64,000 nucleotides of DNA from Volutella citrinella (taxonomy: Eukaryota; Ascomycota; Sordariomycetes; Hypocreales; Nectriaceae): assembly GCA_034401135.1 (NCBI GenBank), contig JAWZSP010000002.1, forward strand, positions 5,612,740 to 5,676,739, given 5' to 3'. This document shows positions 1-64,000 of the stretch, one piece after another. How positions within the stretch are numbered: the first letter of the stretch is position 1; each line of letters begins with the position of its first letter. The position numbers and the translations under genes were made by a program. Under the pieces are notes generated by a model, which saw only the letters and a program-made list of their open reading frames with translations, made no database searches and had not been told where the DNA came from.

Positions 1-46
1 TGCCACATTTATGGCTTTACTGGGAATTACTGACGACAACCTCTAG

Positions 47-1685
47 GAATTCAGGCAGGGCTTCCAGCTTGTTAGGAATACTAGGTACATGTCCCCAAGG
101 GACAGGAAAATGCCTTGGACCCCTGAGCCCTCGCAAAGGGGAAAGCATACGGCAGGTATGCTGGCCCACATGGGAGGCCATAGCCAGGGGATGGCAAAGC
201 ATGCGAGACCAATCTTAGTTGATCATTGCACGGTTGCTAGCGCAATGGGATTGCATTGCTGGCTCCAGTCACTTCGAAACGTAGCACATGCGGCTACGGG
301 CTTGCCTAGTGTTTTCGTCGCATCGATCGGCACTGACCGGTTCAGCAATAAAGAGGGGACAGCTTTCAACTTTCCATCAGTGATTCAAGGACGAGATGTC
401 TGGGAAGACATCCTGACTGTTGTCTCCGCAATCTTTAGGAGGATGGTGGCGAGAAATGTCATACCCCTCATATCTGCTGGAAACGACGGCGCGGTGCGTT
501 AGTCTTCTGTCACTCGAGAGCTTCAACTAACATCCAGCCCACAGACAAGAATATCCATGCGCCATCTCTTCCAAAGCATGTCTAGGCCCGAATCAGGGCC
601 CTTCTTTGTTCGTGAGATAGTTCTAGTTGGAGCAACGACAAGTGACGGCATGTCAGAGATGAATTTCTCAAATCGCGAGCGGGTGGGACCTGACCGGTCG
701 AAATGGCTACCGCATATCTTTGCACCTGGTCAAAATTCTCAAGTGCCTGTAGGCGCTGATGGCTGGGAAGAATCAGAGTTCGGCGGGACTTCCATGGGTG
801 AGCAAATCCTCGTCCACATTCAAGCGTGACAGCCTGATAACCAAATATCCAGCCAATGCAAAGATGGCAGGCTTGTTTGCCCACATGATCGCAGTCATGA
901 AGCAGGCGGGTGTCATCGGCAATGGCCAGAACGACGTTGCGAGAGTGCGCCAGGCAGTCCTCCAACTATCTTGGGACAGGGCTCCAGGAAGGCCAATAGA
1001 AGCCGACTCGACTGTCGCCCCGGTTATTAACGTGGGCTACAATGGTCTCAATCTTGACCACTTGAGTGGTGATGGTCCCACTTGTAATTGGCAGTTTTTC
1101 CAGCGCCGGGATGGGTCGCCAATTAACCCTGATCAGCTTGAATGCTCTATGCCCAACACCCTATCTACAGTAACAAGGCCGACTTCAGCCAACAGTCAGT
1201 CTGCGACAAAATCCGATGCTACAGGAGCAACAGCTACAAGGGATCAGTCTGCTACAAACTCTGAAGCTACTAGAGAAGGCACTTCTACCAACGCGGATAT
1301 GAGTGCAAGGCCGACAACAGCCCACTTAGATTCTGCAGCTAGCAGCGATGCCACGAGAATAAGCCCTTCTACTGACGCTTATGCTGCCCATACCCACACT
1401 AGCGATGCGACTGCCGCCTCTACAGACAGCAACACACTACCCTTTACTGGGGGTGCTCCTGGGATGGGGACCGTATTGCCCGGAAAGGGGCAGTCTTCGT
1501 CCACAACTAGCAGTAGCACCGTCTTATTCTTTGGCGGCGCCCCTGGGATGGGCACTGTACCTGTACAAGGCCCAGGCGCTGTTACTTCAGAGACAACACT
1601 CATGAAGAAAACCAAAACTGCGACGGCGTCGACTTCAAGTCAAACCGGATGGGTTGTTATTGGAGGGTCTCACGGTGCTGGATAG
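47..1685 (+). CDS. Subtilisin-like (S8) serine protease domain protein, 5' part outside window
   Basis: Three exons are visible: about 47-493, 545-797 and 853-1685, with introns 494-544 (GTGCGT..CACAG) and 798-852 (GTGAGC..TCCAG). An in-frame TAG at 44-46 means coding upstream must come from another exon, so the start lies beyond the window or in a further exon. Exon 1 has a GGHSQGMAKHA stretch typical of S8 folds after the His motif, and SAGNDG, the oxyanion-Asn region. Exon 2 ends in GTSM and splicing gives GTSMA, the catalytic Ser motif. Where HGTHTAG is expected the sequence reads RGKHTAG, so the catalytic His appears to be Arg. The last ~200 residues are Ser/Thr-rich with two GGAPGMGTV repeats and end IGGSHGAG. 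Family membership is well supported; activity is doubtful and function unknown. Confidence 0.75.
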
Positions 1686-2426
1686 TCTCGCCAATCCCAA
1701 GGCAGAGCGTCAAAAGTAGGAGACATCACACATTGCCATAAAATCTGCAACCGGAAACAGCTTACCCTGCAGATGGTGAAGGGAGGAAATTTGTACAGCA
1801 TCCGCTTATGGTTATTACATCATGCTGGACATTTTTCTCCTTCCTGCCTCGGTTTTCAAGACCCTTCTTTTGACGAAGCTAGAGGACGATGTCTTTCAGG
1901 GGAAGAAATGTTATAGGATATATAAATGAAGTATACTATATGCGTGGATGAGAGTTTGTCATTTGGCTTAAATGGAAATATAGAATACGCAGGGTATAAA
2001 TTGAACAAGTTTGCCCCGTCTATACGTGCACTGACGCAGTCGGTCTCTTGCCCTTGGCCGAGAGCATCTTATCAATGACATTCTTGACAAGCGTCTGCTT
2101 ACAGAATCAAGATACATCCCGCCCATCACAAATTCAGAGCTCATCAGATATATATCGCCTACCCTAGACTGAGTCCAATTCTCAACGACCGTGATATGCA
2201 GCTGGATGCTAATTCATATTATCCCCTTGGAATACTTTATGGAAGCAATGAGCAATCGTGATGTATTTGCGAAGAAATAAGGTAGCCAAGTGTATTGCAA
2301 CACGTTCTTCGTGTTGCTCGGTCGGACTCCCGAGGATTAACCGGAGCCAAAAAGCTGAATTCGATGCTCCAATGCCCGTGACCCATTTATTCATTCCCCC
2401 AATTACAACCCCGACAACCGCAGGGC
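1686..2426. other. Intergenic region, no gene seen
   Basis: This holds the presumed 3' UTR of the protease-like gene and the upstream region of the Zn2Cys6 gene. AT-rich around 1910-2000. I see no ORF with family features, RNA gene or repeat here. Confidence 0.5.
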
Positions 2427-3833
2427 ATGGATGACACAGCCTCACCATCACCACCACAAGCCAGGAGAATCCAAGCTCCCAGGGCCTGCCAGCGCTGCAG
2501 GAGCCTGAGGAGGGGCTGTAGCGAGTTCCGGCCGTGTAGACGATGCACCGACGCTGGACTTGCTCGTCAATGCGCCCCTCAATCGCCTGCAACGACAGAA
2601 ATTCAACCGATTCCAGGTCCTAGTGTGACTGATGCGGCTCGAGTCCCATCCGAACTCGTCCCTCCCAGCGTGATTGACTACTGCGCGGAACGCTTCTTCG
2701 CCCGCCTCTACCCTACCATCCCCATACTCACACACGACTACGTCGCTCATCTGAAAGACGCATCATCGAAAGGCGGATTCGAAGGGTGCCATGTGCTGGG
2801 CGCAATGTGCGCCCAGGTGCTATTACAGGCTGAAGAGAGCGAGCACCTGCTGTCCCAAGGCATCATTTCCGAGAGCAACGAGTTACTTGGACTACGGATT
2901 CTCGAATCGTCACTCTCAGCTTATCAGCTGATGCCAAGACACACAAAACCGACGCTCGAGCAGTGTCTCCTAGCATTCTTCCTCTATGCCTGCCAGGCCA
3001 GGCTGTCGCACCATGGCCAGGCCTTTCTATTTCTGCGTGAAGCCACGACACTCTTCACAGTATTACCATTTACCGACGACGGACCGGCCCCGTTTCGCGA
3101 CGTCTACCGCAATCTCTTTTGGGTCTTGGTCGTATCTGAGAGATCACACTCAATCCGCTACCGCCGCCCCATCACTCTGCAAGTCACGGCCCAAACACCC
3201 CAACTGGACCCAAGTGACGGTGGTGTACTGGCCGGATTTTCCAGTCTTGCAGCCCTGTTTCGCCCCATCGATACCGTTTTTGTTGCCGTGCTGAATGGCG
3301 AAGTAGCCGTTGTGCCGCCATCCTCGGACTGGCTAGATCGTGTCGAGGCAGCAGTTCTCGCCTCCCCAGAGCCAATGATGGAGGAACTGCACGGGACGCA
3401 AAAGGCAAATTTGAGAATTACCCAACTATGGCTTCGTGTCATTATTTGGAAATTGCGGTTACGTCTGGGCCATCTCAGTGAAGAAACCCACCAACAGAGC
3501 CTTTCGTACCGTCACCCGCTTGAAGTGGCCAGAGAACTCACGCTATCAACTCGAGATCTCCCCATCGATAACATCAAAGTCCACGGCGTTGGGTTAACGG
3601 AGAAGCTGTACGACATCGCGTCTACTGCAATTGACATACTGGCAGGCATCCCGGCGACGCCATCAACCCCACAAGGCCTGAGTATAGGGATAGGCGCCTC
3701 GTCACAGAGCGACCTGGTGTTCATCAGGCGACTTATTCGGCAACTGCCGAGCGGAACTTCAACCTACGATCTATTGTTGGAAAAGCAGATTGAAGATGCG
3801 CTCCCAACTACACAGTTGAGCCCAGGAGGATAA
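2427..3833 (+). CDS. Zn2Cys6 transcription factor, maltose-cluster regulator type
   Basis: Intronless, 468 aa. The N-terminal binuclear zinc cluster runs from about residue 22 to 50 with spacing C-x2-C-x6-C-x5-C-x2-C-x8-C, directly after an arginine-rich stretch. Known family role: binds CGG half-sites as a dimer in the nucleus and activates nearby genes. The middle region (YCAERFFARLYPTIPIL at about residue 89) is typical of AmyR/MAL-activator-type proteins. It converges with the sugar transporter (88 bp between stop codons), and the alpha-glucosidase follows, so I infer it controls alpha-glucoside use. No linker coiled coil is obvious. It could instead be a paralog with another target; the zinc cluster itself is certain. 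Confidence 0.85.
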   Translation: MDDTASPSPPQARRIQAPRACQRCRSLRRGCSEFRPCRRCTDAGLARQCAPQSPATTEIQPIPGPSVTDAARVPSELVPPSVIDYCAERFFARLYPTIPILTHDYVAHLKDASSKGGFEGCHVLGAMCAQVLLQAEESEHLLSQGIISESNELLGLRILESSLSAYQLMPRHTKPTLEQCLLAFFLYACQARLSHHGQAFLFLREATTLFTVLPFTDDGPAPFRDVYRNLFWVLVVSERSHSIRYRRPITLQVTAQTPQLDPSDGGVLAGFSSLAALFRPIDTVFVAVLNGEVAVVPPSSDWLDRVEAAVLASPEPMMEELHGTQKANLRITQLWLRVIIWKLRLRLGHLSEETHQQSLSYRHPLEVARELTLSTRDLPIDNIKVHGVGLTEKLYDIASTAIDILAGIPATPSTPQGLSIGIGASSQSDLVFIRRLIRQLPSGTSTYDLLLEKQIEDALPTTQLSPGG

Positions 3834-3921
3834 AAATATGGTCGTGCGGCCGTGGGGCACCAAGAAGTCAATATACCCCCTATCGTTTTAATACTGCCAA
3901 AGCTATGCTGCTCTGATCCAA

Positions 3922-5675
3922 CTAGAACTTCTCCACTCCCTTCTCCCCCACCATTCCCTCATTTAGCTCATCATGGTACGGATCAATGTGTGTCTTGGCG
4001 AATTTCCTTGCCGAGATGCGCTTCTCAAACAACATATCAAGCTCGGCATATGAGCGACCCTTGGGCTCCGGCAGTCTGAAGAAGACCCAAATGGCTGACA
4101 GCAGACAAGTGCCGGCCCAGAAATACGCAGTGCGGGCTCCCCAGTTCCAGGCACCCGACGAGAGTTGATAGTTTGTCATGACATTAACGAAGATGTTGCT
4201 GGCGTTGTAGGCGGCGCGGGCCATGACAATGGTCTTGGCTTTGAGTCTGGTCGAGGACAGCTCCGAGATTAGGGCATACGTGACAGGGCCAACCGTAAAG
4301 TCATAGACAAAGGTAAAGACGATGAGTAAGGCCCCGATAGCCCATAGCGCGCCCTTGTCCGTTGAGAATGACAGTGATCCCACAACGACGAGCAGCAGAA
4401 ACTGAGAGCAGAGGCCTGCGAAGTGAATCCTGCGTCGTCCGACCTTGGCCATCAGGAACCAAGATCCCGCAGTTCCCACCATACCGAGGGCGTACTGACC
4501 CATGGAGAGGGAGAAGGAGTTATTCGGGTCCATCCCGGCTTGGGTCATGAAATACGAAAAATATCCCATGAGGTTTTGACCGCCCAGGGTTTGCACAAGC
4601 CAGATGCCCACGACGATTTCGGTTCGACGGAGGTCAATACCCTTGAAACAGTCTCTGTACGTGGTCCCAGATTGAATATTCTTCTCCAGCTCGTTGGTAT
4701 GCTCGATCATGGCTATGGTCTCGTCGGCGTTGAAGTTGGGCTGGTTACGGGAAGTGAGCCGCAGAAGCGACCTTTTGGCTGCTTCTCTGTTGCCCTTTCG
4801 CACATACCACCAGGGCGACCTATCAAGTATCTTGGTCAGAGTGTGTCCCCACGCACGATAGTGGGGGGCGGAAGAAAACGTACTCGGGTGCGAAAATGAG
4901 CCCTGCCAAGATGGGAACCGGCCATACCCACTGCACACCAAAGGGAATCTTGTAGGCCCATGGATCACCGCGATGAACGGACGCCTTGTTGACAGCAACG
5001 GCAAAGAATTGGCCAATAACCCAGCACATGTTAATAAAGGTTGTAAGGTATGGGCGAAGAGCCATTGGCGCAACTTCGGAGGCGTATGCAGGAGTCACGC
5101 TCTGAAAAGCGCCCCATGGAATTCCTAACAGGCATTCAGTTGTGTTGTTCTCTGGCGATACGAGGGAGGGAGGACCAACCACAAAGAACCTCGCCCAGGA
5201 CGAGAATTTGGATGTTTGGGGCAAAGAAGAGAACAAATATAAAGGCAATCATGAGGAGCAGCGCGCCAATGGTGGTCATTTTGTAGCCATATCGATCGGC
5301 GGTCCAACCAGCCATGATGAGCCCAATAATCTCACCGGCTCGTGCTCCGTTGGACAGGCCTGACTGCCAGGCTGCCGAGATCTGGTATTTCTTGCTGTTC
5401 GCATTGTACTGGCCGAACTTCTTGTTGAAGGCAGGCGAGGCGTAGAGGTTGCCCAGGAGCGCCAAGTCGTAGCCCTCCATGATGAGTGTGCTGGATAGGA
5501 GGACAGACCAGCCGATGGCCTTGCGGTATGTCCTGGCAGCTTGCCAGAAACTCATCTCGTGTTCGGCATCAGCGGCGAGCTTTGCCTCGGCGGTGAGTAT
5601 ATCTGCGTTGGCGGCTGCATCATCATAGGTGTCGGCTTCTTCGCCATGTGAGGCATGGGCTTTGGTGTCGGCCAT
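3922..5675 (-). CDS. MFS alpha-glucoside (maltose-type) transporter
   Basis: Three exons read on the minus strand: 5675-5180, 5124-4884 and 4819-3922, giving 544 aa. The introns are 55 bp (GTTGGT..GTTAG) and 64 bp (GTACGT..GATAG) and the sum is in frame. Start chosen at MADTKAHAS because the N-terminus of maltose permeases is a soluble acidic tail; a 14-residue in-frame extension exists. Features of the sugar porter family: about 12 membrane segments, GWTADRYGYKM after the second helix, a long central loop and LPEPKGRSYAELDMLF, the PESPR/PETKG-type end motif. Inferred role: proton-coupled uptake of maltose or other alpha-glucosides at the plasma membrane. It is divergent from the GH13 gene and shares its promoter. 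Confidence 0.88.
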
Positions 5676-6410
5676 GATGGAGGGAGGAGTGTTGAGATGG
5701 TGCAAAAGCGAGAGCAAGGGTTAAAACAGAGAAGAACTGTGGATGTTCTGGGATGATGATGGCATCGTAGCCTTGGTGACAATCGAAGGCTTTATATATT
5801 CAGAGACGGTCCCGTCTCCGCGCTTGTGGTTGTGGGGGAAAAGAAATGGTCTGCGGAGGAGGAGCCTGGCTCACTTCAGTCGCCAGCGTGACCCTAGTTT
5901 TGCCTGGTTTTGCTCCAGTTAGCGTGGGGAAGAATTGACAGACCAGGTTTTGTCTGGGGAGGCGACAAGCGTGACTGATTGGATGCTCGCTCCGGGTCCA
6001 CACCATCAACAGGAGACTCCGCCGCCGATCCTGGCCGAGTGCTAGCGAGCGGAGACTCCGCACATCAACCTGCCCGGAGAATTGACAGGAGTGGCGAGCT
6101 GACAGGAGCCTCCTGGTCATAGTGGCTAGCTTTGACCACGGTGCGGAGGCTCCGCCCAACGCACGCTAGTCCCCCATCTATGGCAACCACAAACGGTACC
6201 AGTGATGGGCGATCCGAACCCAGTCCTTGGAATACTAAAATGTGATGCCTCCACCAGCCGTTTTCGGTCTATATTACCCCCCATCGTCCTTCCGAGTTCA
6301 TATGCTGCTCTAATCCAAGTACATCGGATATTTGCCAACCCCCTTGCCCAGCTTCCCATACCCGTTGTCCTTGCCCTATCAATCTCTCGTCTTGTCAAAA
6401 ATCGCCAACA
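5676..6410. promoter_or_regulatory. Divergent promoter of the maltose-type cluster with inverted CGG half-sites
   Basis: The 735-bp gap separates the transporter and alpha-glucosidase starts. It holds GAGACGG-tc-CCGTCTC (5803-5818), CGGAG-a-CTCCG (6050-6060) and CGGAG-g-CTCCG (6144-6154), plus a near copy at 6011-6021. A TATA-like stretch lies at 5791-5800, about 115 bp before the transporter ATG. Zn2Cys6 proteins are known to bind paired CGG triplets. That these are the sites of the regulator at 2427-3833 is inference from position. Confidence 0.55.
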
Positions 6411-8249
6411 ATGGGCTCCCTCGGCTCCCTCTACTGGGACGAACCAAATCGATGGGTCGGCAAACAACCGTGGTGGAAAGCAGCCACCTTCTATCAGGTC
6501 TATCCTGCCAGCTTCAAAGACTCAAATGGGGATGGATGGGGCGACCTTCCAGGCCTCATTTCGAAGATGGACTACTTGAGCGATCTGGGAATTGATGTCA
6601 TTTGGGTGTCGCCTATATTTGACAGTCCCCAGAAAGACATGGGATACGATGTTTCCGACTATCAAAAGATATACGAGCCTTATGGGACTATTGAAGACGT
6701 CGACACATTGGTCCTCGAAAGTCATAAGAGAGGATTAAAGCTGATCCTAGACCTCGTGGTTAATCATACATCTACGGAGCATGACTGGTTCAAGGAATCC
6801 AGGTCATCCAAGGACAATCCCAAGAGAGATTGGTATATCTGGAAGCCGGCTCGTTACGATGAAGATGGCGTCAGACATCCACCGACCAATTGGCGAGGTT
6901 ACTTTGCCGGCCCGACATGGACGTGGGATGAGCACACCCAAGAATACTACCTCCACCTGTACGCACCAGACCAGCCAGACTTGAACTGGGACAACCAAGA
7001 CTGCCGCGAGGCCATATACGAGAACACTATGCGCTTCTGGCTGGATCGTGGTGTTGACGGCTTCCGCATCGACACCGTCAACAAGTACTCGAAACGCAGA
7101 GACTTCGTTGATGCTCCCATCACCGACCCAACATCATCGCACCAGCCAGCCCCGGAGATGTGGTGCAACGGACCTCGCATCCACGAATTCATCAACGAGA
7201 TGAACCGCAAGGTGCTAAGCCCCTACAATGCCGTCTCTGTTGGAGAACTTTCCAATACACCACACGCATCTCAAGTGATCCCATACGTGTCCGAGGCAGC
7301 CAAAGAGCTCGATATGGTGTTTGAGTTCTCAATGATACGGCTGGGAAACGGCAATGGCTTTGGGGACAAATATATTTACCGTCCATTCCCGCTGTCCACA
7401 CTCAAGCACGTTGTTCACAAGTGGCAGAGCTTCATCGAAGGCACAGATGCATGGACAACAGCGTTCTGCGAGAACCACGATAACGGGCGCGCCGTGAATC
7501 GTTTCGGGGATGCCTCGACGCCTGAACTCTGGCTCAAGTCCAGCAAGACAATCGCTCTCTGGCAGGCAACGCTTACAGGAACCTTGTTCCTCTACCAGGG
7601 CCAGGAGATTGGTATGACCAACATGCCTGAGTCATGGGGCATCCAAGAGTACAAGGATGTCGAAAGCAACAACTTTTATACTGAAGCTGTCGAATCAGGT
7701 AGCCAAGAGCGCGTGCGGGCGACGATGGCTGGGCTTCGGATCATGGGGCGCGACCATGCCCGCATACCATTCCAGTGGGACAACACACCCAACGCTGGCT
7801 TTACAACCGGTCATGTGGAACCTTGGATGCGAGTTCATGATGATTACTTGGAAATGAATGCTGCGAAGCAGATGAAGGAGCCCGAGTCCATCCTGAACTT
7901 CTATAAGAAAGTCCTCCAGATGCGCAAGAGGTTTCAGGATGTGCTCGTGTTCGGCTCCTTCAAGCTTCTGGACCCGGAAAACGAGTCCATTTTCGCGTAT
8001 GTGAAGGAGAGTCCGGTTCCTGTTACGGCTCAAAACGGGGCAGGGGGAAGAAGAAGGGCCGTGGTCATTCTGAACATGTCGCGAGAAGCGAATGTTTGCA
8101 TGGATATCTCGGCTGCCCTGGAATGTGACCCTGCTGATGTGCACCTACTTATGGGCATCAAAGAGCAGCAAGACAATTGTGACAAGGTTTCGCAATTGGT
8201 ACTAGATGGATGGGAGGGAAGGGTGTATACGAATTTTGCAACAAATTAG
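6411..8249 (+). CDS. GH13 alpha-glucosidase (maltase), intracellular type
   Basis: Single exon, 612 aa, near the usual length of fungal maltases. No signal peptide, so probably cytosolic: it hydrolyses maltose and related alpha-1,4-glucosides after uptake. The four GH13 regions are present: DLVVNHTSTEH, GFRIDTVN with the nucleophile Asp221, VGELSN with the acid/base Glu279, and ENHDNGR with Asp357. The N-terminal WWKAATFYQVYPASF and GDGWGDLPGLI are classic for the oligo-1,6-glucosidase/maltase group. The ATG at 6411 sits in CCAACAATGG. The gene is divergent from the transporter and part of the cluster with the Zn2Cys6 regulator. Isomaltose or sucrose preference cannot be excluded from sequence. 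Confidence 0.93.
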   Translation: MGSLGSLYWDEPNRWVGKQPWWKAATFYQVYPASFKDSNGDGWGDLPGLISKMDYLSDLGIDVIWVSPIFDSPQKDMGYDVSDYQKIYEPYGTIEDVDTLVLESHKRGLKLILDLVVNHTSTEHDWFKESRSSKDNPKRDWYIWKPARYDEDGVRHPPTNWRGYFAGPTWTWDEHTQEYYLHLYAPDQPDLNWDNQDCREAIYENTMRFWLDRGVDGFRIDTVNKYSKRRDFVDAPITDPTSSHQPAPEMWCNGPRIHEFINEMNRKVLSPYNAVSVGELSNTPHASQVIPYVSEAAKELDMVFEFSMIRLGNGNGFGDKYIYRPFPLSTLKHVVHKWQSFIEGTDAWTTAFCENHDNGRAVNRFGDASTPELWLKSSKTIALWQATLTGTLFLYQGQEIGMTNMPESWGIQEYKDVESNNFYTEAVESGSQERVRATMAGLRIMGRDHARIPFQWDNTPNAGFTTGHVEPWMRVHDDYLEMNAAKQMKEPESILNFYKKVLQMRKRFQDVLVFGSFKLLDPENESIFAYVKESPVPVTAQNGAGGRRRAVVILNMSREANVCMDISAALECDPADVHLLMGIKEQQDNCDKVSQLVLDGWEGRVYTNFATN

Positions 8250-9648
8250 AACAAGTTCGTGCAGTGTCATTCTTGTTTTTAGTTTTATCCTCAACAGGAT
8301 ATCCAGTACCTAAAGAACAACACTTGGTAAATGGCAACTAAATCCTGCCCGCCCTATAACACGCAATACAACATTGACCTTTGCCTAAATATACCCGATC
8401 GGGGATCAACTGCTTCCCTTCGACGTTGCTGATAGGCCAATACTTCCCCGAGAGGTCGGCGAGGCCGTGCTGAGGTTCCACTTTACATAGATTATGGGCT
8501 GTTTCAGACCGCCAACTGTTGTGGGGGCCAATCCCTCGGGGCCCATCGGCCGAACTGTGCAACTCTGCACGATGCCTGGGAACCCGGTGTGGCTAAGTGC
8601 AGGCGCCGGAGAATGCGATTTACTAGGTATGGTTCGGGGCCCAGAGGATCGAGCGGCAATGCTGCATGCGACCTGCTCGAGGCGAAGTGAATCATAGGAA
8701 CAATTGGGGAGACGCATTGCGTGGGCTAATCTCGTGCCTGATTGAGATACCGAAGCCAAAACTCTATCAAGAGGATACGAGGTCAAAGAGAAATGGTAGA
8801 AACCCACAGGCTTGGGTGCAATTGGGGGCCATTTGCATCCCTCTGTCTTGAGGCTGGTCTGGCCCTCTGGCTGTCTGTGTAACTCGCACACTTGTTGCAT
8901 CTTGCATCCCTCGTGATTGCTCTATCTGCCGATGGACTCCCTTCTATGTGTTTCTTCATTGCTGCATCCCCCTCCTGTGGCTGCTTTAAACCTCCATCAC
9001 ATGTGAACTATCCCCAAGTCGAAATACGGCCAGCCTCTCCTATTGTAGAATCAGCCTTGCACTTTGTTTGATGGCATCTGAAACCCCCCGGAAGTACGGG
9101 CATAGCGCGGCCCCGCACGAGAAATCCCTGGATGTGCATAGCAACATGCGATGCGATATTTTGGGGGGTGGGGGCCTCGGCACTTCCAGGCGCCGGGCAC
9201 CTCTCAAGCTCGGGCACCTTGGGCTTCGGGGACCCAGTGCTTCTTCTTTCGGCACCGTCATGTCGTCAGCCAACGCAGTCCATGCAATAGCGATGTAGGC
9301 TGAATCCCACGGGCCAAGACCTCGTTTCTACTAAGGCTCTTTGATTGGCCGGCCCTAGTCATGATGCGACTCATGCGTCTAAGTTCTACGCTGGACCCTG
9401 GAACTTTGGAAGGAAGGATTCTAGACGAGCCCTGTATCCATTTGTCGACTCGGATTCAGCCCTCCCACAATCCGGTCCCTCGATGCCGAAGAGATGAAGC
9501 GACGAGTATGTAAGAGGCGATGTTTCCAGTCGGATTCTGGCCACAATCCTCAGCAACAGCAACAGCAACCATCATCACTCAACAGTCCTCATCTCATAAA
9601 TTGCATACCAAATCGCAATCTCTCCAAACATCTCCAAACTTGGCCACC
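8250..9648. other. Long intergenic region, no gene seen
   Basis: About 1.4 kb with only short unsupported ORFs. The segment from about 9480 to 9648 is the likely 5' UTR of the next gene and includes a CAGCAACAG-rich run. An upstream in-frame ATG at 9520 is unlikely to be the start, because the signal peptide begins 43 codons later. Confidence 0.5.
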
Positions 9649-10839
9649 ATGTCTGGAATGCTCGCTATTAGATCTTTCTTCTTCTTGGCATTCATGGGGG
9701 CTGCAACGGCAGCGCCTGGACAGCTGCTCCCCCAACGCCTAGAGAAGCGAGAGAGCCTCAACGATGCCGTCGTTTTCCTCACCGGGTGCGACGGCTTCCA
9801 GACGGACAAGGCCACGGGGAAGCCAATTCTCGGGGCAGCCAAAGACTACTTCGTCTACTACTCGGACGAACTCAAGCGCGGGTCAGACAAATCGACCGCC
9901 TACACCGCATACAAGCCGGCATACGACAATGTCAACCATGACGGCTTCGTCTACCACGTCGACTGGACATCAGGAAGCCAAGAGAAGCCGCTGACGGCCA
10001 AGTTCAACGACGCGTCAAGCTGGAAGGTGTGGGGACTCGACGCCGCCAAGAACCTGGCCGACAACCAGAAGAGCAACGGCGCGGCGTCTTTCGATGGCGT
10101 CGACTACTACTGCTACGGCACATCCGAGAAGCTCAACTTCAAGCTCGACTCGTGGGACGCCAAGTACGACTGGAGCTGCACGGCCCAGTACGCGTGCTAC
10201 CGGGCCGACCGCAGCATCAAGCGCACAATGGTCAAGGTCTACGACAACACGCAGGACGTCATCTCGTGCGGCGACGAGCTCAGCTCCAAGCACCCGACGC
10301 TGACGAGCGCGGCCGACGTCTTCGGCCACCTGCAGGAGGCGGCCCAGAAGAACCAGGGCTCTCTCGTGGGCTTCGACGCGGGCGGCAGCTGCTCCATCAA
10401 CTTCGAGGTGAGCGAGGGCCTGCAGAAGGGCGACCTCAAGTACGACGAGCAGCTGGCGTCGACGGTGACGGGCATGATCAAGAGCCAGGTCGCCACGTCG
10501 GTGCAGGCCACGTACAAGGAGTACCAGGGCAAGTGCCACAACAGTGCGATAATGCAGAGCATCGTCTGTCGACCCTGCTCCTCCATGCGCTACCCGGCCC
10601 AGGGCCTCGTCCAGGTCGAGACGACGCTCATGTCGACGCAGGAGTGGACGCCCCAGTCCACCTTCAAGTGGCACATCTCGTGCGCCGCCTCGTGCGGCAG
10701 CGACTCGGCCCTCATGAACAGCATCTCCAAGGGCCTCGGCGTCTTCAAGGAGACGCTCTCGCTCAGTGGCCTGGGCCAGCTGGGCGGTATCGTTGCCATG
10801 ATTGGTGCCTCGGCTGGTGCTGCCTCATTGGTGTGCTGA
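9649..10839 (+). CDS. Secreted protein with Kex2 site, family not recognised
   Basis: 396 aa from the ATG at 9649, chosen because it has a strong context (GCCACCATGT) and starts a clear signal peptide (FFFLAFMGAATAAPG). A dibasic LEKRES site about 31 residues in suggests Kex2 processing. The mature part is Tyr-, Lys- and Asp-rich with about a dozen cysteines, several in close pairs (CRPC, SCAASC), and ends in a Gly/Ala-rich hydrophobic tail finishing in LVC. The tail could be a GPI-signal-like or membrane-inserting end. GC is high and codon use is strongly biased towards C/G endings, which suggests good expression. No catalytic motif seen. Secretion is well supported; function unknown. Confidence 0.8.
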   Translation: MSGMLAIRSFFFLAFMGAATAAPGQLLPQRLEKRESLNDAVVFLTGCDGFQTDKATGKPILGAAKDYFVYYSDELKRGSDKSTAYTAYKPAYDNVNHDGFVYHVDWTSGSQEKPLTAKFNDASSWKVWGLDAAKNLADNQKSNGAASFDGVDYYCYGTSEKLNFKLDSWDAKYDWSCTAQYACYRADRSIKRTMVKVYDNTQDVISCGDELSSKHPTLTSAADVFGHLQEAAQKNQGSLVGFDAGGSCSINFEVSEGLQKGDLKYDEQLASTVTGMIKSQVATSVQATYKEYQGKCHNSAIMQSIVCRPCSSMRYPAQGLVQVETTLMSTQEWTPQSTFKWHISCAASCGSDSALMNSISKGLGVFKETLSLSGLGQLGGIVAMIGASAGAASLVC

Positions 10840-11122
10840 AAGGTTGTCAACAGTTAATAAGATACGGTGACTCTTTACCTGGGTCCGTCTGGTGGATTGA
10901 GAGAGGCAAGGGTTTTCTGCAGTCTGTCGCTAGAGATAGTTGTGCGATGGAGTTCCCAATAAGTAAAGTTTTTATCCAGCCGTTAATGGCTACAGTGTAT
11001 TCATTATCGTTCACTCATAATCGTCACTCATAATCGTTGGGTATCTATCCTCGTTCAAGCTGCAGTGCGGTCCAGTCGCAGCATTAATCCATGCTTCCTT
11101 CTGTCGCCGATGGGCCCATCTC

Positions 11123-12752
11123 CTACTGCCCGGTCACACCCGCATTTATTAGCTCCGGCAGATGTCGCTTGTACCAAGGCCACAAAACTTGGACTGACCA
11201 GCGGCGCAACTGCCGCAGGCCGGCGAGGACTTGGAACACGCCGAGGATTGAGCTTGTACTGCCAAATTCGATGCTACATAGCATTGTCTGCAGTCACGTT
11301 AGCATGTAGGAGACAGAAGGGGAATGTGTCCACGTACGGTCGTGCCCTGGCGCCTTGTGGAAACAACGAGCGACCATGTGTGCCCTTGAACTACCACGCC
11401 GGGTATAAACTCGAGCTGATCAAGAGACTCAGGTCCAGCCCGTGACTCGAGAAACTCCCAATGCGCCGCAAGCCAAATGCCTAATTGCTGCTCCCCTTGG
11501 GCTGTGTTGCCGCCGTAACGCTTAGTCTCGATGCTGACGCCCAGCGGGTATTGTTGCAGCAGCCTGTCCGTCGTCCAGTTACAGCATGGCGCCGTGTTCG
11601 TGGCTGGAGCCGGATCTATAGCCTCAGTGGGTGACCTGGTGGTCGTAGCGTTCGTATCTCGTTCTGGCAGCAGCTGGAGGATGTAGTCGACTCGGCTCGC
11701 TAGGTCGGGAAATCGGTGGTATGCCAAGTCGATACTGGTCGTTGTGCTAAATAGAGTATTTTATAAGCTTAGGCAGACAGGCACAGGCGAGGGAGGGCTT
11801 CTTCTTACCAAGATAAAAACTCCACCATGTCTAGACCTGGCTCCGGTATATCATACACAAGCATGTCAAGCAACGGTGAGTGGACGTGGTTGTTCCATGC
11901 CGCCTCATCGCTGAGCATGCGCGAACAATCGCTCGATCGAGTAACGATGCGAGAGGCACGGCGAACAAGCTCATCGCCGTCAGCTCCTTGGTTCTGCGCA
12001 GTAAAGCCTTCATGTCCGCGCTTTTCAACATCATTATCATGGAAGAACATGTAGTCACGTAGTCGGTGCGGCTGGCTCGTCGTGTTGAGGTGCTTCTGCA
12101 GCGCAGGCTTGACGCTCTCTGGTATGATGTGGTATGAATGTGCCACGTCTCCAATATCTTGTACGAAGCTTTGTAGTGTTGGTGCCATTGCTGCGGTGCC
12201 GAGGGTACCTCGTGCAAGGCGACGACCTTCAGACCCGTATAGAGGGAATAGCTTGGATGGTGACTGCGAACGCCGCGAGCGCTTGCTGTCACGCGAAGCG
12301 GCCTCGCTTTGTGACGATTCGAGGCTCATGGCAGCGACCCCCCTAGATCCTCTGCTTCTGCTATTGGCATCGGATGCTCGTGGCGTCTGGTCGATGTCGG
12401 CTCCGCTGGAGGCTGCGATTGCGGCAGCGGCTGAAGGAACCTCGGTGTCCCCCACCCGTCGCTTTCTCGACGATGCGGACGGCGTGGAAGGTGTCATCTT
12501 TCTGGCGGAGTCTGGCACTTTCGGACTTGACAACGGTGCTGAGGGCTCTCGTGAGGGGGACAGCTCCGGCGAGAGGAGGCGTCTTCGTTTGGATGGGCGC
12601 GGTTCGGATTCGGCTTCGAGTTTGGCGTCTGTTAGTGCTTGTGTCGGCTGCAGTGTTTCGAGCCAATCCAAGACTCTGCCGGGATTCATGACCATATCGA
12701 TAGGCCCTTGGTTTGTTCCGACACGGGGGGCATCGTCAATGGAGCTCTGCAC
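11123..12752 (-). CDS. PD-(D/E)XK nuclease-like protein (PDDEXK_12 type)
   Basis: Three exons on the minus strand: 12752-11809, 11746-11338 and 11287-11123, coding for 505 aa. Introns are 62 bp (GTAAGA..TTTAG) and 50 bp (GTACGT..GCTAAC..CTGCAG). The first 230 residues are disordered, Ser/Arg-rich with basic KRRR patches that may be nuclear signals. The C-terminal half matches the fungal PDDEXK-like family: HVHSPLLDML, then VSIETKR (Glu388, Lys390), QQLGIWLAAHWEFL, VQGHTWSLVV, and in the third exon FGSTSSILGVFQVLAGLRQL and WPWYKRHLPEL. The last exon restores the conserved end that a two-exon model would miss. Known family: expanded in filamentous fungi, enzymatic activity not established. It neighbours a HET gene. 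Confidence 0.85.
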
Positions 12753-13087
12753 ACGAACGTGTCCGTGATTGCGATGACAATGGTGATGGTGGTGCAGTGG
12801 TGGATCCAGTGGGGCGTGTTTTGCTTATTATCAATCCGGATCAGCGCGCTGGTTGGCAAGGTGATGCGATGACTAAGCTACCCCCGATAACCTACCCTAC
12901 ACCTCTCGTCACTGTATAAATATCGAGGTGACACGGTGTAAACACACTGTGCGTCTATAACGGTTCCTCTCTATTACTTATAACTGCATTTAGGCCATGG
13001 ATCATTAAATTCACTCAGATGCCTTTTATTAGGTACATCATTGCTGCAAATACTTACCTATCTCACTGCTACAATTGTTGTCGTAGC
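12753..13087. other. Intergenic region, no gene seen
   Basis: 335 bp between two minus-strand genes: the promoter of the PDDEXK-like gene and the 3' flank of the HET gene. Only short ORFs; nothing else recognised. Confidence 0.5.
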
Positions 13088-13507
13088 TTATAGAATCACA
13101 AACTCCTCAACCAAGCCGCCTTCAAAAACTGGATGCCAATCCAACCCGTAAAGACAACAGTCACTCACCATACTCCATCCCGTGCCATCATCTCGCGGAC
13201 GCAATACAAAGGGCTGATCAGACCCAGGGAGGAACACGACACGGTCGCCGGCTCGAGCCTGCGGACCCGCAAGGCCCAAGGAGCCGTCCTTGGATGTAAA
13301 GAAGCAGCGGCCATAGCAGCAAAGCTCCATCCTCTTGGCAAATGTTTCCAAATCGTGTCTGATCCTGGGCGCATCCTCGTCGTCGGTCTCATCCTGTCCC
13401 GACCACCACAGGTAGAACTCAATGTCGCGCAAGAACATGGCCGGATCCTGGTCTGCGAGCACGCCGGTTCCGCAGTGGCGGTACCATTCGACGAAGCCAA
13501 TCTCCGT
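13088..13507 (-). pseudogene. C-terminal continuation of the HET gene behind a TAA
   Basis: 139 codons in the same frame as the ankyrin-HET ORF, directly after its TAA. They carry the family's usual tail: CYGRCFFTSKDGSLGLAGP, GDRVVFLPGSDQPFVLRP and DCCLYGLDW. The likeliest history is a single nonsense change (for instance CAA to TAA). A 59-bp GT-AG candidate exists (GTAAAC..CGCAG) but it breaks the frame. Confidence 0.7.
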
Positions 13508-16500
13508 TTACGCCGACTCTCGGCTCTGGCTGGCTATTAGTGTGGTTGCAAATGCCTTGGTGACGGAGTTGTTGTACGCGTCTTTCCAATGTGGTATGAG
13601 AGTAGCTGCGAGAGACTCCCATGCCTTCATTACCCCGTAAAAGGCGTCAGTACCAGGCACGCAAGTAGCCCCAGTAGGTAATTCTGGACCGAGAGCCTCG
13701 ATTGTGTCAACCATTAGTCCCTGAATGACGAGTGCACCATCGTCTCGGAACGCCAGCCCCGACAGAACCTCTTTTCTTAGGGTCTCGGCCGGAATACTCA
13801 ATTGCTGCCCATCAGGCTTCCGTAAGCTGCAATCATCAGGTCCCGAGCATAGGGGACTGGAGAGGGCTCGAGGCAGAATTCCAGCCTCACTCGTTTCACT
13901 GTAGTCCGGCACCCACGAAGCCAGGTCGTTCGATCCTGATCCAACACCAAAACATCTCAGAATCGACAAGTCTCGCATCTTCCGGATGACTGCCTCGGTA
14001 AACTGGCGGAATATCTGATGCACAGGCAACGCGTAATCGACCGGTATAAAGTTAACATCAAACAGGCCCAGCACACCGTATACCCGGTCCCTGATCTCGC
14101 TTGCTTGACACACGCGGCTGTAGCTCATGATGCTAACCGGATCACTTCCCTTTTTCAATACCCGGAGCCTCCAGACGTGTGCATCTGGATTGAAGCCGGA
14201 AAGAGATTGATCTCGGTCGTTGTACGGGGCACTATGCATGCTCGACAAGCCGCCAGCGCCAGAAATGTCACATCGCCACCCCCCCGAGTCCAAGTCCATC
14301 CACGGCGCCGAGTCCTCGCCGCACATGACTGTGGCAAAGCGGCTAAGGGCAACCTCCTGGATGACCCAGGTGCGAAAGAACCAGGGCCTGGTGATGAGGG
14401 CCTTCCAAGCGCGACGCAGCGGTGCTGGCGGTGAAGAATCGCTGGGACGCAGATCATCTTTGCTGGTGTCGCGGCCGAGATACGCAAAGACGAGGTGAGA
14501 GTCATTGGCAGCTTCGCCGAGCCAGACCACCACCTGGCGTGCGCACCTGTAAATGTCTCCCATGATGGTGACTTGCCGGTTCCGTTCTGCGGGCGAGGAC
14601 TGGTTGATGCAGAGGGCGTCGACCCAGAGCGTCCGCACCTGGGTGCTTTGACGAAGATGCACAAGCGCCGAGTGCAGATTTGGCGTGACGGATACAGGCT
14701 TTCCATCATTGTACACGTGCTTGCTGAGACTCGCGTCGCCCCAGACGTAGGATACGGCTTCGTAGTCCGGCTGGAGAGTGATGTCGCTGTTGATAAGGCG
14801 GATCGACAACGGTGCGGTCCTATCAGCCGAAGGGAGCACCTCGAGCAGGCGGAATGAGCTTTGACCCTCTAGTGGGCGGTATTCGAGCTCGTCGCGAGCG
14901 GTTGTCGGAGAAAACGGCTTGGTTGATGATGAGCCTGTGTCTTTGGACTGCGTGAATGGTATCTCTACTCTCCCGTCCACCAATTTCTTTACTCGTCGAT
15001 CCCACAGCCGCTTCTGCTCAGCAATCCCTTCGGCTTGCCGGGATCTGACCTCCGCGTAGGAGGGAAACGACCAGCTCTTGTCTGCGGATCGGCGGGTCTC
15101 CAACAGACTGATGACTTCCAGCCTCTGGTGGATATCCCAACTGAGAAACGATCTATTTTGCCGTATTGGCAGCCCAGCATCGACTGAGAGGCCTGGAAAC
15201 AAGGGATCGGCGCCCAACTCGAGTAGGAGACGGATGGCTTTCCGTTCATCCTTGTTTATGGCGACGTACAGCCAATTGGCCTGCGTCGGCTTCTCTTTCT
15301 GCCCGGGGCTCCGTAGCATCGCGACAAAGACTGCGTCAATGTGTGGGCCTGGGTACTCGGCGACCAGATACTGCAACATGTCCAGTTTGTTGTTGTGCAT
15401 CGCCGATAGAGCCACCTTGCCCCAGCCCTCTCGGTCTGAAGGCAGATGTGGGCCGTATTCCTCGACGCACCAGCGTAGTAGATGAAGCCGGTTCCTTCTC
15501 AGCGCCCTGTGCTGCAACTCTCGAGGGTCTAGAGTAGCCCCATGCCCAATGAGGAGTTGTGCCATTTCAACACTCATGATGTGAGGGGATACATCTCGTG
15601 GTTCAACTCCGCGTTCTAGAAGACGCTCTGCAAAGTCCAGACGGTTCTTGCTGGCACAACATTCCATGAGTTTCTGGTAGTCTGATTCTTCCAGCGATTG
15701 TGCTGAATTGATCAGTTCGCCCATGAAGGCAAGCATCGAATCGGTAGCGTCGTCTCCCCACCGGGGCCAGGCCATGGCGATCTCAATAGGGGTCACATCC
15801 TGGGGTGTCTTCGAACGCCCAAAGATGCATGTTCTGCGGCAAGTTGTACTTTCGCCGTGCTCTACCAGCATCTTGGTCACATCTAGTTGCAGGCCGGCAG
15901 CCGCAGCGTGTAGAGCCGTCCCGAAGGAGACACCCTTTCCGCGGCCTCCATCTGCCATTCTCGGGCTGGCGACACCAGTAGCGACTTGAAAGCGGACAAG
16001 TTGCTCAGCAACATCTAGCGCCCCTTGGTGGCAAGCAATGTGCAAAAACATAACGAGCCCTGGGTCGTCCGTGGCATAAGAGAAGCCTTGCTGTAACAGA
16101 TGAAGGATTAACCCGCCCCATGTGTTGTCGATCTCCAGCTCCCACATCGGCCCGTCGTAGTCTACTCCAGGGGGCCAGCCAACCCAAGTTGTGTCGACCA
16201 GACGTTGCGGAGAGATCAGGGCATCAAGGGTAATCTGCAGCAAATTGACTCTGTCGTCCCGCTCACTCTTCAAATCACTGGCATGGTCAGGCTGCTTCAT
16301 TGGGATTCCCCAGCGATGCTCAGTTGACATGTCCGCTCCAGCAGCGACAAGGCAGTGAAAGAGCTCCGGATATCCCAAGACGCAACCATAGACGAGAGGG
16401 GAGTTGCCGTCACCATCCAAGCAGCTAGCGGATGCCCCATGGTTGTTGATCAACAACTGCACCATCTCAAGGAGGTGAGCGCAGGATTCCCTAGGAGACT

Positions 16501-16867
16501 TTCCAAGTGCGTCTGGTTGAATCAAGGATGCTTTGATGGCCACGTGCAGCACATCGCTCTGGCCTGCAAATAAATCGTGGGCTTCATCTTTCTCCAGCAA
16601 AGCTCGTGCAAGGTCGATGTCGGGTCGCCAGCTATATGAGAGGCACTTGCTCACAGCCTCGGCGTGGTATCTCTTGAAGACTGGAGATGACTTGTACAGC
16701 TCGAAGAAGTCATCCGATTTGGCCTGCTCCAGCGACGTCCATGCCCGGGGATCGTGGTAGGCACGTTCTCTGGTGCACAAGCCAACGAGCCAATCTCCTG
16801 CCGCTTGGATAGCTTCTTCATCAGCAGAGGTTGTTTCTGGCATGCTTTCTAGCACGCATTTCTGCAT
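13508..16867 (-). CDS. Ankyrin-repeat heterokaryon-incompatibility (HET) domain protein, cut by in-frame stop
   Basis: Single long ORF, 1119 aa. Residues about 130-560 hold degenerate ankyrin repeats (for example DGNSPLVYGCVLGYPELF). A HET domain follows at about 665-850 with its three known blocks: YEAVSYVWGD (about residue 704), LWVDALCINQ (about 750) and WFFRTWVIQEV. HET proteins trigger cell death upon non-self recognition in fungi; ankyrin repeats would be the sensing or scaffold part. The ORF ends at a TAA (13508-13510), but the same frame stays open for another 139 codons with the conserved HET-protein C-terminus. Either the allele is truncated or the stop is bypassed. No in-frame intron that removes the stop was found. 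Confidence 0.85.
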   Translation of the reverse strand: MQKCVLESMPETTSADEEAIQAAGDWLVGLCTRERAYHDPRAWTSLEQAKSDDFFELYKSSPVFKRYHAEAVSKCLSYSWRPDIDLARALLEKDEAHDLFAGQSDVLHVAIKASLIQPDALGKSPRESCAHLLEMVQLLINNHGASASCLDGDGNSPLVYGCVLGYPELFHCLVAAGADMSTEHRWGIPMKQPDHASDLKSERDDRVNLLQITLDALISPQRLVDTTWVGWPPGVDYDGPMWELEIDNTWGGLILHLLQQGFSYATDDPGLVMFLHIACHQGALDVAEQLVRFQVATGVASPRMADGGRGKGVSFGTALHAAAAGLQLDVTKMLVEHGESTTCRRTCIFGRSKTPQDVTPIEIAMAWPRWGDDATDSMLAFMGELINSAQSLEESDYQKLMECCASKNRLDFAERLLERGVEPRDVSPHIMSVEMAQLLIGHGATLDPRELQHRALRRNRLHLLRWCVEEYGPHLPSDREGWGKVALSAMHNNKLDMLQYLVAEYPGPHIDAVFVAMLRSPGQKEKPTQANWLYVAINKDERKAIRLLLELGADPLFPGLSVDAGLPIRQNRSFLSWDIHQRLEVISLLETRRSADKSWSFPSYAEVRSRQAEGIAEQKRLWDRRVKKLVDGRVEIPFTQSKDTGSSSTKPFSPTTARDELEYRPLEGQSSFRLLEVLPSADRTAPLSIRLINSDITLQPDYEAVSYVWGDASLSKHVYNDGKPVSVTPNLHSALVHLRQSTQVRTLWVDALCINQSSPAERNRQVTIMGDIYRCARQVVVWLGEAANDSHLVFAYLGRDTSKDDLRPSDSSPPAPLRRAWKALITRPWFFRTWVIQEVALSRFATVMCGEDSAPWMDLDSGGWRCDISGAGGLSSMHSAPYNDRDQSLSGFNPDAHVWRLRVLKKGSDPVSIMSYSRVCQASEIRDRVYGVLGLFDVNFIPVDYALPVHQIFRQFTEAVIRKMRDLSILRCFGVGSGSNDLASWVPDYSETSEAGILPRALSSPLCSGPDDCSLRKPDGQQLSIPAETLRKEVLSGLAFRDDGALVIQGLMVDTIEALGPELPTGATCVPGTDAFYGVMKAWESLAATLIPHWKDAYNNSVTKAFATTLIASQSRESA

Positions 16868-17584
16868 GGCGCCGGCACTGGGAAGAGCTCAGGTAAAGTA
16901 GGTGAATCTATCGTCTTAATGGAGAAATATCGCATGCTCGAGGGTCAATGCGGCCGGCACAGAGGCGAGGAATCGAACCTAGGTGGTGTTAAGTCAATTG
17001 AGGTGAAAGTATCGAACCAGATTCACCTCTATCGACTAAAGGAAAAGCTGTTGGGGCCAAGATAATGCGACGGCATTGCTATCGATCTGCATTTGGACAC
17101 ATTTCACCCAATCTGACTAAGATTCAGGCAGAAGAGGCAGGGGTTTTGCACAGCCCGCGACAAACAGGCCCCACGCCGTACCCTGTCACCACTGCGAACG
17201 GCACTAAAATATACAGCAAGCCCAGCTCAATGCGGTTGAGAATTGACTTGTAGAGTAGCCCATGGAATCGCTGCTGCCTGTATGGTGTTGGCCATTTCCG
17301 TCCATCTCTTGGCAAGTCAAATATCTGGAGCCAAATGCATCGACGTCTTATCAAGTGTGTACAAGAATCACGTCCGTCTGCCAATTTCTTCTGCAGATGA
17401 ATTGAATCCACACCGCTCCATTCCTTCTTTCTGCACACGACCGCATTCTCGCGCTATCTTTCTGTAAAATGAAGAGTCATTGCATCCACCAGAGGTTTTC
17501 CTTCCTAGTTTTCATTTATACCCCACATGGACGCCCCATCTCGACCCCTCAAGTCGCTGCCGGTCCCCATGTGTTGTTGAGACA
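16868..17584. other. Intergenic region upstream of the HET gene
   Basis: No convincing gene. The stretch 16970-17045 contains two ATCGAACC motifs that mimic a tRNA T-arm, but no cloverleaf forms. Confidence 0.45.
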
Positions 17585-17773
17585 TTAGCCAGCACCGTGA
17601 GACCCGCCAGGGGCACCGCCGATAAAAGTCAGTGTGCTGCTGCCTGTAGTCGAGGAAGTAGTACTGCTAGGTCGAGTATGAGCAGTGTCGGCCGATGTCT
17701 CCGTCACACTCACTGCTTGCAACTGCAGCCGACTCGAAAAGCAGCCCTGCTTACAATAGTGGTTGCAAGGCAA
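17585..17773 (-). pseudogene. C-terminal relic related to the S8-like gene at 47-1685
   Basis: A short minus-strand frame reads through a Ser/Thr-rich stretch into TFIGGAPGGSHGAG and stops. The intact gene at the left edge has GGAPGMG repeats and ends IGGSHGAG at its stop, so both share the same C-terminal signature. Upstream on the same strand (to about 18060) a weak SRVAILIDCGF stretch recalls the Asp region of S8 proteases, but frames are broken. I read this as a decayed paralog on the opposite strand. The shared end is direct observation; the protease origin of the remainder is inference. Confidence 0.5.
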
Positions 17774-18333
17774 GGACCAAAATGAGGAGTCTTCTCAATT
17801 GAGCTAGCTATGGAGGAGCCTTTGCATGGATGGTTGCCGTGGACGGCTCGCCTGCGATGGATTTCTCCGCTAAGACGCCACCCGCTGTCATTGCTCCTAA
17901 TGCAGTCTTGGTAGGATGCTAGCGCTGGTGTTGGTATCGCGCGAATAAAGCCGCAATCAATCAGGATGGCCACCCTGCTTGATCCTTTTACCCGCGTTTG
18001 TGTAATGCGTACCTTTCTTGTGGCTGAACTACCTGTACCCTCCGATACCGCAAGACATACTAGGGAGGACAAAAGCGATGCCGGGCACATGATGACGAAT
18101 TTAATAATGGCCAGATTTGGCGTTGGCAGTGGGGAAATTGAAGCAACTCTTGTTCATTCGCAATCACAGGTTGTCTCGATAGCTTCAACCTCCCCAAGCA
18201 TGATCCACCCCCGCTCGAACCCGCCACCAAGTTGCACGCACACAACCATCGAATCCTGTTTCCGACTCCTCCTCCTGTGATGACCGTATGTCTTCACCAG
18301 CACCCGTTTCGCCAAAGCTCAGGTCGCCTGCAT
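17774..18333. other. Gene-free stretch, perhaps further relic sequence
   Basis: 560 bp with a minus-strand frame (about 17710-18090) that only weakly recalls the start of a subtilase domain. No usable gene model was found. Confidence 0.35.
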
Positions 18334-19429
18334 CTACTCCCCGATAATACATTTACGCGTCAAGGTAACATCATCCAACGCAAGATTTACACTCGTAAAT
18401 TCGCCTCCGACTTCAAGTACAACAGCGAGTATGACTTGGCTGCCAGCCTGGGCATCGGTTGGCGCCTGGTACAAGTAGGCCAACGGTTGATAACCGTTGA
18501 TAACAGGCTGAGGGGAAGGATTGATTCGGGTAAGCGCCTGGCCGTTGATACTGGCACTAGGCCACCAGGTGTAGTCGGCGTTAGGGTTGGCGTAACCCTC
18601 TCTGACATAGAACTGGAGCAGATATGTGGCCCCGGGCACGAGATCGGTGGCCAGCGTCTGCTGAGCCGTCGAGGCTTGAAAGTTAGAACTGAAGGATGCG
18701 GCACTGAAAGAGATTGACATGGTTAGCATATCAAATGTTGACGGCTTGGCATGTCAAGGCTTACACATTAACGTCCCCGGTACGAGGAGGCGACGAGCCC
18801 AAGCTCATGACGCCGCCCAACGTCCATGACGCAGCTGCGCCGTTTTGCCGATCTTCAAAGCCACCATTGACGACGACCTGAGTTTCTGTGCAGACTTCGG
18901 GCCCTGGCGCAGCGGTTGTGGTTGTGGTGGTCGCCTCAGTAGTGGTAGTCTCCTCAGCTTGCGTGGTTGTCGTAATTGTGTCGGTCGTTTCAGTGGTGGT
19001 GACATCGATTTCAGTGGTGCTGGTGGCCTCATCGGATGTGGCAGAGGTCGTTTCGATCGCTTCCGTGGTGGTCGGCTCGTCGGACGTAGCAGTCGTCAGG
19101 TTATCGGATGTGGCAGTCGTTGTTTCGATCACTTCAGCAGAAGTGGTTGCATCAGGCGCCTCAGAAGTGGTCGTCTCCGATTCATCTGAAGCGGTTGCCG
19201 ATGTCGTTTCGATGGTAATGACGGTAGAGAGCGATTCGGAAGACGAGAGCGACTCAATGATTGTCGAAGAAGTCTCGGAAGCCGTCGACGAGGACATAGC
19301 TGTGTCGGCAGTGGAAGAGACAGAGACCGCGGCTGTCGTAGTCGTCATCGGCTTGCAGGGACCAGCATCGACGCGCAAGACGCCGAAGGCCGCTGCTGCG
19401 AGAACAGCGACAACTCTTTGGAGAGACAT
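18334..19429 (-). CDS. Secreted Ser/Thr-rich protein with a C-terminal carbohydrate-binding-like domain
   Basis: Two exons, 19429-18765 and 18703-18334, give 344 aa; the 61-bp intron has GTAAGC, GCTAAC and TTTCAG. Start MSLQRVV opens a signal peptide ending near VLRVDAG. Residues about 25-185 are a mucin-like TTT/SES region expected to be O-mannosylated. The last ~155 residues, from ETQVVVNGGFED through the intron to ALDDVTLTRKC, look like the beta-sandwich fold of CBM4/9- or galactose-binding-like modules found on fungal surface proteins. Inferred role: wall- or surface-attached adhesin or lectin. No GPI signal at the end. The in-frame upstream ATG at 19471 would spoil the signal peptide. 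Confidence 0.8.
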
Positions 19430-20043
19430 TATGACACAGGTGAAGCAACTTAACGAATGACTTTGATACAACGAGTGACGAACAACCCAAGCTGTTGTCC
19501 AAGGGGTTTGGGAGGATTGGCATGCAGCTGGGCTGTTGGCGTTTTATTATTTCTCCTCGCGGCTACGCTAGCGAAGTATTCTTGTCCTATTTGGGCGACG
19601 CTACGAGCTCGGGTGCCTGAGTTGGGGCCACCACTGTTGATCATATTGCTTTTATTGGGCTGCGCTGGGCCGCTAGCATGGACTATTGCCAATAGCCCCG
19701 TGATGGGCGGTCCTCGAAAACAATGGCTAATTCAGATAAGATAAGAATCTTTCACCCAAGAGACGCGTCACCTCTAGCGAACACACCTGCAGTGACATAG
19801 TCTACTCTACCAATCGTTGTCGATGAGTTACTGGACTTGTCTCAGGGCCATCGCCCCGGAGCGCAGCGCAGTAATCGTGACATTTATTCCAGCAGACCCC
19901 TCTATGAGGGGACTTAATTGTGAAACTCCCATAACAAGGGTTGGGCATACTGCACCAATGCGTTTGTACATCTTGACGGCCAGCAGACGCAAGTTGCTGT
20001 CCCTAGTCATCGAATCTGAGTAGGTAGCAAATGCGTCGACAAA
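19430..20043. other. Intergenic region
   Basis: Promoter of the Ser/Thr-rich gene and 3' flank of the next minus-strand gene. Only short ORFs without family features. Confidence 0.5.
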
Positions 20044-20920
20044 CTAAACTTGCTTGCCAGCCTTAGCCTTGGCATCTGCAGCAGCTGCACCTTCACCGAT
20101 GAGTTTCAAGACATTGTCAAGAATGGTGTTGCCCGTTGTCGGGCTTCCAGTATTGCCTCCCGCGCCGCCACCCACGCCTCCAGCTTCGCCGGCGGCAGCA
20201 GGAACAAAGACTGCCCATTCTCCAGTGAGATCAGCAACGGTCAGCGTCAACTCGTTCTCTTCCTTCTCAAACTCGAGTTCTCCAATGCTTTCATCGATGA
20301 CAAAGGCATTTGTAGCCGCGTCAAGCTTGCCAACCTTGCCCTGGCTGATATCAAGTGTATCTACACAAGCAGTTAGCATTTGGCTCGACATGTTCAGTGT
20401 TCCATTCGGTATTCACTTTGCGCATTCAGGATATAATCAATCTTCTGCAGAGTAGCTCCAGGAGCCTTGGCTCCCAGCGCGACCTTGAAAGACAATTCCT
20501 CGACATTCTTGAAACCAGTGGGCGGGGCGGCGGGTTTGGTGTTTGTGGAAACAGTGAGACTATTTGCGGCGGCGTTCTGAAACTCGACCTCGAACTTTCC
20601 GTTGACCTGTTTCCACTGTGATGAGCGACAAGCGTGAAAGGCGGAGTGATGCGGAAACCTACGACAGGTGGAAACAAGGCATCCTGCTTGAGATTGCCGC
20701 CCTTGAGAGCCACAGCCTCATCAAACTTGGCCTCTATTTCGACTTCATTCTCGACCGTCTCGTTGCTCTTACGAACTCCGCTGGGAGGAGGTCGCTGCGC
20801 ACCGGTACCGGTACCAGCACCGGCACCGGCCTTCGGATCGAGAGCACCGACATTGGCGGCGGGCGCTGCCAAAACAGCAGAGAGCTGAAGGAAAGCAGCG
20901 ACAACAACGGGAATCTTCAT
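20044..20920 (-). CDS. Small secreted protein, three exons, family not recognised
   Basis: Exons 20920-20663, 20606-20417 and 20360-20044 give 254 aa. The introns are both 56 bp (GTAGGT..AACAG; GTGAAT..GCTAAC..TGTAG). Start MKIPVVVAAFLQLSAVLAAP is a clean signal peptide. A Gly/Thr linker (GAGAGTGTGAQ) is followed by two similar beta-rich stretches: VENEVEIEAKFDEAVALKGG and VNGKFEVEFQNAAANSL. The end has a Gly-rich segment and an alanine-rich amphipathic tail. There is no cysteine pattern or catalytic motif. Could be a wall or effector-like protein; function unknown. Confidence 0.78.
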
Positions 20921-21808
20921 ATTGAAGCTTGGATAGATGGAGGAAGTTGTGTGTCGAAAGTAAAAGGTTGAAATGTGATCCGGCCACAATTTGGAAGAAG
21001 CGAACAAGTTGCACCAGGCAATTGGGAGTGAGCAGTGAAGTTGATGATGGAACAGATGATGCGGTTCGATGTTTGTCGTGGGTAGTGGCCATCTCTTATA
21101 CCTGGCCCAACTCTATCACTTGGGGACACAACTTTAAAACCAATCTTATCAATCATCCGGCTGGTTCCCAGTTCTCAGACGCATCAAAGGCAAGTCCCTG
21201 GCATGAGACGAATGTAACTATTGCAAACACCAAGCAGTTCCAGGTTTCTATGGGTCTTTGGCTGCTACGCGGTTTCTGAGCGGCTGCTGGATCCGGGGTA
21301 ATTGAGACCAACCCTGTTTCAAGATGGCAGCGAGCTAATTTAGGCGACATTCCGCTGTGTCAATGGAGTAGCGATGACATTCCAAGGCTCCACACGCAGT
21401 TGGTGACCCTGGTCGATGTTTCAAGTCAAAACTGCTTGGCAATCTGATAATGCTCATGACAAAACCACTAATTCCTTGGCAAGTTAGACGTCTGCCAAGC
21501 TGTCTCGAGTGGCCAGTTCTGAGACTTTGAAGATATAAATAATATTTCAGCTGATGCGGGCGGGGGCTGCTACTCTAGGGGTCTTTCTCGATGGACTTTA
21601 GGGTATTTCAGCATAGGTGCCAGGAGCTCCTGGCTTCAGGCTCCCTCATCCCCCAACCGCCAACCTGGGTCATCTCAAACTCCAACGTCCTTAGCAACAC
21701 CAAGATTGCATTCATGTTTTGCAACATTATCCTTAACTTGAAGCTGAGTGGTAAGTTGCTCTCAACTACCTTAGGGCTTAAGCCCTACTGTATTGACTCG
21801 ATCAACTT
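20921..21808. other. Intergenic region
   Basis: About 890 bp upstream of the secreted-protein gene and downstream of the permease gene. No gene, repeat or RNA recognised. Confidence 0.5.
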
Positions 21809-23634
21809 CTACCAAAGCTTCTCCCAGCATCGTCGTACAAACGACATCTCTGCCAACCGTTGCTTATAATTCGCCTCAATACCGCCATCCTCCCAGATTG
21901 CGCATTCATCATCGATTTCCTTCTTTCCTGTGACAAGATCGGCTTCATCGGGGCTGACGATCTTGGTGCGCTTGATCGCCTTCCAGAAAATATAAAGACA
22001 ACAACAGTAAACAGGGCAAAAATAGCTCGTAACAAACTTCTGAGTGCTAAAGGGGTGGAAGCCATCCCAGCCCAGGAAGAACATGGTGAAGAGGCCGAGA
22101 CCCAACACCCACCAGGAAACCCAAACTCCGAATGGGGCTTTGTAGGGCAAAGCATCGTCCGCGAGGCCCTGGACCTTGCGTGCGCGAGTCCAGAAAATGA
22201 AGACAACAATCATGCCGGTGTAAACAGCCACTATTCCGGCCGTAGTCAAGCTCACGAGCCAGAAGAAGACTGATGATGATGAATTCGAGGCTGTGAGAAA
22301 GGTCAGGCATGAGCAAGCACTGACGACGCCGACGCAGTAAATTGGTACGCCCGCCTTCGTGCATCGCATCAGGAACTTCGGAGCATGTCCATCTAAATGA
22401 GGGTTATGGATGTTAGTGGACAAATACTCCACGCTGGGCGCACCTTTCCTCTGCCGGCACACTTACCTCGAGCAAGACTGTACAGGGTTCTGGAGGATGT
22501 GTAGACATATGCATTGCCACAGGACCAACCGGATATAAGTACAAGAGCGTTGATGAGGTCTGGCAGACCAGTAATTCCAAGGTTCTGGATGCCAATGACC
22601 CAAGGAGATGCACCAACGCCGGGTGCCTGGCTGGACTGGGCGGCGAGAAGGCCCTCGTCTGTGGAATCGCAAATAATGCCCACGGCCAACACTCCAATAA
22701 TGTAAAAGAAGACGAGTCGATAGAAGATAAGTTTCGCGACTCGAGGAATAGTGCGTCGTGGGTTTTGGATTTCGCCAGAAGATAGCGCGATCATGTCGGG
22801 TCCAGCGATACTAAATACAGCATAGATGACGACAGCCCACCAGGCAAGAAAGCGTCCACTCGCACCTGTTGCATAGTATGCATGCATTGCGTTACCGTCT
22901 CCCCATGTGCGGAATCCATAGGCATCATGCTTGGGGTTTCCGCCGCACATTGTTACGAGAGTCAGCATACAGAGACCGATCAGAAGAATAATCTTGGTCG
23001 AGGAGGCGATGAACTCGGTCTCGCCGTAATACCTAGAGAGTTAAGTAAAAGATGTCAGCTGGTGAGACTCGAAACGTCCAAGGCGAGGATCCACCTACTT
23101 GACACCCACGATATTGATGATAATACAAACGACCATAGCAATGGCGACCCAAACAGCAGGGTTGATGGAGGTGTTCCAGTATTGGACAACAGTAGCCACA
23201 GCGCTGTATTCAGTGCATACGAGCATGACACTTGCGTAGAAGTAGACCCATCCCAGAGCAAAACCAAAGGCCGGGTCAACAACCCGGCTTGAAAGCTCGA
23301 AAATAGTGCCGCGAACCGGCAGATATGCGCTCATCTCGGCAACGCACAAGTTGAGAGGCCAGATGAAGAAGAGGGCCCAGAAAATGAAGCCAAGAAGCAA
23401 GGATAGGGGGCCGGCTTGCTGAAGAACGCTGCCGATGCCGACGAAGAGCCCAGTGCCAATCGCCCCACCGATGGCCATGAGCTGGACATGACGAGGGGAG
23501 AGGCCTCGCTTAGTCTGCCGGTACTCGGCTTGTATCGCAGTGGGAGAGAGGTCAAACATAATGCCTGCGGAAATATCTTGGTGGGCAGTGTTGTGGGCTG
23601 ACGCTTGGGTCTTGCCATCCAACGATGAAGTCAT
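21809..23634 (-). CDS. Amino-acid permease, yeast amino-acid transporter (YAT) family
   Basis: Three exons, 23634-23099, 23032-22467 and 22392-21809, give 561 aa, the normal length. Introns are 66 bp (GTAGGT..TCTAG) and 74 bp (GTAAGT..ACTAAC..TTTAG). A hydrophilic N-tail precedes RGLSPRHVQLMAIGGAIGTG, the signature of membrane segment 1 in the APC/YAT family. Other marks are the conserved SSGEIQNPRRTIPRVAKLIFYRL loop and SGWSCGNAYVYTSSRTLYSLAR. About 12 membrane helices are expected, in the plasma membrane, importing amino acids by proton symport. Substrate cannot be told. It is divergent from the P450 gene, about 1.1 kb away. Confidence 0.92.
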
Positions 23635-24733
23635 CCTGAGGACGGGGGAAACTGGTAGGCAGGAACAAAACAGAAGGTAGCAATAAGTAGAGGAAAGGAG
23701 GATTGGCTATGAGTCCGGGTGGCAGAGCGAGTTGTGCAATGTGTGGTTCCAGTTTAGTTGCTCGCTCTTGCGTCAGTGATAGACGCCTAGAATGGCCACC
23801 AGGGTAGCTGGGCTGGCCTTTAAATACTTAACAATGTCTCGGACCGAATCCCCTTCATCGCTGCTGCGAAGATGGGAGTGTGGCTACTGTTCGCTAGCGA
23901 GTAATTACAAGACAAGACCAGACCTCAGTGTGACGGCAAAATGCTACCCCGCTTCCCCGGATCTCATCGCATCTTACGTGGTAGAGAGATGGAGATATGG
24001 TCGTTGCATCTTGTCAGGGCGACATCTGTTCAACTTGCCCCTTGCAGCGTAGTCAAGGCCGCCAAGGGAGTCTGCTGCACATACCCCTTTCAGTATAGCG
24101 TACATACAGAGCCCCACGACTTGTGTCCATGACGGGGTGTGTCAAGCCATCTATCTCTACAACATTCCCCTTTCGGCATAGGGCGGCCGCTGCCACCATG
24201 CATTTAGTGGGGCCGGCCGCCGGCGACACAATGCTGTTTACTCTTGGTGGCTTGGGCTTGACCAATGCTAACTCTGCACATAGCTCTATCAGAGGCCCTG
24301 CAAGCCTCATAGCGACGAAATTGGCAAGACGAAGATTCGGGACCATGAGTAGCTTTCGAAAGCCGACAGATGCCGGCGACCCCCCCCCCCGCTTGCAATG
24401 ATTGTGTCGGAAGACCATTCCTTCAGCCAGGGGCGAGAACTGACAGAACAGCAGCCAATGACCAACCAGGCGTTTCAAACATGATGAAGCCGAGATTCGG
24501 GTGACTCGGTCCGATGACTTTACCGCGGTGTCTCAAGTGAACACACCCCAGACTCTGGCCTCTCCTCAACCTTCCCCTTTCGAGCATACCCAAGCTGCTC
24601 ATCACAACTGTGGTGAGTGCAACCTTTGCTACAACTGGGTATTAAACGCACAGCACTCTCTCGGTTGAGAGGTTTTAACTTCAAGCCCTCTACCATCCCG
24701 TGTTCCTCCACCGACGTTAACTGACCTGCCAAG
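23635..24733. promoter_or_regulatory. Divergent intergenic region between permease and P450
   Basis: 1.1 kb shared upstream region. Contains a (C)11 run at 24381-24391. No gene seen. Confidence 0.4.
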
Positions 24734-26454
24734 ATGATCAAGACCGAGCTCAACCTTCAGCCCAAAGAGCTGGGCCTGATTCTTGCCGCTTTTGTGTCGG
24801 TTCTTCTGACAGGGACCACCCTCTATCGTCTTGTCTTGAGTCCCGTCAAAGGCATACCGGGGCCTTGGTATCTGAAGCTCACAACCCTTTTTGTCAAGTA
24901 TCACGAATTCTATGGAACTCGGCGACTTTGGATACACGGCCTCCATGTCAAGTACGGCACCGTAGTGCTTCTGGCTCCAAACGAGGTTTCCTTCGCCACT
25001 GCCTCGGCTCTGAAGCAGATTTATTCGTCTGGCAGCGGCTTTCCCAAGACGGACATGTATTCACTCTTCAAAGTCGACGGCCACATGTAAGCTCCAAAAC
25101 AGGGTCCGTTACTGGCGAGGCATGAGGCTAACTGTCTGCCCAAGTAATCTCTTCACTGCACTTGACAGTAAAGTAGTAAGTTGGCAAATGCTCAAACGGC
25201 GACAATCTTCTGACACCGTCTGTAGCACAGGGAGAAGCGAAAACAACTCTCAGAGCGATATTCTAATACCGGCATTTTGCGATCACCAATTCTCGACGTC
25301 ATTAAGGAACGTGCCGACACCTTTGTCAGAGAATGCCTCAGCACGAATTCCGCAGACGTCTATGTAAGTGCGAGCCAAGTTCCACCGGCGTCAGATCCCT
25401 AATTTGCATCCAAGTTTCTCCTTCATGGCTACGCCCTCGATTGCGTTTCAGCAATGCTCTTCCACCCGTATGGTACCAAGTCAATTGAACCAGGCCCTCA
25501 ACAGGAAATAGTTCATCTTTTGTCTTATCATGATGCTCGTAAAGGTATGATACCTTTCTTGACCGTTCAAAATTGGCCCAAGCTGATTTCCTTCCAGCCC
25601 TCGTCCTCGAACGCTATTCCCCCGCTCTCCAACAGGTTTATAATCTTGTAACTCATGTCCCTGCCAAGGGGGGAAAGTCCATTGAGGATTATGTGTGGTC
25701 ATCCATGGGCAAGACCGACCACGCCGACTTTTCTCTCGCTGCTCGTTTACTTCAACAGCAGAAAATGGATGTAGATGCAATTGCATCAGAGTGCCATGAC
25801 CATATTACAGCAGGCATTGACACAACCGGCGACACACTCTGTTTCCTTCTTTGGGAGCTATCGCAGCCGAATCAGCAGCGACGAGCCAGACGTCTGCGAG
25901 AGGAACTCACTCAAGAAAACGCAGAGGAGTCGCTTGATTCGCTGCCATATCTTGCCGCTGTGCTCCAAGAGGCTCTTCGACTGTGGGCTCCCGGAACGCA
26001 GTCCTTACCACGACGCGTGCCGACTGGCGGTCGGGAGATTGATGGTTATTTCGTTCCTGGCGGCAGTACCGTAAGCTGTCAGTCATACACTACTCACCGA
26101 TATGATGAAGACGTATATCAAGATGCCGATCTATTTGTGCCAGAGAGATGGCTTGACCCCAAAGGAGACACTGAACGAGGCCAGCTGTTCTTCGCATTCG
26201 GGTCTGGTGCCCGCACTTGTATTGGCCGGCAGTGAGTTTTCCCGTGGGCCCCTTTTGCTGTCTGCTCAGACTACTAACAGGTTTCCAGTTTGGCCATGGC
26301 AGAGATGAGGGCTCTGATATATGCAGTCTACGCAAAGAACCGTACAGAGCCCGCCCCAGATATGGTGGCATCCATGGAGTTTGATGACCAGATTATGACG
26401 ACTAGACCCAAAGGGTTGTGCTGCAAACTAACCTTTGTGCCATTGTCCGAGTAA
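24734..26454 (+). CDS. Cytochrome P450 monooxygenase
   Basis: Six exons: 24734-25086, 25145-25175, 25226-25363, 25416-25545, 25598-26231 and 26289-26454, coding for 483 aa. Introns are 50-58 bp and all GT-AG. One N-terminal membrane anchor (ELGLILAAFVSVLLTG) precedes PGP, so it is an ER-bound class II enzyme. Motifs: an HREKRKQL helix-C region, AGIDTTGDT in helix I (residues 289-297), EALR (Glu342/Arg345), PERW, and the heme loop FGSGARTCIGR with Cys425, followed after the last intron by HLAMAEM. Known chemistry: NADPH-dependent oxygenation. Substrate unknown. It converges with a Zn2Cys6 regulator, which suggests a small metabolic cluster, but no backbone synthase is in the window. Confidence 0.93.
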
Positions 26455-26727
26455 CCGCGACGGTTGGGATGGAACAGATAGTCCTCCAAGTGCAATATGG
26501 ACGGGATTGCTATTTATTCGTGGGGCTTACTACAATCATCAACGCTGTCTTCCGACTAGCCGCAGTGACCAGCCCCTCGCCAGACCCTATGACTCTCAGA
26601 TGCAGCCTGTTATGTTCAGCTACTCCGTGGTTGGAATACATATATGTACAATATTTTAGGGGATATTAAAAGGCTAGAAAATCCGCCGTTTCTTGACCTG
26701 GGAGCGAGCGTGTTAGGTCATGAGACA

Positions 26728-28406
26728 CTAGGAAGTCGCCATGTTGTGGCCATGAAGCAACCTGAGGGGAAAATAAGTCCACATACCAGCATCTAATTGT
26801 CCCAAGCGCGTAGAAGATGGATCCAAAGACCAATGCCTCATCAACTCATTCTGCGCACGCACCATGTTGTAGTTCAATGTGCGGGAACAGAAATATGATA
26901 AAAGGCTCATGATGGCCGGTCGGTCGTCAGGCAGGGCATGGCGGCCGGCAATAAAGAGAGCCGTGTTGAGCCCAGTGCTTGGCGACAGTCCACGACAAGG
27001 TTCAAGGACTGACGCAAGCTTGATGATCTCGCGGATCGGTTCTTGCACCTTGTCACTTGGGTTCGGCATTCCCATGACTTCGGCGCGCAGGAAGGTGAGA
27101 AGCATGTAATCGTAAATTTGGTTGCATGTGATGAAATCAAAGACCTGGTCGTCTGTGAGCACGTTCAGGACGCTAGGGGAAAAGAGCGGTCGACATTGCT
27201 TATCGCGCTCGATTATGGAGACCAGTTCCGCTTCTAGATTGGTTGCCTCCTGGTCCACATCGAGGAGTGTCAGCATCGAGGTCGGAACGGTTGATTTGTT
27301 TGCGCTTGTCAAGCGTCGGCGTTCCCAGGCAAGAGCGGAGATGTTGGGCAGCAGTCTTCGGACCTCGGCGGAACATCCGTACTTGTCAAGGAAGAAATTC
27401 AATCCATGAGTGACCGCCGTAGCGTCTCCTTGGGGATCCGGCGTCTCATCCTGCACGGCATCGTAGGCAGGGAATCCGCCTGGTGACAGCATGGCAATGA
27501 GCTCAAAAAGCTCGTATCGGTCGCGTAAGTATCGAATGGTTGAACTCAAATGAGCCTCGGTCCGTCCGGGCCTCGAGCGGATTGTCGCTGCAAGGGCGGT
27601 CCTTGCGCCATGCAGAAATGTCCGCCACAAGGCAAAATCTTCGTCCTGATGAGCCGCTATACATTGGAGGAGCATGAGGCTGGTTGCCAACGTGCCCTCT
27701 GGCACTGGGCTCGAGGAGTCAATCTCATGACGCAGTTGTTGAATACTGTCGAGCTTCAGACGAGCTGGCAATGTCGTATCATTTTGTTGGGCGTTTTGGG
27801 AGTGGTCGACCATTCGATGAGCTGCGGAATAGGAGAGTATGGCGCTGAGGAGGGAAGGTATGGTCTGCGACATCGAGACAAGAGTCTGACAGGTCTCAAG
27901 CTGGCTCTGTTGATGGGTACACATGCTCAGAGATGCCACATGGACAAAGTAATCCAAAAGCTGCGATAGCTTCGGCTCGATGTTGGGAAACTGTGGAAGG
28001 TTTGGGTGTGGCGAATCTAGTTCTGCCGACGTAGAAGGTGCACAATTGATTCTCTCAGCACTGGCCCCAGTATTGATAGGACAAGCAGCTGATTGTTGAG
28101 TGCCGGAGTAAACGAAGCCGCCGGATGGTACTTCTGTTATAAGAGTCAGTCAAGGTATGTCCGTTCCACCACACAACCACCCATCAGCGGGATGTACTAC
28201 GTACCGAGTTTGCGGACCTGGCAGTGGCGAAACCGCGACCGAGGAAAGCTCCGGCCTCCCCATCGGATATTGAGGGCGTAGACACATGGAGTTTCGGCAT
28301 CGCGACATCGTCTGCATATTGGCAACTCTTCGTTACACTTCTGTCTCCGCTTGCGGCATCTCTCGCAGCCGATGTGAGATCTGGCCTGGCTCTTGATGCT
28401 CTGCAT
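26728..28406 (-). CDS. Zn2Cys6 transcription factor
   Basis: Two exons, 28406-28205 and 28133-26728, give 535 aa. The 71-bp intron (GTACGT..ATAACAG) separates the DNA-binding exon from the rest. The cluster GCERCRKRRQKC..ICRRC..TPC has spacing C-x2-C-x6-C-x6-C-x2-C-x6-C near residues 12-40. The start MQSIKSQARSH was chosen because the cluster normally lies near the N-terminus; an in-frame ATG-less extension runs upstream. The C-terminal part (LLDYFVHVASLSM, SAAHRM) matches the fungal-specific regulatory region of the sterol-regulator-like Zn2Cys6 group. It converges with the P450 (273 bp apart), a possible target by proximity only. Confidence 0.87.
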
Positions 28407-29308
28407 TCTAGTTGTGTTGGAAGCGGGGGAAATGGTAAGGGCAAGCCTTTTTTTTTTGGTCAAACCCGCTGCTGTACGCTTAGGAACATGTAGCCTATTA
28501 GTGTACACGTAGTTTTATAAAGAGCCTAGTGCCTTCACTCCTAGCGGTGTGTGCAAGGACACGTGACTTTTCGCACTGCTAGCATTGTTTGTAAGGGTCT
28601 TATATTCACAACCTTGGGACCCCGGACGAGCGGGCGCTGCTGGGAAAATGTGTAGTAACAAGCCTTGTAACTTGGTCACGTTATCGGACGAGCAAGAGGA
28701 CGAGTAGCGGGGTACATAGGCGAGCGGGCGTAGATACCTCATACTTAGCGGGTGCAGCTAGGAAAGCTGAAGTACCTAAACTTGTACCATCGTACGTAGA
28801 AGGGCGGCAGCTCGACCAGGTCGCCGGTCAAGTCAGGCTATCGAGCTTGCAACAGCAGCTTGCAACAGCTTGGAAAGGCGGCTTGCAACGGCAGCCTCCA
28901 ACGGCAGGCCTAAGCGGGCAAAAGTGAGGCTATCGCGATGCCCGGGCCGGTAGCTAATACGCCGGGAGCTTGGTGTTGTTCGTGGCGGCAGCTTGCAACA
29001 GCTTGGAAAGCCAGCTTGCAACAGCGGGCCCGGGCAGGCTAGGAAATGCAGCTTGTAATAGCAGCTTATAATAGCTTAGGAAGGCGGCTTGTAATAGCAG
29101 CCTGCAGTAGTAAGTATAAGTAAAAGTGAGGCTATTATAATAATCTTTTAAGCTTAACTCACTCTGATTACTTAAGTCTATTTAAAAATTTAAGCGGCTT
29201 TATAAATAATTCCTTGCTCAATCTTGCATCTTGGCAAGGAAATAACGCAGTGCTACTCCCAGGTAGCCGAAGCTGCTCTATTCACTACCAATCCATGTAC
29301 ATTACTTG
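28407..29308. other. Intergenic region with short repeats
   Basis: Upstream region of the Zn2Cys6 gene, then a CAGCTTGCAACAG-rich repeat patch and an AT-rich end at 29110-29210. No ORF of note. Confidence 0.5.
28845..29143 (+). repeat. Duplicated ~95-bp repeat, second copy RIP-mutated
   Basis: Copy A (28845-28941) and copy B (29051-29143) align along their length. Where A has GCTTGCAACAGC, B has GCTTGTAATAGC, and both end in AAAAGTGAGGCTAT. Most differences are C to T within CpA, the RIP signature. A third partial copy lies at about 28989-29020. Confidence 0.7.
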
Positions 29309-30382
29309 TTACAAAATACCAGCAGGGCCGCTTTCGATGTGGGACGGACCTGGCGGCTGCTGGACCAACTGCTCAAAGCACCTCGTCCGCTCCAGTTGCA
29401 ATTGCCTTCGAGCCTTTTTCAGAGTCGCCTCTGCCCCGTGCTTCTCCCGCCTCAATTCATGTAGCCTCTCGAGGCAGACCTTTTCCATCCTAACCAGATA
29501 AGCGTCCAATTGTTGCGTCCCTTCTTCGGCGCGGTTGAGTTCTGGGGGTATCTCGCTCCTGTTGGAGACGGTGATGCTGACGTTGTGAAGGATAGCGTCT
29601 GGCCAGGTGCCATCGTCAACGTCCTCTTCCAGTAATTCCATGAGACGGGCGTGGTGCATCAAGTTGTAAGCTTCTGCATACAGAATGCGGGCCTTGTTGA
29701 TATTGCTGTTCACAATGTGGTAACTGAGGGTGTATTCCCAGTTGGAGTTACGCGCATCGGTTGCCTCTCTTATCAGCCATTGGACCTGCCCGAGCTTGTA
29801 GTGGGCTTGCTGAAGCATCAGTACCAGCCTGCCTTGCTCATCGAATGTTGATCGCAAGTCTTGGTATGACGCGAATGCCTCATCGCGCTGCCTGATCAAT
29901 GCAACTTGACGAGGGGAACATGGTGTGGTGTCGCTGTTGAATATGACGCCGTACAGCTCATCCAACTCCTTCTCAGCCTGTTTATGGGTCGCCACTGACG
30001 CTTGAAGGCGTGTCTGTCTCCTCTTCTCCTGCTGAAGCTGAGACCTCAGAGTATCGTTCAGAGCTGAAACCTCATCTAGTTCCTTCAGGATGTCGGAGTG
30101 CTTTGTCTCCTTTTTGTCGCCGGACTGCTCTTGCTGGCTGGAGCCCTTGAAGATAAGGCGACGAACCCGACTATCGCGAGACCCTCTCTGGCCAGCCATG
30201 TCCGACAAGTCGCTGCCTAGCGTCTTGAGCTTCTCTTCATTGTTGTGGATTCTCTGCTGCAGGTCCTTGATAACCGGCGCTTGCTCCTTCAATTCGGTTT
30301 CTGCGTTTTCGGTTTCTGCAAGAGTATTAAGAAGTTTTGCATTCCTCTCCTGAGAATTGCTGATGAGGCTTTGCAGAGACAT
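29309..30382 (-). CDS. Coiled-coil protein, function unknown
   Basis: Intronless, 357 aa. Residues 1-60, 95-145 and about 300-345 are rich in heptad-like Leu/Glu/Lys patterns (ELKEQAPVIKDLQQRI; VCLERLHELRREK), so coiled coils are likely. The centre (LGQVQWLIREATDARNSNWEYTL, ARILYAEAYNLMHHARL) is a more globular helical part. No signal peptide, membrane segment or catalytic motif. Resembles uncharacterised fungal proteins with a SMC-like look, but it is far too short for SMC and lacks Walker motifs. Confidence 0.7.
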   Translation of the reverse strand: MSLQSLISNSQERNAKLLNTLAETENAETELKEQAPVIKDLQQRIHNNEEKLKTLGSDLSDMAGQRGSRDSRVRRLIFKGSSQQEQSGDKKETKHSDILKELDEVSALNDTLRSQLQQEKRRQTRLQASVATHKQAEKELDELYGVIFNSDTTPCSPRQVALIRQRDEAFASYQDLRSTFDEQGRLVLMLQQAHYKLGQVQWLIREATDARNSNWEYTLSYHIVNSNINKARILYAEAYNLMHHARLMELLEEDVDDGTWPDAILHNVSITVSNRSEIPPELNRAEEGTQQLDAYLVRMEKVCLERLHELRREKHGAEATLKKARRQLQLERTRCFEQLVQQPPGPSHIESGPAGIL

Positions 30383-30931
30383 GGCGTATGGAAATTGGTG
30401 AGTTTGATACCAGGTGTGAGCGATGAATGTGTAGTGTCCAGTGTGTTTGCTTGGTTGTGTTGGTGAGCGAATGCTGCGCTGTAGCTGTTGTTAGGCTGGG
30501 ATTTATAGTACACGGCAGGCCTCCTTCAGTGGCATGTGTCATCAATTGTAGGGGTGTTGTGGCTGTGTAAATGCGGGCTGGGGCCATGGCCACGGTGCTG
30601 CTTAGAGCGCTGTTATTCGCTCTGTCGCCAAATCCACGCGAGCCACGCGGCTGATGAGGGGCTGTGCAGGCTGTGGATTGGCCGACGTGCACATCATGCC
30701 ACCAGAGCCTCGGTGATGGAGCGCGAACACCGAGAGGCAGCACTGCATCACTAATACGAAATTCTCCCCAAATGGATGCTGCCTAACAACTTTTGATCGG
30801 TAGACACCTTTAGCAATTGGACTTGATGAGGTGGCAATAAAATACTAGATTTCTATCAAAACTTACTACCTGGCAACACCTCCTCGTCGCGACAATCAAG
30901 CAGTAGCATAATGCGCAGGTAAATGTGCTAG
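30383..30931. other. Intergenic region
   Basis: Promoter of the coiled-coil gene and the broken 3' end of the next relic. No gene recognised. Confidence 0.45.
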
Positions 30932-31427
30932 CGATGTTTGAACGGTACATGGGCACATTCCGATTGAGGACTGTATGCCGAGGAGGCAGGCCGGCTTCCG
31001 TCAGCGCGGCCTCAAAGCCATAGCTGCAGCCTATAAGGAACGCGACGTGATCCTCAGTCCAGTGTGAAATGATGTCCGGGATTCCGTGATGCAACAGACG
31101 AGAGTCCTGATAGACGCTGTACTTGGGGCTGTCCGCCCTAATATCCAGAGAGGCTGCTAACTTATTGCCGTCCTGTATAGTAGCCAGGTAGGACTTAAGC
31201 CTCTCAAAGTCACCGCAAGGTTCAGACTTGGCAATCAATGGACAAGGCACGGGATTCCGCGCGCAGAGGTCTCGAAAGTCTGAGGCGTACTTGGAGGACA
31301 GTGCAATTAAGTTGGCTTGTAAGTATGTAGGGGCAAGGCCAGAGGTGGACTCGCTGTGCTCATTGTTGCGAGCAGCGAGACGAGCAGCTTTGCCGTCGAA
31401 AGCAATTGGGTGCGATTAGATAGACAT
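30932..31427 (-). pseudogene. Broken DUF1445-type (putative hydro-lyase / D-glutamate cyclase-like) gene
   Basis: The minus strand carries recognisable family blocks: GLAPTYLQANLIAL, RNPVPCPLI, HWTEDHVAFLIGCSYGFEAAL and HTVLNRNVPMYRSN. Two breaks are visible. An ATG at 31427 is followed at codon 4 by TAA (31416-31418), which a C to T change in CAA would explain. Homology also stops after MYRSNI at 30932, so roughly the last 100-120 residues of a ~265-aa family protein are missing. Known family: small cytosolic proteins, D-glutamate cyclase in mammals, mostly untested in fungi. A functional short form is unlikely. Confidence 0.7.
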
Positions 31428-31694
31428 GATGGATGATATGACTGAAATTGGACGAAATACACACTTCAGGATGGTAATTTTATATAACAGCCGGTGCAGC
31501 ACCCGTGATTGGTGCCTCTGGCTGGCGATTCCTTGGGGGACTTCGTAGACGCTTCGTACATGCAATATAAGAATAACAAGGCGATCGAGCATCTTGGCAG
31601 CCTCACTTACACTGCTTATCATCACACCAATATCCTCCCCATCAGGATAACATTATTCAAATCAAATCACCAAAGACAAACAGCTTCCATCATC

Positions 31695-32006
31695 ATGGCT
31701 CCATCTGCGACAGTCTCTACCTTTGAGGCCCGAGGCGCCCCCGTGGTTGACAAGACCAAGGTCACGGCCGTTAACATGGATGGTCTTAAGTACCCCAAGT
31801 ACAACCCCGTCAACGAGTCCAGCGACGCCATGGTGCCTAACCATGAGCCTTTCGAGTACCACGACCGTGCTCTGGATGCTGACCCGGCTATGTCCGTCTT
31901 CTATAATGACCACGTGCAGGTCGAAGATGTATATAGCAGATTTGCCAAGACTGAATTACCGCATCCTGACACTAGATACCTATATAGATCACGTGACAGG
32001 GCTTAA
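31695..32006 (+). pseudogene. 5' fragment of a TauD-like dioxygenase gene, cut at a repeat boundary
   Basis: The ATG at 31695 has a good leader (ATCATCATGGC). The product runs about 80 residues, including LKYPKYNPVNE and EPFEYHDRALDADP, and recalls the N-terminus of fungal alpha-ketoglutarate-dependent TauD-type dioxygenases. After QVEDV the similarity ends and a short junk tail stops at 32006, where the AT-rich repeat island begins. The iron-binding HxD..H core is absent. Assignment rests on the N-terminal pattern only. Confidence 0.5.
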
Positions 32007-34283
32007 ATTGAGGCAGCCGGGAATTAGGCTTTAAAAGGGTATTTTTCTAATTAACTAAAGCAGCTTACTAATTGCAGGAAGGTCTATAAGCAGCTAGAAG
32101 AGGCGTCGACTTTTTAAAGAGGGAGAGAGCAGAGATTAATATACTATATTACTAGGAGCTACCTTTTAGTTTACAGGGAATATATAGTTAAGTACTACCT
32201 TACTACTCTTTTAATATCTATTACTTTATATATTAATCTTTTTAAAACTATTAAGTATAAGAAGACTAATAAAGAGTACTATAACTAACTATAATACTTA
32301 AGAATTACAGACTTAGTATACTATTAGCAGAGATACTAAAAAGTAAATAGATATCTTAACTAAGTTCTTAAAGTTAGACCTCTTTTTATAATAAAAAGTA
32401 GTTAAGTAAAAGTAGAAAGATATCTAATTAATAAGGCTATAATACTATATTAAATATATAAAGCGAGGCTAGTAGTTAGATACTAAGTTAGTAGCTAAGT
32501 TTAAAAAAAATATTAAGAAGTATAAAAAGAAGGCAAAGTAACTAAGATTTAAGTAGTTATTAAAATACTTTATTAAATATTATAAAAAAGACTAGTTAGA
32601 GTTAATAACCTTTATTAATACTTTAAATATCTATTTTATTAATTACTTTTTATTTTTTAATATACTTAAGCTATAAACTAACTTAGTAAATACTAGCTTA
32701 TATATAGAGCCTTAATAATATTAAATTTATTACTTTAATAATAAAAGAATAAGAAAAACTAATACCTTATTAATATAGCTAGAGATAAAATAGTAGTTAA
32801 AAAATAATATAATAATATTAAAAGCTAGAATACTTAAAGTAATAAGAAAGCTAGCAGCTCTTTACTACTAATTAAGGATATTAATATAAGCCTACTTATA
32901 TAAATTTTAAGATATCTAAATATTATTTTTATAACTAGCTTAAGAACTATACTAAATTACTAAGCTATTAATCAGTCTTTTATTAAATTAGATAATATTA
33001 TTAATAAGCAGGGGATTACTTATAAACTAAGCTAAATTAAAATCTATTTTTAAAATATAAGATAATATTAACTTAGTAAAGATAGTATAGTTTAAATAAT
33101 AAGCAGGCCTTAAATAAGTAAATTAAAAGGTACTATAACTTAATATTATAAAGCTGCTTAATTAAATAGCTACTATCTTATACTTACTTAATTATTAAGC
33201 TACTTTTTTATTAAAAGCTAAGAATATATTAATAAGAGCTTATTTTAAGTATAAAAAGCTAGGGTATTATTATTCTAAGTATTTAAAAGTAAATTATAAG
33301 AAGTGTAAGAGTAATTAATATATTATAAATAGGTGCCTAAGAGTTAGTATACTAAATAATAAACTTATAATAATAAAGAAAAGGGCTATTTAATAAGAAG
33401 CTGAGCCTGTGTTAAGAGATAAAAAGGATAAAAATCTTAGCTTAATTTTTTTAATTATAGCTAATATTTAAATTAAAAAGTATTAGGAATAATAAAAAGT
33501 AAGAGTAATTTTTAATATAATAATTAAAATAGTCTTAATTATATAAACTTATACTAAAAGTACTAAGGGTTTATATTAGTAAAATAAATAAAGTAATATT
33601 ATTAAGTAATAACTAATATAAGTTACTATTATATTTAATAATAATTAAAAGTTATTAAATAATAGTAATTAAGATAATTAAGTTATATTAATAATTAAAA
33701 AGCTGCTTATATTAAATATATACTCTTTATAAATTTATATAGTTTATCCTAGTCTTTTATTATATAGCTTACTACTTATTTTTTATTTATTTTAGATTAC
33801 TAAGATTATAATAATAATTTAAGTAATCTATTTTTAATTAGTTTATTAAGTAAGGATTATAAAAATCACTTAGTAATTTTAATAATTTATTATTAATTAG
33901 CTATAGTTTATTTTTTAGGTTTTTTTATTTTATATATTTTATATAGGTATAATATATTAATATTAAGTTTTAATATAATGTTTTTTTTTAAAGTCTTAAT
34001 CTTAAGGCTAAATAAGTAACTTATATTAGTTTATTATATAAGTCTTATAAACTTAGACTTATAATTATTTTATACTAATTTATTATTATATTAAGTATAG
34101 CTTTTAAGTTTATTAAGACTTAGTAATATACTTTTTTTATTAATTATATTATTACTAAGAGTTTTATAATTAATATATTATATTTTTATTATTTTAAAAA
34201 TAAGTTAATATAATAATTTACTAAATATTTAAGTATAGAAACCCAGGTCAGGGTTAGGCCGACTTTAGGAAATCAAGGGGTAT
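32007..34283. mobile_element. RIP-bleached AT-rich repeat island
   Basis: About 2.2 kb made almost only of A/T with TAA, TAG and TTA everywhere and hardly any CpA, as RIP leaves behind. No ORF above 60 codons survives. Original element type not recognised. Its right end (from 34231) holds the start of the AGAAACCCAGGTC leader module found three more times downstream. Confidence 0.75.
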
Positions 34284-34285
34284 TT

Positions 34286-34619
34286 TGTTGGTGAGAATGA
34301 CAGGCCCAAACAAACACCAATAATTGTCAGTGTCCCCTGCAGAAACCTGCCGTAGGGTAACTGAACTTGGGCGAAAAGCGAAATTTTGCGTGACCTCCAG
34401 CAAGAGAACCTCGCAAGATAAACAAAATCTGAATTGACCAGCGATCTGATCAGACAGAAATGAAGGAGTCCCTGAACAGAAAAAGATTGAAAGAGGGGGA
34501 AAATTCTTGTTGATCTCAAGTACTGAGCGAACCTGCCCCTTTTAAGCTACTGACCCAAACGCCCAATTGACCAATCCAGCCCAACCACCAAAATGCCAAT
34601 GTGATCCAGCTGCCACACA
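34286..34619 (-). repeat. 3' LTR (element orientation)
   Basis: Begins TGTTGG and ends CACACA on the plus strand; same length and, by eye, same sequence as 46091-46424. Two further T bases upstream are shared by both copies. Confidence 0.93.
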
Positions 34620-34629
34620 CTCCTCCCCC
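34620..34629 (-). other. Polypurine tract
   Basis: GGGGGAGGAG on the minus strand, directly abutting the 3' LTR: the usual plus-strand primer position. Confidence 0.8.
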
Positions 34630-34698
34630 ATGGTCTGCATCATGTCCTCATGATCAGGCAGACCATGCCCCAAGCAAAGATATCCGAGCCAAGACTAA

Positions 34699-37200
34699 CT
34701 ACTGTCCACCAACATCCTCCATTTCCACATCCTCGTCTCCAGCGTCCTCCATGTCCTCGTCCTCGCCCGATCCCTGTTCCGCCACAACTTCCCGCAACAC
34801 CGGATTCGCCTTGATCAGGTTGCGGCTGCGATACCGCTCCGCCCGGCTGGGCTTGGGCTTTGCCTCTTGGGTCGCCCACGGTCGCGTCGCTTCGTGGAAG
34901 ATGAAGTCCCACTGACCAGGGTGAATCAGATTAGGCGGGACAAACGGCGCCCATGTGTATGTCGTAGTGCCAGGAACTGGGAACCCGTAGATGATTCGAT
35001 CCTCGACTGGGCACAGCGGTACCACTCCGTTCACAGCGCGCACCATCTCCTCAGCGGCCTGTCCAAGGGGCTGATCCTTCAGAGCCTCCTTGGTTGCCAG
35101 GGCGTCCTCTATGGTGCACGGCAACTTGAGTGCTCCGGCGATCTCGGGTGTGGAGGCGACGAGCTTCTTCAGAGGCACTTGGCCAGTCTCGGGGTCAATT
35201 CGCTGCCCATCTTCGTCCACCTCGACACGAGGTTCCCGTTTGACTCGGAAGCCTGGGCTCGACGCTCGTGATCCGGGTTGCGATGGCTCTGGTGTTGCCG
35301 TCAGTCTCTTCGGGGCTGGCGGTTGCGGCTGCCTGAAGAAGCTGTGGAAGGTGCTGTGCTTCATAACACCAGGCGGCGGAGGCTGATCCCACAGATCCGA
35401 CCCGGCTCGTGAGGGTGTTGAGCTACGCGACCTTCCTTCAGACCGATCGCGATCCTCCCCAACACCTGAGCGTGGTGTAGCTTGGCGCGTTCTGGTGCCA
35501 AACGTAGACACAGGCGGGGCCGGGGGCATGCCAGCAGCGGGCTCTCGACCAGCCGAGTCTGATCGCGACGGGGTTCGTCGATGGAAAGGGTTGGCCGGAA
35601 AGTAATGAGCGCTGGCTCGGTACCCGGGTGTAGGGCTGTCGGGCACATTCTCGACTGAGGGTTGAAGAGTCGCGATTGGCGGCTGGCTGTCGCCAAGAGG
35701 AGCTGGGGACTTCGCGGGAGGCGTTCCGATCAGATCAATAGAGCCCTGTCCGTCAGTGTTGAACTCCGATCGGGGCCTTTGCGGCACAGGGCCCTTCCAA
35801 GCAACGCCTCGGCTCTTCCACATGGCGAGTACCTCATCAGAAATCTTGGTGCGGACTCGAGCTTGCTGGTCAGCCGGCGGAGCGGAAGACCGCAGGAGAT
35901 TGGCACTGCTTGGATTCGGTCTGATCAGGTGGAGCGACGTCGGAGAGAAGGCATAGCGAAGCTTGTCAACCTTGAAGCAGAGGTGGCCGCCAAAGCTGGT
36001 AAAGAAGCGTTCGTCTCCATGGATCTCAGAAACGTCGATGAACTTGGTGACATGGCGCATGTAAGGGATCGAGTAAGGAATCTGCTCCTTGGTGATCTTC
36101 GGGAGTGTAAAGCCAAGATCCATAAGGGCCGCAGAGGTGAGCAGGGCGTAAACGATGTCGAGGCTCTCGTCGCGGTCGCCGGCAGCGTGATCGACAGTAG
36201 CCAGGACCCAGTCTCGAAGTCGGAATCGGAATGCAGGCTCGTGCTTCGGGCGGGTGCGATCAATCGTCAAGATAGCCTTCTTTGTGTGTTTGTCGAAATC
36301 CTCCGGGCCATAGCCTCGCAGGCCGCGTAGTGTCTGGAAGAGGCAAAAGACACTAAGGAATCCACACTCAAAGCCGTTGGGCTGATCGGATAGAGGTGGG
36401 ACAATCAGCTTGAAGTCGAAGGGCATTCCGAGAGAGGCAAGGGTCTCGCGCCAGACGTAGGCGAATTGGGCGGCATGAGGGCGGATCTGCTTTCTCATGG
36501 TGTCGAAGAAGTAAACGTGACCGACTACCCGATCGTACAGGAATGAACCCCAATGGGAACTGGCGAAGTTGACTAGACCAATGAAGAAAGGCTTGTCTCC
36601 CATGAGGTGGCGGACGCGGTCGGGGGCACCTAGGCCAGTGAAGGGGGTCTGCAAGGCTCGATTGGTACCGTGGGGGAGAAGCAAGTTGGAACCAGTTTCA
36701 CCGATCTTGGGGTTTGGGAAAGGCACGTTCCCCTCGATTCCAAGCACACCATCGCCGAAGGCCACTAGGTCTTCCATGCCGTACGAAACCATGCGAACGA
36801 AGGCCATCAGCTCAGTGTCCGATGCCCAGCCTTTGTCATTCATTTTGCCGATCGCGCTCCAGAGGCTACGGCAGTGCTCTGCCCAAACGTTGTCGGCGTG
36901 TTTGATCTCCTTAAAGTGGTCTCGCATAGGCACTTTGTCGAAGAGGGGGATGGCTAGTTTTGGGTCTGCGATCTCGAGGGTATTGTCAACAGGGTCCCAA
37001 GTCTCGCGAGGTTTGAAGAAGGCAGGTTGTCGGCGGTAGAGGTCAGTGAGGTTGCCAAACCGTTCCTCGACAGAGGTTCTTCCTGCCGGATCTTCTCCTT
37101 GAACCGAACCGAAGAGGAGCAGGGGATCGGTGCTTGCGCTGTAGCACCCTTGGGAGTTCTCCCACGCTGGGTTGACTTTCATGCCTCGGGTTCGCGACAT
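34699..37200 (-). CDS. Ulp1-like (C48-type) cysteine protease carried by the retrotransposon
   Basis: Intronless, 833 aa, same strand as gag-pol. Residues about 190-300 have the C48 layout: catalytic His216 in NFASSHWGSFLYD, Asp233 in VYFFDTM, and Gln273 with Cys279 in DQPNGFECGFLSVF. Ulp1 enzymes cleave SUMO or ubiquitin-like modifiers in the nucleus. The N-terminal part is unlike known domains. The region after about 480 is disordered, Pro/Ser/Arg-rich, and the end is acidic (EDEDMEDAGDEDVEMED). It sits where env lies in retroviruses and starts 332 bp from a divergent antisense gene. Inferred roles: desumoylation of host silencing factors or processing of element proteins. The triad is clear; substrate unknown. 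Confidence 0.82.
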   Translation of the reverse strand: MSRTRGMKVNPAWENSQGCYSASTDPLLLFGSVQGEDPAGRTSVEERFGNLTDLYRRQPAFFKPRETWDPVDNTLEIADPKLAIPLFDKVPMRDHFKEIKHADNVWAEHCRSLWSAIGKMNDKGWASDTELMAFVRMVSYGMEDLVAFGDGVLGIEGNVPFPNPKIGETGSNLLLPHGTNRALQTPFTGLGAPDRVRHLMGDKPFFIGLVNFASSHWGSFLYDRVVGHVYFFDTMRKQIRPHAAQFAYVWRETLASLGMPFDFKLIVPPLSDQPNGFECGFLSVFCLFQTLRGLRGYGPEDFDKHTKKAILTIDRTRPKHEPAFRFRLRDWVLATVDHAAGDRDESLDIVYALLTSAALMDLGFTLPKITKEQIPYSIPYMRHVTKFIDVSEIHGDERFFTSFGGHLCFKVDKLRYAFSPTSLHLIRPNPSSANLLRSSAPPADQQARVRTKISDEVLAMWKSRGVAWKGPVPQRPRSEFNTDGQGSIDLIGTPPAKSPAPLGDSQPPIATLQPSVENVPDSPTPGYRASAHYFPANPFHRRTPSRSDSAGREPAAGMPPAPPVSTFGTRTRQATPRSGVGEDRDRSEGRSRSSTPSRAGSDLWDQPPPPGVMKHSTFHSFFRQPQPPAPKRLTATPEPSQPGSRASSPGFRVKREPRVEVDEDGQRIDPETGQVPLKKLVASTPEIAGALKLPCTIEDALATKEALKDQPLGQAAEEMVRAVNGVVPLCPVEDRIIYGFPVPGTTTYTWAPFVPPNLIHPGQWDFIFHEATRPWATQEAKPKPSRAERYRSRNLIKANPVLREVVAEQGSGEDEDMEDAGDEDVEMEDVGGQ

Positions 37201-37532
37201 TTCGTCAGGCTTGGTGTAGCGGGTTCAAGGGCTCGATGATGGGTCTGATCAGGCAGAATGATGATGAAAATGAGGGAGAAAGAGAGGCAGTCTGTGTGCG
37301 TTGAGGAGTTGAAATGTTTGTTGCTGGAGAGGTGGTTTGCTTCTTCGCGCCGGGAAGAGAGCCGTCCTTTGAGCAGACTTATTGCCGTGATTCACTGCCA
37401 CTAGCCGCGCACCTGCCAGATCCGGCTCTTTGTCATTCATGCCTTTACCCTCTCTGCCCTTTCTCTGCTCTTCTCTTCTCTTTTTCCCTTCATCATCAAC
37501 TTCATCTTTGTTGTCGCGACGGCTTTGTCACG
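37201..37532. promoter_or_regulatory. Internal bidirectional promoter candidate of the retrotransposon
   Basis: 332 bp between the divergent starts of the Ulp1-like gene (minus) and the Cys-rich gene (plus). The right half is CT-rich (37441-37500), as in fungal core promoters. Inferred from arrangement. Confidence 0.45.
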
Positions 37533-38563
37533 ATGTCTTCGAACCGCAGCTCAGAGGCGCCCGAGGCTCCCCCTCGCCCGCGTATTGTTGTTGATCCTTA
37601 TGCCCTTGAAGAATTGCGTACCAAAGAGCGCAAAGATTTGCCGAACATCATCAAAGCTGTGAAGCCAGGGCTGCACGCTAAAGATTTCCGACCGACTCAT
37701 CGCCTTAACACTCGAGGCAATCGAACAGAGTTCATGACCGCCAAGGATACCGGCTTCAACAGCGCCAGCAATGTAATGCCCTTGTCTGATCATCCTGACC
37801 TTGTTGTGGCTAACCATTTTTCCTTTGGCAGACTTTCAGTTTCTTCGACGTGTGGATCTGCTCCCGCCTTGGCCTCGATCGCGCTGGTCAACCGATGTTT
37901 TGTCGTCTCGCTTTCCGAGGAGCTGACGACGAGGAGGTTCTCGAAAGCGCCTCTGGGTTCTGGCAGACCTCTATTGGCGACTCGTCCGACCTCCGTCATG
38001 CCGTTCGATACACCGCGAAGACTCTCCCGAATCCCGTCTACATCCCCGCCGAGTACGCCCATCCGAAGGGGTACTTCTTCGCTCAACTGAATGCCCGCCC
38101 AAATCACGTCAAGGCGCTCTTCATCGCGTGTTTCGGTCAGATCAACCCGCTGACTTGTCGCCACTGTGCCTCGACTTTCATGACGACTGTCACATCCTTC
38201 GGCGACCACATACTCTGGCCATTTCACGCTTGCATGTCGATTGCCGACTTCCACGGGGGTTCTTGCGCTAATTGCGTCTGGCGCGAGTGCCCTGATTGCA
38301 GCTGGTCCTTTATGCCTGGCTACCTCCCCACTCGCCGAGACGAAGGCCCTCTGCTTTATCCTCTGCGTGGTCGGGACACAATTCGTGAGGATGGTCATAA
38401 CCGCTACTATGAGGTCGATCCCATGAACCCTTCGAGTTGCCCTGAGATCACTTGTAATCTTCCCGCACTTGAGCCGATCCCTGAGGAGGATATGCAAGCG
38501 CGGCTTGAAACCGCTAGGGAGCGTTCTTGGGATGATTATATGACTGGGTTCCGCCATCTGTAA
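37533..38563 (+). CDS. Cys-rich DUF3716-like protein, antisense gene inside the retrotransposon
   Basis: Two exons, 37533-37772 and 37832-38563, coding for 323 aa. The 59-bp intron has GTAATG, GGCTAACC and GGCAG, and joining keeps frame. Start MSSNRSSE follows TCACGATG. The C-terminal half holds a zinc-binding-like array: CRHC (189-192), Cys214, CANC (225-228), Cys233 and Cys236, with GGSCANCVW, the pattern I know from fungal DUF3716 proteins. No signal peptide. It lies opposite to gag-pol and Ulp1, so its intron would not be spliced from the element's genomic RNA and can survive retrotransposition. Role unknown; a nucleic-acid- or protein-binding factor is plausible. Family name is from pattern memory. 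Confidence 0.75.
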
Positions 38564-39191
38564 GGGCTCTAGCAGTGGGACTGTTGCTTTTGGGTTGCTG
38601 GACATGGGATTTTCTTTGGGTTGGAGCTGGTTTGCTGTGTCCGATCGGGCCCATCCGCTTTTGTTCTTTGCGTCTGTCTTCATTCTGGGTCTTCAGGTTG
38701 CTTAAGTAGTGAGCGTCTTCGCTCTAAGAATGGAAAATTTTCTTCCCGGCACTCTGTGGTCTCCAGGCGTCGTTTCCTTTGTGCCCGTTCTGATCGTTCC
38801 AATATGTGTCTTCGCTGTGCGTCACATCTTGTCTAACTGATCGTCTTGGACTGTCGAGTTCCGCGCCTGAGCGTGTCTCACAGCGTCCTGGCTGGGGTCG
38901 GCTCGTGTCTTGGACAGTCTTGGGGCGTGTCCGGCGCTGTCGAGCCGCTTGTCTTAACGTGTCGCCGACAGTGTCCTCTGGTCGATCTGGCTTGTCTCGT
39001 CTCGTCCCAGCGGTTGTGGCCAGTTGTCGTCGTGTGTCAAAATTTTTCTGGGTAGGTCACCCAAGTCTTTTGGTGTGTGTTTTGGTCGCGTCTTGCCATC
39101 ACACCCATCCTCCCCGGTCAGCCACCACAGCTCCCGCACGCGTGAGCTGGCCTGTTCCTGTCTGATCGGGCAGAATCCTCCCCATCTCCGC
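38564..39191. other. Gap between antisense gene and pol end
   Basis: 628 bp, rich in G/T with many GTGTC and CTTGTCT words. It would hold both 3' ends (convergent Cys-rich gene and gag-pol). No ORF or structure recognised. Confidence 0.5.
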
Positions 39192-42100
39192 TTAGAGTTT
39201 GGAGTATTGGTCTCGCGCCGCTTTTGGCATCGTCGGCAGTTGGACCTCTACCCTATAACCAGGGCCTTTTCTTGGAGGAGGCATCCTTTCTTCCTCATCC
39301 ACAACCCCAGACTCGTCACTAAATGACGAGTCGCTTGCATCCGACTCATCATCACTGGATTCTAGAAGGCTTCCTTCCTCTTCCGAGAGGCTGTCGCTTT
39401 CTTTGTCCTGGTTTGTTTCGAGATTTGCAAGTTCTTCCTCGAGATTAAACCACCAGCCACTCTCATCTTGGATAAACTTCTTCAAATGTTCTCCATGGGT
39501 CGTGGTGGCCAGTTTGATCCCGTCAAGTGTTTCCAGCTGGTAGCTTGGCGATCCCTGGCTGTGCCTGTGTATTCTGAAGGGGCCCTGCCAGCGCGGTCGC
39601 ATTTTGGCCTCTGTCGACATGTCCTGGGATCTTGGCACATCGTACTTCAGCACTAGGTCTCCTTCCACCAACGGTTCTTTCCTGAGTGAGTGCAAATTGG
39701 TCTTGTCGGTCCGATCAGCCAGTTTCCTCCTAAATGCTGTTGCTTTTCGGATGGCTTCATTAACATCCTCCTCTTTCCTCTGGAGGACCTTGATCCTTCG
39801 CAGCAGCAAATCTTCAGAGCTCCTGACCTCATCCCAATTCACAGTCCTCCAGGTAGGGATCTTGACTTCGATCGGTAGTCTAGGTTCCCATCCATGAAGC
39901 AGGTAGAAGGCTGATCGTCCGTGGGATGCTCTGATCGCGGATCTGTCGGCTAAGAGGACTTCCTCCAGCTGGTCAACCCAGCACCCACCCAGCTTCTTGA
40001 GCGCATTTGTCAGGATGGAGTGCCCTCCTTCCACAATGCCATTAGCCTTCGGGTTATAGGCTGACGTCCAGATCACCCTGATCCCATAGTCCTCAAGTAC
40101 TCGCTTGAAGTCCTTCTTCGTTTCCTTCCCATTGTCGACAACTGCCTCTTGAGGCATGCCATACCTAAATATGACACGCTTGACGAAGGCCTTGAACGTT
40201 TTCACTGTGACTTTGCTCACGGCTTCGGCCTCAATCCACCCCATCAGATCACATCGTCCCTCGTAAAGGAACTTCTTTCCTTTTCGTGGAGGCATGTACT
40301 GGGCGTCGAAGTGGATCTTCTCCATTGGCCTCCCTGGCGTCGAAAAGCCGGCCTTTTCCCTTGGTCGCCTGGGATCATGCTCTTGGCATGTCGCACAGGC
40401 TGTCACTAATGAATATGCGTCTGATCGCATCGACTTCCAGTAGTACCTCCCTGCTGCTGAGTTGAAGGTCGCCTCTCGTCCTTTGTGCCCATTTTCAGTA
40501 TGGCAACATCGCAGGATCTCCCTCTGAGTCCCCCCGTCGTCAACCACTAGGACTGGGTCCGCATAAAGCCCGCCTGGCCTCTTCCATAAGTAACGCTTCT
40601 TTACCATGAACTTCGGGGCATTCCGCCTTATCTTGCGGTAGGCTTCAGGTGAAATTCCGGCGGGTCTTTCCAGCGTTTGAAGGTACCTCCCCATCACCTG
40701 GCATTCAGCTCCATAGCTCTGGTCCAGCTCCTTACTGTCGTCATCCAGGGTGATCGTATTAAGGTGAAGGTCGATAAACTGGTCCATGTCTCCTTCGACG
40801 TCCTGATCCATCTGGTCAGATGGACCGGGCTCCTTTCGGGACAGCCCGTCAGCCGCGCCATTCTTCTTTCCTGGGACATGCTTTGCAGTGAAGTCGAAAA
40901 GCATGATATAGCTTAGCCATCGGTTGATCAGGGCCCCGGGGACATCGTCTGCTCGCCCGTTCAACTGGTGAACCAGGACCTGGGAATCCGTTTCCAGGGT
41001 AAAAGGGACTCCATAGAGGTAGCCTCTCAGTCTCCGAAAGGCATGCAGAACTCCTTTGCATTCGCGCTTTGTCGCATCGTACCCTTGTTCTGCAGTCGTC
41101 CATACTCCTGATTCGTATCGAGCTGGCTTGCGCTTACCGTCCACAACTTGTAGGATCAGGGCTCCCCATCCACGAAGGCTGGCATCTACCATGAGTATAA
41201 TTTCACCGGCTCCTTCGCTGTAATCCAGCGTGATCAGGATGGGGGCAGTGACCAATCTCTCTTTGAGGACCTTCATAGCATCTTCCTGCTCAGGGCCCCA
41301 AACCCATTCGGCATCCTTCTTCAAGAGCTTAGTGAGAGGTATCGCGATCCAGGCGTAGCCCATCACCCAGATCCGGAAGAACCCTGTGACTCCTAGGAAT
41401 CCTCGTACTTGTGTAATGTCTTCGCAGGCTTTCCACTCCAGGATCTTGATGATCTTTTCCTCAGAGGGTTTCCGCCCGTTGTTGCCACACAGGTATCCCA
41501 CCAGAATTGCTGTTTCCTGACAGAACTGGGATTTTGCTGCTGAGATCGTGCAGCCAGAGAGCTCCACATTAAGAAGGGCCTTGTCCAGGTTGACCAGATG
41601 CTCCATGACGTATCGCCTTACGCCAGGAAGGCTCTCCTCCCCGCCGTAGTCAGTCGCTGGACCTCTAACTGCAATGTCGTCAAGGTAGGCCCGGCATACG
41701 TCAGGGATCAGATCAAACAGAATCCTGGTCATAATCCTTGAGAACTGAGCTACCGAGTTGGTGGCTCCCTGTGGGAGTCGACACACCCGCAGTAGCCCCA
41801 GAGGTGTCATGAACGACGTCATATCCCGGCTCTTCTCATCCAAGGGGACCTGATCATAACCGGAAAAGAAATCCAGGACGCTGGTGATCTTGCATTGCGC
41901 AAAGTCGGCTGAGAATTCATCGGTATTAGGCGGACTCATGGCGTCTTTGATCGTAAACGCATTGTACTTCGTCGCCGAATTGATCAGTCGCAGGCCGCCG
42001 TCTTTCTTCTGAACCAGGAACCAAGGGTTGCGGTACGACCCATGACTTTCCTCCAGGACCCCTCGTTCCAGTCGGGCCCTCAAGAGGTCGATCACTTTAT

Positions 42101-45100
42101 TAGCCATGCCCTTCGGGATCGGTATAGTACCAGCCTGGAACGCCCGGTGAGGGATCACTTTGATCGTCTGTGGCGGCGCGACCAGAGGGTCCAGCAATCC
42201 GCTCTCTGTAAAGTCCCAGGCTAGGGCCGCCTCACGGTTGTACAGCACCTCTGTTAGAACTTCCCGTTCTTGCCGGGTAAGGGTGCCGTCGACTTGATCA
42301 AGCAGATTCTTGAGTCTCTCTGCTGTCAGCCGGGTGCCCTTCTCGATTTTGGAGAACTTTGGTGTTAGCCCTGGGTACTTGGGTGGACCCTGGAAGTTCT
42401 TCTGGGCCTCAGCCAACTTCTTCTCCTTCCACTGCGGGTCTCCTTCGGGGGTTGAGCCATCAGGTGGCACGTCCTCCAGAGGTCTGATCTTATCGGCTTT
42501 GCGCTTGTACATCGTGTTGGCTTTGATGTCTTCGCCCGGTTGCTCTGCGCAGGTCCTCTTCTGGTCGCTGAACATCTGCGTCTGCTCGTCCATAGCAGCT
42601 TGCACCATCGTTCGATAACAGCCCCAGATCTCCTTCTTGATCAGTTTGACAATCTCGCAGGCCGTATCCTGTCCGATCTTTCTCAAAGTGCTGCGATCAT
42701 CGTCTCCTTCGAGGGTGACTTTCTCCTCCCCGCTCGGATCCAGAGTGCAGGCGTTCGTCTTTGGGTTCTGCTGGCAGTCCTCTCTCCCAAAACGCGGCTG
42801 GTCGTATCGTATGTTGCCGGCTGCTGCCGTCACGACTCTGATCTCTCCGAGTTGGCATCGGATGAGTAGGTTCCCATCGCGAGACGTGTGATCGAACGAG
42901 ACCTTACATGTTCGGATGAAGGGCATTCCTAGCAAAAGGGGCACACTGACCCCGTCCGGGACGACGTACATCCTCTGCTCCACCCACACATTCCCTAAGT
43001 AGAGTTTTGTTAGACACTCACCTACCATCTTGACCTTTTCCCCGTTATAGGCCGTGGTTGTGGCCTTAGCGTACCCGACCTTCAGACCGGAAGCCTTGGC
43101 CACTGATTCAGAGATCAGGTTCCCTTCTGCCCCGGTGTCCACCAGCCCTTCGATAGCTGGTCCGTCTGCTCGATCAAGCCGAACTCTGATTCGTGGTAAC
43201 TCTTGGCAGTGGGAGATCAATCTCGCGCTTACTGCGCTTTCCAGGTTGATTGAGACTTGATGGGTTCGCAGCTCCTCACGCCACTCCGACTTGTCCGTCA
43301 TCGACTGGCCGAGCAGATCTGCGATCTGGTTGTCCGGAGCGATCTTGACGTTGTTGACCTTGCATTTCTCCTTCATGGCTTCAAAGTAGGCGTCTGAGAA
43401 GTTTTGCGGTTGGGCTTCCTCCATTACAGCATAAGCCGCCATGCGGGTTTGATCGCGGCCAGCCCCTATGCTAGATACTGGCTCGATGTACTGGGTGTTC
43501 GTTACTTCGTCAACGACCTCCCCAATGTCTCGGTGAAATCCCTCTGCAAATTGAGGGTCGAGCTTCATGATGTCCTTTAAGGAGACGTTCATCTTCCGAT
43601 TAGCGGCTTCAGCGCGCAGTCTCTGCCTGATCCGATCTTTGCTGTCATCAGGGGTGGTCCTAGGATTCGTGTTCCTGTCGTCGCTGGGTTGGCGGCCGGA
43701 CTGCGAGCGCTTCATCGAGGCGTCCTCTTGGGGATCATCCCGTTGGTCTTGAGGATGTTGATGGGAACCGATCGCCTTCCCATCGTTACTCCTCAGGCGC
43801 TTATTGGCCGCATTGTTGACTCGAATGCCCTTCTCCGCCACATCAGGGCCCGGGCCGTCTTCATCCACTGTGAGGAAATTGGTCCTTGTCTGGCTAGAAA
43901 ACGTCCCTTGGGCTAACCGATCGTTCCGATCAGGGTGAAGCTGAATCCGGGGGTTGAGTCGGGAGCCCTCATTCTTCTTCATGAATCTCTCGAAGAGGTC
44001 CTTCTCCTCGGGTGTCTCAACATACCCCCCAGGCGGCTTCCAGAAATGTGTAAGGGTCTCCCCGAGACTCCATGCCTCGGTACCCGGGAAACGGTTCGAC
44101 CACAGGACCATTCCTCGTCTGATCCCGCCCGCGCTGTGGCGGAAGATTCCGACCAGGAATGGGGGCACAAAGTACTCACCAAGCCAGACAGCCCCCGCGC
44201 TTGGTTCATAATGGGTAATATGCTCCTTCTTACTGTCCTTTCGCAGCTTCAGGCAATCTCTCAGAGCATGATCCTCATCGCCGCAGTAATAACACCGATA
44301 CTGCTTGAACTCGCCTGCTACCATTGTCGCGATGTCTTGGTCGTTCCTCTCGATGATCCTCTCAATTGTCTGGCAGTCGTGGATTTCCTCAACAGCGGCC
44401 GTGTTCGTCTGGATATTCCGGATCCGCGCACCTTGTTGCAAGACGCGTCTTTTCTCGCGGGTCCCCTCTTGGTCCTTAAGGACTGCGACCTGGATGCTCA
44501 GCTCCTCGATCTGACGGGTCAGATCGGCTAGCGCTGACTCGGCGCCGCTCGCTTCCTCATTCCTGTGCTGGAAACTGACCCTTTTGTCCTTCGGGAGCGA
44601 GTGCCGGGCTCTGTCTGGCTGGTCGGCGGGGTCGCCTACCTTGCTTCGCGACGCGCCACCCCCTTCAGAGTCACTGTTCCACTCTGATCGGCCCGATCTC
44701 TCAGTGATCCCTTCAACCTGGAGGATCGTGTTGATGCTGTCCGACACCGTTTTGTAGGGCTTCTCTAGGATGGTGTCTGGGGTGCAGCTGAGTTGCCTGC
44801 ACAGTTCCTTCTTCCATTGGTCAGGGAGCCCTTTATATAAGGTGTAAGCGAAGGTCGTGTTGGTTGCCCAATCATTTGGGTAAACCGCCTTGATCAGGTA
44901 GGCGTGCTTGTCCATCCACCTTCTCATGCCTTGGACATCCCCCAGTTTGATGTCGGGGTTTGCCATGTTCATGAGTTGGTGAATCGGTGCTCCATCCAGC
45001 TCATCATCATAGCTCTTGAACCGTTTGATCAGCATGCTCTTGGCTTCTTCCCAAGAGCAGCCTTCCACAGTTCTCCTTACTTGCTTCATCAAGGATCTTC

Positions 45101-45794
45101 CGGTGACCCTTAAATCCACGTCCTCCTTCATCTGGCTCTCAGAGAATCCTTGAGCCCTCATGTGATCCTCGTAACGTTTAAGGAAGAAGGTGATCCCATC
45201 CCCATCAAAGTAATATTGATCAGGGAAGGGACGGTACTCGCTGCTCGCTGGGTGATCCATCTTGGAGCTAAACAGCGGAGTGGTTACTGCTTCTTCGTAG
45301 TCTGGAGGGGTCGCAGATGTGAACGGTTTTCCCGTGCAAGATGCCTTGCTAAGAGGTTGAACAGTCTGATCAATTCCGTGGGATTCCCCGAGGGTTGAAA
45401 GAATATCTGGTGACTGAATAGGCTCAGTATGAGAAGTTGTATGAGAAGTCCCTTCTGCTGGAAGGTCCGCAGCAGGCATGTGCTTGGTTGCTTCGTGCTT
45501 TCTCTTGCGTGTCATGGTGATGATTCCATCCCATGGGATCTGTTCGAATATAAGTGCGTAAGCCAGTAGCAGCAGAACTGTCGTCAAGCTGACTCTTGCA
45601 GCCACGCAGATTACCACTAATCTGGTTATCGCGGTGAGTTTTCCAATCGGTATGGAGACCGTGATCGGGAATTCGACCTTCGGCTCAAAACATAGCGTGT
45701 CCATTCCATAATTGGCCTGATCGGGCCGAATCTCGGGGCAGGATTTGTTATGTCTTTGCCCTGGCCAGGCGACTGGCGATGCTTTGTCTCGCAT
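39192..45794 (-). CDS. Ty3/Gypsy gag-pol polyprotein
   Basis: One unbroken ORF of 2200 aa. Domains in order: gag-like capsid segment (YYFDGDGITFFLKRYEDHM, about residue 190), CCHC knuckle CYYCGDEDHALRDC (about 500), protease DTGAEG (about 885), reverse transcriptase with LPQGATNS and YLDD (about 1369), RNase H MVDAS and ETDSQ (from about 1534), integrase HHCC (CATC near 1790) and DDE core (FDAQYM, VVDNGKE, GIVEGGH, about 1830-1922), then RWQGPF, a GPF module, and an acidic tail. Gag and pol are fused in one frame. The first 93 residues include a strongly hydrophobic run; Met94 (45515) may be the true start. All catalytic residues look intact. Confidence 0.95.
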   Translation of the reverse strand: MRDKASPVAWPGQRHNKSCPEIRPDQANYGMDTLCFEPKVEFPITVSIPIGKLTAITRLVVICVAARVSLTTVLLLLAYALIFEQIPWDGIITMTRKRKHEATKHMPAADLPAEGTSHTTSHTEPIQSPDILSTLGESHGIDQTVQPLSKASCTGKPFTSATPPDYEEAVTTPLFSSKMDHPASSEYRPFPDQYYFDGDGITFFLKRYEDHMRAQGFSESQMKEDVDLRVTGRSLMKQVRRTVEGCSWEEAKSMLIKRFKSYDDELDGAPIHQLMNMANPDIKLGDVQGMRRWMDKHAYLIKAVYPNDWATNTTFAYTLYKGLPDQWKKELCRQLSCTPDTILEKPYKTVSDSINTILQVEGITERSGRSEWNSDSEGGGASRSKVGDPADQPDRARHSLPKDKRVSFQHRNEEASGAESALADLTRQIEELSIQVAVLKDQEGTREKRRVLQQGARIRNIQTNTAAVEEIHDCQTIERIIERNDQDIATMVAGEFKQYRCYYCGDEDHALRDCLKLRKDSKKEHITHYEPSAGAVWLGEYFVPPFLVGIFRHSAGGIRRGMVLWSNRFPGTEAWSLGETLTHFWKPPGGYVETPEEKDLFERFMKKNEGSRLNPRIQLHPDRNDRLAQGTFSSQTRTNFLTVDEDGPGPDVAEKGIRVNNAANKRLRSNDGKAIGSHQHPQDQRDDPQEDASMKRSQSGRQPSDDRNTNPRTTPDDSKDRIRQRLRAEAANRKMNVSLKDIMKLDPQFAEGFHRDIGEVVDEVTNTQYIEPVSSIGAGRDQTRMAAYAVMEEAQPQNFSDAYFEAMKEKCKVNNVKIAPDNQIADLLGQSMTDKSEWREELRTHQVSINLESAVSARLISHCQELPRIRVRLDRADGPAIEGLVDTGAEGNLISESVAKASGLKVGYAKATTTAYNGEKVKMVGECLTKLYLGNVWVEQRMYVVPDGVSVPLLLGMPFIRTCKVSFDHTSRDGNLLIRCQLGEIRVVTAAAGNIRYDQPRFGREDCQQNPKTNACTLDPSGEEKVTLEGDDDRSTLRKIGQDTACEIVKLIKKEIWGCYRTMVQAAMDEQTQMFSDQKRTCAEQPGEDIKANTMYKRKADKIRPLEDVPPDGSTPEGDPQWKEKKLAEAQKNFQGPPKYPGLTPKFSKIEKGTRLTAERLKNLLDQVDGTLTRQEREVLTEVLYNREAALAWDFTESGLLDPLVAPPQTIKVIPHRAFQAGTIPIPKGMANKVIDLLRARLERGVLEESHGSYRNPWFLVQKKDGGLRLINSATKYNAFTIKDAMSPPNTDEFSADFAQCKITSVLDFFSGYDQVPLDEKSRDMTSFMTPLGLLRVCRLPQGATNSVAQFSRIMTRILFDLIPDVCRAYLDDIAVRGPATDYGGEESLPGVRRYVMEHLVNLDKALLNVELSGCTISAAKSQFCQETAILVGYLCGNNGRKPSEEKIIKILEWKACEDITQVRGFLGVTGFFRIWVMGYAWIAIPLTKLLKKDAEWVWGPEQEDAMKVLKERLVTAPILITLDYSEGAGEIILMVDASLRGWGALILQVVDGKRKPARYESGVWTTAEQGYDATKRECKGVLHAFRRLRGYLYGVPFTLETDSQVLVHQLNGRADDVPGALINRWLSYIMLFDFTAKHVPGKKNGAADGLSRKEPGPSDQMDQDVEGDMDQFIDLHLNTITLDDDSKELDQSYGAECQVMGRYLQTLERPAGISPEAYRKIRRNAPKFMVKKRYLWKRPGGLYADPVLVVDDGGTQREILRCCHTENGHKGREATFNSAAGRYYWKSMRSDAYSLVTACATCQEHDPRRPREKAGFSTPGRPMEKIHFDAQYMPPRKGKKFLYEGRCDLMGWIEAEAVSKVTVKTFKAFVKRVIFRYGMPQEAVVDNGKETKKDFKRVLEDYGIRVIWTSAYNPKANGIVEGGHSILTNALKKLGGCWVDQLEEVLLADRSAIRASHGRSAFYLLHGWEPRLPIEVKIPTWRTVNWDEVRSSEDLLLRRIKVLQRKEEDVNEAIRKATAFRRKLADRTDKTNLHSLRKEPLVEGDLVLKYDVPRSQDMSTEAKMRPRWQGPFRIHRHSQGSPSYQLETLDGIKLATTTHGEHLKKFIQDESGWWFNLEEELANLETNQDKESDSLSEEEGSLLESSDDESDASDSSFSDESGVVDEEERMPPPRKGPGYRVEVQLPTMPKAARDQYSKL

Positions 45795-46073
45795 CTCGGG
45801 TCGTCTTCCGCTCCCTTCTCAGGTCCGCCGATTGAAGTGTCCACCCAATTGGAATGATGATTCGGCTTCGATCATGAAGAATCCTCCATCCGATCTTTGC
45901 TCGTAGTTGAATCGTTTTTCGGGGTTCGCGCGACCGCCCACTCTTGGAGCAGTCGCCTCGCTTTCCGACTTCGAATCAGGGATTGCAGGTTCTGGTGCAG
46001 CGTAGAAGTGCTCCTCTGGTCGAGCCGTCTGATCATTCAGATCTCTGGCCTCTGACAAAGGAATACCCCCCCC

Positions 46074-46086
46074 ACCGTGACCTCCA
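46074..46086 (-). other. Primer-binding-site candidate
   Basis: TGGAGGTCACGGT on the minus strand, four bases after the 5' LTR. It begins with TGG, complementary to a tRNA CCA end. Which tRNA is not determined. Confidence 0.55.
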
Positions 46087-46090
46087 AATT

Positions 46091-46424
46091 TGTTGGTGAG
46101 AATGACAGGCCCAAACAAACACCAATAATTGTCAGTGTCCCCTGCAGAAACCTGCCGTAGGGTAACTGAACTTGGGCGAAAAGCGAAATTTTGCGTGACC
46201 TCCAGCAAGAGAACCTCGCAAGATAAACAAAATCTGAATTGACCAGCGATCTGATCAGACAGAAATGAAGGAGTCCCTGAACAGAAAAAGATTGAAAGAG
46301 GGGGAAAATTCTTGTTGATCTCAAGTACTGAGCGAACCTGCCCCTTTTAAGCTACTGACCCAAACGCCCAATTGACCAATCCAGCCCAACCACCAAAATG
46401 CCAATGTGATCCAGCTGCCACACA
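46091..46424 (-). repeat. 5' LTR (element orientation)
   Basis: Partner of 34286-34619. Read on the minus strand it begins TGTGTGGC and ends CCAACA. Followed by GTAT, the target duplication. Confidence 0.93.
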
Positions 46425-46838
46425 GTATACTTTTTTTAAAAAACAGAAAATAAACCTTATAATAATTTAAATTGATTTATTTCTTAATTTCTACCTCTTC
46501 CCTTTTTTTTATATCTATTTTTACTAATTAATTATTAAATTTTAAAAATTATAAGAGATTAATAAGTCTTATATAAAAACATTATTAGCTTTAAGACTAA
46601 GCTAGTAGGTCTTATATAAAAATCACTATTAGCTTTATAACTAAGTTAGTAAGTTTTATATAAAAATTACTATTAGCTCTAAGACTAGGCTAGTAGTCTT
46701 ATATAATAATAACTTAACTTAAGTATATTTAAATAATATAAAATAAATAAAGCTTTTTAATAAAGACTTATTATTATACTAGCTTATATTATAATCCCTT
46801 CTATACCTAAGTGCTAAAGTAGACTAAAATTAGATTTA
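46425..46838 (+). repeat. RIPed leader module copy 1 (right part, split by the retrotransposon)
   Basis: Continues the module begun at 34231-34283. It aligns to the un-RIPed leader at about 51525-51935, with ATGCCGGCTCACGCT changed to ATACTAGCTTATATT, so the start codon of the AT-hook gene is destroyed (ATG to ATA). The copy ends shortly after the AT-hook codons. Confidence 0.8.
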
Positions 46839-47165
46839 AGTACAGAAACCCAGGTCGGGGTTAGGCCGACCTTAGGAAATCGAGGGGTACACTTTTTTTT
46901 AAAAAACAGAAAATAAACCTTATAGTAATTTAAAACGATTTATTTCTTAAGTTCTACCTCTTCCCTTTTCTTTATATCTATTTTTATTAATTAGTTATTA
47001 AGTTTTAACTATAGACTTTAAGTTAGGGGATTAATATAAAACCCTAATTAGGACTAATATTAATACAAAACCTTAATCAGGACTAGCACTTAACGCAAAA
47101 CCCTCTTAAATAGATTTATTATTTAAACTACTTTATAATATTATTCTCTATTATTTACAGTGTTT
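46839..47165 (+). repeat. Leader module copy 2, truncated
   Basis: Starts AAGTACAGAAACCCAGGTC and runs about 330 bp through the T-run and the AAATAGAAAATAAACC block, then diverges and abuts copy 3 head-to-tail. Partly RIPed; no coding capacity. Confidence 0.75.
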
Positions 47166-47440
47166 AAGTATAGAAACCCAGGTCAGGGTTAGGCCGACCT
47201 TGGGAAATCGAGGGGTATACTTTTTTTTAAAAAATAGAAAATAAACCTTATAGCGATTTAAAATGATTTATTTTTTAAGTTCTACCTCTTCTCTTTTCTT
47301 TATATCTATTTTTATTAATTAGTTATTAAGTTTTAATTATAGACCTTAAGTTAGGGGATTAATATAAAACCCTAATTAGGATTAGTATTAACACAAAACC
47401 TCAATCAGGACTAGTACCTAACGCAAAACCCTAGGTACTA
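47166..47440 (+). repeat. Leader module copy 3, in front of the dead helicase
   Basis: Starts AAGTATAGAAACCCAGGTC. Shares with copy 2 a variant downstream part (GGGGATTAATATAAAACCCTAATTAGG) that differs from copies 1 and 4, so there are two leader subtypes. Confidence 0.75.
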
Positions 47441-47639
47441 TTCCAAGCGATTTCAGCCTGAAATTAGACTATAACCTATGCAAAACGCGCGCATATAGCC
47501 TGTGCATTTATACTAAAATCTTTCATCTTATTTTACTAGTCCAATCCTTTAACCCCAACCCCTGCTATAGACCTACTCTAAGTTAAGGGTTAGCCCATCC
47601 CCGACGCGCTCAGATAGACAAGCAGCTAGATAGTTCTAT

Positions 47640-50600
47640 AGAAACAAAAGGCCACGCTTACTGCGCTAATTATCAAGCAGCTTCCTAAGATTTACTAAGA
47701 TACTACAATATGCTATTCTTTAGGAAAGTAAAAGCTATGCCCAGCTTGACGAGGAGCACTATATACTTGTCTATCGACTCTATAGTACAGCTATCCGGCC
47801 CGGTGGCAGTATCGAGACGCACTTTTGTAATAACCACCAGCTTAAGGGCCCAGAGCTGCAATAGATCAAGGATGACTATGGAAGCATAGAGCTAAGCGAC
47901 CTAGCCTATGCAGAGCTGCTAGCAGACAGAAGCGCGCTGAGCAAGCTGCTAGAGACTACCACTACCACACTCAGCTGCCGCTAATACTGCTATATCATAT
48001 CGGCATAAAGCGCCATGTCATAGTATTAGCGCGAGTCGGGGCACAGCTATGATAGTAGGGACCGATAGACTAAGGTTCAGGTGCAGTCATAGCTCAGAGG
48101 CCGCTATACCCGCTACTAGATCATCGATAATACGAAGGGCGGCTGCTATATAGGGGCAGGAGCCGTTATAGTGGAGACGAAGAGCGCTATAAATACTATA
48201 ATCACTAAGTGCAAGGCCAAGATAGAAAAGGAGGACAAGGCGTGGCTCTAGAAAAGCAATATCAAGGAAGGTATAGATCACGATATATAATAGGTCAAAG
48301 ATCTCAGCTAGGTATAGCACTTTAAAGAATAAGACAAGGTCAAGGTATTCGAGGCAGTATAGTAGGTTCGGGCTAAGGAGGTTAAGGCGCGGAGACGATT
48401 TACAGGAGTAGCTTTTAGTAATAATAATAACGAGATCGCGTAAGAGGAGAGGCTACTTATGCAGCTTGGCAAGAGCTTCGACTACAAGGTGGACCGATAC
48501 AGCTAGAGGCTAGGCATAGTACTAAAGCAGACGAGATAGTAGCTTACAAGCATCTTAAGTATAGCACTAAGCAGTATACTATTTGACAAGAAGGGCAAGG
48601 AGGAGTCTATAACTTAATACCGCTTAATAGGATATCGCTACTTAGGCTTCTACTTACATATACACATAATAGGGCGCAGAGAGGCAGCAGAGCAGCTCGC
48701 TATCATATTTACTAATAAGTAGTAGAGCTTACTACAGGACATAGTATATAAGCTTAGGGATAGGTATATCTAGGGGGGTAGCTAATATATTGACCTTATT
48801 AATTATAACAGTAGTAAAGGGGGCGGATAATATAATAATAATAAGAACTATAATAATAAGGAGATCAATGAGGCTGACAAGAACGATAATAACAAGAATA
48901 ACTAGGAGGTTATTAGTTATACTACTGCCAATACTATCACTACTTAGCAATATGCCTTACTAGATAGAGCAGTATTTCAATTCATTATGGCGTCTATTAA
49001 GTAGAAGGTCAGTAAGTATATATATACTAGCCTGCTGCTCTCATTCTATGCCGCACTAGGTATCCAACTACAACCGCTTGGCTTTATAGAGCTGCATCTG
49101 TACACGGGGCTGCTTGCAGGGCTGCTCTAGTAGGCGCGGCTATTCTTCCTTAAGAGCGGGTTCGAAAGTAAGCCATAGGAGCTAGAGGGGGTCTCTATTA
49201 GGGCCGTAGACTAGTTCCGCAAAGAGCACGCCAAGTGGATGTGCGTCAGCACTAATATAGTGATAGGCACAATCATAAACTAGATAGCATATGGGAAAGG
49301 CTAGCGCAAAAAGATAGCCAGGCAGCCGTCAATCTAGTAGTCAGAGGACGGAGAGGCGCTGTTCTACTACGGCAAGCGCATCGCTATCCAGGACTTTATA
49401 AAGACGCTTCGCAGGGTAGTGGCCGATGCTAAGAAGCTTCTTGATATAATACTAGCAGGCACATAGGTCTCTATCGACCAGGAACTAGTTATAGACAGCA
49501 TCGCTAACAGTATAGTCTAGCTCAGAGCAGGAAAGTCATTCGCCAGCGACCCGAGGAACGATTAGCTGGCGCCTAGGCCGGATAAGGTAATCAAGCTTAT
49601 TAAGAAGTCAATCTAGGACAGGGTGCGAGGATGATAGTGGAAGAAGCCTGTCTGAAAGTGGCTACAGTAGCTGCAGCTATTCCAAGAGGCGCTCGTCGTA
49701 CTGGTACACATGTAGGGAGGGCAGCCGGGACAAGGGCCGGAGGTAATAACGCTTTAGTATAGTAACTCGTGGCAGCTGATACAGAACATCTTTATACAGG
49801 ATGGGCAGGTTATGATCATGACAGACCGCGATAAGATAAAGGCAATCCGCGATAACAGCCGTAAGGTAGCACGGTTTCTTATAGACCGGATCGGGCGCAT
49901 AGTAGCCGCGTATATACTATAGCTGCTGCCGGCGGAGCGGATGCTGCGGCAGTACTGCAAGCTGCTAGAGACAGGCAATGCAGAGCGCGAGTTCATATAG
50001 CGGGATAGAAGCTTGTATATATAGGGCACGGACTGGCTTAGCGCAGTGCTGGCGCAGATGATGCAGGCTGGCGTCGGGGTCTAGATCAGGGCGGCGCGGT
50101 ACCGGCCGATCGCTATCGAAATAGGGCGCTAGATCTAGGGGCTGGTGGGGAAGTAGCTGGAGGCGCATGTAAGCGGGGGCGGGGCCGATAATAACAACGA
50201 CGACGAGTATAATATTAAGGTGGATCCGACGATAGGGGAACCAGTAGACTGCAGCGGCAGCTGGAACATTGTATGGGATCTATAGGCAACGCACAGGACG
50301 AAGATTGCGATGCAGTACTATATAGTGCATATTGGGTTTCTAGGCCAGCTGCAGCCGTAGATAATTACGACGTTCCGTGAGATTAATAAGCTATAGCACT
50401 AGTTCTTAGAGGGGCGGAGCGCCGACAAATACAAAGTCAAGAAGGAGGGTTATAAAAGCAGCCTGTTATTAATTCTAAAGAGGAAGGCACTGCTGGGGGG
50501 GATAGTAGCAGAGCCGCCGGAGAAAATAATAGCAAAGGCGCAGAGGAAGGCGCAGAGGGCGGCGGCGGCGGCAAGAGGTGCGGCGGAGGGCAAGGGCGCC

Positions 50601-51440
50601 GAGATGCTCGTCGAGCTGCGCAAGCTACTGGGACCTAAGGCAGAGTGGCGATCAGAGAAGTAGGCGGAGAGCATGCATATAATTCTAGCCAGCCAGAAGG
50701 CTAGGTAGGTGATAATCAGCATGCTACTAACAGGGGCCAGGAAGAGCATACTCTTTATACTGCTAGCTATAATGCGCTATACAGGGATAAGTATTATTAT
50801 CGTGCTATTCGTGGCGCTTACAGAGGACTTAGTTAAGCAGGCAACGAACATAGATATCGATTGCATCCAGTTCAAGACGTCGGCTAGCGCAGGGCGCGAG
50901 GGCATAAGGCGAGCGGCGCGGCTAGTTATAGTCAGCACGGACATTGTATACAGGCACGAGTTCTCGTTATATATAGACAGGCTGCTCTGCACAAGCTTGC
51001 TAGAGCGCATCTTTATTAATAAGTATCACATAGCGATTATGGACGTTAGCTATCAGGCCAGGCTAGGAGAACTACAGAGCTTGCACTAATACAGGCGGCT
51101 GCTTATTTTATTAATAGCAACGCTGCTAGTTGTACTAGAGGATTGGCTCTGTAATAAGATACTTGCGCAGTCTAGCTCGATAATAAAGATCCAGGACCGG
51201 ACGATAAAAAAAAACTGCCAGTACCAAGTAGAGCAAGTATAGAAAAGGGAGCCTAGGGCAGTAGAAGCGTATACAATGAACATCGTACAGCAGCTAGAAG
51301 CAAAGATAACAAGGAGGCAGAAGGGAGTAGTATACTACCAGTTGAGGGGATAGTGTAAAGCGATAGCAGAGGAGATAGGATATAAGGCGCACCATAGCAA
51401 TATAAGCAAGGAGGAGCGGCGATAGGTGCGGATAAGCTAG
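47640..51440 (+). pseudogene. RIP-inactivated RecQ-type helicase, resembling telomere-linked helicases
   Basis: About 3.8 kb of degraded coding sequence with in-frame TAG and TAA in place of Gln codons. Helicase motifs are still readable at 50700-51440 but carry only G:C to A:T changes. Walker A reads LTGARKS (PTGAGKS expected) at about 50728-50750. Motif II reads INKYH (DECH-type expected) near 51017. Motif III reads LILLIATLLVVLE. The later YYQLRG segment corresponds to a YCRSRG-like motif. Residue order fits the RecQ-like helicase genes that sit next to telomeres in many filamentous fungi. N-terminal part not assigned. Certainly non-functional. Confidence 0.75.
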
Positions 51441-51469
51441 GCTAGGGCATAGAGTAGTAACAGCTAATT

Positions 51470-51869
51470 AAGTGTGGAAACCCAGGTCAGGGTTAGGCCG
51501 ACCTTAGGAAATCGAGGGGTACACTTTTTTTGAAAAATAGAAAATAAACCTTATAGCGATTTAAACTGATTTATTTCTTAATTTCTACCTCTTCCCTTTT
51601 TTTCATATCTATTTTTGCTAATTAGTTATCGATTTTTAAAGATCGTAGGGTATTAGTGGGTCTCACGCAAAAACATCATTGGCCCTGAGACTGGGCCGGT
51701 GGGTCTCACGCAAAAATCACCATTGGCCCTGCGACTGGGCCGGTGGGTCTCACGCAAAAATCACCATTGGCCCTGAGACTGGGCCGGTGGTCTCACGCAA
51801 TAACAACTCGACCTGGGCATACCCAAACAACGTAAAACAAACAGAGCTTTTTAATAAAGACCTATTATT
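51470..51869 (+). repeat. Leader module copy 4, un-RIPed, serving as 5' region of the AT-hook gene
   Basis: AAGTGTGGAAACCCAGGTC start, the GGGTTAGG core, a T-run, then three tandem ~50-bp units of GTGGGTCTCACGCAAAAATCACC type between 51650 and 51800. It leads directly into the ATG at 51870. This is the undamaged reference for copies 1-3. Confidence 0.8.
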
Positions 51870-54800
51870 ATGCCGGCTCACGCTACAATCCCTTCTATAC
51901 CTAGGCGCCGAGGTAGACCAAAATTAGATTTAACCGAAGAACAGCGAGCAGAACGACGACGCGCACTCGAGAGAGCGCGATCCTATCGTCACTATCACCA
52001 GCAACAAGCACGAGCCATCGCGCCGACCGAGACGCGCGCAGGCATTCACCACAACGCGCCTCACCTACCAGCACTGCCGTCTACCACTGATCCAGTCATC
52101 GGTCTGCATATAGAACCGAATATCTCGATCCCTGTGCCGGCTGAAGAGCCGCCCTCCCCTCGGCCCGTGGCAGAACCACCTCGCGACCAGCAAGACGCGC
52201 TGCAGCATGGTCGACCCGTCTGGAACCCGGTCGAGAATACAAGGGCGATCCAATCGACACAAGACGACAGTCAAGATCGCAATCGCCTTTTCGAGAACTC
52301 TCGTACCCAACTCGAGATCGTGTCTAAAGGCGGCGATGCAGCAGATGCCGTCGTGCTGGAAAGCCAGGCGAATGCCGACCAAAACAATACTCGAGACGAG
52401 GAGCTGCGGTCACTAACCGATACGGTTGATCAACTGCTTATCAGTCCACACAATGGATCACGTTCGGGTTGGTTAAGCATCGTGCTTATATAAGAAAGGT
52501 CCCCACAGGCTGACCCTATGCACATAGACGGAGGCAATCGGTCCCAGGCCTCCAGCAGTAGTGTGGGTGCATTGAGTGACCCAGTACTGGGCTGGAGCCC
52601 GCAGTCGGCGCCTTCGGCTCAAGGAACAGCGCGTTCGGGGGCGAGTGCAGGCACGCAAACGCCTCGGCAGTCCCGCCAGCAGACCGAGCAGCCGCCGTCG
52701 TCGTCAGGTCGGCGGTCGGGGTCCCATACGCTTGATGCCTGGATAAAGCCCTCCCAAAGCTCGCCCACCGCCGCGGCTACCATGGCCCGGGATCATCATC
52801 AAGGTAGAGAGACGTTGAGCGTGTCTGGGATCATCAGCCCTACGGTCGAACCGGGCGCAGCCAGGCTCAACACAATCGTCAGCTCCAACGCGACCAGCCC
52901 GAGTATAACAGAACGAAGAAGCGAGGCGGTGGAGGAGCCAATGCCGGAAGATCCTGCTGTACTCTTATTCCGAGAGTGGACCGGCGAGGTAGGCTGCACG
53001 CGCCGGGAGCATGAAGACGGCCACCAGTCGCAGTTGAACAAGGCCACGGAGGCACTCGGGGCGGAACCGAGCTGCGCATCGCTGCTTGATGTAGCCAAGA
53101 GGCTCGAGGGTCGGGTATCTAACAGCAATGGGCGTGAGGATCGGTTGCCAGTCGTCCTCGACCCAGCACAAGACCTCTTACGGCCAGGGTACCGCAACGC
53201 AACGCTGGGGACGGCACCGACACGGCATAGCAGCTCCTGTAAGGCAGCCATGGAGGGGCTTACAGACCATGAGCCGTCGCCGCCCTATCTGTGCATGCAC
53301 TCGCACTACGGCGAGCAGCAGGGCGAGCAGAGCGCTATACAGTCGACGTACGATGTCGACAGCCTCTGCAGCTTCCCCGTGTCGCTCGCGGTCGCGCAGA
53401 TGGGGATCCAGTGGTATACACAGCCGCACGTTGTACTGAACCTGGTCGAGAACGTGCACCTCAGCATCCCGGTGCCGGAGTCGGTGCAGGGACCCGACGG
53501 TATTAAGGCGCAGCCCCTGCACAACATACCAAACTACTGCTTCGGGCGCGTGGTCGGCCTCGTCGACACCTTCATCTGGGTCTTCTTCCCCGCGCTATTC
53601 CGAACGCCCGTAACGGAGCCGTACAGCCAGACGGCGATCCGCCGAGACGTCTTTGTGTGCTGGTACGAGGAGGTGGTGATGCCGGCTATGCAGGCCGCGA
53701 TCGACGACAACAACATCCTCCAGTACATCCCCAAGACGCACGCGATCGCTACGTCAGACAGCAGCGCACCTCGGGAAGCACTTGCAGCAGGCGAGGTGAA
53801 GCCAGCAGAGCAGGCCGAGATGGAAGACGATTTCGGGGCAGCCGGCAAGAAGAGGAGCCAGCCGGGTGCCGGGAACTCGGGGGCACGGCGCAAGCACTTC
53901 TATATCACCCTGCAGCCGCAATACCTCGACGCTCTGTGGTGCGGGATCCAGTATAGGGCGGCGGCCTACAGTGAGTTTGAGGGTGTGCGGCTGTACATGG
54001 CCGCAAAGAACACCAAGCTGGCCTGGATGCAGCCGAGGTTAGATGTAATGCTGGAGAAGTGGCAGCGGCACTGGGTCCAGGCCGTGGACGAGACATACCT
54101 CAAGCCAGAATCAACCTATATCGACATCGGGCGCCAGTGCACGCCGGCAGAGAAGGGTCCGCAGGGCAGGGTCTTGCTATGGCGGCGATGCTGCTTGGAC
54201 AAGGCATGGCGGCGGCGCCTGCAGTGGAGCCGTATACAGGACCGGCGGTGCATCAGCGAGGATGTCAAGGGCCGCAAAGCCCCAATCACGAGGACGACGT
54301 ATCCCTTTGTGACGCTCCGCGACGCTTGGGGCATGACGGTAACGCCGCGACCGGGGAGCTGGGAGATGGAGAACGGGCTCGTGTATAGTCAGTTCTACGA
54401 CCTCATCAAGGTGCCGTTCGACGCGGCCAAGCAGTATCCCTTCCAGAACAGGCACACAGAGAGCATGTCGCTTGACCCGTCGTATCTCCGCGACCAGAAT
54501 AACTCGACGAAAGGGATCCACGCACACCAGTCGCGGGTGCAATGCGCATACCGACTCAGCAAGCTACGCATCCATCGGAACATCCCGACCTGCGCAGATG
54601 ACCCGCCGATCCAAGAGCTACCCGAGCATCAGTTCACGTACGGCATCCGGTCGGAGGACAGGGTGTCTCTCGCACTGCTGCGGCGTATCACAGAACTGTT
54701 CCGAGCGGACCCGCCACTAGAACAACCCGAGGGTCTGGGGTCCGAGGGCATCGTGGACAGGCCCTTCTTCTCAATACCGTCTGCTACCATGGCACGATTT

Positions 54801-56594
54801 CTTCGAGCGAGCGTTAATCGGTATTGCTTCCTGTTCGAGCACATCAAGTCCCAGACAGGGTTAAAGTACTCACTTCCCGAGACGATCACCATGGCCGTGG
54901 CGCTCCGCGGACTTCGCTTCAGCTACGACTCGTCATTGATCGGCAGTGAGAGTGTGCTGTGGAGCGACAGGTGGGAGTCAACACGGCGCACTCGTACGCA
55001 AGAGGGGGGCACCGAAGAGACAAAGACGCAGCGGGAAGGTCTGGGTCTGGGCAAAACCTCGAAGCTGCATGGATTTGGCTGGTGGCTGCCGGGGAAGTTT
55101 GACTGGAACATCTGGCGATTCCACTCGGAAGTGGGGGATCGACTGGCCGTCGGAAACGATCTGCTCCGTCAGGACTACAAACGGCAGTGGCAAGTGCTCA
55201 AGGACATCCGGGATGTCCACGTACGTATGTGGCAGGCCCAGAGCTGGGTCGGCCGATTCCAGGTAATGGAGAACGCGGCAGCTAAAAGGGTATGGCTCGA
55301 GTATCTCCATTCGACCGTTATCGAGCTCTTCCAACGCGATGTCTGGCGCGTGGCCCTTAAGAGCACAAAATGGAAGACGGGCTCCGACGTCACAGATGAG
55401 GCCGCCAGTCGCTATCCCGACTCCGATGCGCCCAACCTTTGCTACGATGGACTCTGTGATCTATTCCATGACCGGATGAGCGATACCAGCCACACTTGGC
55501 CTCACTTGATTACCGGGAATAAGCTACGATCGACGGAGGTGATGGACTTGTTTCACGATCTGTTCTCCCACAGCAGTTCGCATACAGCCCTAGGAGAGCG
55601 GAAAGGGTGGTATTCACTCCCTTTTCGGATTGCAGCACGGCGCAGTATCGAACTTATCACATTCTACTTTGGTCTCGTAGAGGCCCAACGATGGTATAAG
55701 GACCTCAGTCGATTAGTCTTCCTCACTCACTGGATCTTGCCTTGGCCATCATCTACAGAGCTTATCGGCACCACGAAGGAAAATAAGCAGAAGGACTTGA
55801 AGCGGCGGCTGATGTGGGCATCGATCATCTATATCGAGCCGACTAGCACGTCTCTGGGTTTTCCCAATCCTACCGTAGCACCGCGTAAGCTCGAGGACCC
55901 AGACGTGCGCATCTCTGTACAAAGCAGCCTTTCACGGGTACTGGCACCTTTATGCCGCCAGCGATTTGGCGGTTCAGGTTGGAAAGACGACGAGGACAAC
56001 ACAAACAGCCAGTTTCATTGGTCGACGCGCGACTTGCTTTTGAGCTCGAATCAGACAGTGCATATAGACGCATTGCGGCTGGGTCGTGCTGTAGAGCCGT
56101 ACAACAATGGCAGCTTGTTTCCCGTCGTCGAAGGTGGCCGACCGCCGCAGCTTCGTCTGGTCAGCGCCATACGCAAGAAGACTCTGGACGAGCTTGAGGC
56201 TGTATTCAACAAGACGCTGGAGGCAGATCAGGCTAGGCGGCAGCGTAAGATCAGCATGGCGCGGTCCAGCCAAGCAGTCTACACGTCTTCCCCCACGGCA
56301 TCCTTCCCGTCTCGCCACTCGGTGGCCGTGGCAAGCGAGTCAACGGTATCTCGAGCTGGATCTACCGGATTTTCACAAGGATCTATTTGTTTGGAAGAAA
56401 TTCGAGAACAGCGTCGATTGGTGTTAGAGAAGCTATTAGAGGAGGAGGATGAAGATGCCTCTAATACATCGGACGGGACCGAGGGGACAGCCTTCACCAT
56501 ACAGACTATGGACAGCACGGGCTCGTGGCGGCCGCAGAAACGGCTAAGGAAGCAAGTCAAGCAGGAACGGGAAGAAAAGAAAAGAAACGCCTGA
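51870..56594 (+). CDS. Large AT-hook protein of a subtelomeric repeat family
   Basis: Two ORFs lie in the same frame, divided by a TAA at 52491. A 60-bp GT-AG intron (52468-52527; GTTGGT donor, GCTGAC branch, CATAG) joins them in frame, giving exons 51870-52467 and 52528-56594 and a 1554-aa product. Residues 11-17 are RRRGRPK, an AT-hook core, followed by a basic helix. A Ser/Pro/Gln-rich linker follows, then a ~1000-residue globular part (blocks such as NYCFGRVVGLVDTFIWVFFP and LHGFGWWLPGKFDWNIW) that I do not recognise. The end is acidic then basic. No RT, transposase or helicase motif found. Two separate genes remain possible if the intron is not used. Confidence 0.65.
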
Positions 56595-57406
56595 ATGCAA
56601 ACGCGGGGTTCGTATACGTATAGCGAGAGCATGTCCATAGAAACCTCATATCAAAGAGTAGCGTAGATTCAGGCTAGATATCATTTATCTGGCCGATAAT
56701 AATCACACATTTGTCAAGTGTGCCTAAAGCCTTTAGGGCTTATCCTCGATGTCGTCTAGAGGCTAGGTGGCCTATCTCAGTTTGGGTGTCCGTAAGAGCG
56801 TTGGCAGCCCGTATACTAGCGTGCTCATCGCAGAAGTTGAGCTGCTTCTTAAGCAGATCGATCGTGGCTAGTATATCGACATCCATAGCATTCTTCTCCG
56901 TCATGATTGGGTTTGAACTTTTTGCTCGAGGTTAAATGGCATAAAAGAGTGTGTCAAGGGTATGTAGGGAGAGTAAAAACAGAAGGGATGGCATGAGGGG
57001 CGAGACGATTAGGGGGGCAAGAGTTCAAGGGCGGCGGTCAGTGGAACATGTCTCGGAATAGTATTGATGCGGATTCGAAGTTGGCCCTACGCCCTGCTCT
57101 GTAGACACACGATGAGCACGATGAGGATCATATTTACAGAAGGTTGCGCATATATATGAAGTTACAGCTCTATGTCATATGGCGAGGCCCGTATACCCCA
57201 CAAGAGGATTTGATTGCTGTATCTACAGGGAGTGTACGTCGTTGGCTAGGTGCGTGGCGAGACAGCCAATAATCAGTGCAGTTGGTTGACGTGGCATCAC
57301 AAATACCCCGCAGTATCCACCACCGCCTCACTCTTCTCTTCCTCTTTACATCAACAGTCATCAGGTCGCGTACGAAATATAAAAGCCCGAAGTCTTGACG
57401 GTGAGA
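56595..57406. other. Intergenic region
   Basis: About 810 bp: 3' flank of the AT-hook gene and promoter of the next gene. A weak 74-codon ORF at 56711-56935 has no support. Confidence 0.45.
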
Positions 57407-58644
57407 ATGAATACATCGGAGTCGAATCTACCAGCAACAACGGGGGCTGCACTGGCTCCATGTTCTCGATGCGGTCCGGAGGACGCTCAACAGACGCTAC
57501 TGATCTGTGCGACATGCCTCACTCGCGATGAATTGACCGAGCCTCATTCAACGGGTCCAAGTGACCAAGATGTCTATCACGCTCTAAAAAGCGTCTTTAA
57601 GAACACCAAGCCGCAACGCGCAAAGGAAAGAAACTTTATCAAGAACAGGATCCAGAGGTGTCAAGGCCAAGAATGTATCCAATTAATGGATCGCTTCGAC
57701 GAGGATCTTATCATTGCAAAGGCTAAGCAGCTGATTCTCAATGGTGCATTTCGAGATTCTGAGAAAGCAGCAGAACTAGGGCTGCTGGGTACGCAGGAGA
57801 TGGAAAACTCAAGTTCAGGTAAGCGGTACCCGTCTTTACATCGATTTAAAATACCTGACCAGCATTATTAGGAGAACCCTTATTGCCGACTCATTTTCTT
57901 ACAGATCTCTCATACCCAGCACAGCATGCAATTATGTGCAGGCTGCAGGCGGCTCTGGAAAACCTCTGCTATGCTTTTGCACAAGAAAATATGCAAGAAA
58001 CGTTACAGGCACGTGGGTGGAAGTGCGCCGAGTTGGTCCAACTTAGTCAATGGGTGGATGAATTCCGGGAAGACCTCACCTATCTTACTGCAAGAGGCAA
58101 CACTGATCAGAGGACGCTGGAAGGACTACTCCAGTCAGTGGCCAGAATCCAACCTACTGCGGAGGGGCGTGTTCCTATGTCCTCCAGGAATCTGCAAGCT
58201 CTCCTATCCACGGCCCATGCTTTTTCCGAGCTGCTCGATACCGGGGCACAGCACGCCGATGTGATCAAGAGGCTGTATGATGAAACTCAGATGGCGTTCA
58301 CATCCATTGTCGAGAACACACGCACGTTAGAGTCGAAGCTGGATAATGAGCTATCGAAAATTAGTGATAAGAAGTCGGATTTAGAGGATAGGCTGCTAAG
58401 GATTCAGGAGGAGCTGGCGGTTTTAAACAAGGACGAGCGTGCTGCGCTGGCTATGTATATTGCCAAACGCGACGAACATGCTGCTCTTGTAGGGGAGCGA
58501 CTTGTTGTGAGCGTTAAGAAAATGAACCTGGTGGGCTATTCCTGCTTGGGGCTCGGAGACTTGGGTCCGGTGGACCTTTTAAGCGAGCCTGGTGTACGAA
58601 CCCCAGAGGAGGAGGAGGGAGTAGGAGGAGGAATGGGAAGGTAG
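57407..58644 (+). CDS. Zinc-ribbon-like and coiled-coil protein
   Basis: Two exons, 57407-57818 and 57872-58644, give 394 aa; the 53-bp intron is GTAAGC..TATTAG. Near the N-terminus CSRC..CATC spaced by 13 residues could bind one zinc ion. Residues about 270-345 (TRTLESKLDNELSKISDKKS onwards) are a long coiled coil. The end is Glu/Gly-rich. Same strand as the AT-hook gene and RNase H gene; the three may form one subtelomeric set. No family recognised. Confidence 0.7.
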
Positions 58645-59226
58645 TGGTTCAAGTTACTGCTGTTTTTTTCCATAATGTAAGCACTATAATGATACTGGAT
58701 GGCTGAAAAGTATATATTAGGGCTACCTTAATCCTACCTTTTTACCACATAGCAATGAAGCTACAGTTCTATAGTACTATCAGGCTGTCCTGCGGCTTGC
58801 CGCTTTCACAGCAAATTTAGGCTATAGAGAGACATAATGAACTGGTTATACAGTAGTTGGAACTATCTAAAACCCGGTCTTCGTGCCCTTAGTGGCATAT
58901 ATAATCGTTTATTGTGGTAATGCATCAGTAGGTCATATGTCAGCTGCTGCATGTTGGGCAGCCTAGTTGGGCAACCTCGTTGGGCAGCCTCGTTGGGCAG
59001 CCTTATTGGCCAGCCTTGTTCGGCCGGCCTTATTCAGCCAACCCCGCCTGTATGACTCTTTTGTTCTTTCTGTATCACCCCGCCTTTTCACCGAAAGTGG
59101 CCACTTTGCATTTTGCTTGTTGCACACAGCCCAGCGCACCCTTTAGTAAGGGTTCCTTCCGCTCGTCAATCGCTCTTCATGTCATTTTTTCCCTAATTAC
59201 CTTTGCTCTACATCGGCTGGTTCCTT
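58645..59226. other. Intergenic region with a minisatellite
   Basis: AT-rich first half, then a short tandem repeat directly in front of the RNase H gene. No ORF of note. Confidence 0.5.
58954..59043 (+). repeat. 13-bp minisatellite, about six units
   Basis: Unit TGGGCAGCCTCGT with drift towards TGGCCAGCCTTGT and TCGGCCGGCCTTA. Lies about 180 bp before the RNase H start codon. Confidence 0.7.
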
Positions 59227-59883
59227 ATGCGAAAGGCACACCGCAAACCGCAGTCACGGAAGGGGCAGCAGAGTCGACTGTTTGATGTTGCTGCTCTATT
59301 TGGAGAGGACGTAACACCTGACGACGTGGAAATCTGTGACGATAAGCTTTGGGTCAACGTGGCATGCGATAATGCAAGCCCTTGTGGGGTTTGTGATTGT
59401 CGAACGTCGCACTTAGACAGCATCGTGATTGCCGTCGACGGCGCTTGCAAGGGCAATGGGACACCACTCGCACGAGCGGCGGTGGGTGTGTTTGTCGGCG
59501 CGGCATCAGCATACAACCAGAGCCGCCTACTACAAAGCAACCCAGCCACGAATCAGATTGCCGAGTTAGAGGCTGGAGTGCTTGGTCTTGAACAGGCTCT
59601 CAACATCCAGAGGAACAGGCTCTCCGATGAATCACTTTCTCAAGTGGTTATCAAGGCAGACTCAGAGTACTTGGTCAAGGGTATGACGGAGTGGATCTTT
59701 AAGTGGCAGGCCAATGGTTACCGGACTGCAAAGGGGACCCCTGTTGCTAATATGGAATTATTTCGGAAACTCGAGGGGCTAGTGAAGGACTTAGGGAGTA
59801 TTGGCGTCGAAGTACTGTTCTGGCATGTAAGACGCTATTATAATAAAGAGGCAGACGAGCTGGCTAATAGAGCTTTTACATAA
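59227..59883 (+). CDS. Stand-alone RNase H (type 1 fold)
   Basis: 218 aa from the first ATG at 59227. The RNase H core starts near residue 66 with VIAVDGACKGNG (first Asp), then NQIAELEAGVLGLEQAL (Glu), VIKADSEYLVKGM (second Asp) and NKEADELANRA (last Asp): the full DEDD set. It cleaves RNA in RNA-DNA hybrids. No RT or integrase is attached, so it is not a retroelement remnant in the usual sense. The N-terminal ~60 residues contain PCGVCDC, not assigned. About 2 kb from telomere-type repeats. Confidence 0.88.
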   Translation: MRKAHRKPQSRKGQQSRLFDVAALFGEDVTPDDVEICDDKLWVNVACDNASPCGVCDCRTSHLDSIVIAVDGACKGNGTPLARAAVGVFVGAASAYNQSRLLQSNPATNQIAELEAGVLGLEQALNIQRNRLSDESLSQVVIKADSEYLVKGMTEWIFKWQANGYRTAKGTPVANMELFRKLEGLVKDLGSIGVEVLFWHVRRYYNKEADELANRAFT

Positions 59884-59972
59884 TAGTTGGCGAGGAAATT
59901 AGGAAGGGGGGTTAAAAAACTTGGCTGGTTAGGGTTATAAGTGCTAGCTGTTCGCCTAGTCTCGCATTAATA

Positions 59973-60119
59973 TGGTTCCGAGACAAATCTCATCTCGAGA
60001 AACTCGATGAGCTGGTGAAGACCTTGAACAGTGTTGGCATCGAAGTCCTGTTCTGGCATGTATTGCGCAAATTCAACGAAAACGCAGACAGGCTGGCCAA
60101 GAGGCAGTCGACTGGTTGA
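59973..60119 (+). pseudogene. Truncated second RNase H copy (C-terminal end)
   Basis: About 48 codons ending in a stop. VGIEVLFWHVLRKFNENADR matches VGVEVLFWHVRRYYNKEADE of the gene just upstream, including the last catalytic Asp region. The 5' two thirds are absent, so it is a tandem duplicate remnant, diverged at many sites. Confidence 0.75.
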
Positions 60120-60440
60120 GGGCTATCATCAATGAAGTTAAAGTAGTCTCTTGCTGCATTGTGTAGGTCGTTTCGAGTGATATCTCGACGGCTGATGGCG
60201 CTTGCTATGACTGGAGCCCTCTGATGAATGAGAAGGCGATGGGCTGTGTAAGACTTAGCGGTCGAGATGAGGGTGAGGTCGGAGTATTGGCCGGTGCTTA
60301 GGGCACTGAGAGTGAGTTGATCTAGGGTACACGCGCAGTGGGGAAAAGGGCGGAGCACCTCTGGAAAGAAGCGAGCAGCTAGTCCATAGCTAAGGAGCGT
60401 AAGGTGGTAGGAGGAGGAGACTCGGCGCAGGTCACTCTTG
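60120..60440 (-). pseudogene. BTB/POZ domain gene fragment
   Basis: Minus-strand frame with LSTGQYSDLTLISTAKSYTA followed by HRLLIHQRAPVIASA, the opening strands and helix of a BTB domain. No start codon is convincing and the frame runs into the RNase H remnant, so the 3' part is lost. BTB domains mediate dimerisation and Cullin-3 binding; this piece cannot fold alone. Confidence 0.55.
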
Positions 60441-61954
60441 GTTCGGATGGAGACGAGTGAAACAGCTCGGGAAAGAGTAGGCGGGCGTCGTAAATGGACT
60501 CAAAGACGCTTTCCTTCAAGAGGTACTAGAGAGCCTCGACAAGTGTCTAATCGGAGAAATAGAGGACGGAAAGACGATGACGAGTTACAAGGTGTTGAAT
60601 GAGTTTAATCTTGCGTATCTTTGCGTTATTTGGCTGGGTAAATACTTGCCGACAAGGGGCAGAGCTATAGACGGCGCGATAATGTGTTCGGTGTCTTGGT
60701 CTAGGGTAGGGTTCACAGGTAACCCTAACCCTACACCGAGTGTCAAGGACGGTCAACAGTGAGGGCCTCTCGTTGGCGGAGCCGTTGTTATGCCGGAGGT
60801 CAGTAGTGTAGGGTTAAAAGAAGGCACTGCCTTGTTTCTAGTAAGGTCTAATGTCACCGTGCGTTCCGGACAGCCGACGTAGGGTTACGGACAAGAAAAG
60901 GGAAAGGTGTTTCAATTTATCTACAACAAGGAGTTATTGCGACGGCACCGGGGGTACGTTAAGGCACTGTTACGGCATGGGGTGACGCACACGCTAGCGA
61001 GACCGAGCTGGACTGGCAGGTCCTACGCCCAACCGTACATCTAATCCTACGGGTGACGGTACGGGCAGGCTGAAGGCAAGGAGGTGACCCTAACCCTAGA
61101 GCAGCCCCCAGGGGGGCCACTACAACTACAACCCCAACCCTACCTACGACTACGACTACGACTACAACTACGACTACGACTACGACTACAACTATAACTA
61201 CGACTACAACTACAACTACGACTACGACTACAACTACGACTACGACTACAACTACGACTACGACTATAACTACAACAACGACTGCAACTGCGACGGCAAG
61301 TAGAGCTACAAGGCTGAGGAGTGTAGAGTGAGGTAAGCAGCCGCGGTAAGGGTTAAGGACAAGGAGACTAACTGTAGGTAGCAGGCTGGTTGCGTCTACC
61401 CCAACCTACCGCCTGGCCTGTTGAACCCTAACGTGTACAGCGGTACAAGCTGTAGAAGAGCAGTGAGCAGAGGCGTAGGGTGCTTAGTGTTGTGGAAGAG
61501 AGTGAAGAGTGCTAGTAGAGTTGTGCAGGGGGGGTTGAAGAGTGGTAGAAACAGGACGGGGGTAGAGACAAGGAGCTAAGAGAGAAGTAGGGTGTTAAAG
61601 TAGGTGGCACTGGGGTGTTTTAGACAGCGACGTCGACTTTTGGACGGACAGGAGAAGTGAAGGGGTGGGAGTGGTAGTAAGACTAGAGAGTGAGGTGGAA
61701 AGGGCAGAGGAGGGTAAGGAGAGAGGAGTTAAAGAGGGCTAACCTCTGAGGTGTGTAAGGGCGCTGGCGGCAGTAAAAGTTGAAGAGCTAGGGTTGAGGT
61801 GTTAAGAAGGGTGTGGTACCGAGTCTAAACTAACCGCTAACCGCTGAAGAAGGAGGGCGCGCCGGCGGCACGTTCGGGGTTGGAGTTAGGCTTAACAGGG
61901 TGGTTTAGGGTTCCGTGGAAAGCGTTCACGACAGTAAGCGAGTTTGCGTCGCAA
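60441..61954. other. Gene-free subtelomere-like stretch
   Basis: About 1.5 kb, no ORF with support. It contains degenerate telomere words (AACCCTAACCCTAC near 60720; ACCCTAACCCTAG near 61088) and many GGGTTA or TAGGGT words, plus a trinucleotide array. Confidence 0.6.
61143..61296 (+). repeat. (TACGAC)n/(TACAAC)n microsatellite
   Basis: About 150 bp of near-perfect TAC-GAC and TAC-AAC triplets with a few TATAAC units. Confidence 0.85.
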
Positions 61955-62074
61955 GGGTTAGGGTTAGGGTTAGGGTTAGGGTTAGGGTTAGGGTTAGGGT
62001 TAGGGTTAGGGTTAGGGTTAGGGTTAGGGTTAGGGTTAGGGTTAGGGTTAGGGTTAGGGTTAGGGTTAGGGTTA
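61955..62074 (+). repeat. Interstitial telomeric repeat, 20 x GGGTTA
   Basis: 120 bp of perfect GGGTTA units, then GGGTTGGGCTC. The TTAGGG strand reads left to right, so the chromosome end would lie to the right, yet at least 1.9 kb of unrelated sequence follows. Confidence 0.95.
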
Positions 62075-62694
62075 GGGTTGGGCTCGGATATAGGGAGGAG
62101 CTGCTCCTATGTGTGTTTATTGTGATGAGTGAACTGTCGACTGGGTTTGTGACAGACAAACCAGCTGGTCCAAAACTTGGAGTAACAATGATGATTGAAG
62201 CCATGTTGGCTGATGAGATGTGCCTTAGACGAGGGTATGGCAAAGGGATTGTTTATTTCTAGTGTACAAATCTTGGCTTGATGGTATTCCATACCTCCTA
62301 AACCCTTCCGTGGGCCGGTCACTGGCCAACCACTGCATGGAGTTATCATGATAGGCAATCCAAAGATATTGAGGTAGAGCAGATCCGCAACGAAAGATGC
62401 TCCAGTCTCTGCCTGGCCATATCCAAGGCGTGGCTCTTAGGCCTTACCCATCCGTGTTCTCGACTAGTAAGACTCACACTGCATAAGACCGAGCTGTTTG
62501 GCTCTATTCAAGCCGGTACTGGCCGCTCTCATTCCAAAAAAAACAAAACAAGACCTGTTTATTATGGTTCTGTGCAGTCGTCTCAAGCCTTTCCTTGGCC
62601 GACTGCTCGCCGTCGTTGTGAATCGTCTGTCCGCAGGAGGCCAGGTTCTTGAGGACATCGAAAACCCCTGGGACCTCGTGTACGGCAAGACGGT
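62075..62694. other. Region distal to the telomeric array
   Basis: Ordinary-composition sequence. A 66-codon plus-strand ORF (62498-62698) is without support. Nothing else recognised. Confidence 0.45.
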
Positions 62695-63096
62695 TTAAAT
62701 ACCACGCAGGGCATCGGGGATAAAGGGCCACGGTGACTGGTGACTCAAGGGGAACTTTGTGATGACTGTCAACTTGGGCCTCTTGCGGCGGCCGCCGATG
62801 GTCGAATCGGGCGGGCTGTGTAGCAGCATGGGCTTCAGGCGTTGCTTCCGTGGGCGGGCCTGGACGTATTCATGAAACGTCAGGATCTCCTCACAGTTCC
62901 TGGAGTAGCACGGGATTTGTCTGCCGGTCTTGTAGCAGCAGCCGCGATACTCGCAGCGGAACCATGGCTTGATGGTCTTGTCTGGCTCGCAGCACTTGCT
63001 GGGTTCCGCGACGAAGTTGACGCACAGGCCGTGTTTGTCGTGGGTGAGGGGCCGCACATCGCAGCGGCTCGTGTGGGTTACTAGGTGGTAGCACAT
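62695..63096 (-). CDS. Small Cys-rich intracellular-type protein
   Basis: 133 aa, single exon, starting MCYHLVTHTSRCDVRP. No signal peptide. Eleven cysteines, among them CCEP, CEYRGCC, CYSRNC: a pattern seen in short uncharacterised fungal proteins that begin MCYH/MCxx. The end is basic (GGRRKRPK), possibly nuclear. It may bind zinc. Function unknown. Confidence 0.55.
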   Translation of the reverse strand: MCYHLVTHTSRCDVRPLTHDKHGLCVNFVAEPSKCCEPDKTIKPWFRCEYRGCCYKTGRQIPCYSRNCEEILTFHEYVQARPRKQRLKPMLLHSPPDSTIGGRRKRPKLTVITKFPLSHQSPWPFIPDALRGI

Positions 63097-64000
63097 TTTT
63101 ATCCTGAAGGCCGACTTTCGAGGTTGACCGGGGTTTGCGTGAGATGGAAAGGGAGTGTTCAGCAGCAGGCGATTTGCTGGTGGTGAGGGTTAGGTCGAAG
63201 ACTGGCCGGATACCTTGATTGTGGGAATGAAGGCCTGAATATATATGAAAAGAAGCTATGGAGTATTAGAGATGTTCAATGGCTTTGTTTTGGAGTCATT
63301 GTTCATGCTTGGGTGGACGCTGCGAACACATCCCTAGCGGCTCAGAGTCATTTATCCAAGGTTTGCTGCGACAAAGAAACCGCCACCGCATTGTGAGTTT
63401 GCGGTTCTAAAATGGGCGAACTAGTCTAAGGACAGCATACTGTTAGGACTTCGAACGCATGAAATGGCGATGCGCTCATTTCTATCTTGGTGTTCAATTA
63501 TGCCAGTCATAGATGTGAGGGAGATGATGGAGTGCGGCGAGGGTACTGTATCTCTTGTGGCACACTCCCTCGCGAAGACCTGGCAACGACTCTTGCCCTG
63601 GTTTTGGGAGGTTACCTTGAACGGAAATTCGAAAAGCGGGAGACAAGCGAAAACTAATCCGGACATGTTCATGGCGAATTGGTCATGCAGGCTGGGGTGG
63701 AGGTAGAGAATGTGTTTTGTTTGTTGCTGAACTATGTTCACCCACTGGTATTTTATGGCCCGCTCGATTACCAACATTTACCATCAGGATACACCCATGG
63801 GCGTCGAGACCCCAGATCCCACAGGTGTAAGGTTGTGTGTTGCTTACAGGCCCGAGTCGGATGTGGCGTGCCTCTTGTGGTCGGATGGTGATAGTGAGGT
63901 GGAGCAACTGCCACTAGGGGTATATAATGGCAAATTAGACTTCCCATCCACATCAAACCCCCACCTACAGTGGTTGTTCACAACCATCATCTTCCGTAGT
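63097..64000. other. Right-edge region
   Basis: Upstream of the Cys-rich gene; several 60-118 codon ORFs without family features. Nothing further supported. Confidence 0.4.

Follow-up and report, generated by a model that had tools for sequence, protein, structure and literature searches.

A recently amplified fungal Gypsy family with two accessory genes at the env position and a possible role against silencing

Fungi use RIP and heterochromatin as defenses, and retrotransposons multiply in them all the same; a locus of Volutella citrinella raises a concrete question: what are two non-retroviral genes doing inside a Gypsy element? The complete Ty3/Gypsy retrotransposon occupies the minus strand at 34284–46424 of the window, the whole 64,000-nt stretch of DNA that we analyzed. 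The original prediction listed LTRs, a primer binding site (PBS), a polypurine tract, a GTAT duplication and an intact 2,200-aa gag-pol, all of which were confirmed at exact coordinates. It also placed two extra genes between pol and the 3′ LTR; both are present, and to this we add their strands, the element being on the minus strand and its DUF3716-like gene on the plus strand. In the element's own direction, the features are as follows.

46425–46428, no strand: target-site duplication GTAT, 5′ side
46089–46424, minus: 5′ LTR, 336 bp, termini TG...AAA, identical in sequence to 34284–34619
46069–46086, minus: PBS, 18 nt, complementary to the 3′ end of tRNA-Arg(ACG) plus CCA
39192–45794, minus: gag-pol, 2,200 aa, one intact frame
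37533–38563, plus: DUF3716-like gene, antisense to gag-pol, two exons, 323 aa
37773–37831, plus: predicted intron of the DUF3716-like gene, 59 bp, GTAATG...GCTAAC...GGCAG, with GT..AG ends
37201–37532, no strand: spacer between the accessory genes, 332 bp
34699–37200, minus: Ulp1/C48-like protease gene, 833 aa, sense, between pol and the 3′ LTR
34620–34629, minus: polypurine tract GGGGGAGGAG, adjoining the 3′ LTR
34284–34619, minus: 3′ LTR, 336 bp
34280–34283, no strand: target-site duplication GTAT, 3′ side

The paired LTRs, the site for a tRNA primer, the polypurine tract and the short target duplication place the element in Ty3/Gypsy (Metaviridae), as does the domain order of gag-pol: aspartyl protease, RT, RNase H and integrase (H2C2, rve), with a weak zinc knuckle (E 0.13). 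No match to PF00385, the chromodomain by which we would assign an element to the chromovirus clade, appeared in gag-pol at E ≤ 1. LTRs usually end in TG...CA, a pattern from which TG...AAA departs. The PBS lies two bases inward of the 5′ LTR, and its complementarity includes the CCA tail. In a genome pattern search, six of seven pattern matches had the exact tRNA 3′ sequence, and ARAGORN called tRNA-Arg, anticodon ACG, at all three PBS-matching loci retrieved; two patterns demanding a perfect acceptor stem had found no PBS tRNA because that stem contains a G-U pair, and a third succeeded. Relatives of pol numbered 332 among 5,054 candidates at E ≤ 0.001, the best with 59% identity over residues 1180–2120, and named fungal proteins are among the gag-pol database matches. 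Viral-contig scans with gag-pol, a gag-pol alignment and the Ulp1-like protein gave no match, and neither did scans of bacterial and archaeal genome contigs and of plasmids. A 297-aa minus-strand frame (38683..37790) was rejected as a gene, as it has no domain and lies antisense over the DUF3716-like gene.

Do the two genes belong to the element? The host genome holds seven near-identical intact copies, including that of the window, and all seven carry both genes, with 100% identity in gag-pol protein, Ulp1-like protein and DUF3716 exon 2. Each of the six other copies differs from the window copy by 0 or 1 substitution over a 5,917-bp stretch, and four of the six by none over a 5,824-bp stretch, a comparison that left out C1 and C7, as they differ in length by 1 bp within a G-run next to the PBS. 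Matching 4-bp duplications, of five different sequences, flank six of the seven. The copy at C2:4.55 Mb, which has no matching duplication, is the only point in favor of a nested insertion or an assembly error; with the same structure at seven loci and in decayed copies, this explanation, of negligible probability, is already refuted by copy comparison.

Because the seven intact copies represent one recent burst, independent evidence comes from decayed copies. The genome has six more loci with gag-pol of this family, each riddled with stops; as the gag-pol search scored 21 of 49 candidates, cargo-less copies could have been missed. The Ulp1-like gene is present at five of the six (counting C9:1758k, where gag and the Ulp1-like gene lie 9 kb apart and were joined by inference) and both accessory genes, in the same order, at four, with the order pol–DUF3716–Ulp1 directly visible at three; the sixth locus, C7:3585k, is a gag fragment at which no cargo was detected. 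Several copies with one LTR–gag-pol–accessory order were what the original prediction had called for, and the alternative it named, a one-off capture leaving every other copy of the family cargo-less, is not what we see. Its proposal of a distinct lineage with its own accessory module is thus supported, within one genome.

The decay, where measured, consists of C-to-T mutation (RIP). At C3:537k, the Ulp1-like gene has 672 C>T/G>A differences, no reverse change and one transversion, and the corresponding counts are 198/0/0 in DUF3716 exon 2 and 222/0/0 at the end of pol; such near-exclusive C>T/G>A differences identify this locus as the same element after RIP, cargo included. C9:1748k is similar, with 1,112/1/3 in the Ulp1-like gene. 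Since the cargo occurs in RIP-hit copies, it is older than the current burst. Three older copies have 16 non-RIP differences in common, pointing to an older subfamily that already had the Ulp1-like gene. The intron is exact in the window and in the six other intact copies, and in two decayed copies it matches at 99 of 99 positions when RIP changes are allowed. Having retained a protease-like gene and a further gene across one or more previous cycles of decay and renewal, the element offers a concrete and testable counter-defense candidate.

What the genes encode is less easily read. We regard the assignment of the 833-aa protein to Ulp1 as remote. Pfam PF02902 did not match it even at E ≤ 10, and an Ulp1-family model matched far under the model's cut-off. 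Yeast Ulp1 is the best match of the whole protein among 177,635 solved sequences (E 0.045); a 137-aa piece, chosen after that whole-protein match, reaches E 0.0032, with an unrelated glycosyl-hydrolase-type protein second at E 0.031. Residues H216, D233, Q273 and C279 align with the active site of yeast Ulp1 (1EUV), at positions that we take to be its catalytic residues, and the H–D and Q–C spacings equal those of yeast Ulp1 (17 and 6). Structure prediction of residues 85–345 without relatives gave a pLDDT of 35. No relative outside the host genome appeared at E ≤ 0.001 among 6,709 candidates from a database with few fungi. The predicted Ulp1-like protease stands on distant matches, to yeast Ulp1 and to the Ulp1-family model, and not on a Pfam match. 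The DUF3716 assignment, also part of the original prediction, is borderline: PF12511 scores 20.6 or 21.8 bits against a curated cut-off of 22, and 23.6 when neighbors in frame are included. The protein has three CxxC pairs; a database search with it found no relative outside the host genome at E ≤ 0.001 among 511 candidates from the same fungus-poor database, and a literature search on DUF3716 found no mention.

The one feature that would suggest envelope-like genes, and with them an infectious, errantivirus-like agent, is where the pair sits, after pol and before the 3′ LTR. This we consider extremely improbable, as hydropathy shows no membrane-spanning segment in either accessory protein (no 19-residue window over 1.6), one gene is antisense and the other aligns with a protease. 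The two genes diverge from the 332-bp spacer, which is pyrimidine-rich ahead of each start; neither a TATA box nor CCAAT was found in it, and we describe it as a putative two-way promoter.

The genes could instead be passengers, neighboring host C48 and DUF3716 genes captured once and hitchhiking without benefit to the element. A single-copy host locus (C4:4788800–4792300) with C48-like, DUF3716 and SIR2 genes in a row lends this some color, given about 0.0026 such neighbors expected by chance, a figure computed after the pair was seen. The genes of that locus are on the same strand; the accessory pair of the element is divergent. However, the host gene too matches C48 only weakly (E 0.198; 16.6 bits, the cut-off being 20.7), and the Ulp1-like protein of the element has no detectable similarity to the host C48-like exon (best E 1.7), so a recent capture from this locus is not supported. 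Also at odds with passengers, the 833- and 323-aa frames stayed open until the burst, and silent sites are in excess among the older differences. Silent changes make up 22 of the 55 sites that at least two copies have in common, against the 20% expected from codons beyond the linker (binomial P about 0.0005, with sites non-independent and changes from before and after the death of copies mixed). Two of these sites read as stop codons, and misalignment may account for clusters of differences within the linker; with the linker set aside, 11 of 28 shared sites are silent (P 0.015). We take this as a hint of selection on the Ulp1-like protein, and passengers as an unlikely account.

If the genes do serve the element, they might act within its replication cycle: the Ulp1-like protein could be an additional protease, or a de-conjugase, whose targets are Gag, integrase or the particle, with the cysteine-rich protein as a nucleic-acid-binding factor, in the manner of retroviral regulatory proteins. 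Being in sense orientation, the Ulp1-like gene could yield its protein from an LTR-primed or an internal transcript, the CxxC pairs would suit such a factor, and for plants, antisense extra genes are proposed to regulate transposition (PMC7264820, PMC11963269). Nevertheless, gag-pol already encodes an aspartyl protease, and divergence from a spacer of their own suggests that the two genes are expressed separately; we hold a replication role to be rather unlikely, if worth keeping in view.

Our preferred reading, held tentatively, is that this is a recently amplified Gypsy family of a fungus, probably, from its gene content, an ascomycete with RIP, with a stable two-gene module at the env position that aids counter-silencing rather than serving as an envelope. 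Genomic RNA would start in the 5′ LTR, be primed by tRNA-Arg(ACG) and be copied by gag-pol. The intron of the DUF3716-like gene would stay in genomic RNA, and so survive each round, because that gene is antisense, which would give retroelement cargo a way to keep an intron. Transcribed divergently from their own spacer, the two genes would supply an Ulp1-like protein that takes SUMO, or a modifier related to it, off the host factors restraining transcription of the element, and a cysteine-rich partner that directs or assists it. In yeast, lower SUMO conjugation (ubc9, siz1 siz2) is described as raising Ty1 RNA (PMC8585004); as Ty1 RNA is likewise raised in ulp1 mutants (PMC8585004), the sign of an added Ulp1 activity is not simple.

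A more specific version, which we consider doubtful, is a sequence-directed counter-silencing system of the element's own, in which a SUMO-type protease and a cysteine-rich partner recognizing GATC/GATCAGAC would have converged on the arrangement of plant VANDAL transposons and their anti-silencing protein VANC. If true, it would extend VANC-type systems to LTR retrotransposons and to fungi, and would let the element multiply despite genomic repeat mutation and silencing. Compared by motif pattern, the likeness to VANDAL/VANC (PMC5735166) lies in an extra gene together with dense short motifs: GATC/GATCAGAC motifs are dense in the element, partly with one orientation in excess, and GATC density is 11.4 versus 3.0 per kb, above synonymous-codon shuffles in gag-pol and the Ulp1-like gene and not in the DUF3716-like gene. 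The VANC21 motifs described there, however, are mainly non-coding and often placed within tandem repeats (PMC5735166), whereas those of the element spread through its coding DNA.

How do these genes compare with other known cargo? Ginger1, Mutator-like elements and oomycete Cryptons encode an Ulp1/C48 protease, but as described these are DNA transposons or tyrosine-recombinase elements (PMC2836005, PMC3212892), whereas here an LTR retrotransposon has a predicted Ulp1-like protease as a separate gene. The plant elements Retand, Grande and RIRE2 also have a long stretch downstream of pol, up to the 3′ LTR, in which most copies retain antisense genes, but their described proteins have other domains, such as TRP28 (PMC7264820, PMC11963269); the sense ORFs of Retand encode no known domains according to the Retand paper, one of these two, and 'Ulp1' is absent from both main texts. 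It is absent too from the main text of a fungal LTR-element survey (PMC3248453), and no Gypsy element with an Ulp1-like gene is among the literature matches listed, judged by titles and abstract openings. Fungal Gypsy elements with an extra antisense gene are already known, and we found no report in these sources of one that has an Ulp1-like gene. A known case is Boty/BcGypsy1 of Botrytis cinerea, with its antisense gene brtn (Zhao et al. 2011, as cited in PMC8365987, PMC7264820 and PMC4227169). Compared by position and orientation, Boty is likewise a fungal Gypsy whose extra gene, located after pol and before the 3′ LTR, runs opposite to gag-pol; Boty-like gag-pol includes a CHROMO domain, and the duplications at the solo LTRs span 5 bp (PMC4227169), in contrast to the lack of a chromodomain match and the 4-bp duplications here, and the available descriptions of Boty mention no sense Ulp1-like gene of the kind that our element carries. 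LTR elements of B. cinerea are described as RIP-affected (PMC8365987).

Seven near-identical intact copies of this Ty3/Gypsy retrotransposon reside in the host genome, and both accessory genes, one Ulp1-like and one DUF3716-like, are present at 100% in all seven. In the copy within the window they lie between pol and the 3′ LTR, and the DUF3716-like gene runs against the direction of gag-pol.

Features of the element in 5′ to 3′ order
34284–46424, minus strand: whole element, with two LTRs and a GTAT duplication
46089–46424: 5′ LTR, 336 bp, identical to the 3′ LTR; GTAT adjoins its outer end
Following the 5′ LTR: primer site, 18 nt long, complementary to the tRNA-Arg(ACG) 3′ end plus CCA tail
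45794..39192, minus strand: gag-pol, 2,200 aa, with aspartyl protease, RT, RNase H and integrase
628 bp: gap between gag-pol and the DUF3716-like gene
37533–38563, plus strand (opposite to gag-pol): DUF3716-like gene
332 bp: spacer between the two accessory genes
37200..34699, minus strand (same direction as gag-pol): Ulp1-like gene, 833 aa
Between the Ulp1-like gene and the 3′ LTR: polypurine tract
34284–34619: 3′ LTR, 336 bp; GTAT adjoins its outer end

The exact tRNA 3′ sequence was present in six of seven pattern matches for the primer site, and ARAGORN called all three fetched matches tRNA-Arg. An 11-nt stretch of the primer site (TGGAGGTCACG), which itself sits in the leader beside the 5′ LTR, recurs within the LTR at sense position 221–231. 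Residues 59–77 of gag-pol (45564–45620), near the N-terminus, are strongly hydrophobic, and a related protein (P0008) has a segment that looks similar by eye. The AT-rich DNA adjoining the 5′ LTR holds a 115-nt direct repeat, 93% identical (46431–46545 and 46894–47008).

A genome search with the LTR gave 31 matches, 14 of which belong to the seven full copies, and one with gag-pol gave at least 23 (21 of 49 candidates scored); the gag-pol matches listed include all seven intact copies, each of 2,200 aa. Over a 5,917-bp stretch, the six other intact copies each show at most one substitution relative to the window copy, and four of them show none over a further 5,824 bp. A run of G next to the primer site differs in length by 1 bp in the copies on contigs C1 and C7, which were therefore left out of the second comparison; they encode the same gag-pol protein as the rest. 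Matching 4-bp duplications flank six of the seven (GTAT twice, CTAC, TTAG, ATAT and GCAC). The seventh (C2:4547604–4559744) has unmatched flanks, TTAG and ATAC, as after recombination between copies. Apart from those in the full copies there are 17 LTR matches; the two inspected closely proved to be solo LTRs, each flanked by a duplication (L008, GTAA; L005, ACAC, 335/336 positions). GC is below 0.40 in 11 of the 14 flanks of intact copies (86–204 nt read; 1,500 nt for the window copy), and over 1.5 kb the flanks of the C11 copy have GC of 0.27 on the left and 0.50 on the right. Low-GC flanks may reflect insertion into DNA affected by repeat-directed C-to-T mutation (RIP), despite the lack of a chromodomain match in a domain search of gag-pol; we claim no targeting.

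The cargo also occurs in decayed copies. The gag-pol search located at least six such loci (contig:kb; C3:520–535k, C11:195–202k, C9:2394–2401k, C9:1758–1761k, C4:1946k and C7:3585k), along with three further matches at 26–30% identity that we take as other Gypsy families. Both accessory genes keep their order and orientation in four of the six (C3, C11, C9:2394k and C4). At C9:1758k an Ulp1-like gene that we assign to the locus by inference lies 9 kb from gag, versus 5.8 kb in the intact element, and no DUF3716-like gene was detected; at C7:3585k, a gag fragment, neither gene was detected. Four more loci hold decayed accessory sequence where gag-pol gave no scored match (C7:4238k, C3:1492k, C5:1357k and C11:204k), and in three decayed loci the pol end and both accessory genes are adjacent.

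Where measured, this decay is RIP-like. Counts of C>T or G>A, reverse changes and transversions are 672/0/1 in the Ulp gene of the C3 copy, 198/0/0 in its DUF exon 2, 222/0/0 in its pol end and 1,112/1/3 in the Ulp gene at C9:1748k; TpA/ApT is 1.29–1.62 in eight decayed Ulp loci and their flanks, versus 0.48 in the element. Four of six Ulp sequences examined (C11:190k, C7:4239k, C9:2412k and C4:1941k) carry 45–62 transversions, some perhaps from misalignment, and 16 non-RIP differences common to the first three point to an older subfamily that would already have had the Ulp1-like gene. Silent sites make up 22 of the 55 common to at least two copies, versus 20% expected (binomial P 0.0005), and 11 of 28 outside linker 481–689 (P 0.015), in a test whose sites are non-independent, whose expectation comes from outside the linker only and in which two changes would be stops. 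This excess weakly favours protein-level selection on the Ulp1-like gene.

We read the Ulp1-like protein as a remote C48-type protease. It has no Pfam match and was not recovered by a PF02902 genome search at E ≤ 10. Yeast Ulp1 is its top match among 177,635 solved sequences (E 0.045 for the whole protein; 0.0032 for a 137-aa piece picked after the first match), with H216, D233, Q273 and C279 in register; the piece's second match is an unrelated protein (E 0.031) and its third is SENP8, an Ulp1-family protease (E 0.95). The sole NCBIfam match is an Ulp1-family isopeptidase model, far below cut-off, with E 0.0047 when the piece is used and 0.096 with the whole protein.

The DUF3716-like protein scores 20.6 bits against PF12511 (cut-off 22), and the genome search gave 21.8 bits there, or 23.6 with neighbours. 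Its frame requires one 59-bp intron (37773–37831; GT donor, branch-like GCTAAC, CAG acceptor), yielding 323 aa. That intron is exact in all seven intact copies, and in two decayed copies the intron and flanks agree at 99/99 positions, C>T/G>A changes allowed. Because copying of spliced genomic RNA would remove the intron of a sense gene, the antisense position, which would hide it from the splicing machinery, could account for its persistence.

Four other DUF3716 loci in the host genome exceed the cut-off, as do five of the nine C48 matches obtained there at E ≤ 10. At the single-copy host locus L070 (C4:4788800–4792300), three genes follow one another on one strand: one C48-like, one of the DUF3716 family (40 bits) and one of the SIR2 family (41 bits). 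The first of these matches C48 weakly (16.6 bits, cut-off 20.7; E 0.198 in the genome search), and the next exon shows, by eye, an Ulp1-type glutamine and cysteine-glycine. Chance would yield about 0.0026 such C48/DUF3716 neighbours, a figure calculated once the pair had been seen, and the adjacency suggests that the two families are linked outside the element; the L070 host protein has no detectable similarity to the element's Ulp1-like protein. Fungal_trans_2 and HET genes elsewhere in the window, named gag-pol relatives in Ophiocordyceps, Colletotrichum and Penicillium, and the RIP-like decay indicate that the host would be an ascomycete fungus. The window encodes a HET-domain protein with ankyrin repeats (13508–16867, minus strand) and an alpha-amylase (6411–8249, plus strand).

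From the anatomy, genomic RNA would be driven by the LTR, primed by tRNA-Arg and copied by gag-pol, and the spacer would likely drive expression of both accessory genes. Less SUMO conjugation is reported to raise Ty1 RNA in yeast, and the Nup84 complex to restrain Ty1 there through Ulp1 tethering (PMC8585004). By analogy, an element-encoded enzyme that strips SUMO-type modifiers could relieve the element's own repression; ulp1 mutants are also reported to raise Ty1 RNA (PMC8585004), so the direction of the effect may not be a simple one.

Antisense extra genes are already known from fungal Gypsy elements such as Boty/brtn, as described in PMC8365987, PMC7264820 and PMC4227169, which the present element resembles in this respect. 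They are reported as frequent in plants, and Ulp1 domains are reported from DNA transposons and Cryptons. Among the papers listed in our literature searches, which reach few subscription articles, none was seen to describe an Ulp1-like gene in a Gypsy element, or the Ulp1-like and DUF3716-like pair.

GATC is the top over-represented 4-mer of the element's interior, and the whole element holds 138 sites (11.4 per kb versus 3.0 in the rest of the window, which is partly AT-rich). Synonymous-codon shuffling, a better control, left TGATC in excess in gag-pol (62 observed versus 28.4±4.2) and the Ulp gene (15 versus 6.9±2.3), with no excess in the DUF gene (3 versus 2.1±1.2) or three host frames. 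Within the element, sense and antisense counts are 10 and 2 for GATCAGAC and 10 and 3 for CGATCAG, but CTGATCA is seen 13 times versus 8 for TGATCAG. A motif thus seems to be kept at the DNA or RNA level across coding sequence; its possible roles include those of a binding site or a packaging signal, among others.
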